Notes under the pieces: model-generated
Told to the model about the DNA's origin: nothing
Database searches by the model: none
The model's input: the letters and a program-made list of their open reading frames with translations, nothing else
From: a virus
Reading direction: 5' to 3' (one strand)
IMG/VR virus record: IMGVR_UViG_3300032278_000002
Coordinates: 1-64,000 of that record
Length of the DNA stretch: 64,000 bases
Made by a program: the position numbers and the translations under genes
Shown here: positions 1 through 64,000 of the stretch, in pieces
How the letters are laid out: each line of letters begins with the position of its first letter
Position numbering within the stretch: position 1 is the stretch's first letter

Positions 1-423
1 GGCCCACAGCGACTCGTTGCCGAAAGCCGCGCGTGCCTGATCGGGATTCCACTCCCACTCGTGTGCGGCATCCTGCATTTCGGGAAACATGTCCTCGAAC
101 ATACCGCTACTATACTTGGAGCCGACGTCCGGCATCCTCATAGAGAGATCAGCCAACACCTGCGACGTGCGAAGCCTATTACCTTCTTCCGCCCTCGCCC
201 TCGCCCCGGCCACTTGCCCGGCGGACCAACTGTCGCCGCGCACCTTAGCTAGGGCCAAGTCACTCTTAGCCTTTTGAGCGCCGGCTCTATCAGAAAGCAT
301 TTGCTTAAGACCCGCCTGCACGCCCGCGGCCGCGTACGGGTCCACTAAATTAGGAGTCCCGTACGGGTCGGGATTGCTCCGTGCCAGATCGGAGTCAGTT
401 AAGCCATAGAATGGTTGTGCCAT
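1..423 (-). CDS. Partial virion-region protein, N-terminal 141 residues
   Basis: An open frame runs from ATG at 423 to the left edge without a stop, giving 141 residues; the 3' end lies outside the window. The start overlaps the stop of the upstream gene as TAATG, the coupling used throughout this operon. The middle is Ala/Arg/Lys/Gln-rich (about residues 50-90), probably helical, followed by an acidic, Met-rich stretch. I do not recognise a family. Its place after the Gly/Ala-rich protein at the end of the tail genes suggests an internal virion or DNA-ejection protein, but that is inference from position only. Confidence 0.8.
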   Translation of the reverse strand, partial: MAQPFYGLTDSDLARSNPDPYGTPNLVDPYAAAGVQAGLKQMLSDRAGAQKAKSDLALAKVRGDSWSAGQVAGARARAEEGNRLRTSQVLADLSMRMPDVGSKYSSGMFEDMFPEMQDAAHEWEWNPDQARAAFGNESLWA

Positions 424-1634
424 TACCAACCGGTTTGATTATTATATTGGTTGCCGAAAGATTGATTATAAAAAGGATCGTTGCGGATGCCTTGATTCCA
501 AAAGGGCTTAGGGCCACCCGGGAGCATGCTATACATATTGCTCCCGAACGATCCGTAACCTTGTCCTGAAGTACCCGCCAACTGGCCCAAGAAGCCGCCT
601 CCGCCTCCGCCCATCATGCTACCAAACATGCCTCCTCCGCCGCCACCGCCGCCAAGCATGCCGCCTAGAGCTGCCTGACCGGCCCCGCCGCCAAACATGC
701 CGGCAACTCCGCTTCCTATGCCAGCCGTCAAACCGGCGGACAACCCGCCCGTGGCGCCAGCGAGGAGGGCGCCGCCAACGGCTGGGAGCACCTTGCCGAG
801 GAAAGTTTTCTTCTTGGGAATCACCCGTTTCATGAAAGGACTGGCTTTTCCGATGGCGGTGGGGTCGGCTGCCTTGGGCGTCGACCTCATGATTTGGTCC
901 GTGACAGCGGTCGGGAAAGTGTCGAGCGCGCCGAGCTGACCCATGGCGCCTTGAGCGCCTGCGGCCCTTTGCTGCATCATGGCGGGCAACACCGAATTGG
1001 CGAACTGGTTTTGAGCGGCGGCATCCTGAGCATTGAACTGAAGGTTGCCTAAATCGGCGGCGTTCTGGGCCACCTGTCTCGCCTGCGCCACCGAGCCGGC
1101 ATTTATCATGTTCTGGTTGAGGAGTCTTTGCTGCGCGCCGGCGGTATTCATGTTGGGGTCGACCGCCATGCCGTGCGCGGCTTGCGCGCGCATTCGGGAA
1201 AGATAATCTCCCTGAGCTTGAATCCCTGCCTCGTTGGCGGCAATCCCCGCCTGCCCCGTGGCTTGGGTTAAGTTGCGTCCAGCTTGTTGCTGACTCTGAA
1301 AATCGGATTTAGCGTCGGCCAGCCCCGCTTCACCCCCCAATCCCTTAAAGTAGCTCGCCATGTGCTGGTACATGGGCCGAAAACTATCTGCGGTGCTGAC
1401 AGCGGTATCCCAAGCACCGGGGAAAAGACCAAGTGTTTTTCTGGCGATGTTCTGGGTTTCGCCAGCGAACATGCCCCCGACTCCCCCGAAAGCGGGGCCC
1501 TTGTTTTTTACGCCTTCCTTGCTCTTGTAACCAGCGAGAATCGACTTCCAATCAAGGTCGACGAGACCATGACTCGCCTGGTTTTCGTCCTGAACCGCGT
1601 GTGCGGCGTTGTCTCTCTTTGATAAAAGTCCCAT
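423..1634 (-). CDS. Gly/Ala-rich putative internal virion (ejection) protein
   Basis: 403 residues. The first 80 are mixed; residues about 110-225 are Ala/Gln-rich and predicted helical. A hydrophobic Gly/Ala stretch (about 280-320) with glycine-zipper spacing is followed by poly-Gly runs, and the C-terminus is rich in Asn, Gln, Tyr and Phe. Gln/Ala-rich helices plus a glycine-zipper membrane-active segment are typical of small podovirus internal proteins that form the ejection conduit, but no specific family is recognised. It lies downstream of the tail genes and couples to the next gene through TAATG. Low-complexity composition limits any homology call. Confidence 0.8.
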   Translation of the reverse strand: MGLLSKRDNAAHAVQDENQASHGLVDLDWKSILAGYKSKEGVKNKGPAFGGVGGMFAGETQNIARKTLGLFPGAWDTAVSTADSFRPMYQHMASYFKGLGGEAGLADAKSDFQSQQQAGRNLTQATGQAGIAANEAGIQAQGDYLSRMRAQAAHGMAVDPNMNTAGAQQRLLNQNMINAGSVAQARQVAQNAADLGNLQFNAQDAAAQNQFANSVLPAMMQQRAAGAQGAMGQLGALDTFPTAVTDQIMRSTPKAADPTAIGKASPFMKRVIPKKKTFLGKVLPAVGGALLAGATGGLSAGLTAGIGSGVAGMFGGGAGQAALGGMLGGGGGGGGMFGSMMGGGGGGFLGQLAGTSGQGYGSFGSNMYSMLPGGPKPFWNQGIRNDPFYNQSFGNQYNNQTGW

Positions 1635-1638
1635 AATA

Positions 1639-2334
1639 TTATCCCATTAAGGCCCGAGTGGGGCTCCAGTGTGGAGGTCTCCAACCACCGGGTATTCCCC
1701 TCTTCTGAGGCACAACTTTATCTTTGTTTTGCAAAGGCATCAACTCCTTTTGTTGCGGAGCGGGCATTGGGGGCATTGGTAGTGGCCCGCCCGGGGGCAT
1801 TGGAGGCATTGGTAGTGGCCCGCCCCGGGGCATTGGGGGCATTGGTAGTGGTTGACCCCAGCCGGCGGGAGCCGGCGGTTCGGGGGGAGGAGGAGCTCCC
1901 CAGCCGGGGGGAGCCGGTGGTTCGGGGGGAGGAGGAGCTCCCCAGCCGGCGGGAGCCGGTGGTTCCCGGTTGGCGGGATGCAATTCCGGATGCAACCGCC
2001 ACCAATCTTCGATGTGCATGCGGGGCAAGTTATCCGGATTCTCTATTGGCCCAACGTCTTCGGGATTATCTTGAAAAATGCCGTCCGGCGCCGGCGGGAT
2101 AAGGGGTATGGGGCCATCATGGCCCCCACCTTCGAGATCACGCTGTTGCAGCTCTTCAAAAATTTGTCGTAAGTTCCGTTCATCTCCGCCGTCACCTCGC
2201 CGAAGGAACGGATAAAGAATCCTATCTCTTTCCAGCGGAGGGAGCTCCCACGGATTGCTCAGTCGGCTTCCCATGGGTGGCCATGTGTTTGCCCAGCCGA
2301 AGCGGTCAACCGCCTTTGTGCCCGGAGATATCAT
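1639..2334 (-). CDS. Proline-rich repeat protein in the tail region
   Basis: 231 residues, starting inside the stop of the collar-domain gene (ATGA overlap). The N-terminal 115 residues are charged and Trp-containing. The centre is a tandem repeat: about three copies of a 15-residue unit with a GWG core flanked by PPPPEPPAP, then three copies of an 11-residue unit LPMPPMPxGGP. The tail is basic. Polyproline repeats form extended rods or spacers, so a structural linker role is plausible. I do not know a named family. The repeat is also visible in the DNA, so copy number may vary between relatives. Confidence 0.75.
   Translation of the reverse strand: MISPGTKAVDRFGWANTWPPMGSRLSNPWELPPLERDRILYPFLRRGDGGDERNLRQIFEELQQRDLEGGGHDGPIPLIPPAPDGIFQDNPEDVGPIENPDNLPRMHIEDWWRLHPELHPANREPPAPAGWGAPPPPEPPAPPGWGAPPPPEPPAPAGWGQPLPMPPMPRGGPLPMPPMPPGGPLPMPPMPAPQQKELMPLQNKDKVVPQKRGIPGGWRPPHWSPTRALMG
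1762..1975 (-). repeat. Tandem repeats encoding Pro-rich units
   Basis: Two adjacent direct-repeat tracts inside the Pro-rich gene. At about 1762-1853 a roughly 33-bp unit (core GGCATTGGTAGTGG) occurs three times; at about 1854-1975 a 45-bp unit (core GGGGGGAGGAGGAGCTCCCC) occurs about two and a half times. Both keep the reading frame, so slippage would change repeat number without breaking the protein. Confidence 0.8.
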
Positions 2335-3215
2335 GTCTTTATCAAATAGTTGATGGCTATTGAAGGGGGTGCGTTGTCGTGGGCCTCATCTCCGCCGGGA
2401 CCTTTGGCCTTCCCGGTAAAGCTGCCGCCAAATTCATTATCGTGCTGAGAACCCGGAGTTAAGGCCCTGCCGTTTTCATCCGCCCCTCCTACCAACGTGT
2501 CGCTCCCAATGTCGTACCGCTGCAGCGTGTCGGTTTGCCACTTGTTGACGCCCCGGTTGAAACCGTTCCCCTTATCCTTCGTATTGTCCGCGCTCTGGTG
2601 GGTCCTGCCCGACAAAAAGTCATGCTCGTGGGAGGGCATTTGATCTCTCGTCAAAGTCACTTCGGAAGCCCCTACCACTTCCGACCCCATGGGGGCTTCC
2701 ACCCGGGTTGTGTCGGAAACCACGACTCCCGCTGTTCCGCCCACCAAATAACGGCCCTGAAGATCGGGTAACCTGAACGAAACTCCCGAAGAGCCGTAAG
2801 TCTGACCGATGGCTTGAAACAAAGCTGGGTAATCGCCCTGAGGAAGAAGACGGCCGTCACAAAGCAAAAATCCGGTGTTGGCTTCGTTCCACACGGTGCC
2901 GGCGAAAGGAAAGATGGCTCCAGCGGGCACCAATGCATTGGACGCCCCGGCGCTGATAGCGGATTGGGGGATGGAATCGTCCATGAAATGGCGGGCTTCC
3001 AACGAGCTGTCTTGTATGGAGTCCCCATCCACGTACTGCCCCTGACGAGCAGTGAAGTTTGCGGCGGCCTGCTTGGCAATCAGCCAGAGGTTCTGGTCCA
3101 TTTGAATATGGGACAGCGGGCCGGCCTGACCGGAGGCGGTTCTGAATTTCACGACGTTACCGCTGCCGGGGGCGGCGGCTAATGTCGACGAGTTAATGAT
3201 AGGAGCTTCAGCCAT
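2331..3215 (-). CDS. Tail fibre with phage tail-collar domain
   Basis: 294 residues. Residues about 95-170 form a classic phage tail-collar domain: PAGAIFPFAG, then WNEANTGFLLCDGR, YPALFQAIGQTYG and FRLPDLQGRYLVGG. A second conserved block, QMPSHEHDF, sits near residue 200, and the C-terminus (APPSIAINYLIKT) is the usual end of such fibres. These proteins sit at the distal tail and contact the host. The N-terminal 90 residues probably attach to the virion. Neighbouring genes are tail proteins with overlapping stops and starts. Confidence 0.88.
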   Translation of the reverse strand: MAEAPIINSSTLAAAPGSGNVVKFRTASGQAGPLSHIQMDQNLWLIAKQAAANFTARQGQYVDGDSIQDSSLEARHFMDDSIPQSAISAGASNALVPAGAIFPFAGTVWNEANTGFLLCDGRLLPQGDYPALFQAIGQTYGSSGVSFRLPDLQGRYLVGGTAGVVVSDTTRVEAPMGSEVVGASEVTLTRDQMPSHEHDFLSGRTHQSADNTKDKGNGFNRGVNKWQTDTLQRYDIGSDTLVGGADENGRALTPGSQHDNEFGGSFTGKAKGPGGDEAHDNAPPSIAINYLIKT

Positions 3216-3429
3216 TAGTAGGTTCCTCAGTTAAATGTTCGTTTAGAAGCCGGTCTTGTTCAAGGATAAAGGTCCTCAACTTCCCATGGAAAGCCCGGAG
3301 TTCGTCATTATAGTCCACTAGTTCCGGGAAACGCTTTAACAAAGACTCGGGGATCAGCGGCACTTCATCCTCCGTGGGCAGGGGGGATGATGGAATTCTG
3401 GTCCGTATTTCCTTCACCCGCACGCTCAT
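3208..3429 (-). CDS. Small tail-region protein, unknown
   Basis: 73 residues, acidic and predicted helical, overlapping both neighbours by a few bases (3426-3429 with the nozzle-like gene, 3208-3215 with the collar fibre). No family recognised. Its position between nozzle and fibre genes suggests a small structural or assembly protein. The tight overlaps and good codon structure support that it is real. Confidence 0.7.
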   Translation of the reverse strand: MSVRVKEIRTRIPSSPLPTEDEVPLIPESLLKRFPELVDYNDELRAFHGKLRTFILEQDRLLNEHLTEEPTNG

Positions 3430-6152
3430 GAATCCACGGAGAGTATCCTCCCTTGACTGTTAACCAACATCGCTTCGACGGACCGAGCGAAAACTCTACC
3501 GGAATCGACCCCGGACATCTCTACTCTGTCTTTTAAAAACGTGGACCTGAACCACACGGGGATGGAAACCTCGTCTCGGTCCGAAAGCGTCTCATCCACC
3601 TCCAACCTATGGACACCCCCCACGGAATCCCGGGAATACAACATAATCCTGAGCTGGAAATTCTCATCCACCAGCATCCTCAACCGGGGCGCCTGCGGCT
3701 GCTCGAAACCCTCTTCGTTCAAAGCAATTCGTGAGTCGGTGAAGGAAGGTTCCACCGGAACTTCCAAGAACCTAGGGAGATAAAAAGGCAGCTCCAGCCC
3801 CGGGTTTCCCTCGGAGGTCTGGAGAGTCATGTAATAGTTGGTGGGATCTGATTGAAAGCTCATGAGGTACATCCGGTAGTCCTTCTCGTTCATCCTGTCC
3901 CCGAAATCTATCCAACCACTCTCTATGACCGAATCATAAGTCTTGTCCACTACCGTCGAGTTCTCCACGGCCTGTCGCACGTACTTCCGGCGGCCCGACG
4001 GGTCGTAAGGGACCTCGTGATTCAGGTAATCGGATAGCTCCAAATCACTAGGCTCGTCGTACGAATACTTGAAGAGAGCGCAGCTTTTGTTGTCTTGATA
4101 GGCGCTATTGCGCAATTGAACCAGCTCTATGGGGGTTCTGATTCCCATGAGGAACGCGTTCAATCCCGTAACGGGGTCTTTAATGGAATGGGCGCAAGTA
4201 AACACCTCGTCAATCTCGGAAACCGTGTTGAACTTGTAGTCGAAAGCCAACGTCTTGTGGGAACCGCAAATGAATATCTCCGAAGTAAGGACATTGTCCG
4301 TTAAATAAAAAGTGTCCCCGTAACCGAACTCCTTGGCCACGTCCAACTGAGCCGGGACATCGGGTTCAGCGAAAGATACCGTTATGGAATAGAGATCCTC
4401 TTTGCCAGCGTACAGCAAGTGGCGGTCATTGACGGCGGCCAAAGTGAACCTATCCACGGGGACCCTAGACCCGTTGTACCGATGCTCGAAGGAAAAAGGA
4501 GCGTCCAAGGTCGGATCCTCGGGAGAAAACGGAGACAATATCCCGTACCCCGACTCGCGAAAAACAACCATCCGATTCTTCAACTTCTCCAAAGCAATCA
4601 AAGCGGTTCCGTCCCCAGTCAAATCAAAGAAATTGGAGACGTTCGATATGGAATCATCCACGGAAAACCCATAAATCTCAGTTATGTTCCCTTGCTCGTC
4701 CTTACCATAGATTTGTTGAAGGTTGTTTTGGGTGATGTGATCAACCCGTTCCATCCAGCCCCGAATCTCCTTGTCCGAGAAATCCAAGGAATTCTCGTTA
4801 TCTTCGTCATACTCGGAAACCCCGGTATGGCCCGAGCGGCGAGAGCGGCGGCCGGCGCCCATGTCCAGATACTCCTGAAGCTCACTTTCCCGGTTAGTGT
4901 CATCGGAAGACAGCGTAACCTTGAAATTCAAGGGGGCGTCGAACTTGTACTTAACATATCCGTTTTCTTCCTGAACGTCCACTATCTCGCGGTAATTGCG
5001 GATCCATACGGTAGTCCCGTCCTTGGCGTACGTGCCGAGGACGGAAACCTTGACGCCTTTGTAAAAAGTGGGAGGAGCCTGCCGATTCAAGGGGATTAGC
5101 GGATCCCGTATGTGGTATGGGAGACGAGTAGTGAACCACTCGTCGCCATGGGACATCCACCCCGTGCCTCCGTCCCCGTCTCCGGACTCAGCCTGAGATC
5201 CCCACCTCCCGGGGGAACTGGGGTTCGAATAATACACCCGGTAGGCTACGTTTTTCACGGTGACGGCTCCCGAGGCGTAATACGAGGAATCATAAACACT
5301 TCCATAATAAGGATATCCAGTATCCGCGCACCACTTGCCCCAAAGATACTGTTGATGGATATCCGTAAACTCAGTCACGTTGGCCAACACCAGATACCCG
5401 CTATAAGACGTTACTATCTCCGCGGAAACTATACCAGTTTCCCTCAACTCGTAGATGGGGTGTGCGTTAGTCCAGTCGCTGTGGAACAAAAAAGGAAGGT
5501 CCCGAGCATTGTTGAAGGTTACATATCTATCCAGCCATGCGGTCTGAAACCGGTCCCCTTTCGAAGAAGGCGTAAGTTCCGAGGGCGTTATGTCGGTCCA
5601 AGCGTCCATGGAAGACCGATGCTCCTCCTCGGTTCCCACTACGTCTGTGACATAATCATCCAAAGGGCTATTCGGATGCACGTCCACGTATCCCCCGTCG
5701 TCGAACCGGTCAAAATACAAGTTCGCCTTTTTGCCAGCCTCGCTCGTCGGGTCCTTGTTCAATACGTAAAGCTTGGTGTTGGTAGCCGCAACGGTCACCC
5801 GAGTGCCGCTCTCATACTGATCGAGGGCCACTATCGACTCGTCGGTGATAAGGCTCTGCCCCTTCAAGTTAGCCTTCTCCACGTCCGACCCCAAGTTCGT
5901 GGGAAGGTCAAACGGTAAATACAGACTGTCGGGAAACGCCGCGTCATCGGAGGCGAGCCAAGGGGCCCCAGCATAGGGTTTGAAAAACTCCCACCCTTCC
6001 CGGCGCGTCTCGAAATCGTGCTCCCGCCTAAAATTGAGTTTTACCTCGTAGTTGGCGGGATTATTAGCCAACTCTTCCGACATCGCAGGAGCCAGCGTGC
6101 CCCCCGAAGTGGGTTTGATAGTTAACTGCTTATATCCTCGTTTCTTAGCCAC
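3426..6152 (-). CDS. Putative tail nozzle / tubular-B-like protein
   Basis: 908 residues, the largest protein in this tail cluster, beta-rich with many aromatic and Asp/Gly loops. The opening (residues about 10-55: a Gly-rich start, LAPAMSEELANNPANYEVKLNF, then RREGWEFF) resembles the start of podovirus nozzle proteins, and the middle has repeated blade-like segments (RFTLAAVNDRHLLYAGKEDLY). By size, order and beta content it matches the T7 gp12 or P22 gp10 type of tail component that closes the tail and stabilises packaged DNA. I infer the role from order and general look; a fold comparison would settle it. Confidence 0.6.
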   Translation of the reverse strand: MAKKRGYKQLTIKPTSGGTLAPAMSEELANNPANYEVKLNFRREHDFETRREGWEFFKPYAGAPWLASDDAAFPDSLYLPFDLPTNLGSDVEKANLKGQSLITDESIVALDQYESGTRVTVAATNTKLYVLNKDPTSEAGKKANLYFDRFDDGGYVDVHPNSPLDDYVTDVVGTEEEHRSSMDAWTDITPSELTPSSKGDRFQTAWLDRYVTFNNARDLPFLFHSDWTNAHPIYELRETGIVSAEIVTSYSGYLVLANVTEFTDIHQQYLWGKWCADTGYPYYGSVYDSSYYASGAVTVKNVAYRVYYSNPSSPGRWGSQAESGDGDGGTGWMSHGDEWFTTRLPYHIRDPLIPLNRQAPPTFYKGVKVSVLGTYAKDGTTVWIRNYREIVDVQEENGYVKYKFDAPLNFKVTLSSDDTNRESELQEYLDMGAGRRSRRSGHTGVSEYDEDNENSLDFSDKEIRGWMERVDHITQNNLQQIYGKDEQGNITEIYGFSVDDSISNVSNFFDLTGDGTALIALEKLKNRMVVFRESGYGILSPFSPEDPTLDAPFSFEHRYNGSRVPVDRFTLAAVNDRHLLYAGKEDLYSITVSFAEPDVPAQLDVAKEFGYGDTFYLTDNVLTSEIFICGSHKTLAFDYKFNTVSEIDEVFTCAHSIKDPVTGLNAFLMGIRTPIELVQLRNSAYQDNKSCALFKYSYDEPSDLELSDYLNHEVPYDPSGRRKYVRQAVENSTVVDKTYDSVIESGWIDFGDRMNEKDYRMYLMSFQSDPTNYYMTLQTSEGNPGLELPFYLPRFLEVPVEPSFTDSRIALNEEGFEQPQAPRLRMLVDENFQLRIMLYSRDSVGGVHRLEVDETLSDRDEVSIPVWFRSTFLKDRVEMSGVDSGRVFARSVEAMLVNSQGRILSVDS

Positions 6153-6156
6153 ATCA

Positions 6157-7209
6157 TCAGAGGGAAACCTTCAGGACTCCGGATAGTACGTATAATTGCC
6201 CGGGGTCCCCGGGGTCGGACGTCGGAAGATTACCATGCCCGGGGATGACCACTTGCTGGATGGCGGTCCCGCCAAGAACAATTTGATTGGAAGTCGTGGC
6301 GACCGCGTTGGCTCCCAGCGCGACGCTATTGGTGTTAGACCCGGCGGTGGCCGAACGGCCTATCACGACCGAGTCCGTCGGGCTGCCTGTTTCCCCCGCG
6401 GCATGTCCTATAAACACGTTCCCATCTTGCCCGCAGGCTTCTCCGGCGCGATACCCCACGGCGACATTATGGCTTCCGCCTCCGCCGCTCTTAATGGCTT
6501 GCGCGCCCACGGCTACGTTTTGATCCCCGTCTTGAAGATTCTCCAAAGCATCGGCCCCAACGGCGACGTTACGGGCCGCAGTTCCCAGACTGGAATGGCT
6601 GAGGGAAGAACATCCCACGGCGACGTTATCGGCACCGGACCCGGTCCCCGCCATCGCGGATCGGCCAACGGCAACATTATTGGTACCCGTGTTCGCTTGA
6701 GCGGCTCGGGAACCAAGGGCCGTGTTGTAATTGGCGGCGTTTTGCTTGAGGGCCTCCCAGCCAACGGCCACGTTCTCAAGCTGTACGGCCGCGGTTCTCA
6801 AAGCAGAGCTTCCAACGGCGACATTCCTATCTCCGGTGGAAATCGTCTTGCCGGCCTCGTGTCCGACGCCGACGTTGTCAGTAGACCCTGAAAGAGTGCC
6901 CTGCCCTGCGTTGACGCCTATGAAAGTGTCATTGGTCCCGGAAACCCCAGACCCATCCCCGAGTGCGAGGCGTCCCGTAGCGGAATTTTGGTCCAAGGTA
7001 GCGAAAGTCTTGGCGTCCAGCCTCACTACATTGTCCGCGGGATCCGTGCCCTCGATGCCTAAAATCTGCAACTCGTTGGTATAAGTCCCCGTGGTCAGGT
7101 TCCCCACCAGCTCCACGGTCGGTGACGCGTCGGCAACGTGTTCGTTGAGATTGTCGTTGGTTACCTGCCCCGTGGCGGCGTAAGAATGTCCGGGTGTGAA
7201 ATTACTCAT
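6157..7209 (-). CDS. Fibre protein with YadA-like head repeats
   Basis: 350 residues. From about residue 70 to 320 there are about twelve copies of a 14-20 residue repeat with core NVAVGxxAL or NVAVGYRAG, the left-handed beta-roll repeat of YadA-type trimeric adhesin heads. The N-terminal 60 residues probably anchor to another fibre or to the virion; the C-terminus ends in a short beta segment. Unlike the 672-residue fibre upstream in the operon, it has no S74 chaperone. Expected to be a trimeric receptor-binding or spacer fibre. Overlaps the next gene by ATGA. Confidence 0.82.
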   Translation of the reverse strand: MSNFTPGHSYAATGQVTNDNLNEHVADASPTVELVGNLTTGTYTNELQILGIEGTDPADNVVRLDAKTFATLDQNSATGRLALGDGSGVSGTNDTFIGVNAGQGTLSGSTDNVGVGHEAGKTISTGDRNVAVGSSALRTAAVQLENVAVGWEALKQNAANYNTALGSRAAQANTGTNNVAVGRSAMAGTGSGADNVAVGCSSLSHSSLGTAARNVAVGADALENLQDGDQNVAVGAQAIKSGGGGSHNVAVGYRAGEACGQDGNVFIGHAAGETGSPTDSVVIGRSATAGSNTNSVALGANAVATTSNQIVLGGTAIQQVVIPGHGNLPTSDPGDPGQLYVLSGVLKVSL

Positions 7210-8144
7210 GACGGCAACGTGGGTGCGGCGGTTTCGACGGCAGCTTCAACCACCGTGGTAGGTACAGGGGACGGAACGGGATTAGTACCGTCCGCCCCCT
7301 GCGAGGAGGTTTGCGAGAAAATAGTGCTGGTACTGTCGTTTATGTAATACCACTTGCCGTCGCGAACGGACCAAACCCAAGGAGTGATTCCACCCCCGGC
7401 AGATTCCGTGGAGGCGATTACTTTCCAAAAACACCAACCGAACGCGGTGCCATCCACATAAGGGATATATATCCAAATGCCGGGGATGGACGTGTCCACA
7501 ACCGCGGCTCGGGAATGGCCCGGGTCAAACCAGAACCAATCCATTGCCTTGTGATACATCCACACACCCTTCTGGGCGGCATCCTTTCCGCCAGTGGCGT
7601 AAAAAAGCTTTGCGTCGTCATCTCCCGTGAAATCCTTCGCTGTCCCGCCCACGGTGCCCGGGAGCCCATCGACGTCGATCCACACATTCAACCCGTCGTT
7701 GAGGAAACTGTTTACGTTAAACTGCCCGAAATCAAACATGGTGTCATCCGCGCCGGGGTTCGAGCCGGTGGATAGTATAGCGAGTCTGCTGGCATAATAT
7801 ACACGATTAATGTATTTTAAAAACCGCCCGGCTCCGCCTCTATGGTCAGTGAGGATGCCGTTCGTGTAAGTAAGCCGAGTGGAAACGGAATAATAAGGCA
7901 GGTAATCTTGGTAGGTCAGGTGACTGCCGGTGGGATTCGAGTCCCGAATAGTGGTGAACGGAACGTCCACGATCACGGTGGAGGACGCGGTGTCCCCCGT
8001 AGTGGCACCGCTCTGAGCGTCAAGCACTCCCGAAGTGAATCCCGCGCCCGTCGGCGGCTCGGCTAAATCCAAGGTATGTCCGGCGGGCACTGATACCGTG
8101 CTGCCCGAGGAACTTTGTATGGTATCTACTTTAAGTGTACTCAT
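7206..8144 (-). CDS. Tail fibre / receptor-binding protein
   Basis: 312 residues. The N-terminus STLKVDTIQSSSGSTVSVPAG is a short attachment motif common to many marine and T7-like fibre proteins. The remainder is beta-rich with many Trp and Tyr (about residues 90-270) and ends in a low-complexity Pro/Thr/Val/Ala tail. It overlaps the downstream YadA-repeat fibre by ATGA. The motif and the neighbourhood of two other fibre genes support a fibre role; the receptor is unknown. Confidence 0.7.
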   Translation of the reverse strand: MSTLKVDTIQSSSGSTVSVPAGHTLDLAEPPTGAGFTSGVLDAQSGATTGDTASSTVIVDVPFTTIRDSNPTGSHLTYQDYLPYYSVSTRLTYTNGILTDHRGGAGRFLKYINRVYYASRLAILSTGSNPGADDTMFDFGQFNVNSFLNDGLNVWIDVDGLPGTVGGTAKDFTGDDDAKLFYATGGKDAAQKGVWMYHKAMDWFWFDPGHSRAAVVDTSIPGIWIYIPYVDGTAFGWCFWKVIASTESAGGGITPWVWSVRDGKWYYINDSTSTIFSQTSSQGADGTNPVPSPVPTTVVEAAVETAAPTLPS

Positions 8145-8177
8145 TTCTTCAACAAATTAAGGATTATAATCATAACA

Positions 8178-10196
8178 TCAAGCTTCCAATGAGTCCACTC
8201 TTGCCGAGAGCTCTTGCACTGCCTTTATGAGCGGAGAAATAAATTCAGTGTAACGTAAGCCTAAATGCCCTTTCACTCCGGGGTCAATGTACCCCGCGAA
8301 ATCAGTATCCCCCAAGACTTCCTTTACTTCCTGAGCGATCAATCCGTAATGAAACCTAGAGTATGTCCGGGCTACCTGCGACGTTCGCGTATGCGTAGAT
8401 TCGCCTAAGTCGGGGTCTGAGATCGTAATAACCTCCGTTTTTTCGGGTATGTCCTTGAGCTTGAACTTGCAAGCCCTCAAGGAGTTTATGAAATTTAATC
8501 CCAAGTCGGAATCCGCAATCTCTCGTTTTACGTCCCGGTCGGACGATTGGATGGTGGTATTGGTCGCCCAGAGATCGTCGAACTTATTATACGTGGAGCC
8601 AAGATCGCAGGCGTTATTGCTCATTGGCCGTATATTGACCACGTCGTCGTTACCTAGCACCACTTGGTTGTCGAACAATTCAACGCTTATTCCAGCATAA
8701 GCCCCGAGGCACGTGGAATTCGAGTGAGTTTGCTCGGAGGAATACGCCATGGTACTTTTTCCGATAGCCGTGTTGTCTCCGCCCGTAGTGTTGTATCCGG
8801 CGTAATCGCCGATGAAAGTACTATGATCAGTGGTTAGGTCGCCATCAGGGGAATTGCCGGCGTTCGCACCGACCGCCACGTTCTGCTGCCCCGTGGTGCA
8901 ATTCGACAGCGCGTTGTAACCGACCGCCACGTTTCCTTCGCTACCGACGGATGTACCTTGTGTGAAATTCACCAAGGCGTTGCCGCCGACGGCCGTGCAC
9001 GCCCCTCCATCAGTGCATTCCATCAGCGCGGAGCCGCCAATGGCGGTATTTATTGAGCCTACCGTGCTACTATACCCCGCTTTGTACCCCATATACGTGT
9101 TCCACGAACCTGAGGTCACGGCAACGCCGCAAGTCAGTCCTACGGCTACGTTGGCCACGCCCTCGTCCGACCCGTTGCTATCAAGAACCCGAAGGTTGTC
9201 CTCCCCTATGGCAACATTGCCATTTGGTTCGCCCGTACACTCACCCATGGCGGAAACGCCAATGGCAATGTTATTATATGCGGTTGTGGGCGGATCTGCG
9301 ATTTGTCCCTTCAGCGCGTTCCACCCGAGCATAATGTTATCCCACCCGGTTTCGACGCCTAGTCCCGTGAGTTGCCCGAGGGCGACATTCCGATAACCTG
9401 ACGTCAAATTTATCAGCGCCCCGCTTCCGAGTGCAATGTTGAACGAACCGTCCGCTAACCCGATGACGCTCAAGACACCGTCTTCGTCAACGGTCATGTC
9501 CGGGCCGGGCTTGACTCCGCCAACGACGCTGTCAGTGGCAGCAGGTAAAGTGTAATTATTGGCTCCGTCTTCGACGTTCAACAGCGTCCTGACTTGGGAG
9601 GTGGTGAGCATCTGGGTTTCCGCCGGGCTCGCCGTATTATTTCCCAACAACGAGTGGGACTCAAGGTTTTGCACCTTCGCCCACGTTACCGCCAAGTCAG
9701 CGAGCGCGGCAGTGGTAACTGCCCCGGCAGTAATGTCGGAAGGAGTCAGGGAGCCGGAATAAACATCGAACCTGAGGGGCCCCGTCCAATTAGCGAGCGC
9801 AAAAACTTGAGGAACCAAGTTGGCCTTGGATACCCAAAGGGCCCATCCTGTGAAGGTCTTCGTGACATCCCACCCCGTGGGCGTCCCAGCCGTCCAGCCC
9901 GAAGGCACCGTGTGCGGAGTGGTGGATCCGTCATTGTCCAGCGACGTTATCTGATAAGTGCTGGGGTTGTAATAATAAGTGGTCGTGGCTGCTCCGGTTC
10001 CGGCGACGAACCCCACCGTGGTGGCGTCCGCTATGGTTTCCCACGGCCACTCGGCGTAAATGACGACATCGCCCGTGGAATAAGAGGCTAGGGGGTCAAA
10101 AAGGGAAAGCGTGGATCCCTCTACATGAATAGAGTCTATTTGGTCAGCGCTGCTGGCCTGATGAATCTCTCCGTTCTTTAGGAATAAGGGCTTCAT
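8178..10196 (-). CDS. Tail fibre with YadA-like repeats and S74 autoprocessing chaperone
   Basis: 672 residues. Residues about 1-220 form an attachment and stalk region; about 240-530 carry many YadA-type head repeats (core NVAVGYNALSNCT, NTAIGGSALMECT). The C-terminal 122 residues form a peptidase S74 intramolecular chaperone: SSDRDVK supplies the Ser552 and Lys557 dyad, followed by GLIAQEVKEVLGD and a final trimeric helix ending in VQELSARVDSLEA. In this family the chaperone guides trimer folding and then cuts itself off. Expected mature product is a trimeric fibre of about 550 residues. Upstream gene overlap is ATGA-like. Confidence 0.9.
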   Translation of the reverse strand: MKPLFLKNGEIHQASSADQIDSIHVEGSTLSLFDPLASYSTGDVVIYAEWPWETIADATTVGFVAGTGAATTTYYYNPSTYQITSLDNDGSTTPHTVPSGWTAGTPTGWDVTKTFTGWALWVSKANLVPQVFALANWTGPLRFDVYSGSLTPSDITAGAVTTAALADLAVTWAKVQNLESHSLLGNNTASPAETQMLTTSQVRTLLNVEDGANNYTLPAATDSVVGGVKPGPDMTVDEDGVLSVIGLADGSFNIALGSGALINLTSGYRNVALGQLTGLGVETGWDNIMLGWNALKGQIADPPTTAYNNIAIGVSAMGECTGEPNGNVAIGEDNLRVLDSNGSDEGVANVAVGLTCGVAVTSGSWNTYMGYKAGYSSTVGSINTAIGGSALMECTDGGACTAVGGNALVNFTQGTSVGSEGNVAVGYNALSNCTTGQQNVAVGANAGNSPDGDLTTDHSTFIGDYAGYNTTGGDNTAIGKSTMAYSSEQTHSNSTCLGAYAGISVELFDNQVVLGNDDVVNIRPMSNNACDLGSTYNKFDDLWATNTTIQSSDRDVKREIADSDLGLNFINSLRACKFKLKDIPEKTEVITISDPDLGESTHTRTSQVARTYSRFHYGLIAQEVKEVLGDTDFAGYIDPGVKGHLGLRYTEFISPLIKAVQELSARVDSLEA

Positions 10197-10738
10197 AGGG
10201 TCAAGGATTCAAGAGGCACGTATTTCCACGAGATGCCGTTATGGGCGAATAAAGCAGTCCAGACATAAGCCTGTGTTACGGACGATTCAGTGGCTATGAC
10301 GGAATTTGCCACGGACCCCTCCCGAACATTGAGGGTTGCGGCGGCGGCGGGAAAATCACCCCTGATAGTAACCTGAACCCCCGTGAGTGGAACTTCCGAG
10401 GAGACCGAAGGCAATATCAAGTCCAAAGTGGACGACGCGTCCATGGTGATGTCCACAAAATGAGACACTTGCCCCTGAGGGACCTCGACAGCCTGTGATT
10501 GGCCGGAGGCTCCGGCGGTGAGTTTGGTGGCTCCGCTAAGGGCGGGAACGTTCTGCAAAAGAGCCCAGTCCACGTAAACTGCGGTCGTGGAAATACTCAA
10601 GTCGTTGATTAACTCCAGCAACGAACACTGGACCGACTTCCCGTCTTGTACGATGAGGATAGTCTCGGTCTTGTCCAGCGGGCGAAGTTTGGACTGAAGC
10701 TCGGACAGTTGAATGTCTGACGTGTACCTGAAACTCAT
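10193..10738 (-). CDS. Virion structural protein, unknown
   Basis: 181 residues; N-terminal 60 predicted helical and beta mixed (contains ETILIVQDGKSVQCSLLELI), the rest beta-rich with many Val, Thr and Ser, ending WKYVPLESLTL. No named family. It overlaps the S74 fibre gene at its 3' end and the adaptor gene at its 5' end, so it is part of the tail block. A fibre-attachment or baseplate-like role is plausible. Its N-terminal pattern is echoed in the 114-residue protein at 59.8 kb. Confidence 0.7.
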   Translation of the reverse strand: MSFRYTSDIQLSELQSKLRPLDKTETILIVQDGKSVQCSLLELINDLSISTTAVYVDWALLQNVPALSGATKLTAGASGQSQAVEVPQGQVSHFVDITMDASSTLDLILPSVSSEVPLTGVQVTIRGDFPAAAATLNVREGSVANSVIATESSVTQAYVWTALFAHNGISWKYVPLESLTL

Positions 10739-11760
10739 AGCCGTACCGGTTGATCGGGTTCGAAATTGATTTCAGTGTCCGAAAGCGCCTTGCCGATGAA
10801 CTGGGATATCCCCGTGGAAGGGCTAATGGTCGTGACGAGCCCGGGGGTCTCGGAAAGATAATACCGGGTTCCGGCGACGTATCCCTCTCCCGGCAGAACG
10901 CCCTCCAAGAAAACGGCGGCCGACGCGCCCGAAGCTACGGCGGTTTTCACGTAGCCGTCGGCGGAATACCCGGCGATGGCTTGTGCTTTCAAGGCCCCCG
11001 CGGGCGTGAAAGTAACCAAATCGTTGGCGGAAAGGTTCTCAGCGGCGGTGGCGGTCTCGGCGTTAGTGCTCATCGTGGTCGAATTGTATTTTATTATTTG
11101 AGTGTCGTCCATACATTCCGGCGTGTATTCCGCACGGTCAAGGTGATAGATGGACCTATCCTTAGCGTAATCAAGCATGTAGCTGCTGTAAAGTTGCAAG
11201 TCCTTGTCTATTTCACGGGACACGTGAGCCTTCACGTAGTTAGCAACTAGTTTGGCGCAGCGGTCATCGAATGGAACAAGGTCCGGTTCCTCGAAATCCG
11301 AGACTTCCGAGATGTACCTCAGCATTACCTTTTCACTGGAAGTAACCCCATCGGTCGTGGTGATTGACACCAAGGGCGGGCGGACCTCGAACGAGCAGCT
11401 TCTGAAGGATGCGTTCGGGAAGTCGTCTATCCGCGTGGTGGGAAGTTTTTGCTGGTACTCGTCGTAGGTAATGCGCGCCCGGGACTCCACCCCAGTGGTT
11501 CGTATGACGTGTACGGAAGTTATGTTGGTCGCGGGGGACGCGAATTCCACGGAACTCTCGTCCGTGGTGTGCGTGAAATCGTCGTATTCGTACGTGTGGG
11601 AAAAGTGGGGCTTGAGGGACGGAATGAAAGACTGGAGGTCCAGTACTCCGGCTTTTATGACTTGATCAATGTACTTCTGAGTAAAGGACCCCTTGCGAAC
11701 GCCGTCTACGGTCAGTAGGACACGGACCTTGTCTGTAAACTTCTTCCAAGGAATGAACAT
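10735..11760 (-). CDS. Head-tail adaptor (tubular-A-like) fused to a small beta domain
   Basis: 341 residues, apparently two parts. Residues 1-230 resemble tubular-A-type head-tail adaptors: an N-terminal helical segment, a beta insertion, then PDLVPFDDRCAKLVANYVKAHV and SSYMLDYAKDR, the conserved helical pair of this fold. Residues about 235-341 look like a separate small beta domain (NLSANDLVTFTPAGALKAQA, GYVAGTRYYLSETPGLVTT), a repeat often seen as a decoration or glycan-binding-like unit on phage structural proteins. The fusion would place a surface domain at the neck. The adaptor call rests on order (after capsid, before fibres) plus the helical motif. Confidence 0.65.
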   Translation of the reverse strand: MFIPWKKFTDKVRVLLTVDGVRKGSFTQKYIDQVIKAGVLDLQSFIPSLKPHFSHTYEYDDFTHTTDESSVEFASPATNITSVHVIRTTGVESRARITYDEYQQKLPTTRIDDFPNASFRSCSFEVRPPLVSITTTDGVTSSEKVMLRYISEVSDFEEPDLVPFDDRCAKLVANYVKAHVSREIDKDLQLYSSYMLDYAKDRSIYHLDRAEYTPECMDDTQIIKYNSTTMSTNAETATAAENLSANDLVTFTPAGALKAQAIAGYSADGYVKTAVASGASAAVFLEGVLPGEGYVAGTRYYLSETPGLVTTISPSTGISQFIGKALSDTEINFEPDQPVRL

Positions 11761-11761
11761 T

Positions 11762-12148
11762 TCATTTCTTCTTCCTAGGCTGCTTCTTCTTGGGTTTGGG
11801 CTTCTCGTCGAGTGGATCGACTATTTCAGCTTCACCTTCCAGCAATACCTCTTCTACTTTCTCAGGCTTTGGATCTTCCGCAGGAGCCGCATCCGGTGGC
11901 GCGGGCGGGCTTACCTCGGATTCTTGCGAGGATGTCCCTTTGTTTTTTTTTAGGTCCTCGTACTCCTCTAAAGTAAGTTCTCGGAGAACTCGAGGCGTCT
12001 TCAAGAATTCCTTCGGGTCTACCTTAGCCTCGTTGAGCGCCAGTACCCCGATCCAAATGCCGGACGTCATTACTATAGGTTCCGCCAAGTACGACTTGGG
12101 ACCGAACCTAATTGGATTTACAGCATTCTTGATCTCAAAGTACTTCAC
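11762..12148 (-). CDS. Small structural-region protein with Lys/Pro-rich tail
   Basis: 128 residues. The first 70 are folded-looking (MKYFEIKNAVNPIRFGPKSY, then an acidic helix ELTLEEYEDLKK); the rest is disordered, first acidic and Pro/Ala-rich, then a strongly basic end (KPKPKKKQPRKKK). Lies between the decoration candidate and the adaptor, with ATGA overlap to the upstream gene. The basic tail may contact DNA or the capsid interior. No family recognised. Confidence 0.72.
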   Translation of the reverse strand: MKYFEIKNAVNPIRFGPKSYLAEPIVMTSGIWIGVLALNEAKVDPKEFLKTPRVLRELTLEEYEDLKKNKGTSSQESEVSPPAPPDAAPAEDPKPEKVEEVLLEGEAEIVDPLDEKPKPKKKQPRKKK

Positions 12149-12711
12149 CGCTCCCTAGCTACAAGTGCGATCGCCTTCAGCCCGCCCTTTTCGATATCTG
12201 AGCCGGTTGTATTAGACAACTCAACCCCGGGGAGCACTGCGCAGCGGTCATAATAGTTGGCAGCTTGTCCGGTGGCTGCGAAACTGAACGTCTCGATGCT
12301 CTCATCTGAGCCGGTGATCTCAACATCGTCGTACCCTTTTGGTCCGTGTGGTGAAGCCTCTCCAGACAGGGGAGTGGACTCGTTGAGGGTGGCACCCGCG
12401 GCCTTGAACAACCTCAGGGTTTGGCCCTTGAAGTCATCCGCGGCGGCGATGATGCCGTCCGCGACTACTGCAGTAGTAGTTGTGCTGGTGCAATCGTTAA
12501 CCTCGGTACCGGCCAGCGCCTTTACGTCGCCGAACGAATTAGTACCCATATTAACGACGCCTTCGATATTCCCGCCGTCCGAAGTGAAGTCGTAGCCTTG
12601 ATTGACATTCACTACTTCTTTGCCGGTGTTCGCGTCAACCGTGCCTGCGTTAGTGACCACGACCAAATCAATGGCCTGTCCGTTAGATCCTCTTCCTAGT
12701 ACTGATTCCAT
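12145..12711 (-). CDS. Putative capsid decoration protein
   Basis: 188 residues, beta-rich, Gly/Thr/Val/Asp-rich, without obvious motifs. It directly follows the major capsid candidate in the operon, the usual position of head decoration or stabilising proteins. Length and composition fit that role, but no family signature is visible. A gap of 25 bases separates it from the capsid stop; its start is preceded by AGGGAT about 6 bases upstream. Confidence 0.6.
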   Translation of the reverse strand: MESVLGRGSNGQAIDLVVVTNAGTVDANTGKEVVNVNQGYDFTSDGGNIEGVVNMGTNSFGDVKALAGTEVNDCTSTTTTAVVADGIIAAADDFKGQTLRLFKAAGATLNESTPLSGEASPHGPKGYDDVEITGSDESIETFSFAATGQAANYYDRCAVLPGVELSNTTGSDIEKGGLKAIALVARER

Positions 12712-12736
12712 GGTAATATCCCTATGTTAATTAGAG

Positions 12737-14554
12737 TTAAGCTATTGTTGCACCGGCATCTTCGTGGTAGCCGAGCTTGTCGGTCACGCCTTCGAAGCCG
12801 ATGTTGGTGCCGGCGGTAAGCGTACCAAGACTGAAGTTTTGGATCAGCAGGTGACGATCGGGACGATCGAGGAACGTGGTCCACTTGGTGGAGCGGAGGT
12901 TGTGTTCCGTGGAGTTGGACGAGATGCGGCACTTGTAGAGGCGGTCCGTCTCGGGATCCGGGCTCTTGCGGGTGACGCTGCTCGTTCCGCCGACTCCGAC
13001 TTGAATGTCGGACCAATCCAGCGCCCAGAGGCAGCGCGCACGGGTCTTGAAGTCCTGATCGTCGGCCGCGCCGGTGAGGTTTGTTCCACCCACTGCGCCC
13101 TGATCGGGGCCTGCGTTGTCGGCGTACTTGTAGGCGAAGATTTGATCGTCGAAGAACTGATCCCGGAAAACGGCCAACTGGCAGCTGGCGTCGGGAATGT
13201 CGTACAGATCGTACTCGAAGCTCACCAAGTTGTTGTAGGTAAGTTTCTGGTTGAGCTTCGCGAAACGGTCGGTGCTCCAGCCGTAACGAGTCTTGAAGTA
13301 CTTGGTGAAGAGCTCGAACAGGTAGTTCGCGGTCTCACGGTCCGTCATGACGTCGATGACTTGGATGCTGTCGCCGTCCGCCTCGCGGTGGCGCTTCAGC
13401 TCGTAGAGGTCCTCGAAGAACGTGATGAAGTCGATAACTCCTCCGTCCATGTCCTTCACGCGGCCCTTCTCGTTGAGCATCGTGTAAATGCCGAGCGCGT
13501 TGGCCTTGTACTCCAGCGTGCAGGTGGGATCTTCGGGATCGCTCACCGTGGGCAGGGAGGTGTAGGTTTCCGGAGTTTGAGCGGAGCTGAGATAATCGTT
13601 GAAGAACACGCTGTTCAACCAAGCTCTCTCGGAGAGTTGGGCGGCGCGCTTGTTCTGCTCAGCTATGCTCAGGAAGTTGAAGGTCTGGTCCCAAGGATTG
13701 ATCTTGCCGTCCAGAATCTTCTGCAAGGTTTCGCGATATACTTGAGAAGTCACGCGCGACTCGCGGGTAGTCTGGAACCAATTGACGAGGAGGCCGAGGT
13801 TTTGGTCGGCTGGCTGGTTTTCGCACCATGCCTCGTAATCGGAGATGTTGTTGGCTGCCAATACACCGATGCCGTAGACGGGAATGAACCCGGGGGCGGA
13901 TTTGCCCAGCGGGAACAAGGTGACCGTGGCTTGTCGGAGGGTGCTGGTGTCGGAATTGACGGACCGGACGATCTGATAATGGATGGTGGCTCCTGTTTGA
14001 GCGGCGCCGACATTGGAATCCCACGTGTGCACGATGAGCGTGGAGCCTGAAAGGAAGTAGCGTTCCAGTTCGCGAGGTCCGCCGGCCTTGTCTCCGGAAG
14101 CGTTCTCGTGGCTCTTCCACGGGCTGTCGCCGAGGTCGAAGGTAATGTCAATGGCGTCGGTCGGGATGGATACCCCGTCGACCACGCTTCCCGCGTCACT
14201 GCAAGTTGTGCCGGCGTTGATTCGCCAGTAATTGGCATTGAGGCGCCTGCGTTGCCTGCGCTGTATATAAGGAAGAATTACGCTTTGCTCGTCGAATCGC
14301 ACTTTGTTCAAGGAGCCCTTCAAGTTCTTTATGGAAGACTTGAGGAGAATCGAGAGATTCGACTCCTTGACGCCGAGGATCTTGGCTTCGGCCGAACTGG
14401 CGATTACTTGCGCGAGATTAGTCTCAGTGCCGGCAAGTGCCTTGAAGTTCTCCGGTGTTAGTCCGGTGATACTAGCGTTAGTGAGCGTGCAGCCCCGCTG
14501 AGGGGTGACGGATACGAGTTGCGGTAGATAACCAGTAGGAGGTGTAGTAGCCAT
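12737..14554 (-). CDS. Major capsid protein candidate
   Basis: 605 residues. It follows the scaffold-like gene and precedes the decoration candidate, the canonical capsid position, and has its own 138-base leader upstream, consistent with separate strong expression. The sequence has an N-terminal arm, a helical centre (RAWLNSVFFNDYLSS, then MDGGVIDFITFFEDLYELKRH; residues about 300-420) and a beta-rich C-terminal part. It is longer than a minimal HK97-fold subunit (about 300-400), so an insertion domain is likely. No sequence motif proves the fold; the call rests on order, size and context. Confidence 0.72.
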   Translation of the reverse strand: MATTPPTGYLPQLVSVTPQRGCTLTNASITGLTPENFKALAGTETNLAQVIASSAEAKILGVKESNLSILLKSSIKNLKGSLNKVRFDEQSVILPYIQRRQRRRLNANYWRINAGTTCSDAGSVVDGVSIPTDAIDITFDLGDSPWKSHENASGDKAGGPRELERYFLSGSTLIVHTWDSNVGAAQTGATIHYQIVRSVNSDTSTLRQATVTLFPLGKSAPGFIPVYGIGVLAANNISDYEAWCENQPADQNLGLLVNWFQTTRESRVTSQVYRETLQKILDGKINPWDQTFNFLSIAEQNKRAAQLSERAWLNSVFFNDYLSSAQTPETYTSLPTVSDPEDPTCTLEYKANALGIYTMLNEKGRVKDMDGGVIDFITFFEDLYELKRHREADGDSIQVIDVMTDRETANYLFELFTKYFKTRYGWSTDRFAKLNQKLTYNNLVSFEYDLYDIPDASCQLAVFRDQFFDDQIFAYKYADNAGPDQGAVGGTNLTGAADDQDFKTRARCLWALDWSDIQVGVGGTSSVTRKSPDPETDRLYKCRISSNSTEHNLRSTKWTTFLDRPDRHLLIQNFSLGTLTAGTNIGFEGVTDKLGYHEDAGATIA

Positions 14555-14692
14555 AGTATGTTTGGATTAAAAGTTAACTTTCACATAACCAGAATAGCAC
14601 ACACGTTGAAAAAAAGGAGCTTTTTCGAATTTTTCTTGAAATTAGCTAAAAGTTGAGGAAACTGCTCCTGTTTTTTGATTTTAAAAAAGCCC
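14555..14692 (-). promoter_or_regulatory. Leader before capsid gene with palindrome and possible promoter
   Basis: A 138-base AT-rich gap between scaffold and capsid genes. On the minus strand an extended -10-like sequence TGCTATTCT (hexamer at 14591-14596) has no good -35. Between it and the capsid ATG sits the perfect 12-bp palindrome AAAGTTAACTTT (14570-14581). No Shine-Dalgarno sequence is visible before the ATG at 14554. A separate capsid promoter or mRNA-processing or stability element is plausible; I see no convincing terminator here. Confidence 0.3.
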
Positions 14693-16078
14693 CTACAGCC
14701 CCAAGACCCCTAAGACCGGGTGAGCTGTCGAAGGCTCTTCCGTCATGGAAGTCGTTGCTCCCGTGGACTTTGTGGGACGTGCTTTAGGTGCTTCAGGCTC
14801 TTCAGCAACTGGTTGATGTTGTTTGGCGGCCGGAGGCGGTTTTCCCGTTTTATAAGACTCCAAGCTGCCTCGGACCTGCTCGAGCTGTCCGTTAACTTGA
14901 TCTTTTACATAAAATTTCACCATATCCAAGACCTCATTGTCGGAAAAAGTCCAGTATTCCTTCCGCTTTTCGGCAGAAAGCTTATGGAAATCAGAGCGGG
15001 GGACGAATTTCTTCTTGTCCCGGAACCGATCTTTCCCGCCCTGCTTGGCAAAAGCACGACCCTGCGTATCCACGAACTCCGAAACTTCCGCGTGCGCGGG
15101 GTTGTTCTTATCATACGAAACCAGCCCGTTGCTCAGAGCCAAGAAGGTTGACCCGAAATGATGAGCCAGTTGAAGCGCCTCCTCTATGACGGGAACCTCG
15201 AACTGACGAGAAGCCCTCACAGCCTCTAATCCATCCTTTTGCACCGCTTCCTTTATGTCGTCCGGTATAGTGACTTCCGTTAATTCGTTATAAAATTTGG
15301 CAACTCGTTGCTGAACCATGGGAGCTGTCTGGGCCGCCCGGGCTCGGGCTTCGGCTTGAGCTACCCGCTCGTCGGTCTTTGAAAGTATTTCATGGCGGTC
15401 CATCGCGCGCTCGGCCTTACGCTTCTGCAACTCGGAGAACTTGGGACGATTCTTTGATATGAACTCGGCATACTCCATGTTATCCATACTTGCCTCGAAC
15501 ATGGAATCGTCCTGAGTCGCCTTCTCCATGAAGGCCGCTTTTTTCCGGTGGAACTCAACCATCCTGTCAGGCAAGTCCTTGAGTTTCTCGTCGTTGGCTC
15601 CCGCCCACAACGTCAGCTCGTATTCATCCTTCTCCTCGTCGGTAAGGTCCATTCCGGCCACCGCGCTGACTGGTTGGTACGACTCGGCTTGCGCGGTGGC
15701 AGGGGTGAACTCCTTCTCGATATCATCAAAATAGTCCTGAGACTCGGAATCTAGGTCCTCTTTCTTCGGGGCCTCCTCCGCCGGTTCCGGCTTGGGTTCG
15801 GGTTTCGCAGCCTCTGTTTCAGGAGTTTCCTCCTCCGAGTCAGCCAAATCGACCAAAGCATCCTCAAGGGACATGGCGACGGAACTTACGGGAGTGTCTC
15901 CCGGATGAGAGTCCTCCACCACCGGAACTTCCGTGGGCTCCTGTTCCGGGGGGACTTCCCCCAAGTCCTGAGAATACAGGGAGTCGAGTATTTGGTTACC
16001 CTGACCCGCTTCGTAGTCCTCAGCTTCGTGAGCGTTCTCGTTGGTTTCCTCTACTACTTCTTTAGTATCTTCGTCCAT
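14693..16078 (-). CDS. Putative scaffolding protein
   Basis: 461 residues, highly acidic at the N-terminus (Glu/Asp/Pro-rich, residues 1-140), then a long charged helical region (about 150-300) with coiled-coil character, then Lys-rich and disordered at the end. Acidic and helical composition, position between portal and capsid, and TAATG coupling to the portal stop match phage scaffold proteins, which line the procapsid and are lost during packaging. No conserved catalytic motif suggests a fused protease. Confidence 0.75.
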   Translation of the reverse strand: MDEDTKEVVEETNENAHEAEDYEAGQGNQILDSLYSQDLGEVPPEQEPTEVPVVEDSHPGDTPVSSVAMSLEDALVDLADSEEETPETEAAKPEPKPEPAEEAPKKEDLDSESQDYFDDIEKEFTPATAQAESYQPVSAVAGMDLTDEEKDEYELTLWAGANDEKLKDLPDRMVEFHRKKAAFMEKATQDDSMFEASMDNMEYAEFISKNRPKFSELQKRKAERAMDRHEILSKTDERVAQAEARARAAQTAPMVQQRVAKFYNELTEVTIPDDIKEAVQKDGLEAVRASRQFEVPVIEEALQLAHHFGSTFLALSNGLVSYDKNNPAHAEVSEFVDTQGRAFAKQGGKDRFRDKKKFVPRSDFHKLSAEKRKEYWTFSDNEVLDMVKFYVKDQVNGQLEQVRGSLESYKTGKPPPAAKQHQPVAEEPEAPKARPTKSTGATTSMTEEPSTAHPVLGVLGL

Positions 16079-18450
16079 TATACCTGCTGTGGTTGTTGTT
16101 GTTGCGCCATGGCTAGTTGGGCTTCCTGAGCTTGGGCAGCTTCCTCTTGAGAGTTAGCCACCGTTGCCGGAGGTGCCGCTTGAGCGACCGTGCCTTGCCC
16201 GGCCTCTTGTTGTGGTAAAATACCAAGCTGCTGCAAATCGCTTATCAATTGCTGCATGAACTTCTCCATTTCGTCCAAACGCTGCATGTTCTGCTGAACT
16301 TGTTGCTCGGCCTGATCCGGAAGAGCCTCGTCCTCGCCGTCCTCGATTTCCAAATTCAAGTCGAATCCCGTGCCGGAATTGCGGAAGATCTCGTTGATCA
16401 TGGAGAACACGCGGTTCTTGCCGATGGCCTGCACCAGTTCTGGAGAGCCAAGCAGCTGGCCCAACAATTGAGTCAGCGTCTGAGCTATCATCGGATTGGA
16501 CTGCCTTTCGGCGCCGTCCCGAGTAGTGAAAATGTAATCATGCTTCAATTTATCGAGATCTCCCAAAACGGTGTATTGAGCTGGAAGGTCTTCCCCCGTG
16601 GCATCTTCGGGAGCATCAAGCTCGAACCCGGCGTCCTCTATGGTTTTTCTGGTGTACCTCTTCAGCACGGGCACCTCGAGATCCTCGGTTCCGTGGGACA
16701 ATAGGGATTCGTACAGCAGCTTCTTCAGGCCGGCTCTTTGTTCGTCGATGCCGTCCGAAATATACGCGTACATGGTGTTGGTGGTGTTAGCCAACTCCTG
16801 AACCTCAGTGGCGGTGGACTCGGACTTGAGAGGCTGCCCCAACTCGGTGGGAGACATTATGAGCAACCTCTCGACTATCTGCAACAAACTGACGATAGAT
16901 CGGAACCCCTCGTTCACCTTCTCGGCCATACTGACTTGGATGATCTCGACCACCTTGTTGGTGTCTATCCCCAGATCCGCCGCCTTTCGGGCCGAATACA
17001 GCAGAGCCTTGGGTTCTTCGTAGTAGTTGCGCCCGCGCAAGGACTCCTTGACGTATTCCCGCATGTCCTCGGAAAGAACATCCTGATTGATCATCCAGAT
17101 TTGAGTGAGCCCGGCCTTCATGTTCAACAAGATCTGAGACAGTATGTTGCTCATCTGATCTTGATAAGGCATGAGCTCATGGGCCATGGAAGTATTCACC
17201 AAGCGGGAATCATTCTGGTTTATGCCCCCGTAAACTGCGGGAATGCTCGGAAGGAACTCTCCATATACCACAGTGGCGTCGCTAGCCACGACCAGCCTCA
17301 TCCAAATGTCCCCCTGATAATCCCCAAACCCGTCCCGCTTGGGATTAACTCGACGATAGTACTGGGTGAGAAACACCGAATCATCCTCTTGATCCTTGGT
17401 ATAAGTTCCCGTGGAAGTTCCTACGTTGGCCACTCGGTCGTTCAATAACGGGAAAGCGTCGGCATCCGCGGAAGTCTGGGCCGTCACCGACGGGAAGTTG
17501 ATGTTAATATGGGAATAGTAATAACTGAACAAAGCCCGGTACAAGTTGAAGGTATCTATCAAGCTGGACGAATACTTTATGGCCTCTCGGTTCCAATAGG
17601 CGTTGTCGTTCTTGATGTCCCGGAACCGAACAACGTCCCAATATCCTATCCAGTCGGGGCCGGTGTCCGTGTTCAATTGGGCCATGGGCTTGGCTATATC
17701 ATAAAAAGTCCGCGTGGGATGTGGGCTTACGAACTCTACCCCTTCTCTGAGCACCCGGTTCTTTATATTGACATCCCCATCGTCAAACGCCGAGGCTCGT
17801 TTGTCGTCGTAAAACTCCACTTTTCTATCCCACGCGGAAGACGAAAAAACCAAGCTGTAACCATATAGGAACATGTCCCGGATGGCTTGGTTGAAAAAGT
17901 GTCGATAACCGTACTGGTCCGACATGATCTCGATTCGCTGCGACAATACGTCGGCACGGAGCTTGTCCGCTTGGGACGTTCCTCGGGGATCATACCGGAA
18001 ATAGGGCCATAAATTGGAGAAGCGGGAACTCTGCGCCGCGGCGCGACGAGTGATATAAGACTTCAACAAGTTGACGGAAACCTCATATAAGCGGGGGAGG
18101 CTTATGTTGGTGATCTCTCCGGTGCTGTCGTACTCGGTGAAATCCTGACCGCACTGAAGATCCTCCAGTTGACTAGAGCACGCCTTCATGTCGATCTTGC
18201 CTTGCGCGTACAGCATCAAGGGAATCGTCGCTTTGTTAACGGGGTTCGAATCCCAAGCCAAGTCCACGGACTGGTATATCCGTGCGTTCTTGCAAGACCA
18301 ATCCAATCCCTCGTGGATGTGGCGCTGGATCTCGTCCTCCCACTTCTCCCTCAAATCGTGATCAGGATCTTCCACATCCTCGCACGTGAATATTTTTCGA
18401 ATGCGCTCGGAAGTGCACCCGAAATGTTTCAATACCTTCTTAGTGACCAT
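16078..18450 (-). CDS. Portal protein
   Basis: 790 residues, the size of large podovirus portals. Features: an Asp/Trp-rich N-terminal wing region (WDSNPVNKATIPLML), a central region (about residues 170-330) with conserved aromatic stretches, a predicted long helix near residues 470-560 (NEGFRSIVSLLQIVERLLIMSPTEL split across turns) and a Gln/Ala-rich, coiled C-terminal barrel (QQNMQRLDEMEKFMQQLISDL). It sits directly after the terminase and before the scaffold gene. The dodecameric ring it forms would be the DNA entry vertex. Overlaps the upstream 96-residue gene by 11 bases. Confidence 0.8.
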   Translation of the reverse strand: MVTKKVLKHFGCTSERIRKIFTCEDVEDPDHDLREKWEDEIQRHIHEGLDWSCKNARIYQSVDLAWDSNPVNKATIPLMLYAQGKIDMKACSSQLEDLQCGQDFTEYDSTGEITNISLPRLYEVSVNLLKSYITRRAAAQSSRFSNLWPYFRYDPRGTSQADKLRADVLSQRIEIMSDQYGYRHFFNQAIRDMFLYGYSLVFSSSAWDRKVEFYDDKRASAFDDGDVNIKNRVLREGVEFVSPHPTRTFYDIAKPMAQLNTDTGPDWIGYWDVVRFRDIKNDNAYWNREAIKYSSSLIDTFNLYRALFSYYYSHININFPSVTAQTSADADAFPLLNDRVANVGTSTGTYTKDQEDDSVFLTQYYRRVNPKRDGFGDYQGDIWMRLVVASDATVVYGEFLPSIPAVYGGINQNDSRLVNTSMAHELMPYQDQMSNILSQILLNMKAGLTQIWMINQDVLSEDMREYVKESLRGRNYYEEPKALLYSARKAADLGIDTNKVVEIIQVSMAEKVNEGFRSIVSLLQIVERLLIMSPTELGQPLKSESTATEVQELANTTNTMYAYISDGIDEQRAGLKKLLYESLLSHGTEDLEVPVLKRYTRKTIEDAGFELDAPEDATGEDLPAQYTVLGDLDKLKHDYIFTTRDGAERQSNPMIAQTLTQLLGQLLGSPELVQAIGKNRVFSMINEIFRNSGTGFDLNLEIEDGEDEALPDQAEQQVQQNMQRLDEMEKFMQQLISDLQQLGILPQQEAGQGTVAQAAPPATVANSQEEAAQAQEAQLAMAQQQQPQQV

Positions 18451-18730
18451 TTCTAAACACCATGGGTTCGTCGATGGGATCCGGTACCGTGTCCGACACC
18501 GCGTAGTTTTCTATCAGAGTGAACAAGATACAAACGGGGCCGGGGAACCTACCCTCTTCCCGATACTCCTCGAAATTAGTGTGATCGCACATAATCATAC
18601 TAGCTAATTCTCTCCACGTGACATCGATCAATGAACATAAGCGATCCACTCGTCGGGTATCCCACGCCTCACGTACGCCGGACTCCTTGTAATGAATATC
18701 GATCAACAGCGAGTTGTCAGCTCTTACCAC
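18440..18730 (-). CDS. Small protein between terminase and portal
   Basis: 96 residues with a GTG start at 18730, overlapping the upstream gene by 14 bases and the portal by 11. Mixed composition with several Cys and Trp; the region around residues 28-65 looks folded (SLIDVTWRELASMIMCDHTN). No family recognised. Small genes here are common and usually non-essential packaging accessories. Confidence 0.65.
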   Translation of the reverse strand: MVRADNSLLIDIHYKESGVREAWDTRRVDRLCSLIDVTWRELASMIMCDHTNFEEYREEGRFPGPVCILFTLIENYAVSDTVPDPIDEPMVFRNGH

Positions 18731-18950
18731 GCATTACCTCCAGAGCGGGGACCTTGGCGGGCTCCTTGTTCAAACTACCTGAATCAGTAACCTTGCCGTC
18801 GACTGACTCGATGTGGGCAGTCAGCGACTCGTCGGTGATCTCGCCGACCTCGACCTTCAGTTTTAAAATCATCTTGTCGCCCGGCTCCTTGCCAGAGAAC
18901 AAGTCGCGGACTTCACTGTCCTCGAGGCTCAAGTGTATAGAGTTATCCAT
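18717..18950 (-). CDS. Small acidic protein after terminase
   Basis: 77 residues starting at ATG 18950, overlapping the terminase 3' end by 8 bases. Charged, predicted beta then helix (KMILKLKVEVGEITDESLTAHI), similar in look to small OB-like phage proteins, but no family is recognised. Part of the packaging operon by overlap. Confidence 0.68.
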   Translation of the reverse strand: MDNSIHLSLEDSEVRDLFSGKEPGDKMILKLKVEVGEITDESLTAHIESVDGKVTDSGSLNKEPAKVPALEVMRGKS

Positions 18951-20514
18951 CGGATCCTATTGTGATTAGTTCATCTTCGTAGTCTGCATGTGAAACAATT
19001 TCACCCGCAGTCGTCATTTCATAGCACGCTATCGCGTAAGTCAAGGCGTCAAAGGTGTGTACGTGCTGAGACCGTCGGGGCTTGAACGGAAGCCGGGGGT
19101 CATACTTGTCAACCTTGGGTTTTTCCGACTCCAAGAACATAAGCATTTTTCGCACTTTCGTGCAATGCGCGGATATCAAAATAGATTCCTGAAGAAGCTT
19201 GGCTTGCAGCATTCGCACGCGGGCCTCGACCGAACCGGGGAACTTGGGGGCCGGGCGAAACATAATCTTGAACGACGGCTCCTCAAACGACTCGGAAACG
19301 CGCTCGGAAATCCTTTCAACGTCCAAATGGTCGTAAGTTCCACTGGCGGCGCGAAATTGATTGAACGCCGAATTGTCGGAACAATGGTCCCAAGCGAACA
19401 CGGTGTCCATCCGCTCGTTCCAGAAATTCATGCGCCGGACGACGTTGGGAACTAGTTGCTCATAAGAGATTTTGCGCTGGTGGTATACCATCTCGTCGAA
19501 AATCACCCATACCATCTTATCTTTCAGAGGTATGTTTTGCATGAACACGATGGCATTGCACACCTGACCGAGGTCATACCCCACGATGACTGGATAAGCG
19601 GGGTTCGGGAGTAGCCGTTTCTGCAAGCCGTCTCCCCGCATGTGAAGTTGCTCGAAAAAGAAATCTTTGAATATAGCGTCGCCCGACGGTCTATCCACCC
19701 ATTTGCCCTCCACCAGCCGCTGATAGTCAATGGGGTCATTGGAAACCGCATCCATCACCCGGTCATAATAATCCGAAGGTATGTTTTGCATGTTCTCGGA
19801 TATGGGGACGTGGAACACGTCAAAATCCGGTCTCTCCCCCTCCTTGTTCAACCCCCGTTCGAAAAACAACTCGTAGCACCAGTGCGAGGGCCCCTCCGGA
19901 TTGCAAGACGCGCAATATTGCTGAGGAACCTGCGCGCCCTTCTTCCGGCCCACTTGCTGCACCATGGCGTCATAATAGGAAGGCCCTTCCATGGAAGTTA
20001 TTTCATCGACGTATATCATGGAAGGCTCGATCCCCTTTACGCGCGGGGCCACCTGCTCCTCGTGGGGGAGGGACATGAGGAATATCTTGCTCCATCCTCC
20101 GTGCCGATTCTCGATGAAAACATACCGGCACCTCATCTCATCCATCTTTTCCTCGGATGTCTTAAGACCCAAGCCCCGCTCCCACTGCGGTAAAACGTCA
20201 TATATCAAGTTGGTCCAAACCCCTCCGTTAGTGGCCATGGACCTGACTTTCACCACAATCATCACCAAGGCGTTGAAGCCTTCGTAGCAATGGCGGATTA
20301 TCTTGTGCAGAAACCCAACGGACTTCCCGGAGGCACGCTCCCCATATGCGAACACGTTCTTCTTGTTGGAATCAAATATCTCCCACTGAGTCGGGTTTAG
20401 AGAGGGCGTCCACGAATCTGTCGAGCCCGGCGTCGTCGACCCCTCCTCCTCCTGATGGAGGAGGTCGTTTAGCTCTTCGACCACGTCGTCGGTTAACTTT
20501 AGTTTTTTTGCCAT
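18943..20514 (-). CDS. terL: Terminase large subunit (packaging ATPase/nuclease)
   Basis: 523 residues. Walker A GERASGKS (residues 58-65), Walker B SMIYVDEIT (about 165-173), and a C-terminal RNase-H-like nuclease beginning at VIVGYDLG with catalytic Asp314, then further acidic positions including FDALTYAI near residue 500. This is the motor that translocates DNA through the portal and cuts the concatemer. The gene lies after a TerS-like gene and before the portal. Its first 143 bases overlap the 3' end of the upstream 91-residue frame, an unusually long overlap; no Met lies between the chosen start and Walker A. Confidence 0.92.
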   Translation of the reverse strand: MAKKLKLTDDVVEELNDLLHQEEEGSTTPGSTDSWTPSLNPTQWEIFDSNKKNVFAYGERASGKSVGFLHKIIRHCYEGFNALVMIVVKVRSMATNGGVWTNLIYDVLPQWERGLGLKTSEEKMDEMRCRYVFIENRHGGWSKIFLMSLPHEEQVAPRVKGIEPSMIYVDEITSMEGPSYYDAMVQQVGRKKGAQVPQQYCASCNPEGPSHWCYELFFERGLNKEGERPDFDVFHVPISENMQNIPSDYYDRVMDAVSNDPIDYQRLVEGKWVDRPSGDAIFKDFFFEQLHMRGDGLQKRLLPNPAYPVIVGYDLGQVCNAIVFMQNIPLKDKMVWVIFDEMVYHQRKISYEQLVPNVVRRMNFWNERMDTVFAWDHCSDNSAFNQFRAASGTYDHLDVERISERVSESFEEPSFKIMFRPAPKFPGSVEARVRMLQAKLLQESILISAHCTKVRKMLMFLESEKPKVDKYDPRLPFKPRRSQHVHTFDALTYAIACYEMTTAGEIVSHADYEDELITIGSDG

Positions 20515-20647
20515 ACTGAATCAAGTCATGCTCCGGGGGGTCCAGCCCCCGGCGGTGCCAAAAACTAAGGTACTTCTCATTAAGGTACTTCTTGAAGCGG
20601 TTTGACGTAACGGGGGCATACGCGTCAGGATGAAGTTCCCTTTCCAT
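20372..20647 (-). CDS. Small protein overlapping terminase start
   Basis: 91 residues. It starts within the TerS-like gene (23-base overlap) and ends 143 bases into the TerL gene in another frame. The first 50 residues (ERELHPDAYAPVTSNRF, then NEKYLSFWHRRGLDPPEHD) look like a folded protein; the overlapping C-terminal part is low-complexity Arg/Pro/Gly. Either a true long overlap or a shorter ancestral gene read on into TerL. Function unknown; it may assist packaging. Confidence 0.55.
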   Translation of the reverse strand: MERELHPDAYAPVTSNRFKKYLNEKYLSFWHRRGLDPPEHDLIQYGKKTKVNRRRGRRAKRPPPSGGGGVDDAGLDRFVDALSKPDSVGDI

Positions 20648-21287
20648 CTTCAGGCAAAGGTTTGAATCCGGGCTTGTTCGAGGTACCGCTCCCGTCCGAC
20701 AAAAGCTTGGTCATGGCTACGGTCCCGCTCAAGATATTGTTGTAGCCCTTGAACATTTGATCGATGCACGCATTGTACGCTCGTTGCCATGTCACCTTAT
20801 CTTTTGAGTTCAAATTTTTATTTTGCAAGTATGTTTTGTCGATGTGTTCGGCCTTCTCGAAAAGCGCTACCGTGGAATACGTGACCAATCGCTGCGCGAT
20901 ATCCAAAGACCCCACCAAGAATCGACCGGCGGACTTCTCAAATCCCCCCAGCCCCTTCAACTTGTCGACGGTTTCCGGGGCGATGCCATTCCTCTCCAGC
21001 CCATCAGCTATGATATCCAGATTGTTAAGCTGCACGGCGTCTATCAACTCTCCCTGAGGAACATCGTCGCTCCGCTCCCGAGTCATGAGGGAGGCCACGG
21101 TCAGGTTGTGGAGATCGGCATTTGGGGAAAACAAGGCACGCAGCTTCTTGTCGTCCAAGATCCTATCCCGCAAAGTAGTAGTCGCTATGCCCAGTTCGGC
21201 AGCGGCCTTGGGCACGTCACAGCCAAACTTATTCAAGGCGTCCGTTATTGCCTTACGAGTCGGTGACTTTTCTTTTGACGCGGGCAT
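20625..21287 (-). CDS. Terminase small subunit-like protein
   Basis: 220 residues. Residues about 8-50 contain a helix-turn-helix of Fis or terminase type (KFGCDVPKAAAELGIATTTLRDRI), followed by a helical middle and a disordered C-terminus. HTH at the N-terminus, helical oligomerisation core and position just upstream of TerL fit the DNA-recognising small terminase. Another HTH regulator is the alternative, but the location argues for TerS. Confidence 0.68.
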   Translation of the reverse strand: MPASKEKSPTRKAITDALNKFGCDVPKAAAELGIATTTLRDRILDDKKLRALFSPNADLHNLTVASLMTRERSDDVPQGELIDAVQLNNLDIIADGLERNGIAPETVDKLKGLGGFEKSAGRFLVGSLDIAQRLVTYSTVALFEKAEHIDKTYLQNKNLNSKDKVTWQRAYNACIDQMFKGYNNILSGTVAMTKLLSDGSGTSNKPGFKPLPEDGKGTSS

Positions 21288-21744
21288 CGCAAATTTCAGA
21301 GTACCTCTTGTTCCTATAGCTGGCGATAGTTTTATGGACGGTTACGAGGCTGCTCTTCAAGAACTTAAGGCGTCTGGAATATTCAACTATTTCCCCCCGA
21401 GCCTTATCGTGAAGCTCAGCTTTCCTAGCATTCACGTCATCCACCAAAGCCTTTCGCTCGTCCCGAAGCGACACATATTGGTCGTAAACCCTCTGCAACT
21501 TGTTGTCAAACTTCTGTAAGTCAGTCAAAAGCTCGGCGTACTCCTTGCCCTTGGACGCAGCAGAGTCCAAATTGGACTGGCATTCGGTTTCTTGAGAAGT
21601 CAAGCCATCGCGTTCGCGGACCAACTCGACGTAATCAATCTCTTGACCAATCAGATCTTCGAAATCTTTTTTTCTTAAAACTCTCAGGTATCTCATTTTC
21701 ATTGTTTTGAAATATAACACGAGCTTGCTCCAGAAGTTCAGCAT
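21253..21744 (-). CDS. Coiled-coil protein upstream of TerS, start uncertain
   Basis: 163 residues with the start at 21744, chosen because GGAG lies 9 bases upstream and because earlier codons of the frame overlap the whole next gene and look like its shadow; ATG 21702 is the alternative. From about residue 25 the protein is a long charged coiled coil (DGLTSQETECQSNLDSAAS, LQKFDNKLQRVYDQYVSLRD). The last 35 bases overlap the TerS-like gene. No family recognised. Confidence 0.65.
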   Translation of the reverse strand: MLNFWSKLVLYFKTMKMRYLRVLRKKDFEDLIGQEIDYVELVRERDGLTSQETECQSNLDSAASKGKEYAELLTDLQKFDNKLQRVYDQYVSLRDERKALVDDVNARKAELHDKARGEIVEYSRRLKFLKSSLVTVHKTIASYRNKRYSEICDARVKRKVTDS

Positions 21745-22003
21745 ACTCCTTTTCTCCGACGAACTCCCGGATGAGGATGTCTTTGATTCTATGGATTTTT
21801 TCAGAAGCTTTTCGTGATACCCTTCTGGCGGGATGATGAGATCCTCCGGAGGCAAGGAACTGGAGTCGCTCTTTCTCCGGGTTATTCTCCCTCCACCTTC
21901 TAGCCTTTCGCCGATTGAGTCTCTTTTTGTCATCTTCGATTTCTTCCGGGGTCATCCCCCGGCGTCTCTCAACGGTCTCCCGACGCCTGTCCGTTGCTTG
22001 CAT
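21635..22003 (-). CDS. Basic helical protein, unknown
   Basis: 122 residues, very rich in Arg, Lys and Glu, helical throughout (PEEIEDDKKRLNRRKARRWR). The N-terminus overlaps the upstream 129-residue gene by 35 bases; the C-terminus overlaps the coiled-coil gene. Possibly DNA-binding by charge. No family recognised; it could be a small packaging or replication accessory. Confidence 0.6.
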   Translation of the reverse strand: MQATDRRRETVERRRGMTPEEIEDDKKRLNRRKARRWRENNPEKERLQFLASGGSHHPARRVSRKASEKIHRIKDILIREFVGEKEYAELLEQARVIFQNNENEIPESFKKKRFRRSDWSRD

Positions 22004-22358
22004 TAAAATATTTCTTGATTAGAGGCATGAACACGGACTTCCACTGCGAGCTGTCCTTCAAGTAAGTGAACTTGGGGCCCCCCTTCTGATTACGGTAAGC
22101 AGTCAACCGATTTCGATCGGCGGAATTCTCGGGATCAAAATCGCAAGCGGCGCAAAACGACCTCAATTCTCCCACGGAAATCTCGTCCCACGTGCGCGAG
22201 TCATAGATAGCGCGTACGCGCGCGAGGGGGATATCCGATACAATGGCTATCTCTTCGTCGGAAATGGCTCTTATTCTTTTACCCGTAAGCCGCTTCTTGG
22301 CAAAACAGCGAATGAGGTAGGGAGGGTATTCGTCCAAAAGAGCCCAAGTTGTTCGCAT
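21969..22358 (-). CDS. Putative small DNA-binding protein
   Basis: 129 residues. Residues about 30-70 (RAISDEEIAIVSDIPLARVRAIYDSRTWDEI in two turns) read like an HTH in which the recognition helix follows DIPLARVRAIYD. C-terminal part has aromatic and basic residues (FTYLKDSSQWKSVFMPLIKKYF). No specific family. It starts 19 bases downstream of the SNF2-helicase stop in the same operon. Confidence 0.65.
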   Translation of the reverse strand: MRTTWALLDEYPPYLIRCFAKKRLTGKRIRAISDEEIAIVSDIPLARVRAIYDSRTWDEISVGELRSFCAACDFDPENSADRNRLTAYRNQKGGPKFTYLKDSSQWKSVFMPLIKKYFNASNGQASGDR

Positions 22359-22377
22359 GGACTATTTTTAAAAAGAA

Positions 22378-23637
22378 CTATGAGAAAAAGTCAAGGTCTG
22401 AATCCAACAACTTGTTGAGGTTATCGATCTTAGCCTCAACCTTCTTCTTCACATTCTCCTCGATGGTGCCGGCAGCTATCACTATGCGCTGCACCGCAGG
22501 GCTCTTCGAACCCACTCTGTTGATCCTCCCCAAAGCCTGAACCAAATCCACGGCCGAATAAGAAGGAGAGACCAGCGCCACACGCGGCCGGCCGCGCGTG
22601 TCGTGTAGAGATATCCCCACGCCCCCGCACTGAATTTGGCATATGATCACTTTTTCATGATTGGTCTGGAAAAGCTCTATGTTCAGGGTTCGTTCGTCCG
22701 CGGACTGATCCCCGGTAACCAAACAAGGGGTGCCCAAGTTATTAGCCAGCTGGCGAATGCTTTCAGTGAAATTCAGAAAGACGGCCACCGAGTTCCCGGT
22801 ATTGAGGTAATCTCGAGCTAATTCAGTTATGGCAGGCACCTTCATCAACTCCACCGTCTGCCGAGCGCGCAATTGGTCGACTATAGGTAATGCCATGTCT
22901 TCCTTTCGGATCAAGGATAGTTCATCGAGGGCAGCTTGAATTTGCTTGGTTTTGCCGGTTTCCACCGAAAGGGCCTTGATTTGATTCTTCGGAAACCCCG
23001 GTATGTCAGTAGTGAGCTCGCGGTGCCCATGGTCGGGGAACAGTTTTTCATGAAGACGCTTTAACGCTTTGACGCCTCCTTTGAACTCAAAGCCGAAAGT
23101 CCCGCGGCGGACTCCGTGCTGATGCATCCAGTGAAACCAGTCGGAGCTGCCGTCATGGAAGCCTAAGACCATGCCGACCGCGTACATATCCATGGGGCTA
23201 GTAGCTATCGTCGCCGACATCATGAGGACCCTACAGTCAGTCCGAGTCAAAGCCGTCAACATCTTGGAATTCTGGGTTTTCCAGTTCTTACACCGGTGAA
23301 CTTCGTCCCATATGAACAAGCACTTGGGGGGTAGTTTCCACTTGTACTTTCGATTTTTGACAAGCCATCCCCCAAAGTCAAAGGCGGGACTCTTCACTTT
23401 TTCCGGATTTTTTATGAAAAAAGTTTTAACCCCGCATGCTTGAGCGGTTCTCTCCCAATCCGGAATGATGGTCTTGGGACACACGACCGCGATAGGCAAA
23501 TTAAGCTTCTTGGCCACCAAACAGGCCACGACGGTCTTACCGTACCCGGTGCCGGAAGCCTCGAGCGCGACCTTGTTCTTGGACAGGATCCTGTACAACT
23601 CGTCGAACCCCCGCTGCTGAAAAGGATATAATTTCAT
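22378..23637 (-). CDS. SNF2-type superfamily 2 helicase
   Basis: 419 residues with both RecA-like domains: Walker A SGTGYGKT (about residues 28-35), a DEVH box in FIWDEVHRCKNWK (about 110), motif III MMSATI, and C-terminal motifs V and VI (IICQIQCGGVGISLHD, LVQALGRINRVGS). Short compared with cellular SNF2 proteins, like compact phage versions thought to act in replication or recombination. Preceded by two TGTGTAGGAA copies, the second reaching the ATG. It follows the primase-helicase pair in the operon. Confidence 0.88.
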   Translation of the reverse strand: MKLYPFQQRGFDELYRILSKNKVALEASGTGYGKTVVACLVAKKLNLPIAVVCPKTIIPDWERTAQACGVKTFFIKNPEKVKSPAFDFGGWLVKNRKYKWKLPPKCLFIWDEVHRCKNWKTQNSKMLTALTRTDCRVLMMSATIATSPMDMYAVGMVLGFHDGSSDWFHWMHQHGVRRGTFGFEFKGGVKALKRLHEKLFPDHGHRELTTDIPGFPKNQIKALSVETGKTKQIQAALDELSLIRKEDMALPIVDQLRARQTVELMKVPAITELARDYLNTGNSVAVFLNFTESIRQLANNLGTPCLVTGDQSADERTLNIELFQTNHEKVIICQIQCGGVGISLHDTRGRPRVALVSPSYSAVDLVQALGRINRVGSKSPAVQRIVIAAGTIEENVKKKVEAKIDNLNKLLDSDLDFFS

Positions 23638-23741
23638 TTCCTACACATTCCTACACATAAAAGGCGAGGGGGCGGGCGCTAACCCGCAACTGCGTCTACC
23701 CCTAAACGCATCCCCCCGCCAAAGTGTCGTTTCAACTAACA
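23638..23741 (-). promoter_or_regulatory. Structured gap between SF3-like and SNF2 helicase genes
   Basis: 104 bases. On the minus strand, after the SF3-like gene stop, there are two short inverted repeats: TGCGT/ACGCA around a 10-base loop, then GCGGG/CCCGC around TTAGCG, in a G/C-rich stretch that could pair more widely (GGCGGGGGG with CCCGCCCCC). No T-run follows, so it is not a clear intrinsic terminator. The direct repeat TGTGTAGGAA immediately precedes the SNF2 start. Candidate mRNA-processing or translation-control site. Confidence 0.35.
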
Positions 23742-25160
23742 TCAACTAACATCCGGGTTGTATATCTTGTATCCACGGCCGCCGCTGGTCCTCGGGAGTC
23801 GAGTAACATGCTCTGGAGCAGACTTGGTCAGGAGCCCCATCAACTTGCCCATTTTACGACTGTCCTTTATTCCCAAGACGTCAAACTCCGTGGCTGCCTG
23901 CAACTGCAGCTTAGCCATGGCCTCAGAGGCGGATCCCGTCCAATCCGGTTCCTCTTGCCAATTGGTGCTGGCGGCCTTACCGGCTATCCTAGTTTTAGGG
24001 GACCCCCGGAAGAGGTATTTCCTCATAACCACCCAAAGCGCGGTGTGGTCCTCGTTGTCTTCTATCTCAAACTCGGCATCGGAGTTCATGTAGCTGGCTT
24101 GTCCAAAGCGCACACAGGGATTCTTTATCTTAAACTTGTCGAGGAAATAGGCGAAAGCAGGCAACTCGTTGATTAAATTGCTGTCCAGTTGTTCCTGTTC
24201 TTCGTCCGTGTCGTTCTTCAAACGACCCTTGAACTGTATGGGAGTGGACTTCATGACTATGAGTTTGTCGCGGGTCTCCTCCAAGGAAGGAAGACATCGC
24301 ATGGAATTGTCCGTGTTATTGACCAAAAACACTATTCGGTTGAATAACCTAGCCGACGTGAAGGACACCGCCTTCTCGTACTTGTCATGGTATTGGAACC
24401 CTTTCCCGGCGATAGCGTTCTTTATGTTCTCGCTCATCGTCAGCCTCTTGTCCAAGTCCATCGAGCCTCCGCGGTCATCCACAAGCCACATCTCGTTTCC
24501 TATGAGATCCCCGTTTCTATCAGACTGTCCCGACAGGAACGGAACCGGATTAAAGCAGGTCCTCCCGATCAACGGCCCCAATATGGCCGAAGTAAAGAAA
24601 GTTTTCCCATCGTTAGGCTCTCCCTTGAGGATAAATGCCTGCCCGGGGCGAAACCGCTGGTTGTCCAACGATTTCCTCAGGGAGGCCCTGCTACACTTCA
24701 GCCAACCGTAGAAATTATCCATTTGGCCGGAGTGTCCTCCGATAAGCTGCTCTATCAGTTCCCTTATGGTATCCCACTTGCCCGGTGCGGGCTTTATGTA
24801 AATGGGCTCGCTGTCCACAAGCACCCTCTGGTCTCCAAACTCATACACCCCCTTGCGCTTCCCGGAAATAGGAAGCTTGCCGTTGACCACGTTATTGAGC
24901 CGTATGGAACGGAGCATGCGACGGCCTAAGCCGGGCTTGCTTTCCGAACCGGGGGCCAAAGAGTAATCGAACAACAGATTCTGCAAAACATCGGCCTTCG
25001 CCATCTTCATGAGCTGCGTAACTCCCCTCGGGTCCTTGAAGAGATGGTACAAAGCTCCGTCCTGATGCACGAAGTACTCCGCTAGCACCGCGGCTTGCTT
25101 GGTCGCAACCTTGGAATTGGCCGCCGCGTTCTTGACCTTCTTGATGTTAGCTTTCTTCAA
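23742..25160 (-). CDS. SF3-like replicative helicase
   Basis: 472 residues. A P-loop GEPNDGKT lies near residue 195 inside a helicase core (FILKGEPNDGKTFFTSAIL), followed by WLVDDRGGSMDL as the Walker B/B' region and FNRIVFLVNNTDN as motif C (sensor Asn), the arrangement of D5/SF3-type phage helicases. The C-terminal 100 residues look winged-helix-like. The gene overlaps the primase gene by 14 bases, so the two make a primase-helicase pair that would replace a DnaB-type helicase. Confidence 0.78.
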   Translation of the reverse strand: MKKANIKKVKNAAANSKVATKQAAVLAEYFVHQDGALYHLFKDPRGVTQLMKMAKADVLQNLLFDYSLAPGSESKPGLGRRMLRSIRLNNVVNGKLPISGKRKGVYEFGDQRVLVDSEPIYIKPAPGKWDTIRELIEQLIGGHSGQMDNFYGWLKCSRASLRKSLDNQRFRPGQAFILKGEPNDGKTFFTSAILGPLIGRTCFNPVPFLSGQSDRNGDLIGNEMWLVDDRGGSMDLDKRLTMSENIKNAIAGKGFQYHDKYEKAVSFTSARLFNRIVFLVNNTDNSMRCLPSLEETRDKLIVMKSTPIQFKGRLKNDTDEEQEQLDSNLINELPAFAYFLDKFKIKNPCVRFGQASYMNSDAEFEIEDNEDHTALWVVMRKYLFRGSPKTRIAGKAASTNWQEEPDWTGSASEAMAKLQLQAATEFDVLGIKDSRKMGKLMGLLTKSAPEHVTRLPRTSGGRGYKIYNPDVS

Positions 25161-26097
25161 CGCCGTCCCCCGGTTCTTCCTTTACGTACAAGAGTTGCTG
25201 CTCCTTCTTTCCCCGAAAGGAATAAGGCAGCCGAGTCAAACGAACCGGGGTGAGGGAGTTGGGGTCCGCGCCACTCATGACCAACGGTTCGTAAAGGCTG
25301 TTTACCATGCTATCAAATTCCCGAGAAGTTTCCGTTCCCAAATCAACGATGGCGTGCACGCTTTTGCCGCCGGACGTCACAATTGATTTTATCGCCAACG
25401 GGAGAGTTATCAAGTATTTCAACCAATATTCGGTGATATTGGGGTAATCATGGTCACACTCCAGCACTAAATGGCGGAAATCAGTGACACAATCCTTTGA
25501 CCGCCACGACCCCTTGACGGCCTCTCCCTTCACCGGGTTGTTGAGGAAAAACACACCTTCTTCGCCACCGGGCACCCTGTGTGAATGTGGGGGCTTCTTG
25601 AAATCACGGGGGTAAAACAAATCCTTTTTGTAGCGGGCGCTCCTTAAGATGCAGGCGGTTTCGTCCGTCCGGAAAAGTTTGGATAGGAACTCCGCCACCG
25701 TGTGGCAGGAGTCCGTGTGTTTATCCAAGATTTTATAGGGATCCCCGACTCCATCGACCTGGTCTTCCAGACACTCGAAGTCAAAATCCACCGCAGGCCG
25801 CTTGGGCCGGGCGTTCCTCTCCAGCGGATCTAGGGCGAGGAACTCTTTCGCACGCTCTATAGAGCGGGAGGTTTCTTCGGCAAGCTTGGCTTCGTCACTT
25901 CTCGCTGACAGCGTTCGCACAATGCCTCGGATGTCGGACTCATCCACACCGCTTGCCATAAGCGAGATAACAGTCCGGTAATTCCAAGCATTACAGCCTT
26001 GGCCGTCCGGCGGACTACCCTCCACCAAACCTTCCTGCAACATAATTTCTGCGAGTGACTCTCCGGGCTTATTTTCATAGGTTGTTTCATGATTCAT
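25147..26097 (-). CDS. Archaeo-eukaryotic-type primase (PrimPol-like)
   Basis: 316 residues. The C-terminal half has the three primase/RepB-type motifs: an acidic pair in HLVLECDHD (about residue 210), SGGKSVHAIVDL (Ser-x-His motif, about 245) and PVRLTRLPYSFR (about 290). The N-terminal 100 residues are charged and helical and may bind the helicase or DNA. ATGA overlap with the polymerase stop and overlap with the helicase start show co-translation. Expected role: primer synthesis for PolA. Confidence 0.75.
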   Translation of the reverse strand: MNHETTYENKPGESLAEIMLQEGLVEGSPPDGQGCNAWNYRTVISLMASGVDESDIRGIVRTLSARSDEAKLAEETSRSIERAKEFLALDPLERNARPKRPAVDFDFECLEDQVDGVGDPYKILDKHTDSCHTVAEFLSKLFRTDETACILRSARYKKDLFYPRDFKKPPHSHRVPGGEEGVFFLNNPVKGEAVKGSWRSKDCVTDFRHLVLECDHDYPNITEYWLKYLITLPLAIKSIVTSGGKSVHAIVDLGTETSREFDSMVNSLYEPLVMSGADPNSLTPVRLTRLPYSFRGKKEQQLLYVKEEPGDGVEES

Positions 26098-27872
26098 TTT
26101 TGGTATCTTGTTGTCAGGATCCCATCACAGTCCAGAGGCAGCCCGTGGATCCAGTCCGGTGTCTCCCTCATTATCTCCTTTATTTTATTCAAATCCTCCT
26201 CGTCGTCCACTTCGACGACCACCTCGTCGTGAACGTGCATGACCACCGAGAAATGTTTCTCCACTTCCAGTATAGCGTCTCGGAGGCAATCCCTCGCAGT
26301 GGCTTGCACTAAATTCTCAGTGAGCTTGCCTCCGTAAAACTTGTACCGAACGGCATTCATGGTGGTGCAGGCTCGATAGTCATAACCGAAGCGCTTCCCG
26401 GCTTCCCTAGTTATGGCAAAGTAGTTGAGGACTCTTCCCGAAGGTAATTCTATCGAGTAGTCTCCGTTCAGGGACCGGCGGAACGCCTTGTCCAAGGACT
26501 TCCACAACCTTATTATAAGCGGGTTGTTCTGCCGGTAATCGGAAACAACTTCCGAGGCTTCCTCAATGGATATATCCAACCCGGCGAGTATCTTGGCCAC
26601 ATCCACGAACTTCGCAGCTCCGCACCCAAACCCCAAACCAAGGCTACGGGCCTTCGCCAAAGCATAGAGCTCGGGATCTTCTTTCTTCAAGTTATTGCCC
26701 TCCCACCCCATGGTGACTTCCGCGTGGGCTTGGTAGGGAGAGGTGGTCTTGCATTTGTCCAAGAACTCGTGGTCTCCGGACAACGAGTGGATGACCCGGC
26801 ATTCGATCTGGCTGTAATCCACGATGGCGAACTTCTTGCCCGGCTGAGGGACTATCAGACTTCGTATGTTAACGGAAGTCCGCCCCGCCTTGACTGGGTC
26901 TCTGTGCAAATTCTGCATGTTAAGCCCGCCGGCTCCACTCCAACGCCCGGTGTGGGCACCGAAATAAAACAACCCGTATTCCATGCGCCGGATATCTCCG
27001 GTTCCCTCGCACCTGATCAAAATAGTTTCCACGGTTTTCAACAACTTGTTGTATTTCCTCCAAAGCTGGACCGCCTTGACGAACGGCGCGCTCTCGCCGT
27101 AAGTGTCGAACCAGAGCTCAAACTTAGGGTCCTTGGCATTCGTCGTCTTGGGTTTGGGTATTCCGGCCGTCTCGCAGGCAATGGCTATTTGCTTCGGGGA
27201 GGTCACGGGGACGGGTTTCCCCTTGGGAGTCTTGGTTCCAGCCCAAGGGATTGTCTTTTGCACCCGCTTCAAGGCCGCTTTCAGCGCTTTTTGGTAGGTC
27301 TTCGCACGTGCGTAATCTATATAAACTCCGCGTTCGCACATGGACAAGGTGTGGAGGGATATGGACTTTTCCTTGTCCGGCCACTGGGAGTGAAACTTGT
27401 TCCAGAATTTAAAACAAATCTGGGAGTCCAAGAGAGCATACTCTTTCCAGATTTCTTTCTGGTCGTCGTCCAGTGTGCTGTAGTGCACTCCTTTCATGTT
27501 ATCTCGGACATCCTTGCTCATCTTGTTGCCAAAAGCATTCTCGGAAGCAGTCGCAAGAGCTCGGCCCGCACACAAGAAGACCGAAAGATGGGAGGCGTCG
27601 TGCCAAACCTTGGGCATTACGCCGATCTTCTTCAACTCGACAAACCGGCGATGGACAGCGCGATCAAACCCGGTGTTCCAAGAAACCCACTCGAGGTCGG
27701 CTACCTGCTCCCAGTCAAAATCTTCCGGGGGGCCGGAATACTCTATCCCATCAGCTACTACTGATACGAGGGGGGATTCGAACCTCGGGTCGAGGACGTA
27801 TTTCCTCGGGCCAAGGGTCCTGACGGAATAATCCTCCGAATAGAAAGTTTCATAGTCAACGGCGCAATACAC
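26094..27872 (-). CDS. polA: Family A DNA polymerase with 3'-5' exonuclease
   Basis: 592 residues from a GTG start; no 5'-3' exonuclease domain. Exonuclease motifs are intact: DYET (Asp6, Glu8), NTGFD (about 66-70) and YALLD (145-149). Polymerase motif A is VDYSQIECRV (Asp352), motif B LAKARSLGLGFG (Lys407), motif C HVHDE (Asp549, Glu550). Aligning motif B to E. coli Pol I puts Leu411 at position 762, Phe415 at 766 and Tyr403 at 754, where Arg is usual. Leu762 has been linked in the literature to temperate phages. It is the replicative polymerase beside primase and helicase. Confidence 0.95.
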   Translation of the reverse strand: MYCAVDYETFYSEDYSVRTLGPRKYVLDPRFESPLVSVVADGIEYSGPPEDFDWEQVADLEWVSWNTGFDRAVHRRFVELKKIGVMPKVWHDASHLSVFLCAGRALATASENAFGNKMSKDVRDNMKGVHYSTLDDDQKEIWKEYALLDSQICFKFWNKFHSQWPDKEKSISLHTLSMCERGVYIDYARAKTYQKALKAALKRVQKTIPWAGTKTPKGKPVPVTSPKQIAIACETAGIPKPKTTNAKDPKFELWFDTYGESAPFVKAVQLWRKYNKLLKTVETILIRCEGTGDIRRMEYGLFYFGAHTGRWSGAGGLNMQNLHRDPVKAGRTSVNIRSLIVPQPGKKFAIVDYSQIECRVIHSLSGDHEFLDKCKTTSPYQAHAEVTMGWEGNNLKKEDPELYALAKARSLGLGFGCGAAKFVDVAKILAGLDISIEEASEVVSDYRQNNPLIIRLWKSLDKAFRRSLNGDYSIELPSGRVLNYFAITREAGKRFGYDYRACTTMNAVRYKFYGGKLTENLVQATARDCLRDAILEVEKHFSVVMHVHDEVVVEVDDEEDLNKIKEIMRETPDWIHGLPLDCDGILTTRYQK

Positions 27873-28005
27873 GGTTCTTTCTGGTAAAAATTAGCTAGAG
27901 CGAGGCAAGCCTCGGCATCGACCCCCCGTTCCCGCGCCTGCCAGAACGGGAACGAGGAAGTTGACACCTTTAGGAGGCTCGCTGATGCGAGCAGTGATGG
28001 GAGGA
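27873..28005 (-). promoter_or_regulatory. Three-hairpin intergenic element upstream of polA
   Basis: 133 bases without a convincing gene. Three perfect stems lie in a row: GCTCGC/GCGAGC around a 4-base loop (27977-27992), CGTTCCCG/CGGGAACG around 12 bases (27927-27954), and CGAGG/CCTCG around CAAG (27901-27914). On the transcribed minus strand the last is followed, 9 bases later, by TTTTT, so a weak attenuator is possible. Could control PolA level relative to the SSB-like protein, or be a processing site. No riboswitch class recognised. Confidence 0.5.
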
Positions 28006-28710
28006 TCACAAAATGCAGTGCTCTTCCAAGAACCCCAACATAGCGTCGTCGTGACGGCCCATCGACCGAAGAATCGGGACGAACCACGACATGGACTTGT
28101 TGGAACGGAGCTCGGAGGTGAGGCTCCACTTCCCGCGGTGGACTCCGTCGCGTAGATGTCCGGCCAGCATGGCCGTGGCGACGGTGCGACCAACGGTGTT
28201 GAAAGCGGAGGACTGAACGATCCAGAGAGCCCTCACGAACCCGACTTCCTTCTTCCCGGTGCCGAAGAAGAGCGTGGCATGCTCCTTGTCGACGGGAATG
28301 AGGACGACCAGCTCGGCTGCCTCCTTGACGCGGCGCTCGGCCTCGAATTCGAGAGAAAACCCCTCTGCCAGAAACTCCTCGCGGGTATTGAACCTCTTGG
28401 GACGGATCTCGGGGTCGAACTCACAGTCCTCCACGAAATACTTGTCCGCGCGAAGCACGGTGATCTCGATGGGTTCCTTGCCGTCACCGACGCAAAGCTC
28501 CTTGTTGAACACAAACCCTCCGGGGTCAAACTCGTTGCCGAGCATTCCAGTTTTCTGAACGAGCGAGAAATAGGGGATCCTAATGTCCTCTATGTCCCAC
28601 CCACTTCCGCCGGGGCCATTGTAGGCAGTTATTTCCGCTGCTTTTTCTACCACGATGTCCGTCGTTTCCTCTTCCTTCTTCGAAGGGCTTTTGAATGATG
28701 TCTTAGCCAT
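28006..28710 (-). CDS. Putative single-stranded DNA-binding protein
   Basis: 234 residues. Begins with a Lys/Ser-rich tail, then IRIPYFSLVQKTG (residues about 42-56), a pattern seen at the start of phage SSB-like proteins in this operon position, followed by beta-rich segments (KEPIEITVLRADKYF, AAELVVLIPVD). No OB-fold motif can be proven by eye. It lies between exonuclease and PolA, the normal place for SSB. The C-terminus (EEHCIL) is not the acidic tail of bacterial SSB. Confidence 0.5.
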   Translation of the reverse strand: MAKTSFKSPSKKEEETTDIVVEKAAEITAYNGPGGSGWDIEDIRIPYFSLVQKTGMLGNEFDPGGFVFNKELCVGDGKEPIEITVLRADKYFVEDCEFDPEIRPKRFNTREEFLAEGFSLEFEAERRVKEAAELVVLIPVDKEHATLFFGTGKKEVGFVRALWIVQSSAFNTVGRTVATAMLAGHLRDGVHRGKWSLTSELRSNKSMSWFVPILRSMGRHDDAMLGFLEEHCIL

Positions 28711-28747
28711 AGTTTTTTTGTAGTTTAGTATTATTGTTGATAGTAAA

Positions 28748-29854
28748 TTAGTTTTCTCGTTTCAAGGAGCGTACGTCATCCCCAAAGCCAAGTACCCCGG
28801 CTTTCTCCAAAGTAGCCTCCAGCACTTTCCGGGCTTTGCCTTTTTCTCCCCTTTCGGACATGGACCCAATTGATTTCTGAAGCTTGGGCAAACTCACCGT
28901 GGCACACTCCAAGAACTCGTCCAAGTCCAGCAAATCCTTCAAAACGTCGTAAACTTCCTGAGTGCTGGTGAATTTAGGGCGGCCTCGTCGTATATTCAAG
29001 TGATAGTTGGGGATTTCGACCCCATCCTCCACCCGCATGGCCATGGCGGATTCCTTTATCTCCCGAATGAAAGCTTCCAACGCCGGGACCGCATCCAGCA
29101 CGGCTGACAAGTATTCCGCATCGTCCATGTCGCCGGCTGGAGGCAGCAGCCCCGGCCTTACCCCACTATTGAGAAATTTTACGAAAGAGGGGCAATGTAC
29201 CTTTCGAGCGCAGTACAAGCAGTTCTTGGGAGCGGCATGGAGTAGTGCCTCGTCTTGAGTGTCGTCGTACTCCTGCACCCTTTCGACGATGCCTCTGATT
29301 TTGACGAGGATTTCCTCCACGCCGTCCCGTGTGAACTGCGCCGTACTGATTACACCTAACCGAGGTTGCAGAAAATGCATAATGGCGGTTTCCACGTGAG
29401 GGAACTCAGCGAGCGTCCCGGCGACGTAAGCCATTCCCTGTAAATTTACCTCCGCGTCCGCGACGGGCAACCACCCGAACTTATAATCTATCACGTGCGC
29501 GACTTTCCCGAGATCCGTCAAAACCAAGTCGCAGAACCCGTAGACCTCCCCGTCGCAATGGAGTTTCCGCTCGTTGTGGAACGAGGGGTTTTCCATGTCG
29601 GCCGCCAAATCATCAACGTAATCCTGACAAACGGAAACCAGCTCCTTCAAGTTAGCGGGAAGCTTGGACCAATTCCCGGAATCCAGCGCCTCGTGGCAGT
29701 CGATGCCTTCCAGCGTGACTGGGTGCATCTTGGACTGGTCTTCGAACTCCCGGGCCACGTAACCCGGGCATCCGTCGAAATAAGCCAACTTACTCGGGCT
29801 GACCCGGGCGTGCTTCCTATCGGAGTGGTCTACTACTAGTTTTATTTTTTTCAT
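28748..29854 (-). CDS. PD-(D/E)XK exonuclease, DUF2800/Cas4-like
   Basis: 368 residues. Nuclease core: GFCDLVLTDLGKVAHVIDYKFG (Asp and Asp-x-Lys positions, split here as GFCDLVL and VIDYKFG, about residues 105-128), then QGMAYVAG. One Cys near residue 29 (DGCPG) and a C-x2-C-x5-C cluster (about 212-221) may hold an iron-sulfur cluster as in Cas4/AddB-type nucleases. Matches the phage DUF2800 family used in recombination or degradation of host DNA. It is the first long gene of the leftward operon. Confidence 0.8.
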   Translation of the reverse strand: MKKIKLVVDHSDRKHARVSPSKLAYFDGCPGYVAREFEDQSKMHPVTLEGIDCHEALDSGNWSKLPANLKELVSVCQDYVDDLAADMENPSFHNERKLHCDGEVYGFCDLVLTDLGKVAHVIDYKFGWLPVADAEVNLQGMAYVAGTLAEFPHVETAIMHFLQPRLGVISTAQFTRDGVEEILVKIRGIVERVQEYDDTQDEALLHAAPKNCLYCARKVHCPSFVKFLNSGVRPGLLPPAGDMDDAEYLSAVLDAVPALEAFIREIKESAMAMRVEDGVEIPNYHLNIRRGRPKFTSTQEVYDVLKDLLDLDEFLECATVSLPKLQKSIGSMSERGEKGKARKVLEATLEKAGVLGFGDDVRSLKREN

Positions 29855-29860
29855 CTTAAA

Positions 29861-29947
29861 TTACAGCCCGGAATCTAGGGAGCGTAAGTTCGGGATGTAC
29901 CTTCCCGCCAATTGCTCTATCTCTCCGTGGTTCAAAAGGGCCCACAT
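29861..29947 (-). CDS. Possible 28-residue leader peptide
   Basis: A short frame from ATG 29947 (28 residues, charged and protein-like: HGEIEQLAGRYIPNLRSLDSG) ends 6 bases before the exonuclease ATG. An alternative overlapping frame from ATG 29963 encodes 35 residues and ends one base before the exonuclease start. Only one can be used; neither has a strong ribosome site. Either could couple translation to the exonuclease. Too short for a firm claim. Confidence 0.3.
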   Translation of the reverse strand: MWALLNHGEIEQLAGRYIPNLRSLDSGL

Positions 29948-30043
29948 GTGTCATCCCGAACATGGCGTTTACGAAACACTACTATTTCACTACATGCAAG
30001 GAAAAAAGTTGACTTTTGTAAAAAAAAATCAAAGATCCGCATT
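29948..30043. promoter_or_regulatory. Divergent early/late control region
   Basis: The gap between leftward genes (exonuclease onward) and rightward genes (RHH regulator onward), so promoters for both directions are expected in or near it. It holds long A-runs and a TTGACT hexamer at 30009-30014, but no matching -10 at normal spacing. A loose inverted repeat flanks the A-tract (CTTTTG at 30012-30017 with CAAAG at 30030-30034). The adjacent RHH protein is the obvious candidate to bind here. Confidence 0.4.
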
Positions 30044-30217
30044 ATGACTAAGGAAAACGTAAAAAAAGTTGTGGGGGTCCGGTTGACGGAAACCACTAAA
30101 AACAAGCTCGATACGCTCTCCGCCAAGTACCAAGTGTCCGTATCCACGTTAGTGAGGATAGCGGTTAACCGACTTGTCCAAGACGCGGAGAAAGATAAGG
30201 AGATTTCCTTGTCATGA
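30044..30217 (+). CDS. Ribbon-helix-helix transcriptional regulator
   Basis: 57 residues from ATG 30044; an in-frame extension upstream is rejected because it crosses the control region. VVGVRLTETTKNKLDTLSAKY then VSVSTLVRIAVNRLVQD is the Arc/CopG/MetJ-type pattern: an N-terminal strand (VGVRL) that reads DNA as a dimer ribbon, and two helices. First gene of the rightward block, facing the exonuclease operon, so it may repress its own promoter and the divergent one. It also lies 1.3 kb from the ATGACATG array; small RHH proteins often bind such short repeats. Confidence 0.82.
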   Translation: MTKENVKKVVGVRLTETTKNKLDTLSAKYQVSVSTLVRIAVNRLVQDAEKDKEISLS

Positions 30218-30654
30218 TAGCCGTGGACCCGGGTGTGAAGGGCGGCATGGCCTACGACGTCGGGAGTGGCCCGATATTAACCTCGTGGGGAGGCGTCGCC
30301 AAAATGTACGAAGAGTTGGAGACAGTGCTTACGGTTATGAAGACCCCGCCTAACACGGCACCCGTCGCATATGTGGAGCACGTCACGGCCTCTCCCATCA
30401 TGGGAAGGAAGGCGGCGTTTACTTTCGGGCACAACTTCGGGCAGTGGGAAACGCTTTTCTTCGCGCTCAACGTGCGCGTGGAGCTAATCAAGCCACAAGT
30501 GTGGCAAAGGGGAATACCGGGGCTTGGTGGAAGTACTCGGAAAAGAGCCTTGAAAGCCCATGCGACGAGACTTTACCCGGATCTTAAAGTTACGGCGGCG
30601 ACACAAGACGCCCTCCTGATACTAGACTACGCAAAAAGGACATATGATGGCTAA
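30214..30654 (+). CDS. RuvC-like Holliday junction resolvase
   Basis: 146 residues overlapping the RHH gene by ATGA. RNase-H-fold acidic positions: IAVDPGVKGG (Asp5), VAYVEHV (Glu55), and TQDALLILDYA (Asp132, Asp138). Length and motifs match phage RuvC-type resolvases that cut branched DNA before packaging or in recombination. Between a regulator and a DUF1599 gene in the early operon. Confidence 0.85.
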   Translation: MIAVDPGVKGGMAYDVGSGPILTSWGGVAKMYEELETVLTVMKTPPNTAPVAYVEHVTASPIMGRKAAFTFGHNFGQWETLFFALNVRVELIKPQVWQRGIPGLGGSTRKRALKAHATRLYPDLKVTAATQDALLILDYAKRTYDG

Positions 30655-31000
30655 AATAGATTATGAACATGGTAAGGACGCGGACGCGGAAGGATTTGAT
30701 TACGACAAGTTCGCAACCGAGCTCGGTCTGGAAACACACCAAGCTCGGTTGGCGTTGGAGCTAGCTTGCTCGAACCTAAAACTGTTCGACAAGAAACAAA
30801 AGGACTACGGCAGTGCGAATATCTCCAATAACCCCATGCCAGAGTTCGGGGTGGCTATCCGGGCCAACGACAAAATCCAACGAATAATGAATCTTCTGGG
30901 GAAAGACACGGCTCAATGTGAGTCTAGAGAGGACTCGTGGATGGATTTGGCGAACTACGGCCTTATCGGATATATGGTGGCAACGGGACTTTGGAGGTAA
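30644..31000 (+). CDS. DUF1599-like protein (nucleotide-modification-associated)
   Basis: 118 residues. LFDKKQKDYGSANI (about 50-63), NDKIQRIMNLLGK and ESREDSWMDLANYGLIGYMV match the DUF1599 (nucleotide modification associated domain 1) pattern: conserved Asp-Tyr-Gly, Arg/Lys-Ile and a Glu/Asp pair before a helix. The family is linked to phage nucleotide metabolism; its activity is not established here. Overlaps the resolvase gene by 11 bases. Confidence 0.72.
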   Translation: MMAKIDYEHGKDADAEGFDYDKFATELGLETHQARLALELACSNLKLFDKKQKDYGSANISNNPMPEFGVAIRANDKIQRIMNLLGKDTAQCESREDSWMDLANYGLIGYMVATGLWR

Positions 31001-31004
31001 TGGG

Positions 31005-31343
31005 ATGAACGGAGCAGCGGGCAACCCGAGAAACCTACCGGACGGCATCGACTATAGCGCTATGTTGGACGTCAAGGCGTCTGTCGAGAGGGTAGCTCTC
31101 GAAATGGAGCGGATGGACAACCCCAACATAAAACTATTTGATGAATTGGCTCCTGCCTTCATGGGCTTCGCCACACGAGGTTCGAGCTCCGAACCGATGG
31201 CAGCCTATGATTACGACAAATGTAGCACTTTGCTACAAGAACGGCAGAAGTGGACTCAAGAAGAGGCCATCGAGTATCTGGAGTTCAACTACGTGAACGC
31301 TTGGTTCGGGGACGGGACGCCCTTCTTCGTGAAGACTGTTTAG
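31005..31343 (+). CDS. Small unknown early protein
   Basis: 112 residues from ATG 31005, chosen because GGAGG lies 7 bases upstream and because the longer in-frame extension overlaps the DUF1599 gene. Acidic, with two aromatic-rich blocks (QKWTQEEAIEYLEFNYVNAWF at residues about 82-102). No family recognised. Its last 59 bases overlap a convergent basic minus-strand gene. Confidence 0.7.
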   Translation: MNGAAGNPRNLPDGIDYSAMLDVKASVERVALEMERMDNPNIKLFDELAPAFMGFATRGSSSEPMAAYDYDKCSTLLQERQKWTQEEAIEYLEFNYVNAWFGDGTPFFVKTV

Positions 31344-31446
31344 CCTTCTTGTTCATCTTGGCGGCGTAGGCTTTCCCCTTCTTGGTGTAGGACGCCTTTT
31401 GTTTCCGTCCCCGGCTGTCGGTGTATGATGGCACGGTCCTCATCAT
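31285..31446 (-). CDS. Small very basic protein
   Basis: 53 residues, about 40% Lys/Arg, on the strand opposite to the flanking early operon. Sequence features: RTVPSYTDSRGRKQKASYTK, then KKGKAYAAKMNKKAK. Such short basic proteins are common in phages and often bind nucleic acid. It overlaps the 70-residue frame on the same strand and the 3' end of the plus-strand gene, so at least one of these calls may be wrong. The composition and the sharp stop support it. Confidence 0.45.
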   Translation of the reverse strand: MMRTVPSYTDSRGRKQKASYTKKGKAYAAKMNKKAKQSSRRRASRPRTKRSRS

Positions 31447-31552
31447 GTAGTCTATGGGGTGGGTGCGTCAAGTCTTCTTGATCGTACTGCCGGGCTACTT
31501 CCAAACAAAGTTCCACCTCCGTCTCATCAATGACATGAGGCTTTCTCTTCAT
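31340..31552 (-). CDS. Small minus-strand protein within the repeat region
   Basis: 70 residues from ATG 31552. The first half (KPHVIDETEVELCLEVARQY) looks folded; the second half is Gln/Glu/His-rich and overlaps the basic 53-residue gene in another frame. Its ATG lies inside one ATGACATG repeat, and an 11-bp inverted repeat (31528-31538/31549-31559) spans its first codons. If expressed, it would be controlled directly by whatever binds the array. No family recognised. Confidence 0.45.
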   Translation of the reverse strand: MKRKPHVIDETEVELCLEVARQYDQEDLTHPPHRLHDEDRAIIHRQPGTETKGVLHQEGESLRRQDEQEG

Positions 31553-31768
31553 GTCATTGCGTAAAACGTTCGAAATGAGCGAGATCCAGCCCAAAATGAC
31601 ATGATGACATGTAATCCGGCCAAAAACCCAATAAATGTTATTACCTTATATATACTCACACTTTTTTACTGTTTTACATGTCATCATGTCATTGGCGTAT
31701 ATAGTGTGCTGGATACCAAAGAGTTATGAAATGACATGTAAGAATACCCTCATGTCATTCATGTCATT
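31528..31768. repeat. Array of ATGACATG octamers in both orientations
   Basis: Nine copies of ATGACATG or its complement CATGTCAT: forward at 31530, 31596, 31604 and 31731; reverse at 31550, 31677, 31685, 31751 and 31760. Two paired copies form a perfect 20-bp inverted repeat (31595-31614 with 31674-31693) flanking an AT-rich core of about 59 bp, and another pair forms an 11-bp inverted repeat. Paired iterons around an AT-rich core are typical of replication origins, partition sites and multi-site operators. Mostly non-coding between 31553 and 31763. Confidence 0.85.
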
Positions 31769-32066
31769 CCTCGTTCCATCCAATTTTTAGCCCTGAGTCG
31801 TCGGACCAGCACGTAGCTTGGGTTTTAGCGGATTTGAAGGGCATATAGCACCCACACCCGAATCCGACGGCATTGGGTCCGCAAGTCTTGGAGTCCCGGT
31901 TATATATAGGACATTGCCGGCATTTCCTCATTCGGCTCCACCACAGTTTGCGGCCCGCGTTCCTCCCTATTGCGAGTAAAACCATTTTCCAGAGCGTGAG
32001 GGGGTTTCTAAGCCCTCCCACTGCCTTAGCCCATTCCTTCAGTCTGCGGCGGTTTATGATACCCAT
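31764..32066 (-). CDS. Cys-rich small phage protein
   Basis: 100 residues from ATG 32066 (a longer TTG-initiated form from 32105 is possible). N-terminal half is basic and helical; the C-terminal half has CRQCPIYNRDSKTCGP then GFGCGCYMPFKSA and a final Cys, a likely zinc or iron-binding knot seen in small phage proteins of unknown role. Its stop codon falls inside an ATGACATG repeat. Minus-strand, opposite the surrounding early genes, so it probably belongs to the same small island as the array. Confidence 0.72.
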   Translation of the reverse strand: MGIINRRRLKEWAKAVGGLRNPLTLWKMVLLAIGRNAGRKLWWSRMRKCRQCPIYNRDSKTCGPNAVGFGCGCYMPFKSAKTQATCWSDDSGLKIGWNEE

Positions 32067-32280
32067 ACGCTCGATTAAACCCCAAAAGCACCGGGACACG
32101 AGCAAAAAGTTTGAGAATGCTCCGACTAGAGACGCCCTATGTTATACTCGTACGCAGGCAAAAGAGCAAACCCCCCTTGCCCCCCTTCCCTAGTGGTATG
32201 GTTTGGGTAGTACCCTACCACAATCTCCTTGCTTCGGCTTATAGTCTAACCGCAACAGAAACCAAGTGACCAACAAAACA
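32067..32280. promoter_or_regulatory. Intergenic region with nested inverted repeat and -10-like site
   Basis: Separates the minus-strand island from the rightward 181-residue gene. A nested inverted repeat, GTGGTA/TACCAC (32193-32198, 32216-32221) around GGGTA/TACCC (32205-32215), looks like an operator or leader hairpin. TATACT at 32143-32148 is a good -10 hexamer but has no clear -35. The rest of the gap shows no gene. The rightward gene begins without a Shine-Dalgarno sequence. Confidence 0.35.
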
Positions 32281-32826
32281 ATGAGTAAGACTCCACTACC
32301 TGCTTCCCTTGGCGGAAGCGTCTCGATGCTTGACCTAATAGGGAAAGCCCGAGCTGAAATAGACACGAAACATACGGACAATACACAATCCGCTTATGAT
32401 AACCTCGTGTCCGTTAACGAATCGACTGGCGTAATAACCTTCGGTTCCCACGGGGTAGACATGACCCGTGAAAAGACTGCTGACGGCAAGTTCGTTGCAA
32501 TGACCTCTGAGCAATCAGGAGCAAGGCAAGCCAACAGCCAAGCCAAGAAACATATTGGCAACACAATGACCAAGGAGCAGTCCGATGAGCATGGACTCGC
32601 AATCCTTGCCGATATAACCGCTGACCCTAACCTTCGGATTATCGGCATCGCAAAGGACGGCAAGTATGGGTGGAAGATAATGGTTCAAGATGTATCGGGA
32701 ACCAAGTCCATCCTTCAAGTCCAGTCCGAGCATCTCCAAGCTCACGAGGCTACCATCGAGGAGATTGTGAAGGCTGGCGATGTCGGAGCCGTGATGAAGT
32801 TCCTTGACGACTTGGTGAACCTGTAA
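32281..32826 (+). CDS. Single-gene early transcript, unknown protein
   Basis: 181 residues from ATG 32281 (a GTG five codons upstream is an alternative). Mixed alpha/beta look: a Gln/Lys/Thr-rich helical middle (ARQANSQAKKHIGNT) and a C-terminal section with LRIIGIAKDGKYGWKIMVQD. No family recognised. It is flanked upstream by an inverted-repeat region and downstream by a strong terminator, so it is probably transcribed alone, as expected for an early regulator or host-takeover protein. There is no Shine-Dalgarno sequence; ACCAACAAAACA precedes the ATG. Confidence 0.75.
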   Translation: MSKTPLPASLGGSVSMLDLIGKARAEIDTKHTDNTQSAYDNLVSVNESTGVITFGSHGVDMTREKTADGKFVAMTSEQSGARQANSQAKKHIGNTMTKEQSDEHGLAILADITADPNLRIIGIAKDGKYGWKIMVQDVSGTKSILQVQSEHLQAHEATIEEIVKAGDVGAVMKFLDDLVNL

Positions 32827-32838
32827 TCCGACAGGTTT

Positions 32839-32879
32839 CCGCTAGCCCAATTCGGGGCTAGCGGTTCACGCTTTTTTTA
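32839..32879 (+). terminator. Strong intrinsic terminator after the single early gene
   Basis: Perfect 10-bp stem CCGCTAGCCC/GGGCTAGCGG with a 6-base loop (stem 32839-32864), followed by TTTTTTT at 32872-32878. It ends the transcript of the 181-residue gene and is immediately followed by the repeated TGTGGACATCAA element. Confidence 0.9.
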
Positions 32880-32880
32880 G

Positions 32881-32925
32881 GGGTATGACCTGTGGACATC
32901 AATGCAGGGCATCCATTTTAACCAC
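32881..32925 (+). promoter_or_regulatory. Repeated promoter-like element, copy 1
   Basis: Contains TGTGGACATCAA (32891-32902), then 18 bases after TGGACA the block TTTTAACCAC. The same two blocks recur upstream of the gene at 33844, and the first recurs before 35147, each time just after a terminator. TGGACA resembles a -35 and TTTAAC a weak -10. Drives the gene starting at 32945 by inference. Confidence 0.6.
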
Positions 32926-32944
32926 TAACCACGAGGATATAATT

Positions 32945-33184
32945 ATGTTCTGTCTCTATTGTTTCGGGAAGTTCATCCAAACTTTGAATGCACTCCCAAC
33001 ATTCCATGACCTTGGTCCAGACCCAGTCACGGACCACATCGATGCCGACAAGGATGGCATAACCCAATGGATTCCCTTGGGCAAAACCGATGCCTTGTCT
33101 CCGTTGGTTGTCGAATGGGAAGACAACCCACCACATCCAAGCCCAGCCGAACGGGCTGAACTGCTTGAGGAGCTACGCTCATGA
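32945..33184 (+). CDS. Small unknown early protein
   Basis: 79 residues from ATG 32945; the upstream in-frame extension is rejected because it covers the promoter element. GAGG lies about 10 bases upstream. Begins MFCLYCFGKFIQ with two Cys, followed by Asp/Pro-rich sequence and a helical end (AERAELLEELRS). No family recognised. Couples to the next gene through ATGA. Confidence 0.65.
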   Translation: MFCLYCFGKFIQTLNALPTFHDLGPDPVTDHIDADKDGITQWIPLGKTDALSPLVVEWEDNPPHPSPAERAELLEELRS

Positions 33185-33483
33185 AGTTCAAGACCTTGAG
33201 CTGTCAAACGATGACCAAGAAAGAACTCAAGACAATGCTCAAGCTTGAGGTTGCCTTGTCTCTTGATGACATCAAGCAACTCAAACGCATCCTTAGCAAG
33301 GGATGCCATCCCGACCATCACAAGACTCTCGGCTTGTCGAAGAAGACTTGCGAGAGGTTGATGAAGGATGTGAACCAACTCATCAAGGACTTGGAGGACT
33401 GCACTATCCTCCACGACTCCATGGTTCGACAACTCGATGAACGAGGGCTTCATCGAGGGAACACCAAACTCCTCAAGGAATAA
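33181..33483 (+). CDS. J-domain-like small protein
   Basis: 100 residues. The segment DDIKQLKRILSKGCHPDHHK (about residues 29-48) followed by a long basic helix has the helix II, HPD tripeptide, helix III layout of a DnaJ J-domain; the normal stimulatory HPD is present. If genuine it could recruit or mimic the host DnaK system, as DnaJ-like phage proteins do. The domain is slightly short and Cys replaces the usual Tyr/Phe before HPD, so the call stays tentative. Confidence 0.5.
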   Translation: MKFKTLSCQTMTKKELKTMLKLEVALSLDDIKQLKRILSKGCHPDHHKTLGLSKKTCERLMKDVNQLIKDLEDCTILHDSMVRQLDERGLHRGNTKLLKE

Positions 33484-33502
33484 CACTTTGCTTTTCATCA
33501 CC

Positions 33503-33847
33503 ATGCGTTACATCACAAAGTCCTCGGCAGTGAGGCACAATTGGGAGGATTGCCTTCATGTATTAGCTCTAGGAACAGAGGAGGGTGGCACCCTCGGGCA
33601 AACAGCCGATAGCAAGGAGAAAAACGGGTTGGCTCATGACCAATCCAAGCGAGAGGTACGCTTTAGTGTAATGCTACGGCTAGATAACCAAGACCTCGAA
33701 GTATCCGAGCGGGTTCCATCTCCTCGGTGGTTGCATACCACCGAGGAGAGCCTGTTTACCTCACTTTATTTAAGGGGTGACAACTGTGGACATCAACGCA
33801 CAACACCCCTTTTAACCACACCAACATCGAACAGAAAGACCAAATGA
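33503..33847 (+). CDS. Doubtful frame crossing a terminator
   Basis: 114 residues from ATG 33503. The first 70 codons could encode a short protein (RYITKSSAVRHNWEDCLHVL), but the frame runs on through a strong hairpin and the promoter-like element, and its stop overlaps the next ATG. More likely a shorter or non-coding region with an incidental open frame. No ribosome site. Confidence 0.3.
   Translation: MRYITKSSAVRHNWEDCLHVLALGTEEGGTLGQTADSKEKNGLAHDQSKREVRFSVMLRLDNQDLEVSERVPSPRWLHTTEESLFTSLYLRGDNCGHQRTTPLLTTPTSNRKTK
33719..33771 (+). terminator. Strong hairpin terminator, second cassette boundary
   Basis: Perfect 13-bp stem TCTCCTCGGTGGT/ACCACCGAGGAGA with loop TGCAT (33719-33749), followed by a weaker T-rich tract (TTTACC, CTTTATTT). 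Immediately followed by the second promoter-like element. Confidence 0.75.
33772..33822 (+). promoter_or_regulatory. Repeated promoter-like element, copy 2
   Basis: AAGGGGTGACA then TGTGGACATCAA (33785-33796), then TTTTAACCAC 18 bases after TGGACA. Matches copy 1 in order and spacing. The gene at 33844 starts 48 bases after the 12-mer. Confidence 0.62.
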
Positions 33848-34425
33848 ATATATATCTAATGCTACTACGACTCGTTCTCGCAGTCGTTGACCTTGCCAAG
33901 AAGCACAGACTCAAGGCGAGGGAGATTGACCCAGTCCTTCAACTTGTCAGCGATATCTCGGAGGCAACTGTCCATGAGGAATGCCACCGCGAGACTCTGA
34001 GTGAACGAGCCACTACTCTAGCCAACGAGCTCGCCACCGCTATTGATGACCTCGACCGGAAATACAAAGCTCAAGAGCTCACCGAGGAACAGGGGTGGAA
34101 AGAGCGGAGGTCACTCCACACGCACATCGGACAAGCACGGGAGCGGGTGAAAGAGATGGGTAACTTGGACGAGCACAAGGACATCTACAAGGCGGTGGCT
34201 ATCTACGAGCAGGTGCTGATAGAACTTTGCGTCATGTTCCCTCGCACCAATGTACCGCTGGAGGTCGACCGCCGGAAAGGCTCGGGTACTATAAATGCCT
34301 TCCCCGAAGGAGTACTGCCCAACGGTGACACCATCCATGTTATAGAAGCTGACGGCACGGGTGCGGACATCTCCGACCTCGAAGCCTTTCGAACCGCAGC
34401 TAACAACAAGGGAGACCAATCATAA
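33844..34425 (+). CDS. Unknown early protein with hydrophobic N-terminus
   Basis: 193 residues. Residues 3-16 (IYLMLLRLVLAVVD) are hydrophobic and may be a membrane anchor or buried helix; then a long charged helical region (about 50-125) and a beta-rich Gly/Asp C-terminus. No family recognised. First gene of a three-gene cassette; AGACCAA precedes the ATG instead of a clear Shine-Dalgarno sequence. Confidence 0.72.
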   Translation: MNIYLMLLRLVLAVVDLAKKHRLKAREIDPVLQLVSDISEATVHEECHRETLSERATTLANELATAIDDLDRKYKAQELTEEQGWKERRSLHTHIGQARERVKEMGNLDEHKDIYKAVAIYEQVLIELCVMFPRTNVPLEVDRRKGSGTINAFPEGVLPNGDTIHVIEADGTGADISDLEAFRTAANNKGDQS

Positions 34426-34700
34426 TGGGTAAACCAAATCACTCACCGAAGGGTAAGGGCCGGAACTGGTGGTATCGCATCCGCAACATCCGAAAGGACC
34501 AAAAGGACGCCGCAGACCGCAACACCCACAAGAAATTCGTTGCGGAGGAGGAGAAGAAGAAGGAGAGCCGGGAAGCATCCATACCATCCGTCCTCCCCGA
34601 ACGCCTGCGTAACATCGGCCCAGTTAGCCCGAAGGCTACCACCAACTGGTTTGGCAAAGCATGGTCTGGCGTGAAGGGTGCTTTAAGGGGGAAGTCATGA
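34425..34700 (+). CDS. Small basic protein
   Basis: 91 residues, rich in Lys/Arg and Trp (GRNWWYRIRNIRKDQKDAAD), with disordered Pro/Ser stretches. Starts one base inside the upstream stop (TAATG). No family; nucleic-acid binding is suggested by charge only. Ends with ATGA overlap to the next gene. Confidence 0.7.
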   Translation: MGKPNHSPKGKGRNWWYRIRNIRKDQKDAADRNTHKKFVAEEEKKKESREASIPSVLPERLRNIGPVSPKATTNWFGKAWSGVKGALRGKS

Positions 34701-35029
34701 AGGTTACGGTAGGACTCAAGATGGGCGAAGGTGTCGCTGGCTTCCTGTTCAAGTTAGGCGACCTCGTCCTTGAAAACTCTTACTCGAACATTTCGGGTGG
34801 ACCCAATGCCAAGGAGGACATGGAGGAAGCCATCGAGGCTTTCATCCGTGAGATGCGGGAGCTGGGTCATGAAATCATCGTTGACCCAAGCATCATCGCC
34901 AAACTCAAGGAAACTTATCCTTACTTCAAGCTCCCTTCCCTCGAGAACAAGGGACCATACGATGATGCCATGGCAGATGCGGATATCGAGGAAGCAGGGG
35001 AAAACCTCGCAAAGGATTGGGTAGATTAA
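34697..35029 (+). CDS. Small acidic protein
   Basis: 110 residues from ATG 34697 (GGGGGAAGTC just upstream; longer frame rejected for overlap). Begins KVTVGLKMGEGVAGFLFKLG, then a helical middle EDMEEAIEAFIREMRELGHE and an acidic end. Possibly a small regulator; no family recognised. Last gene before a terminator. Confidence 0.68.
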   Translation: MKVTVGLKMGEGVAGFLFKLGDLVLENSYSNISGGPNAKEDMEEAIEAFIREMRELGHEIIVDPSIIAKLKETYPYFKLPSLENKGPYDDAMADADIEEAGENLAKDWVD

Positions 35030-35057
35030 TGTTTGACCTTCGCCCCTACCAACACAC

Positions 35058-35101
35058 GACCCAGCTCATCATCGCCATGGTGAGCTGGGTCACCTTTTTT
35101 T
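35058..35101 (+). terminator. Intrinsic terminator, third cassette boundary
   Basis: Perfect 11-bp stem GACCCAGCTCA/TGAGCTGGGTC (35058-35091) with a 12-base loop, followed by TTTTTTT (35095-35101). Immediately followed by GGGGGATTTCGCC and the third TGTGGACATCAA copy. Confidence 0.9.
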
Positions 35102-35140
35102 GGGGGATTTCGCCTGTGGACATCAATTTAACAACACACC
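35102..35140 (+). promoter_or_regulatory. Repeated promoter-like element, copy 3
   Basis: GGGGGATTTCGCC then TGTGGACATCAA (35115-35126), followed by TTTAACAACACACC. The -10-like block lies closer than in copies 1 and 2, so spacing differs. The next gene starts at 35147. Confidence 0.58.
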
Positions 35141-35146
35141 AATAAC

Positions 35147-35473
35147 ATGAAGAAGCTAAAATATATTTGCGTCTACTTGCACGGCACGACCCTCCTTGAC
35201 GACTGCCTTCCCCACGAAGCCCAACTTGTTCCCCCATTCAATCCTCAAGCCGTGTGGGATGCTGGTGTGGAGGAGATGAACGAAGCCATGCACCAAGTCG
35301 GTAATAACGAACGCAGTCGGCTACTGGCAACGTTGCTCATGCGTTTCCAACAATTTCTTCCGTCCCATGATGCCATGATAGCATTGAATGGCGTAGCCAA
35401 GCTAATGCATGACACGGACACAACGAACGGAACCGTAATTATTATTCGTAAAGACGGGAGTACCCGTCTGTAA
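35147..35473 (+). CDS. Small unknown early protein
   Basis: 108 residues. Starts KKLKYICVYLHGTTLLDD, then a helical middle (VEEMNEAMHQVGNNERSRLL) and a beta-ending (GTVIIIRKDGSTRL). No family recognised. No Shine-Dalgarno sequence; CACCAATAAC precedes the ATG. Confidence 0.68.
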   Translation: MKKLKYICVYLHGTTLLDDCLPHEAQLVPPFNPQAVWDAGVEEMNEAMHQVGNNERSRLLATLLMRFQQFLPSHDAMIALNGVAKLMHDTDTTNGTVIIIRKDGSTRL

Positions 35474-35498
35474 CAACCAAAAAGAAAGACCAAGACCA

Positions 35499-35990
35499 AT
35501 GACAACACCCAATGATACCGACATCCGCTCTGATATTGAGCAAGAAGTCGATGAAATACAGAAGAAGAACGACAACCAACTAGTCAATCAACTGCGAGAA
35601 CTGCGGGAGGGAGACCAATTCATCTCGACCGGTGGTGACGGATGTGCTTTCACCCAGCATCTCAAGTTCTTGATTCTCTTTGGAGGCACCCTTGCCGAAG
35701 AGATGCAGGCCAATCCTCAAGTAATGGGGGACAAGGAAAGCGAGAAGATACTCTTGGGCTTGGAAGTCGCAATCGAGGGAATCAATCACATCCTCACATT
35801 ACCCAGTCAATACGATGTGATTGACAGACTCATCGACCGAGTCGAAGCCTGCGATGCCGAACGCTCCAACCTTCTCAATGCAGTCGGACAGCAGGAAGCC
35901 GGAGGCGAGGCTGTCTACTTGGAAGATTGGAAAAAGGACGGCTCACTTCCCTTCACCTTCCCATCCGGAATCGGGAGAGACCAATCATGA
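35499..35990 (+). CDS. Unknown early protein
   Basis: 163 residues, largely helical and acidic (DIEQEVDEIQKKNDNQLVNQ; later VIDRLIDRVEACDAERSNLL). AAAGACCAAGACCA precedes the ATG. Couples to the next gene by ATGA. No family recognised; the C-terminus (IGRDQS) ends on the same GACCAATC sequence seen at the end of the 193-residue gene. Confidence 0.7.
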   Translation: MTTPNDTDIRSDIEQEVDEIQKKNDNQLVNQLRELREGDQFISTGGDGCAFTQHLKFLILFGGTLAEEMQANPQVMGDKESEKILLGLEVAIEGINHILTLPSQYDVIDRLIDRVEACDAERSNLLNAVGQQEAGGEAVYLEDWKKDGSLPFTFPSGIGRDQS

Positions 35991-36763
35991 CAGTACTGGA
36001 TACAATACTAGCGACCTTCATCCTTGTGGTGCTTGGGTTCACGCTTCGTGGTTTGGTGGCTTACGCCAGTGAACGCCAAAGACTAAGGCTCCCCAAGCCA
36101 GTTCATGAGGACAAGGCATTCCGTGACAAGTTGGACTCAATCAAACATGAGGACAATGTCATAAGCTTCTTTGATGACCTCGGCCCTCCTCCATCCCAAC
36201 TTGATATCAGCGGTTTCATGCATAACCATCGTTCGGTTGAGGAGTATCAACTCTACGGTATTCGCCGCTGCTGTCGGCTGCTCCTCGACCCAATACATCC
36301 ACACAGCGAGGATTGGCCTTGGAGATGCCGAGCACGCTTGGGAGGTGTCTCCGGTTACAGGGGAAATCGCTTCCACTCCCTGCCCAAGAAGGTTCTGTAT
36401 CAGCAAGCCCTTGAGTATTTGTCGGAGAATGCATCGCACCACCAGCTCCTTGATTGGAAAAGCTTCTACCGCAACCACCCCGAAGAAGAAATTGCCATGA
36501 TAGCGGAATCCCAATCAATGGGCGGTCATAGCATCCCCGAAATGTCCAAGGAAATATGCCAAGCTCTCGGATCAATGCTCACCCCCCGCCAACAACTCGA
36601 CACCTTGTGCAAGGAGATATTCCCCGACATGGAACCGTACGCCGCTCGCTCTCGATTCCGATGGTACAACAGGCGATGGGTGCAAACCCATGACGAGGCA
36701 GGGACGCCTGTGGACATGGCAGACAAGGCAATCGAAAAGGGAGGACACCACGATGTCAGTTGA
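35987..36763 (+). CDS. Membrane-anchored unknown protein
   Basis: 258 residues from ATG 35987. One N-terminal hydrophobic segment (ILATFILVVLGFTLRGLVAY, residues about 7-26) without a signal cleavage site suggests an inner-membrane anchor; the rest is soluble, with a Trp/Arg-rich centre and helical C-terminus. No family. A GCCTGTGGACAT copy sits near its 3' end, 36 bases before the next ATG. Confidence 0.7.
   Translation: MTVLDTILATFILVVLGFTLRGLVAYASERQRLRLPKPVHEDKAFRDKLDSIKHEDNVISFFDDLGPPPSQLDISGFMHNHRSVEEYQLYGIRRCCRLLLDPIHPHSEDWPWRCRARLGGVSGYRGNRFHSLPKKVLYQQALEYLSENASHHQLLDWKSFYRNHPEEEIAMIAESQSMGGHSIPEMSKEICQALGSMLTPRQQLDTLCKEIFPDMEPYAARSRFRWYNRRWVQTHDEAGTPVDMADKAIEKGGHHDVS
36706..36717 (+). 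promoter_or_regulatory. GCCTGTGGACAT motif upstream of the long operon
   Basis: The 12-mer GCCTGTGGACAT matches the core of the three promoter-like elements and is 36 bases before the ATG at 36753, but the TTTTAACC block is missing. Possible internal promoter for the AAA+/VWA operon. Other GCCTGTGGAC copies lie inside genes at 39837, 42920 and 47542. Confidence 0.4.
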
Positions 36764-37019
36764 CAACATATTGAAGAGAGCGGGGTTTCATTCCCCCGAC
36801 CAAGTGAAGGAACATCTCGCCTCGATACCTAGTTCGGTCGATGGCGTCATTGGCTCCCGAAAATTCATTCATGCTCCCAGTTCCCGTCTCGTGAATGCCT
36901 TGCTGTACCAAGGAATCAATCATGTCACGCCGTTGATGCCCGGTGAGGTAAACACGGGGCGTGCGTGGAGGTGCCCGACCAACGAAGTTCGTAATTACGA
37001 AGGAGGTTACTGTGAATAA
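36753..37019 (+). CDS. Small unknown protein at operon head
   Basis: 88 residues from ATG 36753, with GGGAGG upstream. Contains SVDNILKRAGFHSPDQVKEH and a C-terminal stretch with two Cys. No family. Overlaps the next gene by 8 bases (GTGAATAA), indicating coupling to the 1,063-residue protein. Confidence 0.68.
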   Translation: MSVDNILKRAGFHSPDQVKEHLASIPSSVDGVIGSRKFIHAPSSRLVNALLYQGINHVTPLMPGEVNTGRAWRCPTNEVRNYEGGYCE

Positions 37020-40000
37020 GTTTCTTAAGAATCTCGAGAGGGACAACCTCTACCCGTTGGGGCGTGACGCAACCCTGTCCGATTGGAAGTCGGGCAGGTT
37101 CGTTCGCATGTTCGCTCCAAGTAGTTGGTACTCATCAATGAGGCACCGAATGGATCCCGATGCCGACCACCCAACGGGCCCGCACCGAGTAGGCGGCCAA
37201 GGTATTACGCACTCCAGTAAAGCCTCCCTGCACTTGCCTAGTTGGTTTCATGAATCATACGACCTTAAGTGGAACGCAAATGTTTGCGGTAGACCCCTCG
37301 CAGTAAGCGAAGGGCAAAACTTCAATACCTCTTGGGGAACGAATGGCAAGAAAGATGTATTCAAGGATGATTTCCATGGTGTGCTACCCGAAGGCTACTT
37401 GTTAATTCCCCACGACTTCTTGATAGGGTCTGAGCCAAGGTGGGAATCTCCCCTGAGCCTGTTCGAATACCCATTCTATGCACCGTTCGCCACCCTCACC
37501 TCCTTGTTTCATGACTCGGGAGCCAGCATAGTGGACAAGTGGGAGTTGGAAGATGAGTCAAAGGGGTACGAAGTACGCTATCAACGGGAGCTTGTATCCA
37601 AAATCAATGCCAAGTGGTGGGTCGGCAAAGCCAAGACCTGTCGTCACAAGATTGAATACATACTCAAGTGGTTGCGAGACCCCACGCTTGACCTCCGCGT
37701 GAGGTGGGGAATCACTCCCAGCGATCAATTGAAAACTAGCAAAGAGAGATTCACTTGCACTGACGTGGCGGAATTGTGGAATTCCTATGACAATCCGGAA
37801 GAACCCTACGCTTTGCGGTATAATCTTAGGAATGACTACGGTCACCAAAGAAAGGATCCAGACCAGACTAGTGGCAAGCACCTCGATGGCACCAAGAGCA
37901 TAATCTACGGACGGAGGTTTGAACTGAACAGCGACCGCGTGCGATTGCGTATCGGGATGATGCCTCGCTTGAAACAGTACATTGTCTGCAAGGACACTTA
38001 TTCACCTGCATTGGCCGCGCCTTGCAAAGAATATAAAACTGATGCAGTCGCCAGTCGCAGGGAGACTGGTTCATGGGACGCAACGCGCTTCCGTGCTCAT
38101 CCCAACTACAATGACGCCCAAGACCACCTCTTCACTACTCCCATCAACTTGTTGGGAGTGTTCGGGGAACAGCGCAACTCCTTGATCAAGGACAACCTTT
38201 GCTACAAAGCTCATACGGATTCACACTATCGCAGCCCCAAAAGGTCTTGGTTCTATGTCAATACGCCCGTGCCAGATGCAAAGAGCGAGCACGGCCGTGT
38301 TAGAACAACGCTCGAGCTGGGCTGGACACACATTCGTTCGTTCAACTTGTGTTTCAAGCGGGTTGGGCAGGGACTGTATGAGTGGAAGGATTTGGGATGG
38401 GAACTCCCCGAGGAATCATATGACCCGCCGGGAGCTGAAACCAATACAAAGGCGGACAATCAACTCATGGCCGTTCGGTGGCTCACCGCACGTATGAACA
38501 AGGAGTTGAAGGGACGTTGGTATCTGCGAACAACTGGGCCCGCTTACACAAACCTCCCAATTAAAGGCACGAACAGAAACAGCACCCATCAACAGATAGC
38601 GTGGCTCGGCGAGTGGATCAACATGCTGGAGACGTTGATGGAAACTGACCGCCGAGGCGCCGAGTACTTGGCTCTGATGATGAACCAACTAATTGACCCG
38701 AAAAGAACAACTGGTTGGGACAGTCCCCGGTATCAATTGAATGCCGAGATGAAATTCATCAAAGGCAGTCACCCCGGTCGCCTTCGAAAATTGATAAATG
38801 ACCCCAATATACTGACACCGCCCACGGGCTTGCCCGATTCTGAGAGAGAATCACTACACAAAGCACGCAACGTGTTCTATAAGTATCTTCCAGCTTTTAC
38901 CGTCAAAATGTTCAAGAAAGCGAAAAAGGATTACCTCAAGCAGAGGCATCATGAGGATTGTGACCAAGTCTTGACTTGCAAATGCCCACCCAACGGAGGC
39001 TTGAATATTTCCTACAAGTACTTGAAGCAGTTATATCGCAAGAGATGTAACCTAGCCGTCAAGTGGCACATATCCGACAACGACTGTCAAAGTGGAAAAG
39101 TATTCAATGCATTGACTGGTTCCCTTGTCGTCCTACTCCCTCGAAACAGGGTATCTCATAAGCAGAGCCGAGACGGACCCACGATACTCAATACCATGAA
39201 CGTTGATTATTCCGGCGGATTCATTGTGTTGTCCAACGGAACCTTGGATTCAATGCACGTGTCCGAAGCTACCGGTCACCATCAGCGGGGACAATATCCG
39301 GAAGGGGATTCTCCGCCATTCGCAGGGCCCGTGAGGTTCAGATGCACCGTTGATGCGGTAAGGGCTTTCCGCGATCCATATGTCAGCGCCTTGTCCTCCA
39401 AAGAATTCAAAGGATACCCAGCCACGTACGCATACGACCGCCCCTATTGCGTGGTAAGGAAATCAGAGAGACAATCAACCCCCGACTGGTTGTTGGTTCG
39501 ATCCCATGCCAGCGTGACCGAGGTTCGCCCGAAAGAAGAGATAGCTCATGACCTCCGAGTCCATCAAATTACGTACGATAGGCTCAAGTTGGAACTGGCC
39601 AATGGCGTGGATGCCGCCGGCATGCCGCTGAGCAAGCGATCTCGGTTGGATTATGTGAACTGCTACCTCCCTCGGTTGGAGAATCAACTTAAGTTCCCTC
39701 GGGAATTCAACCAACACAGGGTGTCCAAGGGGTTTGACGAACAACTTCAATTAACTAACTCGATAGGTCAGCTTTACCACGACCGATCAATTGGACAATT
39801 TCCGGTCATGAGTACGGCGTATGCAGTGCTATTTATGCCTGTGGACATGTTCGATGCCTCTCCAATGGAAATATACAACTGGATGAAAGATTATTGTGAC
39901 AAGTTGATCACCCGCTCCCTTCGCAGTCGCAGGTATTGCTACGCCAATTGCGTGTGGCAATCACTACATAAGCTACGGTGGTGGGCCAAGTCTTTTGGGC

Positions 40001-40203
40001 TGACTCGGAAATTCAACCGCCAGTTTCCCATGAACAAGTTGGAGAATATATACATGAAACAACTGATTCGGTACCGAGTGAAAAATTTATGTCCGCTTAC
40101 TGGGCGGCCAATGAACAGAACAACAAATGTAGATACCTTCCGTGAACGCGAGGGGTATGTACGAAACGTAAAGGAAGAAGAAATATGGAAATACCAACGC
40201 TAA
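37012..40203 (+). CDS. Large unknown protein linked to AAA+/VWA operon
   Basis: 1,063 residues from GTG 37012 (AAGGAGG is 5-6 bases upstream). Rich in Trp, Tyr, Arg and His, predicted mixed alpha/beta with no transmembrane segment. A C-x-C pair occurs in DQVLTCKCPP (about residue 660), and the C-terminal 80 residues are basic (KHKLRWW-type patches). No motif of a nuclease, polymerase or protease was recognised. It ends 19 bases inside the MoxR-type ATPase gene, so it is likely the partner or substrate of that system. Its size and lack of recognisable family make it the main unknown of the window. Confidence 0.8.
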   Translation: MNKFLKNLERDNLYPLGRDATLSDWKSGRFVRMFAPSSWYSSMRHRMDPDADHPTGPHRVGGQGITHSSKASLHLPSWFHESYDLKWNANVCGRPLAVSEGQNFNTSWGTNGKKDVFKDDFHGVLPEGYLLIPHDFLIGSEPRWESPLSLFEYPFYAPFATLTSLFHDSGASIVDKWELEDESKGYEVRYQRELVSKINAKWWVGKAKTCRHKIEYILKWLRDPTLDLRVRWGITPSDQLKTSKERFTCTDVAELWNSYDNPEEPYALRYNLRNDYGHQRKDPDQTSGKHLDGTKSIIYGRRFELNSDRVRLRIGMMPRLKQYIVCKDTYSPALAAPCKEYKTDAVASRRETGSWDATRFRAHPNYNDAQDHLFTTPINLLGVFGEQRNSLIKDNLCYKAHTDSHYRSPKRSWFYVNTPVPDAKSEHGRVRTTLELGWTHIRSFNLCFKRVGQGLYEWKDLGWELPEESYDPPGAETNTKADNQLMAVRWLTARMNKELKGRWYLRTTGPAYTNLPIKGTNRNSTHQQIAWLGEWINMLETLMETDRRGAEYLALMMNQLIDPKRTTGWDSPRYQLNAEMKFIKGSHPGRLRKLINDPNILTPPTGLPDSERESLHKARNVFYKYLPAFTVKMFKKAKKDYLKQRHHEDCDQVLTCKCPPNGGLNISYKYLKQLYRKRCNLAVKWHISDNDCQSGKVFNALTGSLVVLLPRNRVSHKQSRDGPTILNTMNVDYSGGFIVLSNGTLDSMHVSEATGHHQRGQYPEGDSPPFAGPVRFRCTVDAVRAFRDPYVSALSSKEFKGYPATYAYDRPYCVVRKSERQSTPDWLLVRSHASVTEVRPKEEIAHDLRVHQITYDRLKLELANGVDAAGMPLSKRSRLDYVNCYLPRLENQLKFPREFNQHRVSKGFDEQLQLTNSIGQLYHDRSIGQFPVMSTAYAVLFMPVDMFDASPMEIYNWMKDYCDKLITRSLRSRRYCYANCVWQSLHKLRWWAKSFGLTRKFNRQFPMNKLENIYMKQLIRYRVKNLCPLTGRPMNRTTNVDTFREREGYVRNVKEEEIWKYQR

Positions 40204-41276
40204 CGCCAACCGAGCTAACTCAATGCTTGAAATTGGCTTTCATCAATAATGAGAACACTATTGTCACGGGGGCACCGGGACAGGGGAAAACGGCTCTCGT
40301 CAAGGACGCCATTCGTGCGGTCGGCTTTGACTCGATATTCGTTCACCTCTGCTGCAGTGACCCGGTGGATGTAAAGGGGATGCCACACTTCGACAAGGAT
40401 CCGGAAACCGGGGACACGGTGCCCAACTTCCTCCCCTTCGGAGACATGCGACGCATGATGTACGCCAAGAGGCCAACGGTGGTGTTCTTGGACGACTTCG
40501 GCACTGCACCGATATCAGTTCAAACCGGATACATGCAAATCGTTCAAGAGAGAAGATTGAATGATTTCCCAATCAGCGAGCACATCCGGTTCTGCATTGC
40601 CACCAACCGTTCGGACGACAAGGCCGGTGCCAACCAAGGCGTGATCGAAACAATCAAGGGTCGCGCTACCATCTTGCCAACACGCCCGGATGTCGCCGAG
40701 TGGTGCAATTATGTCAGCAAGCACGGCGTGGCTGATTACAGCGATGAACCATATGACCCATGCCCGCATGAGTTGTTGGCCTTCGCCCGCTTCGTCAATT
40801 CCAAGGGAACTCCGCTGTTCGAGTTCAAGGCGGAGAAGAACGTGGAACACCAGTGCTGTACTCCAAGGAACTTGTCTAGGATGGGCAGGTGGATCAATCG
40901 CTACCAAGAAGAAAGCATCGATATGTCTGATATTCCCTTGGCTGTCATCCACGGCACCGTGGGAGATGTGGTCGGTACCAAACTGGCCGGGTTCGTCAAG
41001 ACTATCAGCAAGTTACCTTCGTTCGCCGAGATTATGAAAGATCCTTACGGCACCCGCGTCCCCAACGAACCAAACGAGTGTTACGCGTTGGTTGGGTTCT
41101 TGGCCAACAAGGCTGATCATAAGAACTTCGATGAACTCGTAGACTACGTGCTTCGTTTCTCGCCCGAGTTCCGGATGGTGTTCCAACAGGACGTGGTCAC
41201 TAACAACGAGGCGTTGATGCAAGTATCCAAGTACGATGACCTGCTTCAATCCACCAAGGAAGTGGTGCTACCATGA
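40185..41276 (+). CDS. MoxR-type AAA+ ATPase
   Basis: 363 residues. Walker A GAPGQGKT (29-36), Walker B VVFLDDFG (99-106), sensor-1 region CIATNRSDD (Asn141) and a C-terminal lid. This is the compact MoxR/CbbQ/CobS-like clade that works with VWA proteins to remodel or load partner proteins. The VWA partner is the next gene, overlapping by ATGA. The target here is probably the 1,063-residue protein or a host factor. Confidence 0.9.
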   Translation: MEIPTLTPTELTQCLKLAFINNENTIVTGAPGQGKTALVKDAIRAVGFDSIFVHLCCSDPVDVKGMPHFDKDPETGDTVPNFLPFGDMRRMMYAKRPTVVFLDDFGTAPISVQTGYMQIVQERRLNDFPISEHIRFCIATNRSDDKAGANQGVIETIKGRATILPTRPDVAEWCNYVSKHGVADYSDEPYDPCPHELLAFARFVNSKGTPLFEFKAEKNVEHQCCTPRNLSRMGRWINRYQEESIDMSDIPLAVIHGTVGDVVGTKLAGFVKTISKLPSFAEIMKDPYGTRVPNEPNECYALVGFLANKADHKNFDELVDYVLRFSPEFRMVFQQDVVTNNEALMQVSKYDDLLQSTKEVVLP

Positions 41277-42574
41277 CACGGATAAACGTAGCACCAACAT
41301 CAGCTCCCCTCAGCAAAGAGGACCAGAAAGACCTTATCGACAAGGGCACCCTCCGAATCAGACGCATTCAATGTCGGAAGCTGGTCATGGAAAAGCCCTT
41401 TTGGGCGGCGATCATGTATCAATTGTTGATGTCGGTTCGCATGGGAGAGGGCACTGCTTGGACGGACGGCCGCCGACTGGTGTTCGATGCTCAATTCATC
41501 GACTTGTTGACCGAAGAACAACTACTCGGACTCATCCTACACGAACTAGCTCACGTGGTGTTCATGCACCACCTTCGCCGAGGACCCCGGGACGGTCAAC
41601 TCTGGAACATGGCGGCTGATTATTGCATAAATTGGCTGTTGGTTCATGTCGACAGTCAAGTCCTGCCCGATGGGGCTCTTCTCGAGGATGAGTACAAGGA
41701 TGACACGGCTGAACAAGCTTACGCCAAGTTGTACAAGAAATATCCGCCGCCGCCGCAGGGGCATGGGAACCCTCCCGGACCTTGCAATGGTGGGCTGGGA
41801 GGTCAGCAACCACCGGGTGTGCCCGGCGTACCTGGCCAAGATTGGGGCGAAGTACGCGATGCGACTGGGGAAGGGGACGTAAAATTAACCGATTCCCAAA
41901 AGAAAGCGGCCGAGCAGCTGATGGCAGTGTCAATTCGACAAGCGATGAACACCGCCAGACGCCAAGGCAAGATGCCGGGTGGCTTGCGGGAGAAATTCGA
42001 GGGGTTACTCAAACCTACCGTTGATTGGAAGAAAATTCTCAACGACTTCTTGTCAGAAAGATTCCCCTTGGATTACAGTTGGACCACGGTCAATACTCGA
42101 CGCAGCCTCCCCGACTCCTGCCTCCCGGGCAGGGACGGAATCCAATGGGCACGGGTTGCCGTTGCCATCGACACGTCCGGTTCCGTGACAGTGGATGAGA
42201 TCCGGCAAATGTGCTCGGAGATAATGCACTGTCTGGACTGCTATGATTCAAATGGTCAAGGGATGGAAATTGACGTCCTTTACTGTGACACTGAGTTACA
42301 CGGCCATGAAACACTGACGTCCGGCGACATGCCGTACCAAGAAATCAAGGGAGGCGGAGGCGGTACCATGTTCTCTCCAGTCATGGAGGAGTTCAAGGAC
42401 CGTCAATACCTCACCGAAGACCCAGCCGCCTTGATCTACATGACGGACGGCTGCTGTGATGATTTCGGGGATGATCCCGAAATCCCTGTCCTCTGGATGA
42501 TGGTCGGGGATTACTATAATAAAACATTCAAACCACCGTTCGGCACTGTTAGCCGGATGGAACTTGCTAACTAG
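41273..42574 (+). CDS. Metallopeptidase-like VWA protein (DUF2201 type)
   Basis: 433 residues. The N-terminal half has a zinc motif HELAH (residues 90-94) with a third ligand candidate in WNMAADYCIN (Asp116), as in DUF2201 putative metallopeptidases. A Gly/Pro-rich linker (about 158-190) leads to a VWA domain with MIDAS DTSGS (Asp300, Ser302, Ser304) and a later TDG. The family pairs with MoxR AAA+ ATPases. Peptidase activity is not proven: the Zn motif may be structural. ATGA overlap with the ATPase gene. Confidence 0.88.
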   Translation: MTRINVAPTSAPLSKEDQKDLIDKGTLRIRRIQCRKLVMEKPFWAAIMYQLLMSVRMGEGTAWTDGRRLVFDAQFIDLLTEEQLLGLILHELAHVVFMHHLRRGPRDGQLWNMAADYCINWLLVHVDSQVLPDGALLEDEYKDDTAEQAYAKLYKKYPPPPQGHGNPPGPCNGGLGGQQPPGVPGVPGQDWGEVRDATGEGDVKLTDSQKKAAEQLMAVSIRQAMNTARRQGKMPGGLREKFEGLLKPTVDWKKILNDFLSERFPLDYSWTTVNTRRSLPDSCLPGRDGIQWARVAVAIDTSGSVTVDEIRQMCSEIMHCLDCYDSNGQGMEIDVLYCDTELHGHETLTSGDMPYQEIKGGGGGTMFSPVMEEFKDRQYLTEDPAALIYMTDGCCDDFGDDPEIPVLWMMVGDYYNKTFKPPFGTVSRMELAN

Positions 42575-42584
42575 GAAAGGAAAA

Positions 42585-43556
42585 ATGACTAAGCTACATA
42601 TGGCTACTAGCCAAAACGACCCCAGAAATGGGAAAATACTACAAATCGCCAAGCTCAAGGGACTTCGTCCCCACTTCACCAAGTGGGTCAACGGTATTCT
42701 GATTGAGCAGGGCTTCGTTGACTCCGATGGAACGGCTAAGGGCGGATTAGGCCACGCTGTCCGTGGGCCTTTGGTCGGTGACGACCGGGTCGAGGAGTTC
42801 TACGATAGAGTAATCAATGGATTGGAGGCCGTTGAACCTCTTGCGCCCGGAGATCCCTTGCCCGAGGGACATCCGTTTGCAATTCCCCTCGCCGAGTTGA
42901 TGGCAGGAGAAAAGGAGACGCCTGTGGACCGCACGAGCACAATAGAAAAATACACGGCTGACTCCGAAGAAGTTGAAGCCCATTCCAAGAATGATGGCGA
43001 GGTTCGAGGCGTTGACAGCAAGGTCGATCCGCTCGATGCCGCTCAACCCTGCCCCGAGCTGGCTTGCCAAGTGGATGAACAAGTCGGTGACCCAAATCCA
43101 TTGGCCCACGTAACTGCTGATGAACTCGATGGTTTCCGGGAATTCATGACGGGAGCTAAGGATACTGCCAAGGAAGCGCTCAAGGAAGTGGTTGTTCTCG
43201 GTGAATCCAATATGCTCATGGAGGGGAGACTCTCCGCTTTGGAGCAACAAAACTCCGCTCAACGACTCGACAAGGTCGAAGACATACTCGGGAATTGCTC
43301 GAATCCGTGTCAAGGTGATCCCGACGAGACTCCAGCTCAGACACTCAATGTGATTGAGGCCCGACTCAGCCAAGCGGAGGTATCTCTCCAAGACTTGGGG
43401 GACTCTCTCCCCGGGGGAGCTAGCAATCGTGATGGCGCGGACATTGCTGCAATTACCGCAAGCATAACGCACGCCGTGCTTGATGAAGTAGTCAAGCTGT
43501 GTGTTACCCGTAACGATCTTCAAGTTTTACTCAACCTAAATAAGGAAGGCAAATAA
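42585..43556 (+). CDS. Unknown protein with coiled-coil C-terminus
   Basis: 323 residues from ATG 42585 (AGGAAAGGAAAA upstream). N-terminal 85 residues look folded (LRPHFTKWVNGILIEQGFVD); the middle is acidic and disordered; the C-terminal 150 residues form a predicted coiled coil (ALEQQNSAQRLDKVEDIL, VIEARLSQAEVSLQDL). No family. Ends in TAATG overlap with the next gene. Confidence 0.72.
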   Translation: MTKLHMATSQNDPRNGKILQIAKLKGLRPHFTKWVNGILIEQGFVDSDGTAKGGLGHAVRGPLVGDDRVEEFYDRVINGLEAVEPLAPGDPLPEGHPFAIPLAELMAGEKETPVDRTSTIEKYTADSEEVEAHSKNDGEVRGVDSKVDPLDAAQPCPELACQVDEQVGDPNPLAHVTADELDGFREFMTGAKDTAKEALKEVVVLGESNMLMEGRLSALEQQNSAQRLDKVEDILGNCSNPCQGDPDETPAQTLNVIEARLSQAEVSLQDLGDSLPGGASNRDGADIAAITASITHAVLDEVVKLCVTRNDLQVLLNLNKEGK

Positions 43557-44416
43557 TGACGGATATAAGAAAGAAGGCTCAACTAGTGGCGCTGCAAGTC
43601 AGCAGCTGGGGTGGGCAGAAAGTCGACAGGAGTGTGTCAATCGCTACCTGTCAATCGCAGAACGCCGATCGCAAGTCGGGAAGTTTTGTAAAGAAGTTGG
43701 TACCTCCCGAGGCTCTTAAGCCTAGGGGGCGTGCCGTCAATGCGCTACGTGAGTTCATCAACCACATAACGCTCCCATGGGACAGGGGTCGGCGACTTCT
43801 CCCCAACCAATCGTACATGAAGAACCTGCCATCAATCGACAAGCACATACAAACCGTCAATGATTGCACCAACACCTTCTTGAACGATTACGCTTCTTGG
43901 GAGCAGGCGGGGAAAGCTCAGCTCGGCAATATGTACGATCCCGGGGATTACCCATCAATCCCGGACTTGAGGCAACGCTTCAGTATTGACCTCGAGTTCG
44001 AGCCCATACCGAGAAAGGAGCACTTCCTCCTCGATATGCAACAAGCAACGGTCGATGAAATTGCAGCCAAGGCCGAGAAGGTCGTTTCCAAACGAATGCA
44101 AGAAGCTCAACAGTCCGTGTGGACTGGCCTCCTCGAGGTGACGAGCCACTTCGCTGACGTAATGGCCCAACCGGACAAGCGATTCAAGTCATCCACTCTC
44201 ACCAACTTGTTGGACACCTTGGAAGTGGCTCCCTCTCTCAATCTTGAGGATGACCCTGTGCTTAATGACGTGGTAACCGACATTCGCACTTGCCTCAAGG
44301 GGCTTGACGCTGATCAACTCCGCAAGAATCCGTTACTTCGCAAGACTGCGGCCAATGCAGGCACGAAAATCGTTGGCGAAATAGAACAAATCTTAGAAAT
44401 GGCAGATGCCGTTTAA
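43556..44416 (+). CDS. DUF3150-like protein of the AAA+/VWA operon
   Basis: 286 residues, mostly helical with conserved-looking aromatic and basic patches: LVALQVSSWGGQKVDRSV at the start, NHITLPWDRGRRLLPN near residue 75, then a long helical region. This layout and its place beside AAA+ and CobT-like VWA genes agree with DUF3150 proteins found in similar mobile-element operons. I judge the family from pattern and context only. Possible adaptor or oligomer partner of the ATPase system. Confidence 0.5.
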   Translation: MTDIRKKAQLVALQVSSWGGQKVDRSVSIATCQSQNADRKSGSFVKKLVPPEALKPRGRAVNALREFINHITLPWDRGRRLLPNQSYMKNLPSIDKHIQTVNDCTNTFLNDYASWEQAGKAQLGNMYDPGDYPSIPDLRQRFSIDLEFEPIPRKEHFLLDMQQATVDEIAAKAEKVVSKRMQEAQQSVWTGLLEVTSHFADVMAQPDKRFKSSTLTNLLDTLEVAPSLNLEDDPVLNDVVTDIRTCLKGLDADQLRKNPLLRKTAANAGTKIVGEIEQILEMADAV

Positions 44417-44990
44417 CCTAAAAACCAAAAGAAAGAACAGAATAGTGAAAACAATAGTAGAAAAACCAATAACCGTACGTGATCGCGTACGGAATGTAAT
44501 AGAGAATAACTCAACACTTCCCACGCTGGACGTCATGTCGCAGGAAATGGGAATAAACAAGGCGAACCTATCCAATGAAATCTCGGTCATGCGAGGCTTG
44601 GGGTGGTCAATTGACATAATTGGCGAGAGGGGCAATCCCCGAGGTTACGTGGTAACTCCTCCTCACACCACATGGACCCCGGATGAAAAGAGGAGCTCAC
44701 TAGCTCGGTCAATGGAGCAATCGGGAATATATCGAGCGGAAGATGGAACGTTTCGAGCTGACCAGAAGAAGAAGGCCAAGAAGAAGCAACACCGGAAAAC
44801 AAGGCGAGAGCTTGCGGGAAAGCAACTGCAAGAAACAATTGCCCGACGCCGGAACCCGCAGCTCGACATAATACTGCACGTAACTGACTTGGATGCCAAG
44901 CTGACCCGGTACGCCAAATACTTCGTAGTTCTACTGGGGGTGATATCAGTCAGTATCGCCGCCCTCGCAATACACACAATAATCAACTGA
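44406..44990 (+). CDS. Winged-HTH protein with C-terminal membrane anchor
   Basis: 194 residues from ATG 44406 (GTG 44447 is an alternative). Residues about 25-75 form a winged or HTH domain (TLDVMSQEMGINKANLSNEI); a Lys/Arg-rich linker follows; residues about 168-190 are a transmembrane helix (FVVLLGVISVSIAALAIHTI). A membrane-tethered DNA-binding protein is unusual in phages and might anchor DNA or sense membrane state. Confidence 0.68.
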   Translation: MPFNLKTKRKNRIVKTIVEKPITVRDRVRNVIENNSTLPTLDVMSQEMGINKANLSNEISVMRGLGWSIDIIGERGNPRGYVVTPPHTTWTPDEKRSSLARSMEQSGIYRAEDGTFRADQKKKAKKKQHRKTRRELAGKQLQETIARRRNPQLDIILHVTDLDAKLTRYAKYFVVLLGVISVSIAALAIHTIIN

Positions 44991-45010
44991 TCTGGGAGGA
45001 TCACATCAAT

Positions 45011-45646
45011 ATGGCTATAAAAACCAACAACGCATTGTCAGCTTTCGGTAAGAAGGCGGCAACTACATCAACGAAAGTCTACTCAAAGCTACCGGACCCG
45101 GACGGCACTATCTCCAAGATGGTCGACCAACGGGTGGATTGCGCTAGCACCGAGAAGGCCGCTTCCGGCACCAAGAAACAAATCGATGGTGTCTTGAAGA
45201 ACTACGGCCTCGATACTTGGGTGGATAACAACGAGGATAAGGACCTCACCGAGGACACGTTCCAAGCGGACGGCAAGTCCGGCTCGGTGAAGGTCATATT
45301 CACCAGCCGTTATTACGACCTAACCATCGACCGAGAAGATCCGAAGTCAGCCCAACGCCTCAGCGAAATCCAATCACTGTTGGGCCTATCATACGGACGG
45401 TTCGTCACGGAGAAGTTCAAGCTGGACGTGGATGGTTCCGCCATACCGGCCGACCAACAAGAAGACTTCCTCGGCGAGCTCGCGGAACTTCTCGAGAAGC
45501 ACGGATCCAACCCGGCGGAAGCTGTCCAAGTGAAGGAGGTGCTGGCCATCAGCAAGAAGTTCCATGGGGAACGACACTCCATACTGTCCCAAGAAGAGAA
45601 CAAGCACTTCCACGACTTGTGGTCCTGTGTAGTGGCGGTAAAGTAA
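45011..45646 (+). CDS. Unknown protein before ligase-like gene
   Basis: 211 residues with CTGGGAGGATCA upstream (GGGAGGA at proper spacing). Mixed alpha/beta: early Lys-rich segment, then a beta segment (GSVKVIFTSRYYDLTIDRED) and helical C-terminus. No family recognised. Coupled to the next gene by TAATG. May be a partner of the ligase-like protein. Confidence 0.68.
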   Translation: MAIKTNNALSAFGKKAATTSTKVYSKLPDPDGTISKMVDQRVDCASTEKAASGTKKQIDGVLKNYGLDTWVDNNEDKDLTEDTFQADGKSGSVKVIFTSRYYDLTIDREDPKSAQRLSEIQSLLGLSYGRFVTEKFKLDVDGSAIPADQQEDFLGELAELLEKHGSNPAEAVQVKEVLAISKKFHGERHSILSQEENKHFHDLWSCVVAVK

Positions 45647-46374
45647 TGCAAGACAACATTCCGGGATTACTACCAACGGACCCGGATTCATTACCGTTCT
45701 TCCATCAGCGTCCCATGACGGGTGGAAGATTCGAGCAGCAGTTGGGGTTCATCCCCCAGCTGCTTAGCTTGAAGTATAACGGCTGGATGGCTCTTATCCA
45801 TCTGACATCCATGAGGATGTTCAACCGACATGGTCAGCCGTTAAGCATCAGTGATGAGTTCGCATCCGTCATCAATACGTTGAGCAGACACTCGATCCGT
45901 ATTCCGCACCAGCAATCCGATCCAGCGTGGCTTGTTTGCGAGGCACTCCAACGTCGACATGACATCGGGCGAGGCTCTTTGTTCGTAATTGACTATTGGG
46001 ACTGCCTTTCCACTCAGGATCCACATGCTGGGACGCATTGGAAAAACTCAAAGGGACGTTACTCGGCAGGGACCAGCAAATCCTCGATGCATGCTCCTCC
46101 ATTCATAGAGCGGCATGAAAGGCTGAGGACCTTTCTCCCTGTCCATGACTGGAGAGACAAGCCGCGGGAAAACAACGTGTATCTCATTGATCAATTCGCG
46201 GCCTCGGATGAAAGGGCCACGGATATCTGGGAAGAAATCCCCGAGGTCAATGAACGTTGGGGCTGTGAGTTCTATGAAGGATTCGTGGCCACGCAACGCA
46301 ACAGTCAGCTGAAACCGCAGTACAACTCAAACAACAAATGTAGCCATATTATAAAGTATAGACATGATAACTAA
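45646..46374 (+). CDS. Minimal ATP-dependent ligase-like nucleotidyltransferase
   Basis: 242 residues from ATG 45646. Order of motifs fits the adenylation domain of polynucleotide ligases: motif I SLKYNGW (Lys43; Asn replaces the usual Asp), motif Ia MRMFNRHG, motif III LVCEA (Glu99) with FVIDYWD (Asp116), motif IV YEGFV (Glu211) and motif V SHIIKYR (Lys237). No OB-fold domain remains, so it is a minimal form that would need partners. Could join DNA nicks or repair RNA. The motif I change keeps the call tentative. Confidence 0.6.
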   Translation: MQDNIPGLLPTDPDSLPFFHQRPMTGGRFEQQLGFIPQLLSLKYNGWMALIHLTSMRMFNRHGQPLSISDEFASVINTLSRHSIRIPHQQSDPAWLVCEALQRRHDIGRGSLFVIDYWDCLSTQDPHAGTHWKNSKGRYSAGTSKSSMHAPPFIERHERLRTFLPVHDWRDKPRENNVYLIDQFAASDERATDIWEEIPEVNERWGCEFYEGFVATQRNSQLKPQYNSNNKCSHIIKYRHDN

Positions 46375-48877
46375 TGAAAATCCAGTACTAACCTACTCCA
46401 TTGACGGGTTGATTCAAATCAACTTGATGGATGACCAACGAGTCGAGCTCGGCAAGGAGTGGTGTGAAAAACTCGAGTGCTTCGATGGCAAGATCGCCGA
46501 AGAAGTTATTCGTGAGCAATACTTGAGGGAACATGCTCAAGAAATAATAGATGCCTATAACGATGACTTGTTCAAGATAGCAGTATCAGTCGAGATCAAG
46601 TTGAACGTAGCGTTAAAGGCATACGGGAAAGCCTGCGCTCCATTGATGCCCCCAACTGACTATGAGCTCATCGCCTACGTGGATGGGTTGCAGAAGGGGT
46701 TGGTTTGTGACGACGCCGTATCCGGCATGTCGTTCACCAAGGGATGGACATATCCTGTCCGCACGGAATTCTTCGAGTATTCGGAGAAGTTCGTAGTCAA
46801 TCGTCCTTATTACGATGAAAAGACCAAGAGCTATCTGAAAAAGAAGCACCGGATCAGCCGTAAAGGGAAGGATCGAGCCATCGTTGTTCGGGACGACTTC
46901 GGCGAGGAGAACTACTTCTTGGAAAAGCCGACCCTGTTTCCAACGAGCCGGCTGCCCTCGAATGGGCAATACAGACTGCACGACATCGATTGTATGTGGC
47001 TGGCTTTCCAACGGCCTAAGATATCCACGGTCAAGGAGACCTTGAGAGAAACGTATGATGATGTGATCAATCGGCTCGAGGTATATGAAATGATGTGCGG
47101 ATTCGAATACTATGAAGGTCAGCGAGATTTCATTGCTCGCATGGCGTGCCGGGACTTCGGCATAGTGGGCGCCGCCTGCGGATGCGGGAAATCCTTGATG
47201 GCTATCACATTGATGAAGGTGAAGGAGGATGCCTTGAAAATCTTACTCATAGCACCGGCATCAACTGTGACCAGCGGAAATGGGTACACTCCCGCTCAAT
47301 GGGCGCAAGAGTTTGCCGACTTCGCTCCCGACATCAACACCTTCGAGTTGTTCTCGTTCGATCACTACGAGTTGTTGAAGAAACGGTACAAGGGCAAGCT
47401 GCCCCCCGGAGTGTACATCACTTACCCCGAAGCCATGTTTACTTCGGGCGCTCGGGAGTACTTACCGCAAACATGGAAAGAGGAAGGCCGAAAGGATCCT
47501 TGGCTGGTCGAACGAAAGTTCCGGAAAATCATGAAGATGCCGCCTGTGGACGAGGACAATCTCATACATGAGGAGCAGTATCACAAGGGGCTTGGACAAA
47601 CTTGCGGAGAAGGGGAGATACTCTGCGTTGCGAAACCTAGTCTGAGTTCGGTGGTGTCCCAAGAACAAGGCGACTTCGACATGATCGTATTGGACGAGGC
47701 CCACACCGTGGCGGCGAACATAAAGTCACAGAGAGGTCGCGCGTTCCTTCGAATGCAGTCAAAGTACCGGTACTGCCTATCGGCTACTCCCATTCCCAAT
47801 AATATTGGCGACTTGTTCGGGATAATGGGATGGGTCACCGTTCCCAAGTGGTACAGGGGGAACAAGCGCTCAGTTAGCTTCCCTTACTCAATTGAGCAAA
47901 AGGGTAACTTCGAATCCGCTTACTTGACCTACGAAGATGACTTGACCGCCACCATGCGAGCATCGGTCAAATATGTCAAAGGTCGGCAAAGAAGAGTGCG
48001 AAGACGGTCCAACATAGTGAGTCAACCCACTAGCCTGCTCAAACTACTGAAGCCTACCATTGGATATGTTGACAAAAGCGACTGTCGGAACGACATGCCC
48101 AAATGTATCATCAATGAAGTTAGGGTTCCGTTGGGACAAATACAAGCGCGGGCGTACCACATTGCCAAGAGTATGGCGAGAGGGGCCTTTGCCCGATACA
48201 GCCAGCTTAGGCAAGTGTGCGCGGACCCTTCCGCTTATGGATCGCCTCCGGAAAATCCAAAAACCATGACCGTGCTGCAATTAGCGCTGCAGTGTCTCGA
48301 GAAGCACGAGCAGGTGGTAATCGTGTCGGCACGCCACGGAATGACCAACGCGTTGGAGGAAAAATTCTGGGAGTCTGGAGTAACGACTTCTCGATTGGAC
48401 GGGTCTATGTCGTCGAGAATGCAAAGCCAAGAATCACAGGATTTCAAGGATCAACGAACACAGATTATGTTGATGGGAATCAAATGTGCGATGGGTCATT
48501 CCTACCCGCAGTGCCCCAACTTGATATGTACGAGCTTGGAGTGGAGTTACGGCACCAAGGAACAAGCCTTCGGGCGTGTGTTCAGAGTCAACTCTCCCAA
48601 GACAGTCAATATCTGGTGTGTGCTGCATGCGGAATCCATCGAGGATACCATGTTCTCCCGAGTCAGCGACAAACAGGAGTCAGCATTGCTCTGTCTCCAT
48701 GGAAAACGAATGACTCGCACACCCAAGTTCTCCACACCGGAGGACATCTTGGCGGAACACCTCATTGATTACGCCGCCGGGGAAACGATAGATGAACAAG
48801 TTTGCATAAGGGAATGGCCGTCCTTACGCACCAAGCTTGCCGATGCGGCCCAAATATTCGACCCAACACTAGCATGA
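46364..48877 (+). CDS. Large SNF2-type superfamily 2 helicase
   Basis: 837 residues. N-terminal 250 residues are unique. Then GQRDFIARMACRDFGIVGAA leads into Walker A GCGCGKS (about 272-278), the DEAH box in IVLDEAHTV (about 440), motif III LSATP, and C-terminal motifs V and VI (ICTSLEWSYGTKEQAFGRVF). Second SNF2-like helicase of this phage; the other is 419 residues at 22.4 kb. Overlaps the ligase-like gene by 11 bases and the integrase by ATGA. Confidence 0.85.
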   Translation: MITNENPVLTYSIDGLIQINLMDDQRVELGKEWCEKLECFDGKIAEEVIREQYLREHAQEIIDAYNDDLFKIAVSVEIKLNVALKAYGKACAPLMPPTDYELIAYVDGLQKGLVCDDAVSGMSFTKGWTYPVRTEFFEYSEKFVVNRPYYDEKTKSYLKKKHRISRKGKDRAIVVRDDFGEENYFLEKPTLFPTSRLPSNGQYRLHDIDCMWLAFQRPKISTVKETLRETYDDVINRLEVYEMMCGFEYYEGQRDFIARMACRDFGIVGAACGCGKSLMAITLMKVKEDALKILLIAPASTVTSGNGYTPAQWAQEFADFAPDINTFELFSFDHYELLKKRYKGKLPPGVYITYPEAMFTSGAREYLPQTWKEEGRKDPWLVERKFRKIMKMPPVDEDNLIHEEQYHKGLGQTCGEGEILCVAKPSLSSVVSQEQGDFDMIVLDEAHTVAANIKSQRGRAFLRMQSKYRYCLSATPIPNNIGDLFGIMGWVTVPKWYRGNKRSVSFPYSIEQKGNFESAYLTYEDDLTATMRASVKYVKGRQRRVRRRSNIVSQPTSLLKLLKPTIGYVDKSDCRNDMPKCIINEVRVPLGQIQARAYHIAKSMARGAFARYSQLRQVCADPSAYGSPPENPKTMTVLQLALQCLEKHEQVVIVSARHGMTNALEEKFWESGVTTSRLDGSMSSRMQSQESQDFKDQRTQIMLMGIKCAMGHSYPQCPNLICTSLEWSYGTKEQAFGRVFRVNSPKTVNIWCVLHAESIEDTMFSRVSDKQESALLCLHGKRMTRTPKFSTPEDILAEHLIDYAAGETIDEQVCIREWPSLRTKLADAAQIFDPTLA

Positions 48878-49893
48878 GTATTAACAAAGCAGTTAACGCG
48901 TGGTCCGAATGGTTGGGGGAGACTCTCTCCCCCGCCCTTCGGGACACATATGAAAAACGACTGAAAGCTTTCGCCAAGAGGCGGAAGCTCAAGGACGTCA
49001 CTTGGAAAACCATCAACCAGTTTCTGAGAGACAAAGGCAAACGCGGGTTGAAGTACAGTACGATCAAGCAATATATCAGCGCTTTGAAAAGCTTCTGCAA
49101 ATTTGCTTACGCCGAGGGCTTGCTGGACAAAGACCCGTCTTCACTGATAAAGATACGGCCGCAAACCTTAGCCATACGACAGCTCGAGGATGAGCCGCGT
49201 GTTCCGTTCACCTACGACGAGTATGAGTCAATCTTGGCGTACGTCACGATGTGGGAACATGGGGCAAAGCAGATGAAGACACGGCAATGGGCCACCTTCT
49301 GGAAGATTGCGGTTCCCTTGTCGTACTGGACGGGAGTTCGTCTGCATGACTGCGCTTGCCTCGAGGTAGGTAATTTCTATTACGAGTTGTTTGACTACGA
49401 GCTGCCGAAATTTGCAGGCATGCTTTTTTGGACGAAGAAGAGAAACAAGAGGGTCTTTCTACCACTGGATAATCCGCTGATAGGTCACCGTCATTTGGTG
49501 GACATACCGAACCAATTGAAAAGAAGGTCATGGATCGCCGCCGCCTCCGGTGCAGTATCCCACCAATACGGAAATGCCGAGAAACTGGACGATCTCAACG
49601 GGGAGTTCTATTTCCCCCTGCAATATAGACTTATCGACTCTCCTCAAAGAAACCAATTCTCCCAGCGATTCAAAAGAATCACCGACTCGTTGGGCATCCA
49701 TGGAAAAAGTTTCCATTGCCTAAGGCATTCGTTCGCCACCCGCTTGGAAGAAGCTGGCGTAACTTACGAGGATATCGCTAGATTTATTGGACATGGTCAA
49801 ACGATAACCACCCAAGGGTATTGCCACGGGCAAGAGTTGCCCGATTTAGGTATCCCGAACCAAGCTAGAAAATTCTTCAACCCGAAATACTGA
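48874..49893 (+). CDS. int: Tyrosine recombinase (integrase)
   Basis: 339 residues from ATG 48874. N-terminal core-binding domain (about 1-100) then catalytic domain with Arg156 (TGVR), Lys188 (WTKKR), His281 and Arg284 (HCLRHSFATR), His307 (GHG) and nucleophile Tyr316 (QGYCH). This is a complete catalytic set. Suggests a temperate life cycle or resolution of phage DNA. No flanking attachment site is recognised. Embedded in the early operon rather than isolated beside a tRNA. Confidence 0.9.
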   Translation: MSINKAVNAWSEWLGETLSPALRDTYEKRLKAFAKRRKLKDVTWKTINQFLRDKGKRGLKYSTIKQYISALKSFCKFAYAEGLLDKDPSSLIKIRPQTLAIRQLEDEPRVPFTYDEYESILAYVTMWEHGAKQMKTRQWATFWKIAVPLSYWTGVRLHDCACLEVGNFYYELFDYELPKFAGMLFWTKKRNKRVFLPLDNPLIGHRHLVDIPNQLKRRSWIAAASGAVSHQYGNAEKLDDLNGEFYFPLQYRLIDSPQRNQFSQRFKRITDSLGIHGKSFHCLRHSFATRLEEAGVTYEDIARFIGHGQTITTQGYCHGQELPDLGIPNQARKFFNPKY

Positions 49894-50162
49894 TGACTAA
49901 AGTAAACTACAAAGTAGGCACCCGCTACCCGTATCGCTGTTCTAACTGCGGACACTCGGGACGTGCGCGCCGTCGATATCACTGTTCCAACTGCGGACGC
50001 ACGGGGCATAACAAAAGGAACTGCCCGGAACCGGAAAACAAATACAGCTGGGTTTTGACAAAGGAGTACGAGAAATATCGCGTATTCATAAGAAGTTTGC
50101 CAACATGGATGACAAGCCGATTTCCGATATGGCATCCGAAGAACCCGAGGAATGTAACATGA
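49893..50162 (+). CDS. Zinc-knuckle protein (CCHC)
   Basis: 89 residues overlapping the integrase stop by one base. Residues about 16-28 hold a first C-x2-C pair (CSNCGHSG), and CSNCGRTGHNKRNC (about 31-44) is a classical C-x2-C-x4-H-x4-C zinc knuckle as in retroviral nucleocapsids. The rest is basic and aromatic. Knuckles of this kind bind single-stranded nucleic acid and are rare in bacteria and phages. Its place after int suggests a recombination or RNA-binding accessory. Confidence 0.78.
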   Translation: MTKVNYKVGTRYPYRCSNCGHSGRARRRYHCSNCGRTGHNKRNCPEPENKYSWVLTKEYEKYRVFIRSLPTWMTSRFPIWHPKNPRNVT

Positions 50163-50371
50163 ACATAGACATCTACTTACACGACCCAAAAGCCCACGAC
50201 TCGTACTACGCTTTGCCGAAATGCATAGATTGCGATGAGGAATTGGACGAAGATCCGCAAGAACTACCGGATCCCGTTCGATGTCCGGATTGTCATGCTA
50301 ATTCGGATAACGTTCTTGATGATACCGAAGAAATAATAGATGCCTTGACGGCTCAAGGTCGGTATCCTTGA
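50159..50371 (+). CDS. Small acidic zinc-ribbon-like protein
   Basis: 70 residues from ATG 50159 (ATGA overlap; GAGGAATGTAAC upstream). Two CxxC pairs, CIDCDEE and CPDCHAN, form a possible zinc ribbon; the rest is strongly acidic. No family recognised. Last gene of the rightward operon, 19 bases before the terminator. Confidence 0.7.
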   Translation: MNIDIYLHDPKAHDSYYALPKCIDCDEELDEDPQELPDPVRCPDCHANSDNVLDDTEEIIDALTAQGRYP

Positions 50372-50384
50372 GGTTGCGTTGTGG

Positions 50385-50579
50385 TTACGCGCCCGTCCCT
50401 CTTCGGAGGGGCGGGCTTTTTTTTTGCTTTGATTCCAAAGGAAGCTCCATTGTTTGACGAATCATGCCTTCGATGGTAGAATACTCTTTGTCTAGTTTGC
50501 CTTCGCTCTCGCGGCTGTCGCTACGCCAGACTTGCCGGCCGGGAGCGGAGGTTTTTTTTGGATTTTTTTTGGTGTCCAC
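50385..50579 (-). CDS. Possible 64-residue protein ending the leftward block
   Basis: 64 residues from GTG 50579, 3 bases after the stop of the GT92-like gene. Lys-rich N-terminus, then a helical segment (GKLDKEYSTIEGMIRQTMEL) and a basic end. The start codon lies inside CCTGTGGAC, and the frame continues through the plus-strand terminator sequence. Protein-like composition and close coupling argue for a gene; lack of any relative argues against. Confidence 0.42.
   Translation of the reverse strand: MDTKKNPKKTSAPGRQVWRSDSRESEGKLDKEYSTIEGMIRQTMELPLESKQKKSPPLRRGTGA
50391..50425 (+). terminator. UUCG-loop terminator at convergence point
   Basis: Stem GCCCGTCCCTC/GAGGGGCGGGC (one G-U pair) around TTCG, followed by nine T (50417-50425). 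Ends the rightward operon. On the minus strand the same hairpin lacks a long following T-run. Confidence 0.92.
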
Positions 50580-50582
50580 AGG

Positions 50583-51332
50583 TCAACACAACAGGAATGC
50601 GACGGCCCACAAATCCTCTACCTCGTTTAGGTTGTGCCGTAAGTAATCGGGCTCCGCATCCCGTGGCTGGTGTGATGCCGCACGGCCTCTGCTCATCTTA
50701 TGGACATATTCTTCTCTAGTTTTGCAAAAATAATGGTTTATCTGCGCCACGTCGTCTGGCCCGTCGGGATTGAAGGGACCACGACCGACATGTAAATTCG
50801 TATCAACCCATTTGAGATTAGAATAATGAGGGTTTCTATACACGGGATTCTTACTTAGCTTGACCATTGTTTTTACGTGCTTATTAACCCCGATACCCCT
50901 TTTCGTGAACCTATCTATAACACTATAATTCCCTTTTGAGACTTCTTTATGCCCGTTGTTTCCGAAGATATGCCAATTCACCGCAATGCTATCGTACTCC
51001 CCATAGCATTGAATGAAATTTTTAATGGAATCGTGTTTCTTTAGGACGAGAAACTCATCGACGTCTATGAAACATGCCCAATCATAATTCCCTTTATTCG
51101 ATTCGATGAAAAGGTTATAAGCCTTCATCTGCGGTCGCTCCAATATGGGCTTATGGGCAGCGGTCTTCCCGTCATGTTCAACCAAATGGACGTTTTCCCC
51201 GATTACCCCCTCAGCTCTCCATTCGTTTTGATAAATCCATATATCGTCAAACCCCAGAGCGGTATGATAATCAACCCATTCTTGGATATAATGGTCTTCG
51301 TTTTTGGCTATACATACCAAAGCTAATTTCAT
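50583..51332 (-). CDS. GT92-like glycosyltransferase
   Basis: 249 residues. N-terminal LALVCIAKNEDHYIQEWVDY then LGFDDIWIY is the GT92/Glyco_tranf_2_4 signature; FIDVDEFL (about residue 90) supplies the DxD-type metal site. Expected to transfer a sugar onto a glycan or protein. Final long gene of the glycan cassette, overlapping the sulfotransferase by ATGA. Confidence 0.75.
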   Translation of the reverse strand: MKLALVCIAKNEDHYIQEWVDYHTALGFDDIWIYQNEWRAEGVIGENVHLVEHDGKTAAHKPILERPQMKAYNLFIESNKGNYDWACFIDVDEFLVLKKHDSIKNFIQCYGEYDSIAVNWHIFGNNGHKEVSKGNYSVIDRFTKRGIGVNKHVKTMVKLSKNPVYRNPHYSNLKWVDTNLHVGRGPFNPDGPDDVAQINHYFCKTREEYVHKMSRGRAASHQPRDAEPDYLRHNLNEVEDLWAVAFLLC

Positions 51333-52012
51333 AGTTCCTCCATGTCCGGATAAAGGTCTAATATATGTGGGTCATTAACTAGTTGTTGTTTTTGGATTTC
51401 ACTTAAATCAATTTTTGAAATATCATTATTTGATACAAAGGGTTGGTTAATTTGCCAAGTTCTCAATTCCTCGTGGTCTTTATCCTTGGGTTTTTTAACT
51501 GGTAGTTTAACACCGGAGTGAGAAACATTCGTATATTTGGTATTATCAAATATAGTATCATCATAGTTTAGACCAATATCGTCTAGTATTATTTTTAATG
51601 CTTGATGCTCATTTTTAAAGAGGTCTTCATATTTAATAGTATATATATCTTTTTCCGGATTATCTCTATAATTGATAAACCGTTTTACGATACTAATATA
51701 TTTTGCAATTGTGGGCCGGACCCGCTGGTGCCGAGGGATGGCATTCGCAAATCGTTTATTTATTGATGAAAAAACAAATAGTGGATTACGAATAATAAAT
51801 ATTTTTATATAATCTTCGTAGTCTTCACCAAAAAATTTAAGGTCCGCTCGTGGATATTTACACATTAAATACGGCTTATCCGTACTCTTGCTATACAAGA
51901 TTGCCTTGGTTCTTTCATCGTCAATTTCTTCAACGTCTTCTATATGCCCTATTATTGATTTCAAAATAGTGGTTCCACAATGGGGAAATCCGGTGATTAT
52001 GATTTTTTGCAT
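51329..52012 (-). CDS. Sulfotransferase-like protein
   Basis: 227 residues. GFPHCGTTILKSIIGHI (residues about 8-24) is the PAPS 5'-phosphosulfate loop; IFIIRNPLFVFSS (about 70-82) is the 3'-phosphate-binding motif with the Arg-Asn-Pro core. It would sulfate a glycan or other acceptor. The gene is strikingly AT-rich compared with flanking genes, suggesting recent acquisition. Sulfotransferases are uncommon in phages. Confidence 0.72.
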   Translation of the reverse strand: MQKIIITGFPHCGTTILKSIIGHIEDVEEIDDERTKAILYSKSTDKPYLMCKYPRADLKFFGEDYEDYIKIFIIRNPLFVFSSINKRFANAIPRHQRVRPTIAKYISIVKRFINYRDNPEKDIYTIKYEDLFKNEHQALKIILDDIGLNYDDTIFDNTKYTNVSHSGVKLPVKKPKDKDHEELRTWQINQPFVSNNDISKIDLSEIQKQQLVNDPHILDLYPDMEEL

Positions 52013-52722
52013 AATCTCCTTAGTCGGTCTGTCTCTGGGATTAGTTTACTAAAGAGTCGGCGAGTGGCTGGCCCCAGCCAAGGTTTGTGCAATCCGAACG
52101 GGATGTCCTCGTCAACATATCCATGGTCCCAAGAAAAACGCTTACTATCCCGACCAAGGTCCGGGTGGTGCATGAATGCTCTACTATAAAACCTATCTTC
52201 GGGCTCTATCCCGCCACTTTTGAGTTTTAGATTGAGTTTCAGAGTAGGTTTCGGAACGTCGAGCATCGCCTTTTTCCGCCTAAGAGACAAGCCCCCGTTC
52301 ATAAAGGGGGGTTCCCCGGCGCGAGCGAGATTTCCATTCTTAGTTCCCGCCGCCGGAACCCCTCCGATATAATCATAATGCTCGAAATCCGATATTTTAT
52401 ACTTTGAATCCTTACATAGCATCGTATCCGTCTGGAACATAAGAATCAAATCCCCGTGGCATTTCTCCCAAAAGTCATTACTAAGGAGGAGAATACTATA
52501 ATCGTGCATGGTGCGCGTGTAGGGCACATCGGGTATTTTGTCCCAATGAATCTTCCTGCCATGACGAATAGGGAGGTCGCGCACCAACTGTCGACGGACG
52601 TAGTCATCCGTATGGAAAATCTGGAACTCCCACTCCTTCGGGAGTATTGACATGAAGTTGTCCACAACGAACCCAAGGGCGGGATGCACCCGCGTTTCAA
52701 CGATTGTTGCGACTTTTCTCAT
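51997..52722 (-). CDS. DUF5672-like glycosyltransferase
   Basis: 241 residues. MFQTDTMLCKDS, then YDYIGGVPA and FMNGGLSLRRKKAML (the acceptor-side loop) match the DUF5672 glycosyltransferase-like pattern; WDHGYVDEDI supplies acidic positions near the end. Nucleotide-sugar transfer is expected. Overlaps the sulfotransferase by 16 bases. Function inferred from family pattern. Confidence 0.58.
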   Translation of the reverse strand: MRKVATIVETRVHPALGFVVDNFMSILPKEWEFQIFHTDDYVRRQLVRDLPIRHGRKIHWDKIPDVPYTRTMHDYSILLLSNDFWEKCHGDLILMFQTDTMLCKDSKYKISDFEHYDYIGGVPAAGTKNGNLARAGEPPFMNGGLSLRRKKAMLDVPKPTLKLNLKLKSGGIEPEDRFYSRAFMHHPDLGRDSKRFSWDHGYVDEDIPFGLHKPWLGPATRRLFSKLIPETDRLRRLCKKS

Positions 52723-53555
52723 AACGAGTTGAGGAATTGTATGTATTTTTTTGGAGATTGCCCAGCGAAGTTATTGATGCATAGGAAGGGTGTGTTTCTT
52801 TTCCTTTTGTATTCGTTTTCCATCAAGTCGTGATACCCGAGATACTCTGTCATGCGGTACCCCCTCCCATCGTTTATGATTTGAGTAAAGTGGTCGCTTG
52901 CAAGCGAATGGATTGCGTCAGTTCCCCCCAACCAATTCTTCCCCCTAACCACATCCGAACACGCTGTATGGATGAGCTGCGGATAATTCCTCCTCATCTC
53001 GCGGCACGCGGATTGACTTAGAATGTGGGGCATATGGGAGTTAAAGAACTCCCAACCCGGATTGGCCCCAAGTAGGAGGGACTGCATTTGACCCCAACTA
53101 CCCTTACCAATTTTCTTTTTATGGGGGAACCCGTAACAAGCGAGCTTCCCCTCGGCTTGGAAGACGTCGGGTTCGATGTCCTTGGTTAGGAAAATATCAT
53201 CATCCCAAGATATGAACGTCTCCGAGAGGTTGGGGATAAGGTCTTGGTAAAGTTGCAGGGGGTCACTATTAAACGTTGGATAATACTCTTCCGGTAGGTA
53301 GTCCCGAACATCCACGATTTCACAAGGCAACCCGGGGATGTCTTGGTCATCCGTGACCACTATCTTCCTTCCCTTGTGCCAAGGCATGTATTTGTAGCAA
53401 CTTGCTACGGAGCTTTGCAATTCGTTGGCTACCGTGGAGTATCGGTCCACGTTCGGCTTACGCCCAGTGGCTTCGGTGAACCTCTTAGCCCACTTGGGGT
53501 CACTCATGTCCACGGTAACCCACACGCAGTCTGCGGATATGATGTCCTCAATCAT
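52719..53555 (-). CDS. Stealth-like sugar phosphotransferase
   Basis: 278 residues. N-terminal CVWVTVDMSDPKWAKRF resembles Stealth conserved region 1; FISWDDDIFLTKDI is the region 2 Asp motif; HMPHILSQSACREM fits region 3. Stealth proteins transfer hexose-1-phosphate in capsule synthesis. Overlaps the DUF5672-like gene by ATGA and the GT8-like gene by 8 bases, so all act in one pathway. Shorter than most bacterial Stealth proteins. Confidence 0.6.
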   Translation of the reverse strand: MIEDIISADCVWVTVDMSDPKWAKRFTEATGRKPNVDRYSTVANELQSSVASCYKYMPWHKGRKIVVTDDQDIPGLPCEIVDVRDYLPEEYYPTFNSDPLQLYQDLIPNLSETFISWDDDIFLTKDIEPDVFQAEGKLACYGFPHKKKIGKGSWGQMQSLLLGANPGWEFFNSHMPHILSQSACREMRRNYPQLIHTACSDVVRGKNWLGGTDAIHSLASDHFTQIINDGRGYRMTEYLGYHDLMENEYKRKRNTPFLCINNFAGQSPKKYIQFLNSL

Positions 53556-54357
53556 TTACATTTCGAACCCCCTCTACGAATTTAAATATATCCAAATGGT
53601 AATGCGCCAAGTAGTACAGGACACGGTTCATCATTTCCCGGTACACTTTTTCCAACCCCGGGTCTGCGTTCACGAACATGTGGTTAGTTAAGTGAGCGTG
53701 AAATGAAATCACCTTCATGGGCTCTGGTGCCATTATACTGCCGTCTTTTAGTTTGAATCGCCAAAAACCTAGGTTGTGGGAAGGGGAGAATCTCCCTATG
53801 TCAAACTCCTCGTGGAAATGAATCATGCCTTGTTGTTCGTAAAAATTGGATCGGTCGCGGTAGATTTCCCGCCAAAAGTCAGGTAAGCCTAAATCCGCGC
53901 AAAATAAGTAACCCGCGTTGTAGTAGCCATATACTTTCCGGTTTTTCTCAGGCTCGTTCCCGTGGTAATGGGGGGACAGCATGACGGGGTGGGTCAACTT
54001 CGTGTCCAAGGGGGCCACTGACACGATGTCGGCATCTAAAAACAGGGTGTTGCCATACGTCAAAATAGCCCGCTCCAATGCGTCCATTTTCTTGGCGATG
54101 CAATCCACTCGGTGGTACTTGTTCCTTTCCTTCACGCCTTCATATTCCTCGGCTGCCGCCAACAAATCCGGAGGATCGGCATCCACGTCGAAAACGATGT
54201 CGGGGAAATTGAATGGAGCTATGAAATCCTCGGTAACACCGTCGCAAAGGAGGTAGATCGGCTGATCATGAAATTTGCGAAGAGAGAACAGTAGAATGGC
54301 CGCTTCTTCTTTCATTTCCTCCGTGGCCACTAAGGAAAAGGACTCCAGCGTATACAT
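53548..54357 (-). CDS. GT8-like nucleotide-sugar transferase
   Basis: 269 residues. Helical start, then CIAKKMDALERAI and TLFLDADIVSVAPL with the DxD-type metal site, and a closing region YGYYNAGYLFCADL. Consistent with a GT-A-fold transferase of GT8 type or a nucleotide-diphospho-sugar transferase. First gene of the glycan cassette in transcription order. Confidence 0.6.
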   Translation of the reverse strand: MYTLESFSLVATEEMKEEAAILLFSLRKFHDQPIYLLCDGVTEDFIAPFNFPDIVFDVDADPPDLLAAAEEYEGVKERNKYHRVDCIAKKMDALERAILTYGNTLFLDADIVSVAPLDTKLTHPVMLSPHYHGNEPEKNRKVYGYYNAGYLFCADLGLPDFWREIYRDRSNFYEQQGMIHFHEEFDIGRFSPSHNLGFWRFKLKDGSIMAPEPMKVISFHAHLTNHMFVNADPGLEKVYREMMNRVLYYLAHYHLDIFKFVEGVRNVND

Positions 54358-54387
54358 GGGATTACTATCCTCGAGCAGTTGCCACGG

Positions 54388-54813
54388 TCAACGAAAAAAG
54401 TCCCAATCCTCCCGGAACTGTTCGTAGTATCCTTTGGAGCCGCCTTCGGTGGTCGGATACAACCAAACCGAGCATGACTTGATCTTGAGGCAAGGGACTA
54501 GATACCACGTATCCACAGGTTCGATGTATGCGGCCAACACGTCTACTTTTGAACAATCCAAAGGCACCTTGGCTTTGCTACCCCTTGCACGACCAGCGGT
54601 TATGCGGTATCGAGGGTTACTGCGTTGTTCGGCTTTTGCGTTGGCGGTACCCTTGACCTGCACTCTGAAAGCAGTGCCGGCCGCATTGCTTACCATTATG
54701 TCATGGGGTAGGAAATCTCCTATCGTGAGGTGAGGTTCAAACCCCTCCCTCAAAGCACGTACTATGAATATTTGTTCATATATCGTCCCCGCTCTCTTGG
54801 TCTCCGATGTCAT
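54388..54813 (-). CDS. PD-(D/E)XK endonuclease-like protein
   Basis: 141 residues from ATG 54813; a TTG start eight codons upstream is possible. Pattern: an early Glu (GTIYEQIF), LPHDIMVSN as the Asp position and FRVQVKGTA as the (D/E)xK strand with Gln in place of the acidic residue, typical of small PD-(D/E)XK nucleases of resolvase or restriction type. The QxK form occurs in active relatives, so activity is possible. Adjacent to the glycan genes without an obvious link. Confidence 0.58.
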   Translation of the reverse strand: MTSETKRAGTIYEQIFIVRALREGFEPHLTIGDFLPHDIMVSNAAGTAFRVQVKGTANAKAEQRSNPRYRITAGRARGSKAKVPLDCSKVDVLAAYIEPVDTWYLVPCLKIKSCSVWLYPTTEGGSKGYYEQFREDWDFFR

Positions 54814-54994
54814 CAAATATATTTGGGTCAGCTTCAAAAGTTATATCGCCATCTTCTTCTCCTTCGCAGCGAAAAGCGTTCAGAGCCTCCACTGCAGCTA
54901 ATATCAACTCGTCGTCCTCCAGATCGGACTCTTGTTTCCATCGCCCTATCAAATTCCTGAACTCGTGCTTGAATTGCTTAGTGGCGAATTTCAT
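54776..54994 (-). CDS. Small acidic protein
   Basis: 72 residues, acidic C-terminus (ITFEADPNIFDDIGD). Overlaps the endonuclease-like gene at its 3' end and the membrane protein gene by ATGA at its 5' end. No family recognised. Confidence 0.62.
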   Translation of the reverse strand: MKFATKQFKHEFRNLIGRWKQESDLEDDELILAAVEALNAFRCEGEEDGDITFEADPNIFDDIGDQESGDDI

Positions 54995-55245
54995 TTTCCC
55001 GCTCCCAACTTTCCAAGCCTGTCATAGAGTTTGATACAGTCCTCTCGCCTGTCTTCCATTAATTTATGGGCCACCGCCCATCGTTCGCAATCCCGTACGT
55101 CGTTCTTGGCCAAAAGCATCTCCAAAGTCCCTATCCTTTTACTCATGTCCTCGGTTTTACGAGCTTCCTTTTTAAGGAAGAAACCGAGAACGCTGATAGC
55201 AACCCCCACTCCCAAGAACACGTATGAGGAAAACCCATCCATCAT
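54991..55245 (-). CDS. Membrane protein with coiled coil (lysis cassette)
   Basis: 84 residues from ATG 55245 (or 55242). One transmembrane helix (YVFLGVGVAISVLGFFL, residues about 7-24) and a charged helical tail (TEDMSKRIGTLEMLLAKND). The topology suits an accessory holin or anti-holin. It overlaps the 55-residue gene by ATGA. Confidence 0.7.
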   Translation of the reverse strand: MMDGFSSYVFLGVGVAISVLGFFLKKEARKTEDMSKRIGTLEMLLAKNDVRDCERWAVAHKLMEDRREDCIKLYDRLGKLGAGK

Positions 55246-55409
55246 TTGTTTTTCCACATTCGGATTAACGACCAAGACATGAACGTAATTGTAAGTATGC
55301 CAGACGCAAAAGCAAGGTACGGGTTGATTTGAGTGAGCCACCAAGTAGCACCGGACCCCGTGGCCCCCAAAGCTCCTATGCCAGCGATTCCACTAATCGT
55401 GTCGTTCAT
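55242..55409 (-). CDS. Small holin-like membrane protein
   Basis: 55 residues. Gly-rich N-terminus (SGIAGIGALGATGSGATWWL), then a transmembrane helix (YLAFASGILTITFMSWSLIR) and a short basic end (MWKNK). ATGA overlaps on both sides, so it is certainly read in the operon. Size, one or two membrane segments, and location fit a holin. Too short for most automated calls. Confidence 0.6.
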   Translation of the reverse strand: MNDTISGIAGIGALGATGSGATWWLTQINPYLAFASGILTITFMSWSLIRMWKNK

Positions 55410-55525
55410 TGCTTAAGTCCCTCTATGATCAAGAACAGCACGGCTGCCGTCCCCATTACAACTAAAGCTTTCCCACGTCTGGAAAGGCCATTGAACCAAT
55501 TAACCACTACTTTTATCTTTTCCAT
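55406..55525 (-). CDS. Tiny membrane protein of lysis cassette
   Basis: 39 residues from ATG 55525. Basic start and a hydrophobic helix (ALVVMGTAAVLFLIIEGL). It begins 26 bases inside the spanin-like gene and overlaps the next gene by ATGA. Probably holin-related or a pinholin-type peptide; the function is inferred from size and position. Confidence 0.55.
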   Translation of the reverse strand: MEKIKVVVNWFNGLSRRGKALVVMGTAAVLFLIIEGLKQ

Positions 55526-55952
55526 TTAAGTCCTCCACATGTTTTTTAACTTGTTTCTTTACGTGCCACCGGGCCCAAACTATTGGTAGCACGAACCACC
55601 CTGCGCAGGCTATGCCCAGTAGCCACAATATTCGGTAGATGCCGTCAATTACTTTGTCGAAAGTGCCTTTCTGTTCCCCCGCCCGTAGTTCAATCATCTT
55701 CTTCACGTCGCCTTCGGATATCGCTTTGATGACTTCCTTGGTCTCTTCCTTCGCCTCCCGCACGTCCCCTTCTCCTTTTGCGATCTGACCGATCGCCGCA
55801 CCAGCTCCCGACCCCACGGCAGCCCCGGCGATTCCCAGAGGACTCCCCGCTGCGCCTCCTACCACGGCGCCCATGGTGGGATAAAATGTTCGCAATGAAC
55901 ATCCGCTCAGTCCGAGGAGGGCGACGATTCCGATGGTTTTGAGAGAGCGCAT
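55500..55952 (-). CDS. Lipoprotein with C-terminal membrane segment (u-spanin-like)
   Basis: 150 residues. Lipoprotein signal with lipobox LSGC (Cys at about residue 18), then a glycine-zipper stretch (GAVVGGAAGSPLGIAGAAVG), a charged helical middle and a transmembrane helix near the C-terminus (ILWLLGIACAGWFVLPIVW). A lipidated N-terminus in the outer membrane and C-terminal helix in the inner membrane is the unimolecular spanin topology, used to disrupt the outer membrane at lysis. A glycine-zipper lipoprotein of another type is the alternative. Confidence 0.6.
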   Translation of the reverse strand: MRSLKTIGIVALLGLSGCSLRTFYPTMGAVVGGAAGSPLGIAGAAVGSGAGAAIGQIAKGEGDVREAKEETKEVIKAISEGDVKKMIELRAGEQKGTFDKVIDGIYRILWLLGIACAGWFVLPIVWARWHVKKQVKKHVEDLNGKDKSSG

Positions 55953-56068
55953 TGTTTTAGTATATTTGCGATAAGGAGATGTACCTCTGCATAGGGGCGA
56001 GTGGTCAAGATACTTAGGATAACATTAACCTCTTCTTCGGTAAGGCTCAACTGGTATTTTTCTAACAT
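55907..56068 (-). CDS. Small helical protein
   Basis: 53 residues from ATG 56068 (TCGGA just upstream). LSLTEEEVNVILSILTTRPYAEVHLLIANI is split into two helices, a pattern seen in many small phage proteins of unknown role. Overlaps the spanin-like gene by 46 bases and the 1,254-residue gene by 7. Confidence 0.62.
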   Translation of the reverse strand: MLEKYQLSLTEEEVNVILSILTTRPYAEVHLLIANILKQCALSKPSESSPSSD

Positions 56069-59000
56069 TCCGATATATGTATTCTGTCTAGGTAATAAGC
56101 ATAAGGAGAGGGTGAGCTGGGGGCATCCGAATACGATCTCACGTATATGGTGTAGGTTCCCGAAACAGGCACAGTGATAAGGGGCCACTCGTCGTCCGCC
56201 ATGGTGACCGGAGTGCCGTCAATGGTCCCTACGTTCGAAGACCAACTCGCCCCCGAGGCCAAGGTAAAGGCCGAATCATCCGAAAGGGTTCCGGAAATGT
56301 CCGTGTTGGCATACACCGTAGCATCTCCCACGAACTGTATTTCGTAAGTCTTTGTCTGATCCAAGTAAACGTCTTGTTGAGCTATGATGGGATCGTAATC
56401 CGGAGGTATGGTGCCGGAGTTCCCCCACCCACCTGTTGCAAACTTACCATCAGCCATGTCAAGGTGGTCCAAGGAAACGGTGTTATCTACGGTCCATCCC
56501 GCGAACGCTCCACTGGTTTCCATGAATTCCCCGTTCGTCAACACGTTGCTGGTAAAGTCCATGACATGGAACGAGTTGGCTGAGTTTCCAATGCCGGGCT
56601 GAATAGGTTCCCCCGACAGCGGTGTTCTACCATTCCGCCGAGCGGCTATGGTGAACGAATGGTCCGTCACGTCCTTGATGGGGTACACACCCGTAACTAT
56701 TTCTGCTACGTTTTGCACCAAGATCCAAGCCCCTTCCCTATATTGAGGGAAATTGGACAAGTTCTCTATGGTAACGATGATTGCATCGCACTCCGAGAAC
56801 GCCAAGTAATCCAAATACACGCACGTGTGGTGTTGAGCGGTGAACTCCAGACAACCTAGAGTCGCCACGCTGGCGCCCCCTGTCCCGGTAACGGTGAAAG
56901 CATCCTCGGGGACTGCCGTAGTCCCATCACATTCAATTGGAGGAGGCGTCCCGGGGTCCGGTGGGTCGGGGGGATCCACGGGGGGATCTATTAACTCCTC
57001 TTCCGCACAGTCCACGCCGGGAGTACAATCGCCGTCGTTTAGCTCATAGCAGCAGGAGCCGTCCCACACCCAGCCGGGCGGGCATGGCTGGTCTACGCAG
57101 ACAGGGTCTTCGTCCTCATCTTCGCCGACAGGTGTTGGGATCGGCGGCTCGGGAGGACTCCCCACCGGGTCTCCCATGACAGTACAGGAAGCCGGGCATT
57201 CCCACAAATCGTTATCAGGCTGTCCCCCGGCAGTTATCAAGGAATTTTGATAAATTTCACCAATTCCTACGATTCGACTCAATTCTTCAATGGCAACTAC
57301 GCCGGCTTCCAAACTACCTGCGTCACAATTCAAGGTGAATATCCCGTGAGTGGCGCTTTCGCAGTCCCCATGATCCCACAAACCGCTGTCGCAATCCACT
57401 CGGGTGGGATGTTCATCCGTTTCGGCACCCGTTGGGGAAGCCATCGGCGGATCCCAATCGTCCAACCAACTCGCGCCGAAGGACCAAGGGTGGAATACTT
57501 CGGTATCTTGAAAATCCCATATATCCAAGGAGACCCACTCATCCCCATTCACCAAGAAGTTGGTGGGTCCATAGGTACGGTCGGCGTCGGAAGAGGCCCC
57601 TTTTTCAAAACCAAAGGACTGGATGGTACCTGATTTTTGGGACATCACCCACCCGTTGGCAGTTAGCGTTTCCGCCGCGTAATACACGGTTTGACCCGCT
57701 GCGGAGGCGCCGTTGTACGTTACATCCCAGACACCGTCGGATTTGATCCATTTCCAACCATCCATTCCCGGTACGTCCGAACCGGATTCCGTACTCTCCT
57801 CGCAAGCGTCCTCGGTGCAGGATCCCTTAAAAACAGCGTTCGACCCTCGCTCCGCTCCGGGGTGCGCAGTGGTGAAGTCGTTCCAGAAGGTCTTGAACTC
57901 GGCGAAGGTTATGGTCCCGGATTCATACTCCGCCCATTTTACAGCGGCCCAGCTTGGAAGGTACGGCAGGGTCGCTCCGTACAGGGGAACGTCGGTAGTG
58001 CTCCCGTTATTCAGCATCATTTCCATTAACCCAACCCAATCCGAGTACGGATTCAGCGATCCGGCGGCGAAATGGGTGTCGAAAGGGCCCACTAATTCAA
58101 CCGAGTATGAGAGTCCGTCGCTATCCGTGGGTATGAATACTTGCCCTTCCCCATTGGAACACCATGGCTCGAGATCGCCGTTGGCATCGCGCATCGAGCA
58201 CCCGAGGCCGGCGTAACTAAAACGTCGATGTCCCCAAGAAGCCACGCATTCGTTGTCGTTTTCAGGGTCCACCGCCCCGTCAACATCTTCCTTCAACCGG
58301 ACCGACCAATAACAACCTTCAATTGCCACCATGTTGTCGGCACCCTCTAAAATGAGCTCTTTTTTAGAGGATTCCGCGATAGTTGTGGCGCACACTCGGT
58401 AATCCACCAAAGTCCATTCCCCGGGGAGACCGGGAAGTCTTACGCAAGTACCGGGGTCGTACCGGCAACCGTCGTATTCCAAGGGGTGAAGGCATCTCCT
58501 TATGGTATTGCAGGGGAGCCCGAGCGACGCGGCTTGCGCCGTGGTTTGCACGCAAAGATCCACCAACTCGTCGATGGTATCCCACGTCTGCCCGTTCGCA
58601 GTGGGTTCGGGGATGATTACGCCCGCGGGTATCGCAGTTTCCACTACCCAGTAAGTAATGCGGCCGCAATCGTCGGGGTGCGAGACCTCGTCGGGATCTC
58701 CTGTAACGAAATACACGACTTGCCCCTCCGGCAGCCCCCCTGAGGGAACGGTATATCCATCGTTTAAAGGGACGGGCCAAACGTTTTCGCCGGGATATGG
58801 AATTATGGGCACATACGTAAGATCGTCGTCATCCGGATCGGGGTTGTCGCAGTCACAAACGTCGGTTTGAAGTACAAACTTCACATGCCCCGCACCCATC
58901 GGCCGGTGGCTGGCTCCGCCCCCACCCACACTTCCGCCAAACTGGGCGGGCGCGCGATAACAGCTTCCGCGGCGTCCTTCGGGCCAAGCATTTTCGATTC

Positions 59001-59826
59001 CCACTCGACCTGCGACCACGTTACCGTGGATATTATCCAAGACCGCGTCTTGGATGCCTCCCTCTCCGTGGTAAGGATCTCCGTTATATCTATCCGAATA
59101 GAGGAACCAGAAATCGTCGTAACTGGAGTGCCACATCCCATATGCGCAGTCTCCCGACGGCATGTCGTCGGTGTCCACATATTGGGAGTTCCACCCTATG
59201 CACTGAGATACATTACCACAGCGGGTAGCGTTAACTTGTTGATCGGAGGCTTCGCTTACCGCGGTTGCCCAAAAAGTCCCGTATTCGTTGTTGATGATCC
59301 GCACTTCGCAGTCGTCACCACACTCCCCTAACTTCAACACGTTGCTGTAATAAGTTCTCCAGTAATCAGACCCCGTTGATTTCCGATAAGGCGCCCCACT
59401 GTCTTCGTCGATGCCCCAGCCGGCCGGCGGCTTTCTAGGAAAGGTCAGCATTTCGGTGTCTTCTACCCACGGGCCCCACTCGTCGTCTACTTTACATCTC
59501 CTCTTTATTTTAAGGGGAAGGCAAAAATCCCGGGCTTCCGCATATGTGTGAAATTCATTGACGCCGTCTCCGTCATTGTCGTGGATATACTCACTCATCG
59601 AGATAGAGGAACCTGTGTCCGAAGAGGAGTCCTCGGAGCATCCGGCCCCTCCGGTGCAAGGAACATAGTCGCTCGTATCCTGCGCCAAGATAGTCGCGGA
59701 ATCCGGTCCCTCCCCGTCGCAACTCCCCGAGGGGTCGGTCATGAGGGGTTCCATCACAATCATGCCGAAATACCGGCGATGAATGACTATCTTCCCCCGG
59801 ATCTCACATATATTTGTATTTTTCAT
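56062..59826 (-). CDS. Large Cys-rich virion adhesin candidate
   Basis: 1,254 residues. Very rich in Cys, Asp, Gly and aromatic residues. Includes a calcium-loop-like DNDGDGVNEF (about residue 84), many Cys-containing beta modules, a Pro-rich linker (DPPVDPPDPPDPGTPPP, about 960) and a C-terminal beta domain of about 120 residues that resembles carbohydrate-binding modules (TITVPVSGTYTIYVRS-type end). No signal peptide is seen, so it is probably a virion surface protein acting outside the cell. Family unknown. Confidence 0.68.
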   Translation of the reverse strand: MKNTNICEIRGKIVIHRRYFGMIVMEPLMTDPSGSCDGEGPDSATILAQDTSDYVPCTGGAGCSEDSSSDTGSSISMSEYIHDNDGDGVNEFHTYAEARDFCLPLKIKRRCKVDDEWGPWVEDTEMLTFPRKPPAGWGIDEDSGAPYRKSTGSDYWRTYYSNVLKLGECGDDCEVRIINNEYGTFWATAVSEASDQQVNATRCGNVSQCIGWNSQYVDTDDMPSGDCAYGMWHSSYDDFWFLYSDRYNGDPYHGEGGIQDAVLDNIHGNVVAGRVGIENAWPEGRRGSCYRAPAQFGGSVGGGGASHRPMGAGHVKFVLQTDVCDCDNPDPDDDDLTYVPIIPYPGENVWPVPLNDGYTVPSGGLPEGQVVYFVTGDPDEVSHPDDCGRITYWVVETAIPAGVIIPEPTANGQTWDTIDELVDLCVQTTAQAASLGLPCNTIRRCLHPLEYDGCRYDPGTCVRLPGLPGEWTLVDYRVCATTIAESSKKELILEGADNMVAIEGCYWSVRLKEDVDGAVDPENDNECVASWGHRRFSYAGLGCSMRDANGDLEPWCSNGEGQVFIPTDSDGLSYSVELVGPFDTHFAAGSLNPYSDWVGLMEMMLNNGSTTDVPLYGATLPYLPSWAAVKWAEYESGTITFAEFKTFWNDFTTAHPGAERGSNAVFKGSCTEDACEESTESGSDVPGMDGWKWIKSDGVWDVTYNGASAAGQTVYYAAETLTANGWVMSQKSGTIQSFGFEKGASSDADRTYGPTNFLVNGDEWVSLDIWDFQDTEVFHPWSFGASWLDDWDPPMASPTGAETDEHPTRVDCDSGLWDHGDCESATHGIFTLNCDAGSLEAGVVAIEELSRIVGIGEIYQNSLITAGGQPDNDLWECPASCTVMGDPVGSPPEPPIPTPVGEDEDEDPVCVDQPCPPGWVWDGSCCYELNDGDCTPGVDCAEEELIDPPVDPPDPPDPGTPPPIECDGTTAVPEDAFTVTGTGGASVATLGCLEFTAQHHTCVYLDYLAFSECDAIIVTIENLSNFPQYREGAWILVQNVAEIVTGVYPIKDVTDHSFTIAARRNGRTPLSGEPIQPGIGNSANSFHVMDFTSNVLTNGEFMETSGAFAGWTVDNTVSLDHLDMADGKFATGGWGNSGTIPPDYDPIIAQQDVYLDQTKTYEIQFVGDATVYANTDISGTLSDDSAFTLASGASWSSNVGTIDGTPVTMADDEWPLITVPVSGTYTIYVRSYSDAPSSPSPYAYYLDRIHISEC

Positions 59827-60170
59827 TAGTCCACCTTCACGGTACCGGTAAGTTCTATCTCGGCTTCTGGGTTCTTAAGTTGTTGGCCGGGAGCTATATA
59901 CCCATTGTTGGAGACAAATCCTCCCTCTGACGCTAGGTTCGTTTCGGCAACGGTGTCCAATCCAGCGGAAGCGAGTAGCTGCAATAATTCTTTCCTCAAG
60001 TGGTTCTGGAAAAACGAATTCTTTGTAAAAGCTGTCACGAAATCCGCGTCGGTCCCTATGTAGTCTATCAAGCTGGAGAGGGTTACTCGCTGAGATTCCC
60101 CCTCTGCGTTAACGACGATTAGTGTGTCCCCGCTTTTGGCGAGGTCGAGTGGTAGCTCTGATAATTTCAT
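59826..60170 (-). CDS. Small virion-region protein
   Basis: 114 residues. KLSELPLDLAKSGDTLIVVN and a helical middle (FTKNSFFQNHLRKELLQLLA), then a beta C-terminus. The first 45 residues resemble the start of the 181-residue protein at 10.2 kb in layout (ETILIVQDG followed by SLLELINDL), suggesting a shared attachment module. ATGA-type overlap with the neighbours. Confidence 0.65.
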   Translation of the reverse strand: MKLSELPLDLAKSGDTLIVVNAEGESQRVTLSSLIDYIGTDADFVTAFTKNSFFQNHLRKELLQLLASAGLDTVAETNLASEGGFVSNNGYIAPGQQLKNPEAEIELTGTVKVD

Positions 60171-60415
60171 TTTCCTTTAGCCTTCCCTTTTTTGCCTTTT
60201 CTCCAGCCCCGGTTCTTCTTAACCGATACACATTTCAAATTTGATTTTTTATTATTGCGTGGATTACGATCTTTATGGTCAACTTCCTTACCCTTCGGAC
60301 ATTTTTTACTACGGTTCGCTTTTTTGCGAGCATCGTTTCTTCTCCGTTGCGCCGGCTTTGACTGGTAGTCGCGGTACTCCTTCTTATAATTGCGCTTTCT
60401 CTTTTTCTTAGGCAT
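60167..60415 (-). CDS. Basic HNH-like protein
   Basis: 82 residues, Lys/Arg-rich. The segment KEVDHKDRNPRNNKKSNLKC carries the Asp-His and Asn positions of a degenerate HNH or phage DNA-binding fold, followed by a basic tail. The first His of HNH is replaced by Asp, so nuclease activity is uncertain. Located among virion genes; could be a homing remnant. Confidence 0.6.
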   Translation of the reverse strand: MPKKKRKRNYKKEYRDYQSKPAQRRRNDARKKANRSKKCPKGKEVDHKDRNPRNNKKSNLKCVSVKKNRGWRKGKKGKAKGK

Positions 60416-60416
60416 C

Positions 60417-63400
60417 TTATCTTTCGTAGCTTGTTATTAACTTGTCGTATTTATCAAATAGCCTCATGGCGTCTTGAACGCTTTCCCGGCCACCACTGGG
60501 CATGATGGAGAACAGTCGCCGAAGTTCCTTATCGTTGGGCTTTGACCTAAACACGTTATTCAAAGGGTGTCTGGACCTCCATGATCGTCTCACCGCTTTA
60601 TCTTCCTCATCGTAAAATTCTTTGGATCTCCGCAAAGCCTCAACGTAGAACTCCCTGAAATCCTCTCGATTGTCTTCCATTGCAGCCCGTAACATCAACG
60701 ACGTATAATAAGATTGTTCGGTAGGCATACCTTGAATGGGGGCCCTAACTTCCAATCCCAGCTGTTCACCAGCTGCTTGAAGATATCTTTTTGCGTTTAA
60801 TTTTCGGGTGACGGCAAATTCCGTGGGGGATATGGGAGGTAAACCTAAGTCCGTGCCAAGCTTGTTGGCTATTTGAAGAAACTGTATAGCACCAGACATC
60901 CCCGGAGTTCCTCTAGTTACAGTTTGCCAGTCCACTCCTCCTTGCAACCACGTCCTTCTCACGGAGGTAACGAAGTTATCAAGCATCGAAGCTACGAAAA
61001 TCCTTTCCATCGCCACCCCGCGCCCAACGCCCATTTTAGGATCCGTCCAATTCAGGGCCATGTGCATCATGGACCCAATCAAACCAAGTTGTCCTGTCCT
61101 ATCCACGTCTTCGACTAAAGCTTGGAAATTTTTATATGCACCCAAACGCGTGGAATATTGACGGGCGTACGGGGCTTTCCCGCGAAGCTTTCGATCAAAT
61201 TCGTCTAGCATAAAGGCCCACACAAGGGTTACGGGAAGGGAAGCCAAGGCCAAGTTCAACGCAAAGTGGCCCCACATGGCCTTTTCTTGAGCATCTCGAG
61301 AAGTATCCACGACACGTTGAGTTTGAGAAAAAGACCATCCCGTTATAATGCCAGCCAAACGCCCCACCTCATTGCCTTTGGTCCACCCCGGGCGTGTGTT
61401 TATGTTGGAATCCAAAGTCATTTCTCCTTGGGACATCAATACCATTCCCCTTAACATGGTCGCGTCGAGGATACCTTCTCCCATTTCATTGCGGCGGACC
61501 ATGTCCCTAGCGACTTCGTCTATTGTTTTTCCTAAATATTCCAAACTTTTTATGGCTATGAACTTCATCCCTCGATCGTTCTTTCCAAATAATTTTTTAA
61601 GTAACTTAGGATTATCTATGACGGAAAACGACGGATTATTCATGACTGCTGGGTTGACTCGAAAGTATTCAGCCAAGGTTCTCGCACTTTCCACGTAAAC
61701 TTTCATAAGTCCCACTGCATTACCGAGAGTGGTGGCTTTTGACCATACTTTGAACCCGTTCCAAGGCATCATGAGGTTCCCTTTGCTGAGTCTTTTCCCC
61801 ACGGTTCTGAAAAATCTCTGCCAATTAATGCCGAACTTGTTTTTGTTTTGATATGCAAACCGGTAACCGACGTCCGCCATGGCGTATTCATCCCAATTCA
61901 AGTTTTCGAATTGGGTTTGGTAAATAAGGTCTTTCATGTACTGCTCTTCCTTGGACAGCGTGGCAATATCCATGGCAAACACTTTCCCCCAGTCGTTGAT
62001 TACGCTTTTCCCAGAGGTTTTGAAAGATTGGCTCAAAGCTTTTCGGGATTCTTTCGTCCATCCGCCCATGAAAAACGGCATTACTGTCTGGCCCTGACTT
62101 TGCACAAGCCAAGAGCGAGGCCCGGCTAACACTCCCTGTACTATTAACCCCAAACCTTCTATAAAGCCCGGGATGTCCGCCATCTCCCCCTGCCCCGAAT
62201 TATAAACCTTGTTAAGAACACTCCGTATGCCGTCATTCTTATCCACAAGTTGTCGAGCAAATTTCATATATGCGTAGTGCTCCGAGCTGTTTTCCCCGAA
62301 CTCAAGGTCAATTTTCCGCTGCCGGCGCTGGATTTCCGCTTGTAGTTTAGCGAATAGCCGGTTGCCTTCCTGCGCGTCGCGCCCGAAGGCTTTAGTTATT
62401 GCCAGTTTTTTCACTGACATCAAAGTGCCTACCTCGTCTCTCGGCACCAAGTCGTAATATTTTCTGGGAATGTAAGGGTTCGTGCGGGCGTCAATGATGA
62501 AATGTCCGGCCCCGGGGTTGAATATATTGGGGTCTTCCGTCATTTCAGCATTTATCTTCAACTTCCTCATGTCGAGGAACTGCTTTCGAATTTTCCCGTA
62601 AACTGTTTCCCTGCGTTCATTCAATGGGATTTCCTCGAAAGTGGAATCTTGTTCGGAAAGCAAAGCCACTAGATCCAAAAACATCATTAACTGGTCCCCG
62701 CCAACTTGTGCTTCCGGGGATAGCTTTCCATAATTTTCTCCTATCATGTTGTCCCACAAACCCCTCAAGGAGGATATGCCGGTGGGGTCCAAGGGCTCTC
62801 CGTGTTTGTTCAAAATCTTTTCCATCAAAAATTCTTCCACGGGAATTACCATATTCCCCTTATCGGGGTTGGAATCATCCGCTGGCACGGTCACGGTTCC
62901 ATGAAAATTAATTCGCCCGAAGGGTAAAAGGAACTCGAACTCGGTGAACAGGGGTTCAATTAAAAGATCTATGACGTCTTGAGTAAACTTTTGAGCTAAG
63001 TTTGGGTCTGTTAGGAGATACTCCACTCCCTCGAGCAAGGCAGTGGTAAAGGGCTCTGACTCAGTTTCTACTCCATCCACTTTGGTAAGTTGCTCGTAAT
63101 CATGGAATATATCCATTCTCTTGAGCCTGAGCGGTGTGGTATTCCACCCTTTCTCCACGGCACGCCCATGAAGCATTTTCTGTTGCCCCGTAATCGGATC
63201 AAAAGTACGACTTCCTTTTCTAGCTACGCCTAGCCCCAGTTCGTCCCGAATTGAATTATACCACTTGCCATTGGCACCGTCCACGTGCAGGAGGTTCAGT
63301 AAAGCCACTTTGAACACTTCTACGTTTGCCCCTTTTCTTTGTACGGGAACTCTCCAGAACTCTTCGGCTACTTCCAACCCGGCTTCGTCGGACTCTACGT

Positions 63401-64000
63401 GCGGAGAACGATTCAATTGTATGGCCAAGGGGCGGTATATGTCGTTATGGAATCCCACGTGGTCGTTACCATACCCGGCCGCATGGGCTGCGCGACGAAA
63501 AGCCTTGCTCATTTTGGACGCCCATACCTTGGCTTCAGTCGAATATTTTAACATTACGTCGGTATACACGCGTAAGCGGCGAGCAAGTTCCCATCCAAAC
63601 ACAGACCCCGTTCTTTTCAACCGGTCAATGGGGGCTTCGAAGGCTCGCCCAATACCTTCCCAGAAGCCGGCGCTGCGAACTTCAAATAGATTTTTACGCA
63701 GGTTGAGTGCGAACAACTTATCGAACATAGCTTGAACCTGTCGGTACAGGGCCGTGCTCTTCTGATCCATGTTCTCAGATAGCCAAGCTTTCAAATACGA
63801 CACGTGTTTGAGGAACCTCGTACGCGCGGCTTCTTCCCGAAGGTCCATGTCGGCAATGGCTAAATGGGCCAGCTTAAATGGTTCGCGTTTTTTCTGATGC
63901 CGATGCTCCATTCGTTTTTCAAGGATTTCTATCTTAGAAGGCAACGGCACCCACTTTTCCTCCCCATCTTCATTGGGGTTGCTTAATATCAACGGGAGGC
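60417..64000 (-). CDS. Very large internal virion / polyvalent protein (5' end missing)
   Basis: At least 1,194 residues; the frame stays open to the right edge, so the true start lies outside the window. Helical and basic throughout, with a hydrophobic segment near residue 930 (LNLALASLPVTLVWAFML). The C-terminal third resembles the large polyvalent-protein associated domains found in giant phage internal proteins. Probably ejected with DNA into the cell. Ends 2 bases before the HNH-like gene. Specific enzyme domains are not recognised in the visible part. Confidence 0.7.
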   Translation of the reverse strand, partial: LPLILSNPNEDGEEKWVPLPSKIEILEKRMEHRHQKKREPFKLAHLAIADMDLREEAARTRFLKHVSYLKAWLSENMDQKSTALYRQVQAMFDKLFALNLRKNLFEVRSAGFWEGIGRAFEAPIDRLKRTGSVFGWELARRLRVYTDVMLKYSTEAKVWASKMSKAFRRAAHAAGYGNDHVGFHNDIYRPLAIQLNRSPHVESDEAGLEVAEEFWRVPVQRKGANVEVFKVALLNLLHVDGANGKWYNSIRDELGLGVARKGSRTFDPITGQQKMLHGRAVEKGWNTTPLRLKRMDIFHDYEQLTKVDGVETESEPFTTALLEGVEYLLTDPNLAQKFTQDVIDLLIEPLFTEFEFLLPFGRINFHGTVTVPADDSNPDKGNMVIPVEEFLMEKILNKHGEPLDPTGISSLRGLWDNMIGENYGKLSPEAQVGGDQLMMFLDLVALLSEQDSTFEEIPLNERRETVYGKIRKQFLDMRKLKINAEMTEDPNIFNPGAGHFIIDARTNPYIPRKYYDLVPRDEVGTLMSVKKLAITKAFGRDAQEGNRLFAKLQAEIQRRQRKIDLEFGENSSEHYAYMKFARQLVDKNDGIRSVLNKVYNSGQGEMADIPGFIEGLGLIVQGVLAGPRSWLVQSQGQTVMPFFMGGWTKESRKALSQSFKTSGKSVINDWGKVFAMDIATLSKEEQYMKDLIYQTQFENLNWDEYAMADVGYRFAYQNKNKFGINWQRFFRTVGKRLSKGNLMMPWNGFKVWSKATTLGNAVGLMKVYVESARTLAEYFRVNPAVMNNPSFSVIDNPKLLKKLFGKNDRGMKFIAIKSLEYLGKTIDEVARDMVRRNEMGEGILDATMLRGMVLMSQGEMTLDSNINTRPGWTKGNEVGRLAGIITGWSFSQTQRVVDTSRDAQEKAMWGHFALNLALASLPVTLVWAFMLDEFDRKLRGKAPYARQYSTRLGAYKNFQALVEDVDRTGQLGLIGSMMHMALNWTDPKMGVGRGVAMERIFVASMLDNFVTSVRRTWLQGGVDWQTVTRGTPGMSGAIQFLQIANKLGTDLGLPPISPTEFAVTRKLNAKRYLQAAGEQLGLEVRAPIQGMPTEQSYYTSLMLRAAMEDNREDFREFYVEALRRSKEFYDEEDKAVRRSWRSRHPLNNVFRSKPNDKELRRLFSIMPSGGRESVQDAMRLFDKYDKLITSYER

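Follow-up and report, generated by a model that had tools for sequence, protein, structure and literature searches.

What is the function of a dense cluster of short repeats that lies between opposed blocks of phage genes? The window analysed here covers bases 1–64,000 of a linear virus record of 72,681 bases, which by its encoded proteins, including portal- and terminase-like ones, reads as that of a tailed phage. Its genes run leftward through most of 1–29.9 kb, rightward from 32.3 to 50.4 kb and leftward for the remainder, and an array of octamers sits in the short mixed-direction region between the first two blocks. A preliminary description had left the choice between an iteron-like origin, a partition site and a multi-site operator. 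We strongly favour the first, the other two being much less likely: very probably, the array is a phage replication origin of the P4/PICI type, known from the satellite phage P4 and phage-inducible islands (PICIs) and used by self-loading SF3 helicases, on which two hexamers would be loaded.

In this uncultured phage the layout, rather than the sequence, points to a probable origin and its likely initiator, so that a search by geometry becomes feasible in many phages with D5/SF3 helicases.

Genomic setting of the array

The features that bear on this question are collected in Table 1.

Table 1. Coordinates of the octamer array, its parts and the genes discussed with it
Feature	Position	Strand	Basis
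Whole iteron array, proposed replication origin	31528..31768	.	Nine exact octamers, four exact mirror pairs, layout conservation
Left outer module: facing iterons 20 bp apart (31531 +, 31551 −)	31528..31559	.	Spacings
Left inner arm: iteron pair with 8-bp spacing (TGACAT 31597, 31605)	31595..31614	+	Sequence; L004 tandem pair 3429/3438
AT-rich core, proposed melting region	31615..31673	.	59 bp, 69% AT
Right inner arm: two inverted iterons (31678, 31686)	31674..31693	-	Sequence; L004 3512/3521
Right outer module: mirror of left (31732 +, 31752 −) plus extra iteron 31761 −	31730..31768	.	Exact mirror pairs
SF3/D5-like helicase (DUF5906), predicted C-terminal winged helix	23742..25160	-	Pfam DUF5906 E=6.9e-7; AF2 model
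Primase-like protein	25147..26097	-	phrog_2597 DNA primase E=1.7e-14
Family A DNA polymerase	26094..27872	-	Pfam DNA_pol_A E=1e-25
57-residue RHH protein	30044..30217	+	phrog_876 transcriptional repressor E=4.2e-9
RuvC-like resolvase, adjoins RHH gene	30214-30654		phrog_1770 Holliday junction resolvase E=2.2e-15

As first described, the array is mostly non-coding. The final octamer shares bases with the stop codon of gene 31764–32105 (−), and a long ORF from TTG 31594 (−) runs across part of it; a start at ATG 31446 would place the array outside this gene. A search of 29.8–32.5 kb against Rfam gave no match. When GC and AT skew were followed along the sequence, the sign of the AT skew was found to switch at ~30 kb, where the gene direction also switches; because transcription diverges at the same place, composition skew says nothing about an origin.

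The product of the 31764–32105 (−) gene is small and Cys-rich, is kept in the relative L004 (40%) and in L058 (39% over 67 aa), and matches phrog_13558 (function unknown) weakly. A 37-bp element just upstream of the rightward operon (32104–32140) is 92% identical to L004 at ~2940–2980 and includes 17 identical bp, GACTAGAGACGCCCTAT; an exact search of IMG/VR contigs for these 17 bp matched, besides the window phage, the contig of L004 alone. Possibly, the element is an early promoter or operator.

Several other features of the window were recorded. At 40185–42574 (+), a gene for a MoxR-like AAA ATPase precedes one for a DUF2201 metallopeptidase/VWA protein, and pairs of this type occur near polymerases in several distant relatives. 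The rightward block ends with a tyrosine recombinase (48802–49893, +), which hints at a possible temperate life style. An AT-rich island (41% GC) at 50583–52012 (−) carries a glycosyltransferase and a sulfotransferase, which perhaps modify surface sugars. Repeats of the CCAATGCC type, six copies in 241 bp at ~1763–2000, fall within the coding sequence of a proline-rich virion-like protein.

Symmetry and composition of the array

The octamer ATGACATG occurs 11 times in the record, and nine of these copies are located within 241 bp, so the genome-wide count proposed earlier does not reveal an octamer spread across the genome. All nine were found where they had been reported, in both orientations, starting at 31530, 31596, 31604 and 31731 on the plus strand and at 31550, 31677, 31685, 31751 and 31760 on the minus strand. 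The impression that this is the densest repeat also holds, since no octamer of the record forms a denser cluster, while in 20 simulated Markov genomes clusters did not exceed three copies. Both perfect inverted repeats are present, one of 20 bp (31595–31614/31674–31693, the left arm being AATGACATGATGACATGTAA) and one of 11 bp (31528–31538/31549–31559), and the core between the 20-bp arms is indeed AT-rich when compared with the whole record (48% AT). If mismatches are allowed, the inner arms reach 32 nt (84%), and an outer pair of 40-nt arms is 78% complementary.

The preliminary description overlooked that eight of these sites form four mirror pairs about a single axis. Taking the starts of the hexamer TGACAT, the pairs are 31531+/31752−, 31551−/31732+, 31597+/31686− and 31605+/31678−, and every pair sums to 63283; thus, eight of the nine mirror each other exactly, with the axis in common. 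When nine sites were placed at random 200,000 times, four exact mirror pairs never appeared. From left to right the spacings are 20-46-8-73-8-46-20-9, the left outer module being separated from the inner iteron pair by 46 bp. The array also folds as DNA far better than its shuffles (z −8), which is due to the inverted repeats and hence is no sign that a hairpin forms.

Conservation of the layout in related phages

Among near relatives, only L004 (DNA polymerase 62–64% identical) reaches the array region; a terminase search for closer relatives yielded L101 (76%), which is too short to do so. In L004, an array occupies the same place, between a DUF1599 gene and the homologue of the 31764–32105 gene. 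Its motif is RTGACAT, its spacings are 9-21-46-9-74-9-66 and its core is 81% AT, so that 21-46-9-74-9 in L004 corresponds to 20-46-8-73-8 in the window, with differences of ~1 bp at most sites. Since the array itself gave no blastn match between the window and L004, and the adjoining leftward ORFs differ, it is the sites and their arrangement that persist, and the remaining DNA drifts.

Similar layouts are built of other heptamers in three distant relatives: CCCTAAC in L007 (spacings 46-9-9-94-9-44), AACCATA in L019 (9-47-8-105-8-45-20-11) and TCCACCA in L023 (48-9-108-9-67). This would be expected if the motif of each phage is matched to its own initiator. The spacings of the outer modules are also close to each other: 20/46 in the window, 21/46 in L004, 47 in L019, 19/48 in the phage array of L096 and 22/43 in P4 ori. 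The array geometry is rare, being matched 0 times in 0.9 Mb of block-shuffled sequence. We see an even chance that these arrays represent a widespread origin architecture of tailed phages, in which spacings of 8–9, 43–50, ~20 and ~75 or ~105 bp are conserved and the iteron sequence is variable, as if the geometry of a double helicase hexamer were selected.

Genes accompanying such arrays

A pattern scan for the central geometry in 2.9 million viral contigs returned 38 stretches. A gene for a DUF5906, D5 or VapE helicase adjoins the array in ten array-bearing records (two of them share one array), and in nine of the ten the array is located no more than 120 bp from the 3′ end of the helicase gene. 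Non-redundant GTGACAT arrays at ≤120 bp 3′ of such genes in unrelated phages number eight, against 0.08 expected (P ~4e-14, a value to be taken as indicative rather than formal because the loci came from a pattern derived from the window array and the helicase families were chosen after the first matches had been seen). In L069 and L092, other primase- or helicase-like genes take the helicase position beside the array. In L016, L021, L023, L024 and L036 the array lies ~0.7 kb 3′ of the helicase gene.

In the window, the array (31.5 kb) is ~6.4 kb away from the helicase gene (23.7–25.2 kb) and not directly 3′ of it, and the arrays of L004 and L019 are likewise not adjacent to theirs. We treat a location directly 3′ of the initiator gene as usual and not defining, because in P4, too, ori lies far from the alpha gene.

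A scan of a genome collection gave no match with the strict pattern; the looser one retrieved 22 stretches, most of which lie away from SF3 helicases and a part of which would arise by chance. Thus, a GTGACAT array alone does not prove an origin, since L075 and most matches in cellular genomes differ in setting. L075 is one of two separate GTGACAT/ATGTCAC clusters in a single phage (IMGVR_UViG_2929249989_000002; the other is L071), and it adjoins a gene for a CI-like repressor with a peptidase S24 domain. These two clusters are likely operators, not an origin.

The example of L075 suggests that the window array, too, might be a repressor operator cluster; otherwise, it might be an attachment or packaging site unrelated to replication, or a functionless inverted duplication, which may have left the extended arms of 32 and 40 nt. 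However, the close agreement of the L004 layout across intervening DNA that has no match, and an association with helicase genes far above expectation, speak against all of these, and the integrase gene is 17 kb away from the supposed attachment site. We consider such readings highly improbable.

Slightly more credence, although still very little, is due to the proposal that the array is a multi-site operator of the RHH protein, controlling the leftward gene from ~31446 or divergent early/late transcription. RHH proteins bind short repeats in mixed orientation, and the preliminary description had named this one, encoded 1.3 kb from the array, as a candidate binder. The array is located just upstream of a leftward ORF both in the window and in L004, and in L019 an RHH gene adjoins it. 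However, the array is retained although the leftward ORFs are not the same in the window and in L004, and TGACAT is absent near the start of the RHH gene itself, its nearest occurrence to the left being at 23003. The RHH and RuvC-like genes remain paired in L016, L020, L021, L023, L024 and L036, but in all of these except L020 the array is known to be parted from the pair by 8–9 kb. No RHH_1 match was obtained in ten unrelated array-bearing records, most of which are fragments. The RHH protein is therefore not supported as the binder, and the SF3 helicase is more likely to be the protein that binds the array.

Least probable among the readings considered is a partition (centromere-like) site of a phage-plasmid. 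ParG/Omega-type centromeres carry short repeats in mixed orientation, and the tyrosine recombinase would allow a lysogenic or plasmid phase. Nevertheless, a ParA-like ATPase was not noticed among the proteins examined (an incidental observation), and equivalent arrays elsewhere adjoin helicase genes.

The proposed initiator

An AF2 model of the 472-aa helicase was built with 17 relatives (mean pLDDT 77). Its best structural matches are the C-terminal region of NrS-1, the SaPI5 primase-helicase (Z 15.9, 280 residues), ASFV PrimPol, vaccinia D5 and PriRep1 (Z 12.8 for the complex with dsDNA), and the whole-protein alignments to SaPI5 and PriRep1 extend into the C-terminal region of the helicase. 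Sequence identity to these solved relatives is ~10–15%. Because no PDB sequence was matched by a profile built from the helicase alignment, it is the fold alone that connects the helicase with solved structures.

Modelled alone, the last 105 residues adopt a winged helix (pLDDT 86), for which generic winged-helix folds are the best matches; their Z of up to 7.0, not strong alone, supports the predicted fold and no specific relative. In the window phage, the primase-like ORF is separate from that of the helicase, while relatives have a single ORF of ~700 aa at the same place.

A probable P4/PICI-type origin

The array with its exact symmetry and conservation, the recurrent neighbourhood of helicase genes, and the presence of the helicase with its predicted fold are direct observations; we infer from them that the helicase binds the octamers, melts the DNA and initiates replication bidirectionally. 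In the proposed mechanism, the octamers would serve as iterons, to which the helicase attaches through its C-terminal winged-helix domain. Since the inverted tandem pairs are mirror images of each other, two rings of the helicase would come together head to head, one on either side of the AT-rich core, and would melt it; the phage primase and DNA polymerase would then start two forks. The exact two-fold symmetry offers a clean substrate for testing the head-to-head assembly of two self-loading helicase hexamers and DNA melting, a step that is also in question for the SaPI and SCCmec initiators.

Some features of this type of origin are present in the window phage: short iterons in both orientations, arranged in two sets that flank an AT-rich region; an SF3/D5-type helicase encoded by the same element; and, by prediction, a C-terminal winged helix in the initiator. 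The array does not, however, directly follow the 3′ end of the initiator gene, as PICI origins usually do. Within the P4/PICI type, the proposed origin is thus set apart by its distance from the initiator gene and by its unusual symmetry.

Comparison with known origins

A close parallel in layout is provided by P4 (X51522), where the annotated type 1 repeats of ori are octamers of GGTGAACA in mixed orientation. Read on one strand, they follow the order +++-++ at 10, 11, 22, 43 and 10 bp, and the first part of the L096 array has the same order at 9, 12, 19, 48 and 8 bp. P4 and the window share 8-bp iterons in mixed orientation, tandem pairs 9–10 bp apart with AT-rich DNA beside the pair, and an opposite iteron 43 bp away followed by a step of ~22 bp. 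According to the passage of PMC4234260 that cites Yeo et al. 2002, the helicase that recognises the P4 iterons has a winged helix at its C-terminus. The P4 motif is different (GGTGAACAG), and the alpha protein is fused to a bacterial-type primase. Moreover, P4 ori represents one half of the symmetric layout, the similar octamer set of crr, a second required region just 3′ of the alpha gene, being separate from it; the window has one complete symmetric array.

PICI/SaPI origins are served by an SF3/D5-type initiator (Rep or Pri-Rep) with a separate or fused primase (PMC6092414, PMC7581432). They lie directly 3′ of rep, unlike the window array, which in addition belongs to a 73-kb tailed phage with its own family A polymerase.

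For the Bordetella phage BPP-1, a stem-loop 3′ of the replicase gene has been suggested (PMC4234260). As a parallel for iterons we rejected it, its 23-nt arms being imperfect (78%) around 52 nt, with no clear iterons.

The origin of pRN1, used by the replicase ORF904, is a required 21-nt stem with a 58-nt loop, located 3′ of the SF3 helicase gene (PMC4234260), and its dimensions are close to the 20-bp arms and 59-bp core of the window. Both elements have an SF3 helicase with a C-terminal winged helix, known from PMC4234260 for pRN1 and predicted for the window. Unlike the window array, the pRN1 element is described as a stem-loop without iterons, and specific binding was not detected for it (PMC4234260). 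By analogy with the array, the pRN1 stem-loop may represent inverted initiator sites rather than a hairpin.

Follow-up and report, generated by a model that had tools for sequence, protein, structure and literature searches.

Three small gene cassettes of a phage known from metagenome sequence alone are each headed by the same unit of hairpin, G-rich spacer and identical 12-mer, TGTGGACATCAA. We tentatively favor the 12-mer as the core recognised in a DNA signal that is specific for the phage lineage and sense-oriented and would open a new expression unit. The phage record is a fragment of 72,681 bases (72.7-kb); the window, i.e., the whole stretch of DNA analysed here, covers its positions 1 to 64,000. 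All coordinates are summarized in Table 1.

A repeated unit at the head of three cassettes

Across the whole 72,681-base record the 12-mer was found three times in forward and never in reverse orientation, always on the + strand, and a control with the letters reversed yielded no match. Allowing up to 2 mismatches, 13 matches were obtained compared to a mean of 4.96 in shuffled sequences, a number reached in 0 of 100 shuffles. Each exact copy has a hairpin on one side and an ATG on the other. For copies 1, 2 and 3, respectively, hairpin and 12-mer are 26, 35 and 23 nt apart, GGGG or GGGGG is located 7, 7 and 8 nt upstream of the 12-mer, and the ATG follows 42, 47 and 20 nt downstream. These results agree with a preliminary description of this DNA, in which the unit had been placed three times, with the 12-mers at the positions of Table 1, a G-rich spacer and genes starting 20-50 bases further on. 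Its count of three is right for the full copies and too low in total, with four further copies of the core within genes. The spacing of 18 nt past TGGACA reported there holds for TTTAAC in copies 1 and 2, while TTTTAACCAC begins at 17 nt. Copy 3 retains just TAAC at this place, so that the offset of TAAC (+16) is constant throughout the three copies of the window. The similarity between copies 1 and 2 amounts to 78% over 54 nt; copy 3 kept the 12-mer, with diverged flanks.

The hairpins had been described as perfect-stem terminators. All three stems are indeed perfect, and their sequences differ among the units. A GC-rich stem directly followed by a T-run, as required for an intrinsic terminator, was found for hairpin 3 only, and among the three hairpins this was also the only one to pass the terminator scan. 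Between the genes of the + operon, perfect stems reach 10 bp or more in four cases: three precede the 12-mers, and the fourth is the terminator at 50391, up to which cassette 3 runs on as a long + operon.

Table 1. Positions of the repeated elements and neighboring features in the phage record
Feature	Coordinates	Strand	Observation
Hairpin 1	32839..32864	+	Perfect 10-bp stem, loop 6; T7 run begins 7 nt past stem
12-mer copy 1, TGTGGACATCAA	32891..32902	+	Exact match; core CCTGTGGAC from 32889
Possible 9-codon leader ORF 1, VDINAGHPF	32892..32921	+	GTG...TTT TAA; GGGG 8 nt before GTG
Cassette 1 ORFs 32945-33184 (79 aa), 33181-33483	32945..33483	+	No family above cut-off
Hairpin 2	33719..33749	+	Perfect 13-bp stem, loop 5; no adjoining T-run
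12-mer copy 2, TGTGGACATCAA	33785..33796	+	Exact match
Possible 9-codon leader ORF 2, VDINAQHPF	33786..33815	+	Sequence reading
Cassette 2 ORFs 33844-34425, 34425-34700, 34697-35029	33844..35029	+	No family found in family search
Hairpin 3	35058..35091	+	15-pair perfect stem, then ACC and T-run
12-mer copy 3, TGTGGACATCAA	35115..35126	+	Exact match; full GCCTGTGGACATCAA from 35112
Possible 9-codon leader ORF 3, VDINLTTHQ	35116..35145	+	TAA ends 1 nt before next ATG
Cassette 3 start, ORFs 35147-35473, 35499-35990, 35987-36763	35147..36763	+	Gene calls
Core copy 4, GCCTGTGGACAT	36706..36717	+	In frame as CCT GTG GAC; 38 nt before ATG 36756
Core copy 5, GCCTGTGGACAT	39837..39848	+	Within ORF 36961-40203
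Core copy 6, GCCTGTGGAC	42920..42929	+	Within ORF 42564-43556
Core copy 7, GCCTGTGGAC	47542..47551	+	Within ORF 46364-48877 (SNF2-type helicase)
Tyrosine integrase gene	48802..49893	+	Evidence of temperate lifestyle
Terminator-like hairpin, end of + operon	50391..50416	.	11-bp stem, T9

The 79-aa ORF of cassette 1 has an alternative in-frame ATG at 32885; a zinc-ribbon match of this longer version stayed below the cut-off and disappeared with the start at 32945. The ORF at 32282, the first cassette ORF, was compared with the first protein of the close relative L022 (see below), with Pfam and with PHROGs, and did not match the L022 protein. A giant ORF of 4087 aa was without match in Pfam and PDB, and an ORF of 1080 aa without match in Pfam, PHROG, PDB and phage searches.

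Several other interpretations of the 12-mer region were tried. A conserved RNA fold was rejected because the pairing of the 12-mer differs in each copy (upstream in copy 1, within a stem in copy 2, neither in copy 3). Rfam gave no match within the window, and a literature search on the 12-mer found nothing on phages by title. Scans of IMG/VR returned 17 stretches with a single match each for TGTGGACATCAA-N2-20-TTTAAC, none with a cluster like that of the window, and 2 stretches with single, coding-like matches for GGGG-N6-9-CTGTGGACATCAAY; both results were taken as chance. The part TGTGGACA resembles a DnaA box of high-GC bacteria, a reading which was dropped as boxes with a single mismatch are scattered across both strands. 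TGTGGACA is enriched on the - strand as well (6 versus 1.1-1.5 expected); these matches are mostly in-frame GTG GAC codons and were left out of the member count.

Core copies within genes

On the + strand CTGTGGAC was found 7 times and CCTGTGGAC 6 times, all within 32.8-47.6 kb. The four further core copies are located in genes of the same + strand operon and show an unusual codon choice. For GCCTGTGGAC, 5 occurrences in the + operon compare with 0.02-0.06 expected and none elsewhere on the + strand. The core is thus confined to the + operon with its non-structural genes, with one exception, a - strand match at 50581. Pro-Val-Asp is encoded by exactly CCTGTGGAC in 4 of 5 cases in + genes and in 0 of 4 cases in - genes, and none of 3000 synonymous-codon shuffles reached four in-gene cores. 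Neither protein sequence nor codon use explains these copies, in which the core is preferred at the level of the DNA. From copies 5-7 the next gene start is hundreds of bases away. Frequent in-gene 10-mers were also observed in unrelated loci (CAAGGAACTC 5 times in L025, TTGACGAAGT 4 times in L027), and therefore the three intergenic copies were weighted more heavily than those within genes.

Related phages carry their own motifs

Alignments and searches with the polymerase, terminase, MazG-like and single proteins identified one close relative with the cassette region, L022. A second one by terminase, L081, is too short to reach this region. No close relative came up among genome contigs, and megablast against phages gave no match. 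L022 kept the architecture of the unit with a different 12-mer, TTGCCAATGACG, which occurs twice behind hairpins and before ATGs; on the same strand TTGCCAATG was found 3 times, versus 0 on the other. The two phages with these different signals share about 80% terminase identity. In the distant relative G010, TGTGACACTAA is present 8 times on one strand, 0 times on the other and 0 times in the control. Inspected by eye, an ATG follows 7-55 nt downstream of all 8, a reading confirmed by the mechanical ORF call in some of the cases only. Judged from these sequences, the relatives have the habit and not the sequence in common, since L022 and G010 carry motifs of their own.

Proposed mechanism

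According to the reading we favor, the hairpin, which in copies 1 and 3 resembles a terminator, would close the preceding mini-operon. The signal would come next, with the core GCCTGTGGAC, which the three strong copies extend to TGTGGACATCAA-N16-TAAC, and a short leader would then lead into the following gene. A regulator, or host RNA polymerase aided by one, would bind the core, and transcription would most likely begin at or just behind it, resulting in independent expression of each cassette. The in-gene core copies might represent weaker sites of the same kind. Several observations fit this reading poorly. By eye, no fixed second element surrounds the L022 motif, the -10-like part of copy 3 adjoins the ATG, copies 5-7 lie far from gene starts, and hairpin 2 does not have the canonical form of a terminator. 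The nine-codon frames fit the positions of the elements just as well. No sigma factor or polymerase gene was found in the fragmentary phage record, and only one close relative with the region was found.

The preliminary description had proposed a dedicated phage promoter set, possibly read by a modified host or phage polymerase. A repeated one-orientation signal heading small, hairpin-preceded cassettes stands, with its architecture also found in L022; the identity as promoter became doubtful. A -35/-10 promoter is questionable because only 8 nt separate the second motif copy of L022 from its ATG, and it fits copy 3 badly because the "-10" (AATAAC) directly adjoins the ATG. A phage polymerase was not supported, with phrog_414 lacking a match in 7 of 7 records while a control matched. 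This search is the only meaningful negative, since PF00940 (0 of 10 records) and phrog_2166 (0 of 7 records) did not match any control genome either.

A wider proposal appears decidedly unlikely to us: a composite signal of hairpin and strictly conserved, phage-specific 12-mer, both regulator-binding and short-leader-opening, would head accessory cassettes in a temperate phage lineage, with complete turnover between close relatives. If such turnover is true, the cassettes would be readable only in a phage owning the matching regulator, and caution is advisable, as they may stay unexpressed when moved between phages. Regulator-specific promoter, repressor site and translated leader predict different reporter results. 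Should a second, unrelated phage lineage keep the architecture of start-linked repeats but exchange the motif between close relatives, this would help to tell these mechanisms apart.

Alternative explanations

A live, if unlikely, rival is a translated leader, because in 3 of 3 copies the 12-mer opens a 9-codon frame behind GGGG. The ORF would read T + GTG GAC ATC AAY ... TAA with GGGG as ribosome-binding site, and its translation and stop would hand ribosomes on to the following gene or control that gene by reinitiation or attenuation behind the hairpin. All three frames have exactly 9 codons plus TAA, and per frame of this operon a first stop falls on that codon with a probability of 0.02. 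GGGG lies 8-9 nt upstream of each GTG. Between the frames of copies 1 and 2, three third bases changed synonymously and one codon is different, and the TAA of copy 3 ends 1 nt ahead of the ATG. However, copies 1 and 2 are visibly related, so copy 3 is the only independent test of the frame. The L022 motif contains ATG ACG yTn, and its second copy forms a frame of 5 codons, with an ATGA overlap at the next ATG, but the L022 frames lack a G-rich site upstream and that of copy 1 has 30 codons. The G010 motif, read by eye, opens no consistent frame, and the in-gene cores cannot work as leader starts.

We regard as rather improbable that the 12-mer is an operator or stoperator, i.e., a site through which an immunity repressor of the phage would keep the operon silent in the lysogen, by a block of either initiation or elongation. 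In cluster A phages a known repressor binds 24 (L5) or 34 (Bxb1) such sites, which are 13-bp, asymmetric, oriented with transcription, mostly intergenic and variable in sequence among relatives (PMC3029335, PMC6550527, PMC9283540). The phage studied here is probably temperate because integrases are present in it, in G010 and in G017. Its asymmetric sites have a single orientation relative to transcription, and relatives carry a different motif, as is the case among cluster A phages that are heteroimmune (PMC3029335, PMC6550527). In our comparison the L5 consensus GGTGGMTGTCAAG and the 12-mer have GTGGA and TCAA in common. On the other hand, there are 3 to 7 sites (three full copies intergenic, four core copies within genes), none of them in the presumed early promoter regions at 29.86-30.04 and 32.1-32.28 kb. 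No cluster A-type repressor was recognised; the one repressor-like protein found in the phage, encoded at 30044-30217, is of the ribbon-helix-helix type, and its sites are likely an ATGACAT array elsewhere in the phage. The passages cited mention no link of stoperators with hairpins or with the heads of units (PMC3029335, PMC6550527, PMC9283540).

Ordinary host promoters of the sigma-70 type, TGGACA-N18-TTTAAC, as suggested by the preliminary description, are very unlikely in our view. TGGACA equals TTGACA at 5 of 6 positions, copies 1 and 2 fit at the 18-nt spacing, and copy 3 retains TAAC. Nevertheless, the usual final T is missing from the -10 hexamers, and the elements did not appear in the output of the promoter scan. 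Such promoters have hexamers 16-18 nt apart and a transcript start upstream of the ORF, whereas the transcript of copy 3 would begin inside the gene. The bipartite pattern by itself is no rarer than chance: with up to 2 mismatches 3 matches were found versus 4.68 expected, and 88 of 100 shuffles reach 3. Host -35 sites usually do not share a 12-base identity, which also counts against ordinary promoters. Finally, that the units have no expression function and are recent duplications of one intergenic stretch, with in-gene copies by codon-use coincidence, would agree with the similarity of copies 1 and 2 and the in-gene 10-mers of other loci, but is made highly improbable by the 12-mer retained in copy 3 despite diverged flanks, the codon shuffles, and the matching architecture with an unrelated motif in L022.

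Comparison with known start-linked repeats

Promoters of T7-type phage RNA polymerases have a strictly conserved short core and several copies in the same direction, some within genes; in contrast, no single-subunit polymerase gene was detected in this phage record. Start-linked motifs are known from Microbacterium phages of clusters EC (18 bp, 22-30 bp before start codons), EF (SAS/ESAS-like), EG and EI; in EC phages a sigma factor encoded by the phage is believed to govern expression (PMC7302621). Like the 12-mer, these motifs are specific for the phage cluster and located at a comparable distance ahead of start codons. They differ in sequence and, for EC, EF and EG, in higher copy number; the cited description of the EC motif mentions no preceding hairpin (PMC7302621), and a sigma factor as in EC was not found here.

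The SAS of cluster K mycobacteriophages are short, asymmetric, strongly conserved repeats in one orientation before gene starts of the non-structural part, located in larger intergenic gaps, with an inverted repeat ahead of about half of them; in Adephagia gene 91 is preceded by a terminator-like hairpin, an ESAS promoter and an SAS, one after the other (PMC11373665, PMC12699233). Descriptions of SAS/ESAS date back to 2011, and papers from 2024 and 2025 still call their role, in the passages cited, unclear or needing experiment. At about 13 bp, in one orientation and in the non-structural half, the SAS resemble the 12-mer with its three forward and zero reverse matches. As far as the cited passages go, SAS lie 3-7 bp from the start codon and contain AGGAG, whereas the 12-mer is 20-47 nt away without AGGAG, and their consensus GGGATAGGAGCCC has no sequence similarity to it. 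ESAS are 17-bp imperfect inverted repeats of one consensus beside the SAS, while here inverted repeats of differing sequence lie 23-35 nt upstream in 3 of 3 units. The copy numbers, as given there, are 11-19 for SAS/ESAS versus 3 plus 4 in-gene cores. All in all, we judge SAS/ESAS to be the closest described kind and the 12-mer a variant of that kind.

Genome organization

By its gene content the window DNA, which covers 64,000 of the 72,681 bases of the full virus record, is that of a tailed phage. The long + operon includes a MoxR-like ATPase/VWA pair, a SNF2-type helicase and a tyrosine integrase. At 51-52 kb the GC content drops to 0.36. Two - strand ORFs, perhaps recently acquired, resemble by eye a sulfotransferase-like and a glycosyltransferase-like protein; none of the family searches assigned them a name. 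One - strand ORF is giant, spanning at least 4087 amino acids; the record ends inside it, and searches of Pfam and PDB sequences gave no match.

Coordinates of features in the window
Feature	Position	Strand	Remark
Terminase, portal-like and tail genes		-	
DNA polymerase, primase, exonuclease, helicase	reaching 29.9 kb	-	
Long operon	about 30-32 kb to 50.39 kb	+	ends at terminator-like hairpin
Ribbon-helix-helix protein, 57 aa	30044-30217	+	phrog_876 transcriptional repressor, E=4.2e-9
Nine ATGACAT heptads	31530-31767		direct and inverted, about AT-rich centre
Conserved 37 nt, core CTAGAGACGCCCTAT	32104-32140		just 5' of first cassette gene of + operon
Hairpin 1	32839-32864		perfect 10 bp stem, 5' of 12-mer copy 1
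12-mer copy 1	32891	+	
Hairpin 2	33719-33749		perfect 13 bp stem, 5' of 12-mer copy 2
12-mer copy 2	33785	+	
Hairpin 3	35058-35091		perfect stem of 15 pairs, 5' of 12-mer copy 3
12-mer copy 3	35115	+	
Core copies 4-7	36706, 39837, 42920, 47542	+	within genes, each in frame CCT GTG GAC
Further CTGTGGAC copy	50581	-	opens 64-aa frame
Sulfotransferase-like and glycosyltransferase-like ORFs	51000-52722	-	
Giant ORF	60417-64000 and L021	-	

A repeated 12-mer behind hairpins

The 12-mer TGTGGACATCAA was found at three positions, each behind a perfect-stem hairpin, and was absent elsewhere in the record on both strands; the coordinates of the preliminary description were thus reproduced. Third- and fourth-order Markov models predict about 0.01 copies for the + operon. 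GGGG lies 7, 7 and 8 nt upstream and ATG 42, 47 and 20 nt downstream of copies 1, 2 and 3, respectively. A literature search for the 12-mer yielded six papers with matches, none of them on phages judging by title. A scan of the whole window listed only ten perfect stems with 10 bp or more; four of these lie between + operon genes, three ahead of the 12-mers and one at the operon end. All three hairpin regions were more stable than dinucleotide shuffles (z of -2.65, -5.44 and -3.90). Hairpin 3, which has a near-adjacent T-run, alone of the three passed the terminator scan; the T7 run of hairpin 1 starts 7 nt past the stem, and hairpin 2 has no adjacent T-run.

While three copies is correct for the full 12-mer, more copies of its core exist. 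CTGTGGAC occurs seven times on the + strand, all in 32.8-47.6 kb, and once on the - strand, the latter being left out of the member count. In a blind word count of the + operon, CTGTGGAC and its extensions were among the most repeated words, equal to the low-complexity GAAGAAGA and AAGAAGAA. For CCTGTGGAC, 6 forward and 1 reverse copies were found in the whole record (reversed-letter control 0). Pro-Val-Asp was encoded exactly as CCT GTG GAC in 4 of 5 cases in + genes and in 0 of 4 in - genes, CCT being the least used Pro codon of + genes. Using synonymous-codon shuffles, 0 of 3000 gave 4 copies of CCTGTGGAC (mean 0.143), which deviated most of the 8 codon triples present in 3 or more copies. 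The in-gene copies are only probable members of the motif set, in view of two further counts: 0.37% of all 20,187 operon 13-mer positions, motif positions counted, hold a 9-mer with at least 4 further copies, and in-gene 10-mers are repeated in two other loci, too (5 and 4 copies).

Motifs in related phages

In collections that may leave out very near records, the sole close relative found carrying the cassette region was L022 (IMGVR_UViG_3300025897_002391; polymerase 62%, terminase 80% identity). At the syntenic place a hairpin with T-run is followed by TTGCCAATGACG and a gene; a second unit consists of hairpin, TTGCCAATGACG, 8 nt spacer and ATG. Within its 19 kb, TTGCCAATG occurs three times on the motif strand, all in the first 2.3 kb, and never on the other. 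The first proteins of the window and L022 operons gave no alignment. The distant relative G010 (terminase 42%, MazG-like protein 46% identity) holds 8 copies of TGTGACACTAA on a single strand (control 0), all 8 with an ATG 7-55 nt 3' as judged by eye; this strand bias is weakly informative alone, because G010 genes lie mostly on the motif strand. The related word TGTAACACTAA occurs on one strand in the phage records G005 (4 copies) and G006 (3 copies). Searching for TGTGACACTAA/TGTAACACTAA gave matches in 4 of 12 and in 3 of 28 further records. Mechanical ORF calls agreed with the by-eye reading of G010 for some sites only: 4 of 4 motif sites in L122 lay at most 52 nt from a start, one start being inside the motif, and 0 of 3 in L224 had a start within 52 nt. 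In G010 and G005/G006 (loci L127-L141) the copies stand on one strand, mostly near gene starts, some embedded in larger palindromes, e.g., TTAGTGTAACACTAA. Since L022 and G010 carry other motifs, what is common to the relatives is the habit of phage-specific one-orientation motifs near gene starts and not the sequence.

Possible functions of the 12-mer

We tentatively favor a putative promoter-type signal for the cassettes, a reading we regard as quite possible. The place after a hairpin and ahead of a gene would be what an independently transcribed cassette requires. In phage-polymerase promoters the core is located at the start point itself, and a core sitting at the transcription start point would suit the short motif-ATG distances. 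The suggestion that a phage polymerase reads the motif gained no support, as no such gene was found in one search with a working control and two without a matching control.

It appears unlikely that the 12-mer is the start of a putative translated leader ORF. In all three copies T-GTG-GAC-ATC-AAY starts a reading frame that runs for exactly nine codons before TAA (chance of a first stop at the ninth-codon end 0.02), TAAC stands at +16 in each, and TTTTAACCAC, noted in the preliminary description, would read as the leader end TTT TAA plus CCAC. However, copies 1 and 2 resemble each other (78% over 54 nt), which leaves copy 3 as the sole independent test.

A putative stoperator-like repressor site is rather improbable. 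Integrases are present in the window phage, G010 and the phage record G017, and oriented asymmetric sites varying between relatives resemble the cluster A stoperators described in the available portions of PMC3029335, PMC6550527 and PMC9283540, but the copy number of sites is low. No repressor matching the 12-mer was recognised among the window phage proteins. The ribbon-helix-helix protein is a candidate for binding the ATGACAT array, which resembles an origin, a partition site or a set of operators. L022 also has a ribbon-helix-helix protein, by eye, and, at about 3352-3592, a similar array made up of (G/A)TGACAT or TGACAT. The conserved 37 nt are likely a control region, because they share 92% identity with L022 versus about 65-70% for most other aligned stretches.

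A plain sigma-70 promoter at the 12-mer copies is very doubtful: the classical -35/-10 arrangement TGGACA-N18-TTTAAC proposed initially is unlikely, because a -10 element in copy 3 would touch the ATG, the gap before the ATG in L022 is 8 nt, and the bipartite pattern, taken by itself, is not unusual compared with chance. A 12-mer without function is hardly credible.

Comparison with known start-linked motifs

In the accessible text of the respective reports, the nearest described kind are the start-associated sequences (SAS) and their extended form (ESAS) of cluster K mycobacteriophages (PMC3203893), and comparable start-linked motifs are known in Microbacterium phages (PMC7302621). The available parts of two papers from 2024 and 2025 (PMC11373665, PMC12699233) still call the SAS/ESAS role unclear or needing experiment; in one of the two, a putative SigA-type promoter is located within ESAS. 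A literal start-associated sequence was observed in another phage (L056, 2110-7690), where seven copies of AGGAGTAACCA lie immediately 5' of likely start codons. In L073 (435-11870) TCCCTACTGGT occurs seven times in both orientations, several copies directly upstream of gene starts and several belonging to the palindrome TCCCTACTGGTAGGGA. The window element shares with SAS/ESAS the orientation habit, conservation, genome place and a preceding inverted repeat; it differs from them in start-codon distance, AGGAG content, copy number and sequence. It is a variant of the SAS kind and not a SAS member.

Follow-up and report, generated by a model that had tools for sequence, protein, structure and literature searches.

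Which proteins of a phage operon that pairs an AAA+ ATPase with a metallopeptidase-VWA protein belong to one machine, and on what would such a machine act? The question is raised by a locus in the window analyzed here (the whole stretch of 64,000 nucleotides, or 64 kb out of a 72,681-base uncultured virus record), in which the two genes stand immediately downstream of a gene for a 1,063-aa protein of no recognized family. The initial annotation read a series of nine coupled or closely spaced genes as suggesting an undescribed phage machine, with the large protein as its third partner. All nine ORFs were confirmed, all on the plus strand and several overlapping; they are given below with the two genes that follow them.

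36753–37019, plus strand: 88-aa protein; no family, and no relatives among the loci fetched; its 3′ end runs into the 1,063-aa gene
37012–40203, plus strand: 1,063-aa orphan protein; GTG start, Shine-Dalgarno sequence GAAGGAGG; not part of the conserved triad
40185–41276, plus strand: AAA+ ATPase, assigned by profile to the N4 gp24 family (phrog_1297); Walker A and B; closest relatives of solved structure are AAA domains of midasin
41273–42574, plus strand: metallopeptidase-VWA protein, assigned by profile to the N4 gp25 family (DUF2201_N and DUF2201, phrog_1314); HELAHVVFMH and DTSGS motifs
42585–43556, plus strand: 323-aa acidic protein; no family, weak coiled-coil signal, no counterpart in relatives
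43556–44416, plus strand: DUF3150 protein of 286 aa; conserved third component
44406–44990, plus strand: 194-aa protein with a weak HTH at the N terminus and a single transmembrane segment at the C terminus; not kept in relatives
45011–45646, plus strand: 211-aa protein; separate module with the 242-aa gene
45646–46374, plus strand: 242-aa protein; KYNGW sequence resembling nucleotidyltransferase/ligase motif I; paired with the 211-aa gene
46364–48877, plus strand: SNF2-type helicase; translationally coupled to the upstream 242-aa gene
48874–49893, plus strand: tyrosine recombinase/integrase; coupled to the helicase gene, with an inferred start (~48874)

Overlaps recur along the series: the 1,063-aa gene starts at its GTG (37012) before the 88-aa gene has ended, 19 nt are common to the 1,063-aa and ATPase genes, the adjacent VWA gene on the same strand shares an ATGA (4 nt) with the ATPase gene, and the DUF3150 gene, separated from the VWA gene by the 323-aa gene (order ATPase–VWA–323 aa–DUF3150), shares one base with its predecessor. 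Since the SNF2 helicase and integrase genes are coupled within the same run, the right boundary at 46374 is arbitrary rather than biological. The labels of some smaller genes are less certain. The coiled-coil signal of the 323-aa protein is weak; the 194-aa "HTH-membrane" protein does have a C-terminal hydrophobic segment (19-residue hydropathy 2.42), but its HTH is a weak phrog_1098 match (E 0.005); and the ligase-like label of the 242-aa protein comes solely from its KYNGW sequence, a Pfam search having returned no match. The 211-aa and 242-aa genes (45011–46374) recur as a pair in another virus, at positions 3104–5223, and neither the ATPase nor the VWA gene was found in the stretch of that virus that was searched; the pair may be an independent small module for DNA metabolism.

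Elsewhere in the window, the minus strand at 12737–20514 encodes TerL, portal, and 605-aa proteins that are ~42–52% identical to those of a wide group of uncultured viruses, some with records of 72–81 kb. TerL finds almost no match among isolate phages, and the group is, on these comparisons, an unsampled phage group. A further minus-strand reading frame at 60417–63992 continues to record position 72668 (4,083 codons or more, still open where the contig stops) and adjoins a 1,254-aa orphan at 56062–59826; it has no Pfam or PHROG match over the 3,223-aa stretch scanned, and possibly encodes a giant virion-carried protein.

The ATPase and the VWA protein belong to an already known pair of families, phage N4 gp24 and gp25. 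In a PHROGs profile search the ATPase matches phrog_1297 over residues 3–359 (E 3.7e-50) and the VWA protein phrog_1314 (E 4.1e-80), with Pfam adding DUF2201_N (E 5e-33) and DUF2201 (E 1.5e-17) for the latter. Inspection of the motifs confirms Walker A GAPGQGKT and Walker B VVFLDDFG in the ATPase, and a HELAHVVFMH zinc motif and DTSGS MIDAS in the VWA protein. Walker A is kept in 150 of 157 ATPase homologs; HExxH and the D.SGS positions of the MIDAS are invariant in the VWA-family alignment, and among 189 VWA homologs HExxHx4H is kept in 188 and D.SGS in 185. The DUF2201_N domain is a putative zincin metallopeptidase. Many RefSeq phage records carry the PHROG name "HNH endonuclease" for phrog_1314; nothing here supports that label, as no HNH domain was found and the protein consists of zinc-peptidase-like and VWA domains.

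Homologs are widespread, with tblastn recovering the ATPase in 412 and the VWA protein in 430 isolate phage records, and annotated neighborhoods of these homologs name the two as N4 gp24 and gp25. In Schitoviridae, where they are core genes, the homologous ATPase and DUF2201-type metallopeptidase-VWA genes are adjacent or near-adjacent on the same strand; the N4-like loci examined differ from the window in having neither DUF3150 nor a 1,063-aa neighbor. The set of 14 core genes in N4-like phages includes both, with function listed as unknown, and both are middle-expressed in N4 (PMC4193335), while two MoxR-type subunits were noted in a Bacillus phage already in 2007 (PMC2147016). What had been called undescribed is, as far as the pair goes, in print; the part of that description that holds is a conserved AAA+/VWA-peptidase set with a third component.

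Among proteins of solved structure, the best relatives found with the ATPase profile are the AAA domains of midasin (Rea1/MDN1; E 6e-19), in which client binding is likewise of MIDAS type; midasin, however, is one giant chain for ribosome assembly, whereas the parts in the window are separate genes. Against bpMoxR the ATPase reaches E 0.0026 and 17.3 bits, under the curated cut-off of 27, and "MoxR-type" is therefore correct in the broad sense alone. That weak match, along with the finding of ATPase/VWA combinations on mobile elements, is what could recommend an anti-defense or conflict role akin to the MoxR-vWA ternary conflict systems reportedly described by Kaur et al. in 2020. But no operon protein has a VMAP, FtsH-ternary, or beta-propeller match in Pfam or PADLOC, and PADLOC yields no convincing hit for the ATPase, VWA, or DUF3150 proteins. 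The proposal that the operon resists a defense gains no positive support here, and we consider such a role very improbable.

One published reading treats pairs of this kind as viral CobS and CobT, helpers of a cobaltochelatase that would borrow the CobN of the host and boost cobalamin synthesis; it has been advanced for archaeal tailed viruses (PLoS Biology 2021, PMC8651126) and for cyanophages (PMC9503304). CobS and CobT do share the AAA+ and VWA logic, and phage homologs are sometimes so named. However, neither protein in the window matches a CobS or CobT profile (Pfam, NCBIfam), and the VWA protein has instead an intact HExxHx4H domain. CobN was not found in the record by a search whose control was positive in 7 genomes, which also disposes of CobN as an identity for the 1,063-aa protein, a candidate suggested by its similar size and its place beside AAA+/VWA genes. 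We would give the cobalamin reading hardly any weight.

The large protein was the centerpiece of the initial annotation. Its ORF is a real gene, with a strong ribosome-binding site and a codon-position GC that resembles that of the other genes, and the product is strongly basic (K+R minus D+E = +41) and rich in Trp and Tyr. The statement that it belongs to no recognized family is borne out: no relative was found in Pfam, PHROGs, NCBIfam, or PDB sequences, by tblastn against phage and plasmid records, in three IMG/VR scans (whole protein and two halves) and one GTDB scan, or in 80 kindred virus records searched whole, where a positive control worked. Because the collection scans of IMG/VR and GTDB require an exact shared 8-residue peptide, distant relatives could escape them. 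Upstream sequence of 4 kb or more was available for 101 ATPase+VWA loci, and no homolog was seen in any of them; only 2 of these 101 have a same-strand upstream gene of at least 600 aa, one of them a terminase, and neither is related to the 1,063-aa protein by phmmer. Close TerL relatives (43–52% identity, 19 records) have neither a 1,063-aa homolog nor a VWA gene.

Its absence from every related locus examined means that the 1,063-aa protein cannot count as a conserved partner, the outcome that the initial annotation had itself named as refuting its claim, and the idea of a large third partner falls with it. The protein appears lineage-specific, as far as the searched collections extend, and is at most a client or accessory of the window phage's own. 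A lineage-specific third partner or client of the AAA+/VWA complex would fit its shared operon with the ATPase gene (the 19-nt overlap) and its size and high positive charge, which suit a dedicated substrate or nucleic-acid-binding partner; set against its absence from all 101 loci, we regard this as doubtful. Predicted structure adds little: AlphaFold run without an alignment gave a pLDDT of 34, unusable for want of homologs. An N4-type RNA polymerase, suggested by the position upstream of gp24/25, was rejected (hhalign against RNAPII, probability 0.3 percent). A PADLOC match to a type I specificity subunit (E 6e-5; 73 residues, 833–905) has no Pfam support and is likely due to chance.

The conserved third component of the AAA+/VWA set is instead DUF3150, which the initial annotation had listed without singling it out; its idea of three components stands, with a different third member. 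The DUF3150-like label of the 286-aa protein is well supported by its relatives and its fold. The window protein itself falls below threshold for the PF11348 model in Pfam, but 2 of 5 close relatives match that model (best E 4e-4), one homolog carries the DUF3150 annotation, and the predicted fold matches that of an annotated DUF3150 phage protein (E 3e-19); the protein is accordingly assigned to DUF3150. The model (pLDDT 86.6, pTM 0.75) is mostly helical with small sheets and has no solved match in the PDB at E ≤ 0.001. No paper found within the open-licence literature names DUF3150.

Linkage was assessed from both directions. A scan starting from the VWA gene found DUF3150 near both partners in 24 of the collected loci, and the reverse scan, starting from DUF3150, found ATPase and VWA genes together in 88 of 98 loci, and in all 41 of those flanked by 4 kb or more on each side. 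The order ATPase–DUF3150–VWA is nearly universal in the reverse-scan loci, always on one strand; in the window the three genes likewise occupy one strand in a span of a few kb, but their order differs, with DUF3150 after the VWA gene. Between the three proteins, distance matrices correlate at r 0.93–0.95 over 35 dereplicated triads, values that linkage alone would also be expected to produce, and co-inheritance of linked genes can arise without a physical complex. The dependence is one-sided. Most phage ATPase+VWA pairs, including those of all 8 isolates examined, have no DUF3150, which is therefore not needed for the pair as such; the reverse scan, with both partners in 41/41 sufficiently flanked loci, indicates that DUF3150 depends on the pair. 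Among 50,697 isolate phage records only 3 contain DUF3150, each of 65,014 bases and apparently one phage, against 292 confirmed hits in the IMG/VR scan. This rarity in isolates and abundance in uncultured phages may explain why DUF3150 has been overlooked. The triad is common to hundreds of uncultured phages and some plasmids.

The distribution of the triad also bears on what it might do. It is present on plasmids, those of Burkholderiales among them, of which several are typed conjugative (for example, Cupriavidus pMTS2, where the same three families occur in the order ATPase–DUF3150–VWA, and for which no study of the triad was found in the literature searched), and in bacterial genome contigs, at chromosomal, ICE-like loci. 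A Desulfosarcina triad locus adjoins genes for T4CP, ParA, and SSB, and one in Dechloromonas adjoins genes for RecT and a Toprim primase; a Toprim/zinc-ribbon primase gene is found shortly upstream of the ATPase or VWA gene in both Dechloromonas and Rhodocyclus. Phage loci lie upstream of replication genes such as that of a family A DNA polymerase, or beside primase and helicase genes. These contexts probably reflect a function common to mobile elements, one that we infer to fall in the replication or takeover phase; the neighboring replication genes do not pinpoint the client.

Another published proposal is that the ATPase and peptidase-VWA proteins act as a virion-assembly chaperone, folding or cleaving structural proteins. 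Iyer et al. (2021; PMC7824862) propose virion assembly with proteolysis for a MoxR AAA+ and metallopeptidase-vWA pair of group 2.2 jumbo phages, citing an AAA/VWA precedent in an archaeal virus; the two-component architecture is the same, with the peptidase fused to the vWA, and their passage on the pair does not mention DUF3150. Some structural genes also lie near gp24/gp25 in roseophages (PMC4193335). But the presence of the triad on conjugative plasmids and at ICE-like loci argues against a purely virion-assembly role, since no virion is made there, beside chromosomal T4CP, SSB, RecT, or primase genes; moreover, most close TerL/portal relatives in the records searched make virions without a VWA gene. 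We consider a virion-assembly role unlikely.

The reading that we give an even chance is that of a three-component, ATP-driven remodeling or proteolysis machine with DUF3150 as adaptor and a replication-phase client. The AAA+ ATPase, presumed to be a hexamer of the midasin/MoxR kind, would pull or twist the VWA protein, which in turn would bind the client, and possibly cut it, through its MIDAS site and its N-terminal zinc-peptidase domain. DUF3150 would serve as the obligatory adaptor or scaffold in the triad variant, and the client would be tied to the replication or recombination phase of the phage, plasmid, or ICE rather than specifically to virions. In NorQ/NorD and RavA/ViaA, likewise, an AAA+ ring and a VWA co-chaperone remodel a target, the clients there being cellular enzymes. 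Neither system is known to have a DUF2201_N peptidase domain or a DUF3150 protein. The structure of NorQ/NorD shows the AAA+ hexamer engaging, deforming, and remodeling its VWA partner (PMC13036017), and by analogy the VWA-peptidase would be remodeled by the ATPase, and DUF3150 would be the adaptor or scaffold. A bolder version, which we put forward tentatively and on balance lean against, is that of a dedicated three-part remodeling protease common to phages, conjugative plasmids, and ICE-like elements, in which DUF3150 would be a new adaptor fold, the client would belong to replication or host takeover, and the 1,063-aa protein would be an extra, fast-evolving client or nucleic-acid-binding arm.

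For N4 gp24 and gp25, which belong to the core of a large phage family, the published guesses at function conflict, ranging from virion chaperone to cobalamin enzyme, peptidase, and "HNH endonuclease." An obligate third component, and presence on plasmids and at ICE-like loci, count against the virion-only and cobalamin readings. The ATPase/VWA pair was known; the AAA+/DUF3150/VWA triad is the part worth following, as it constitutes a defined three-protein set for reconstitution, with plasmid copies that allow study without virion confounding.
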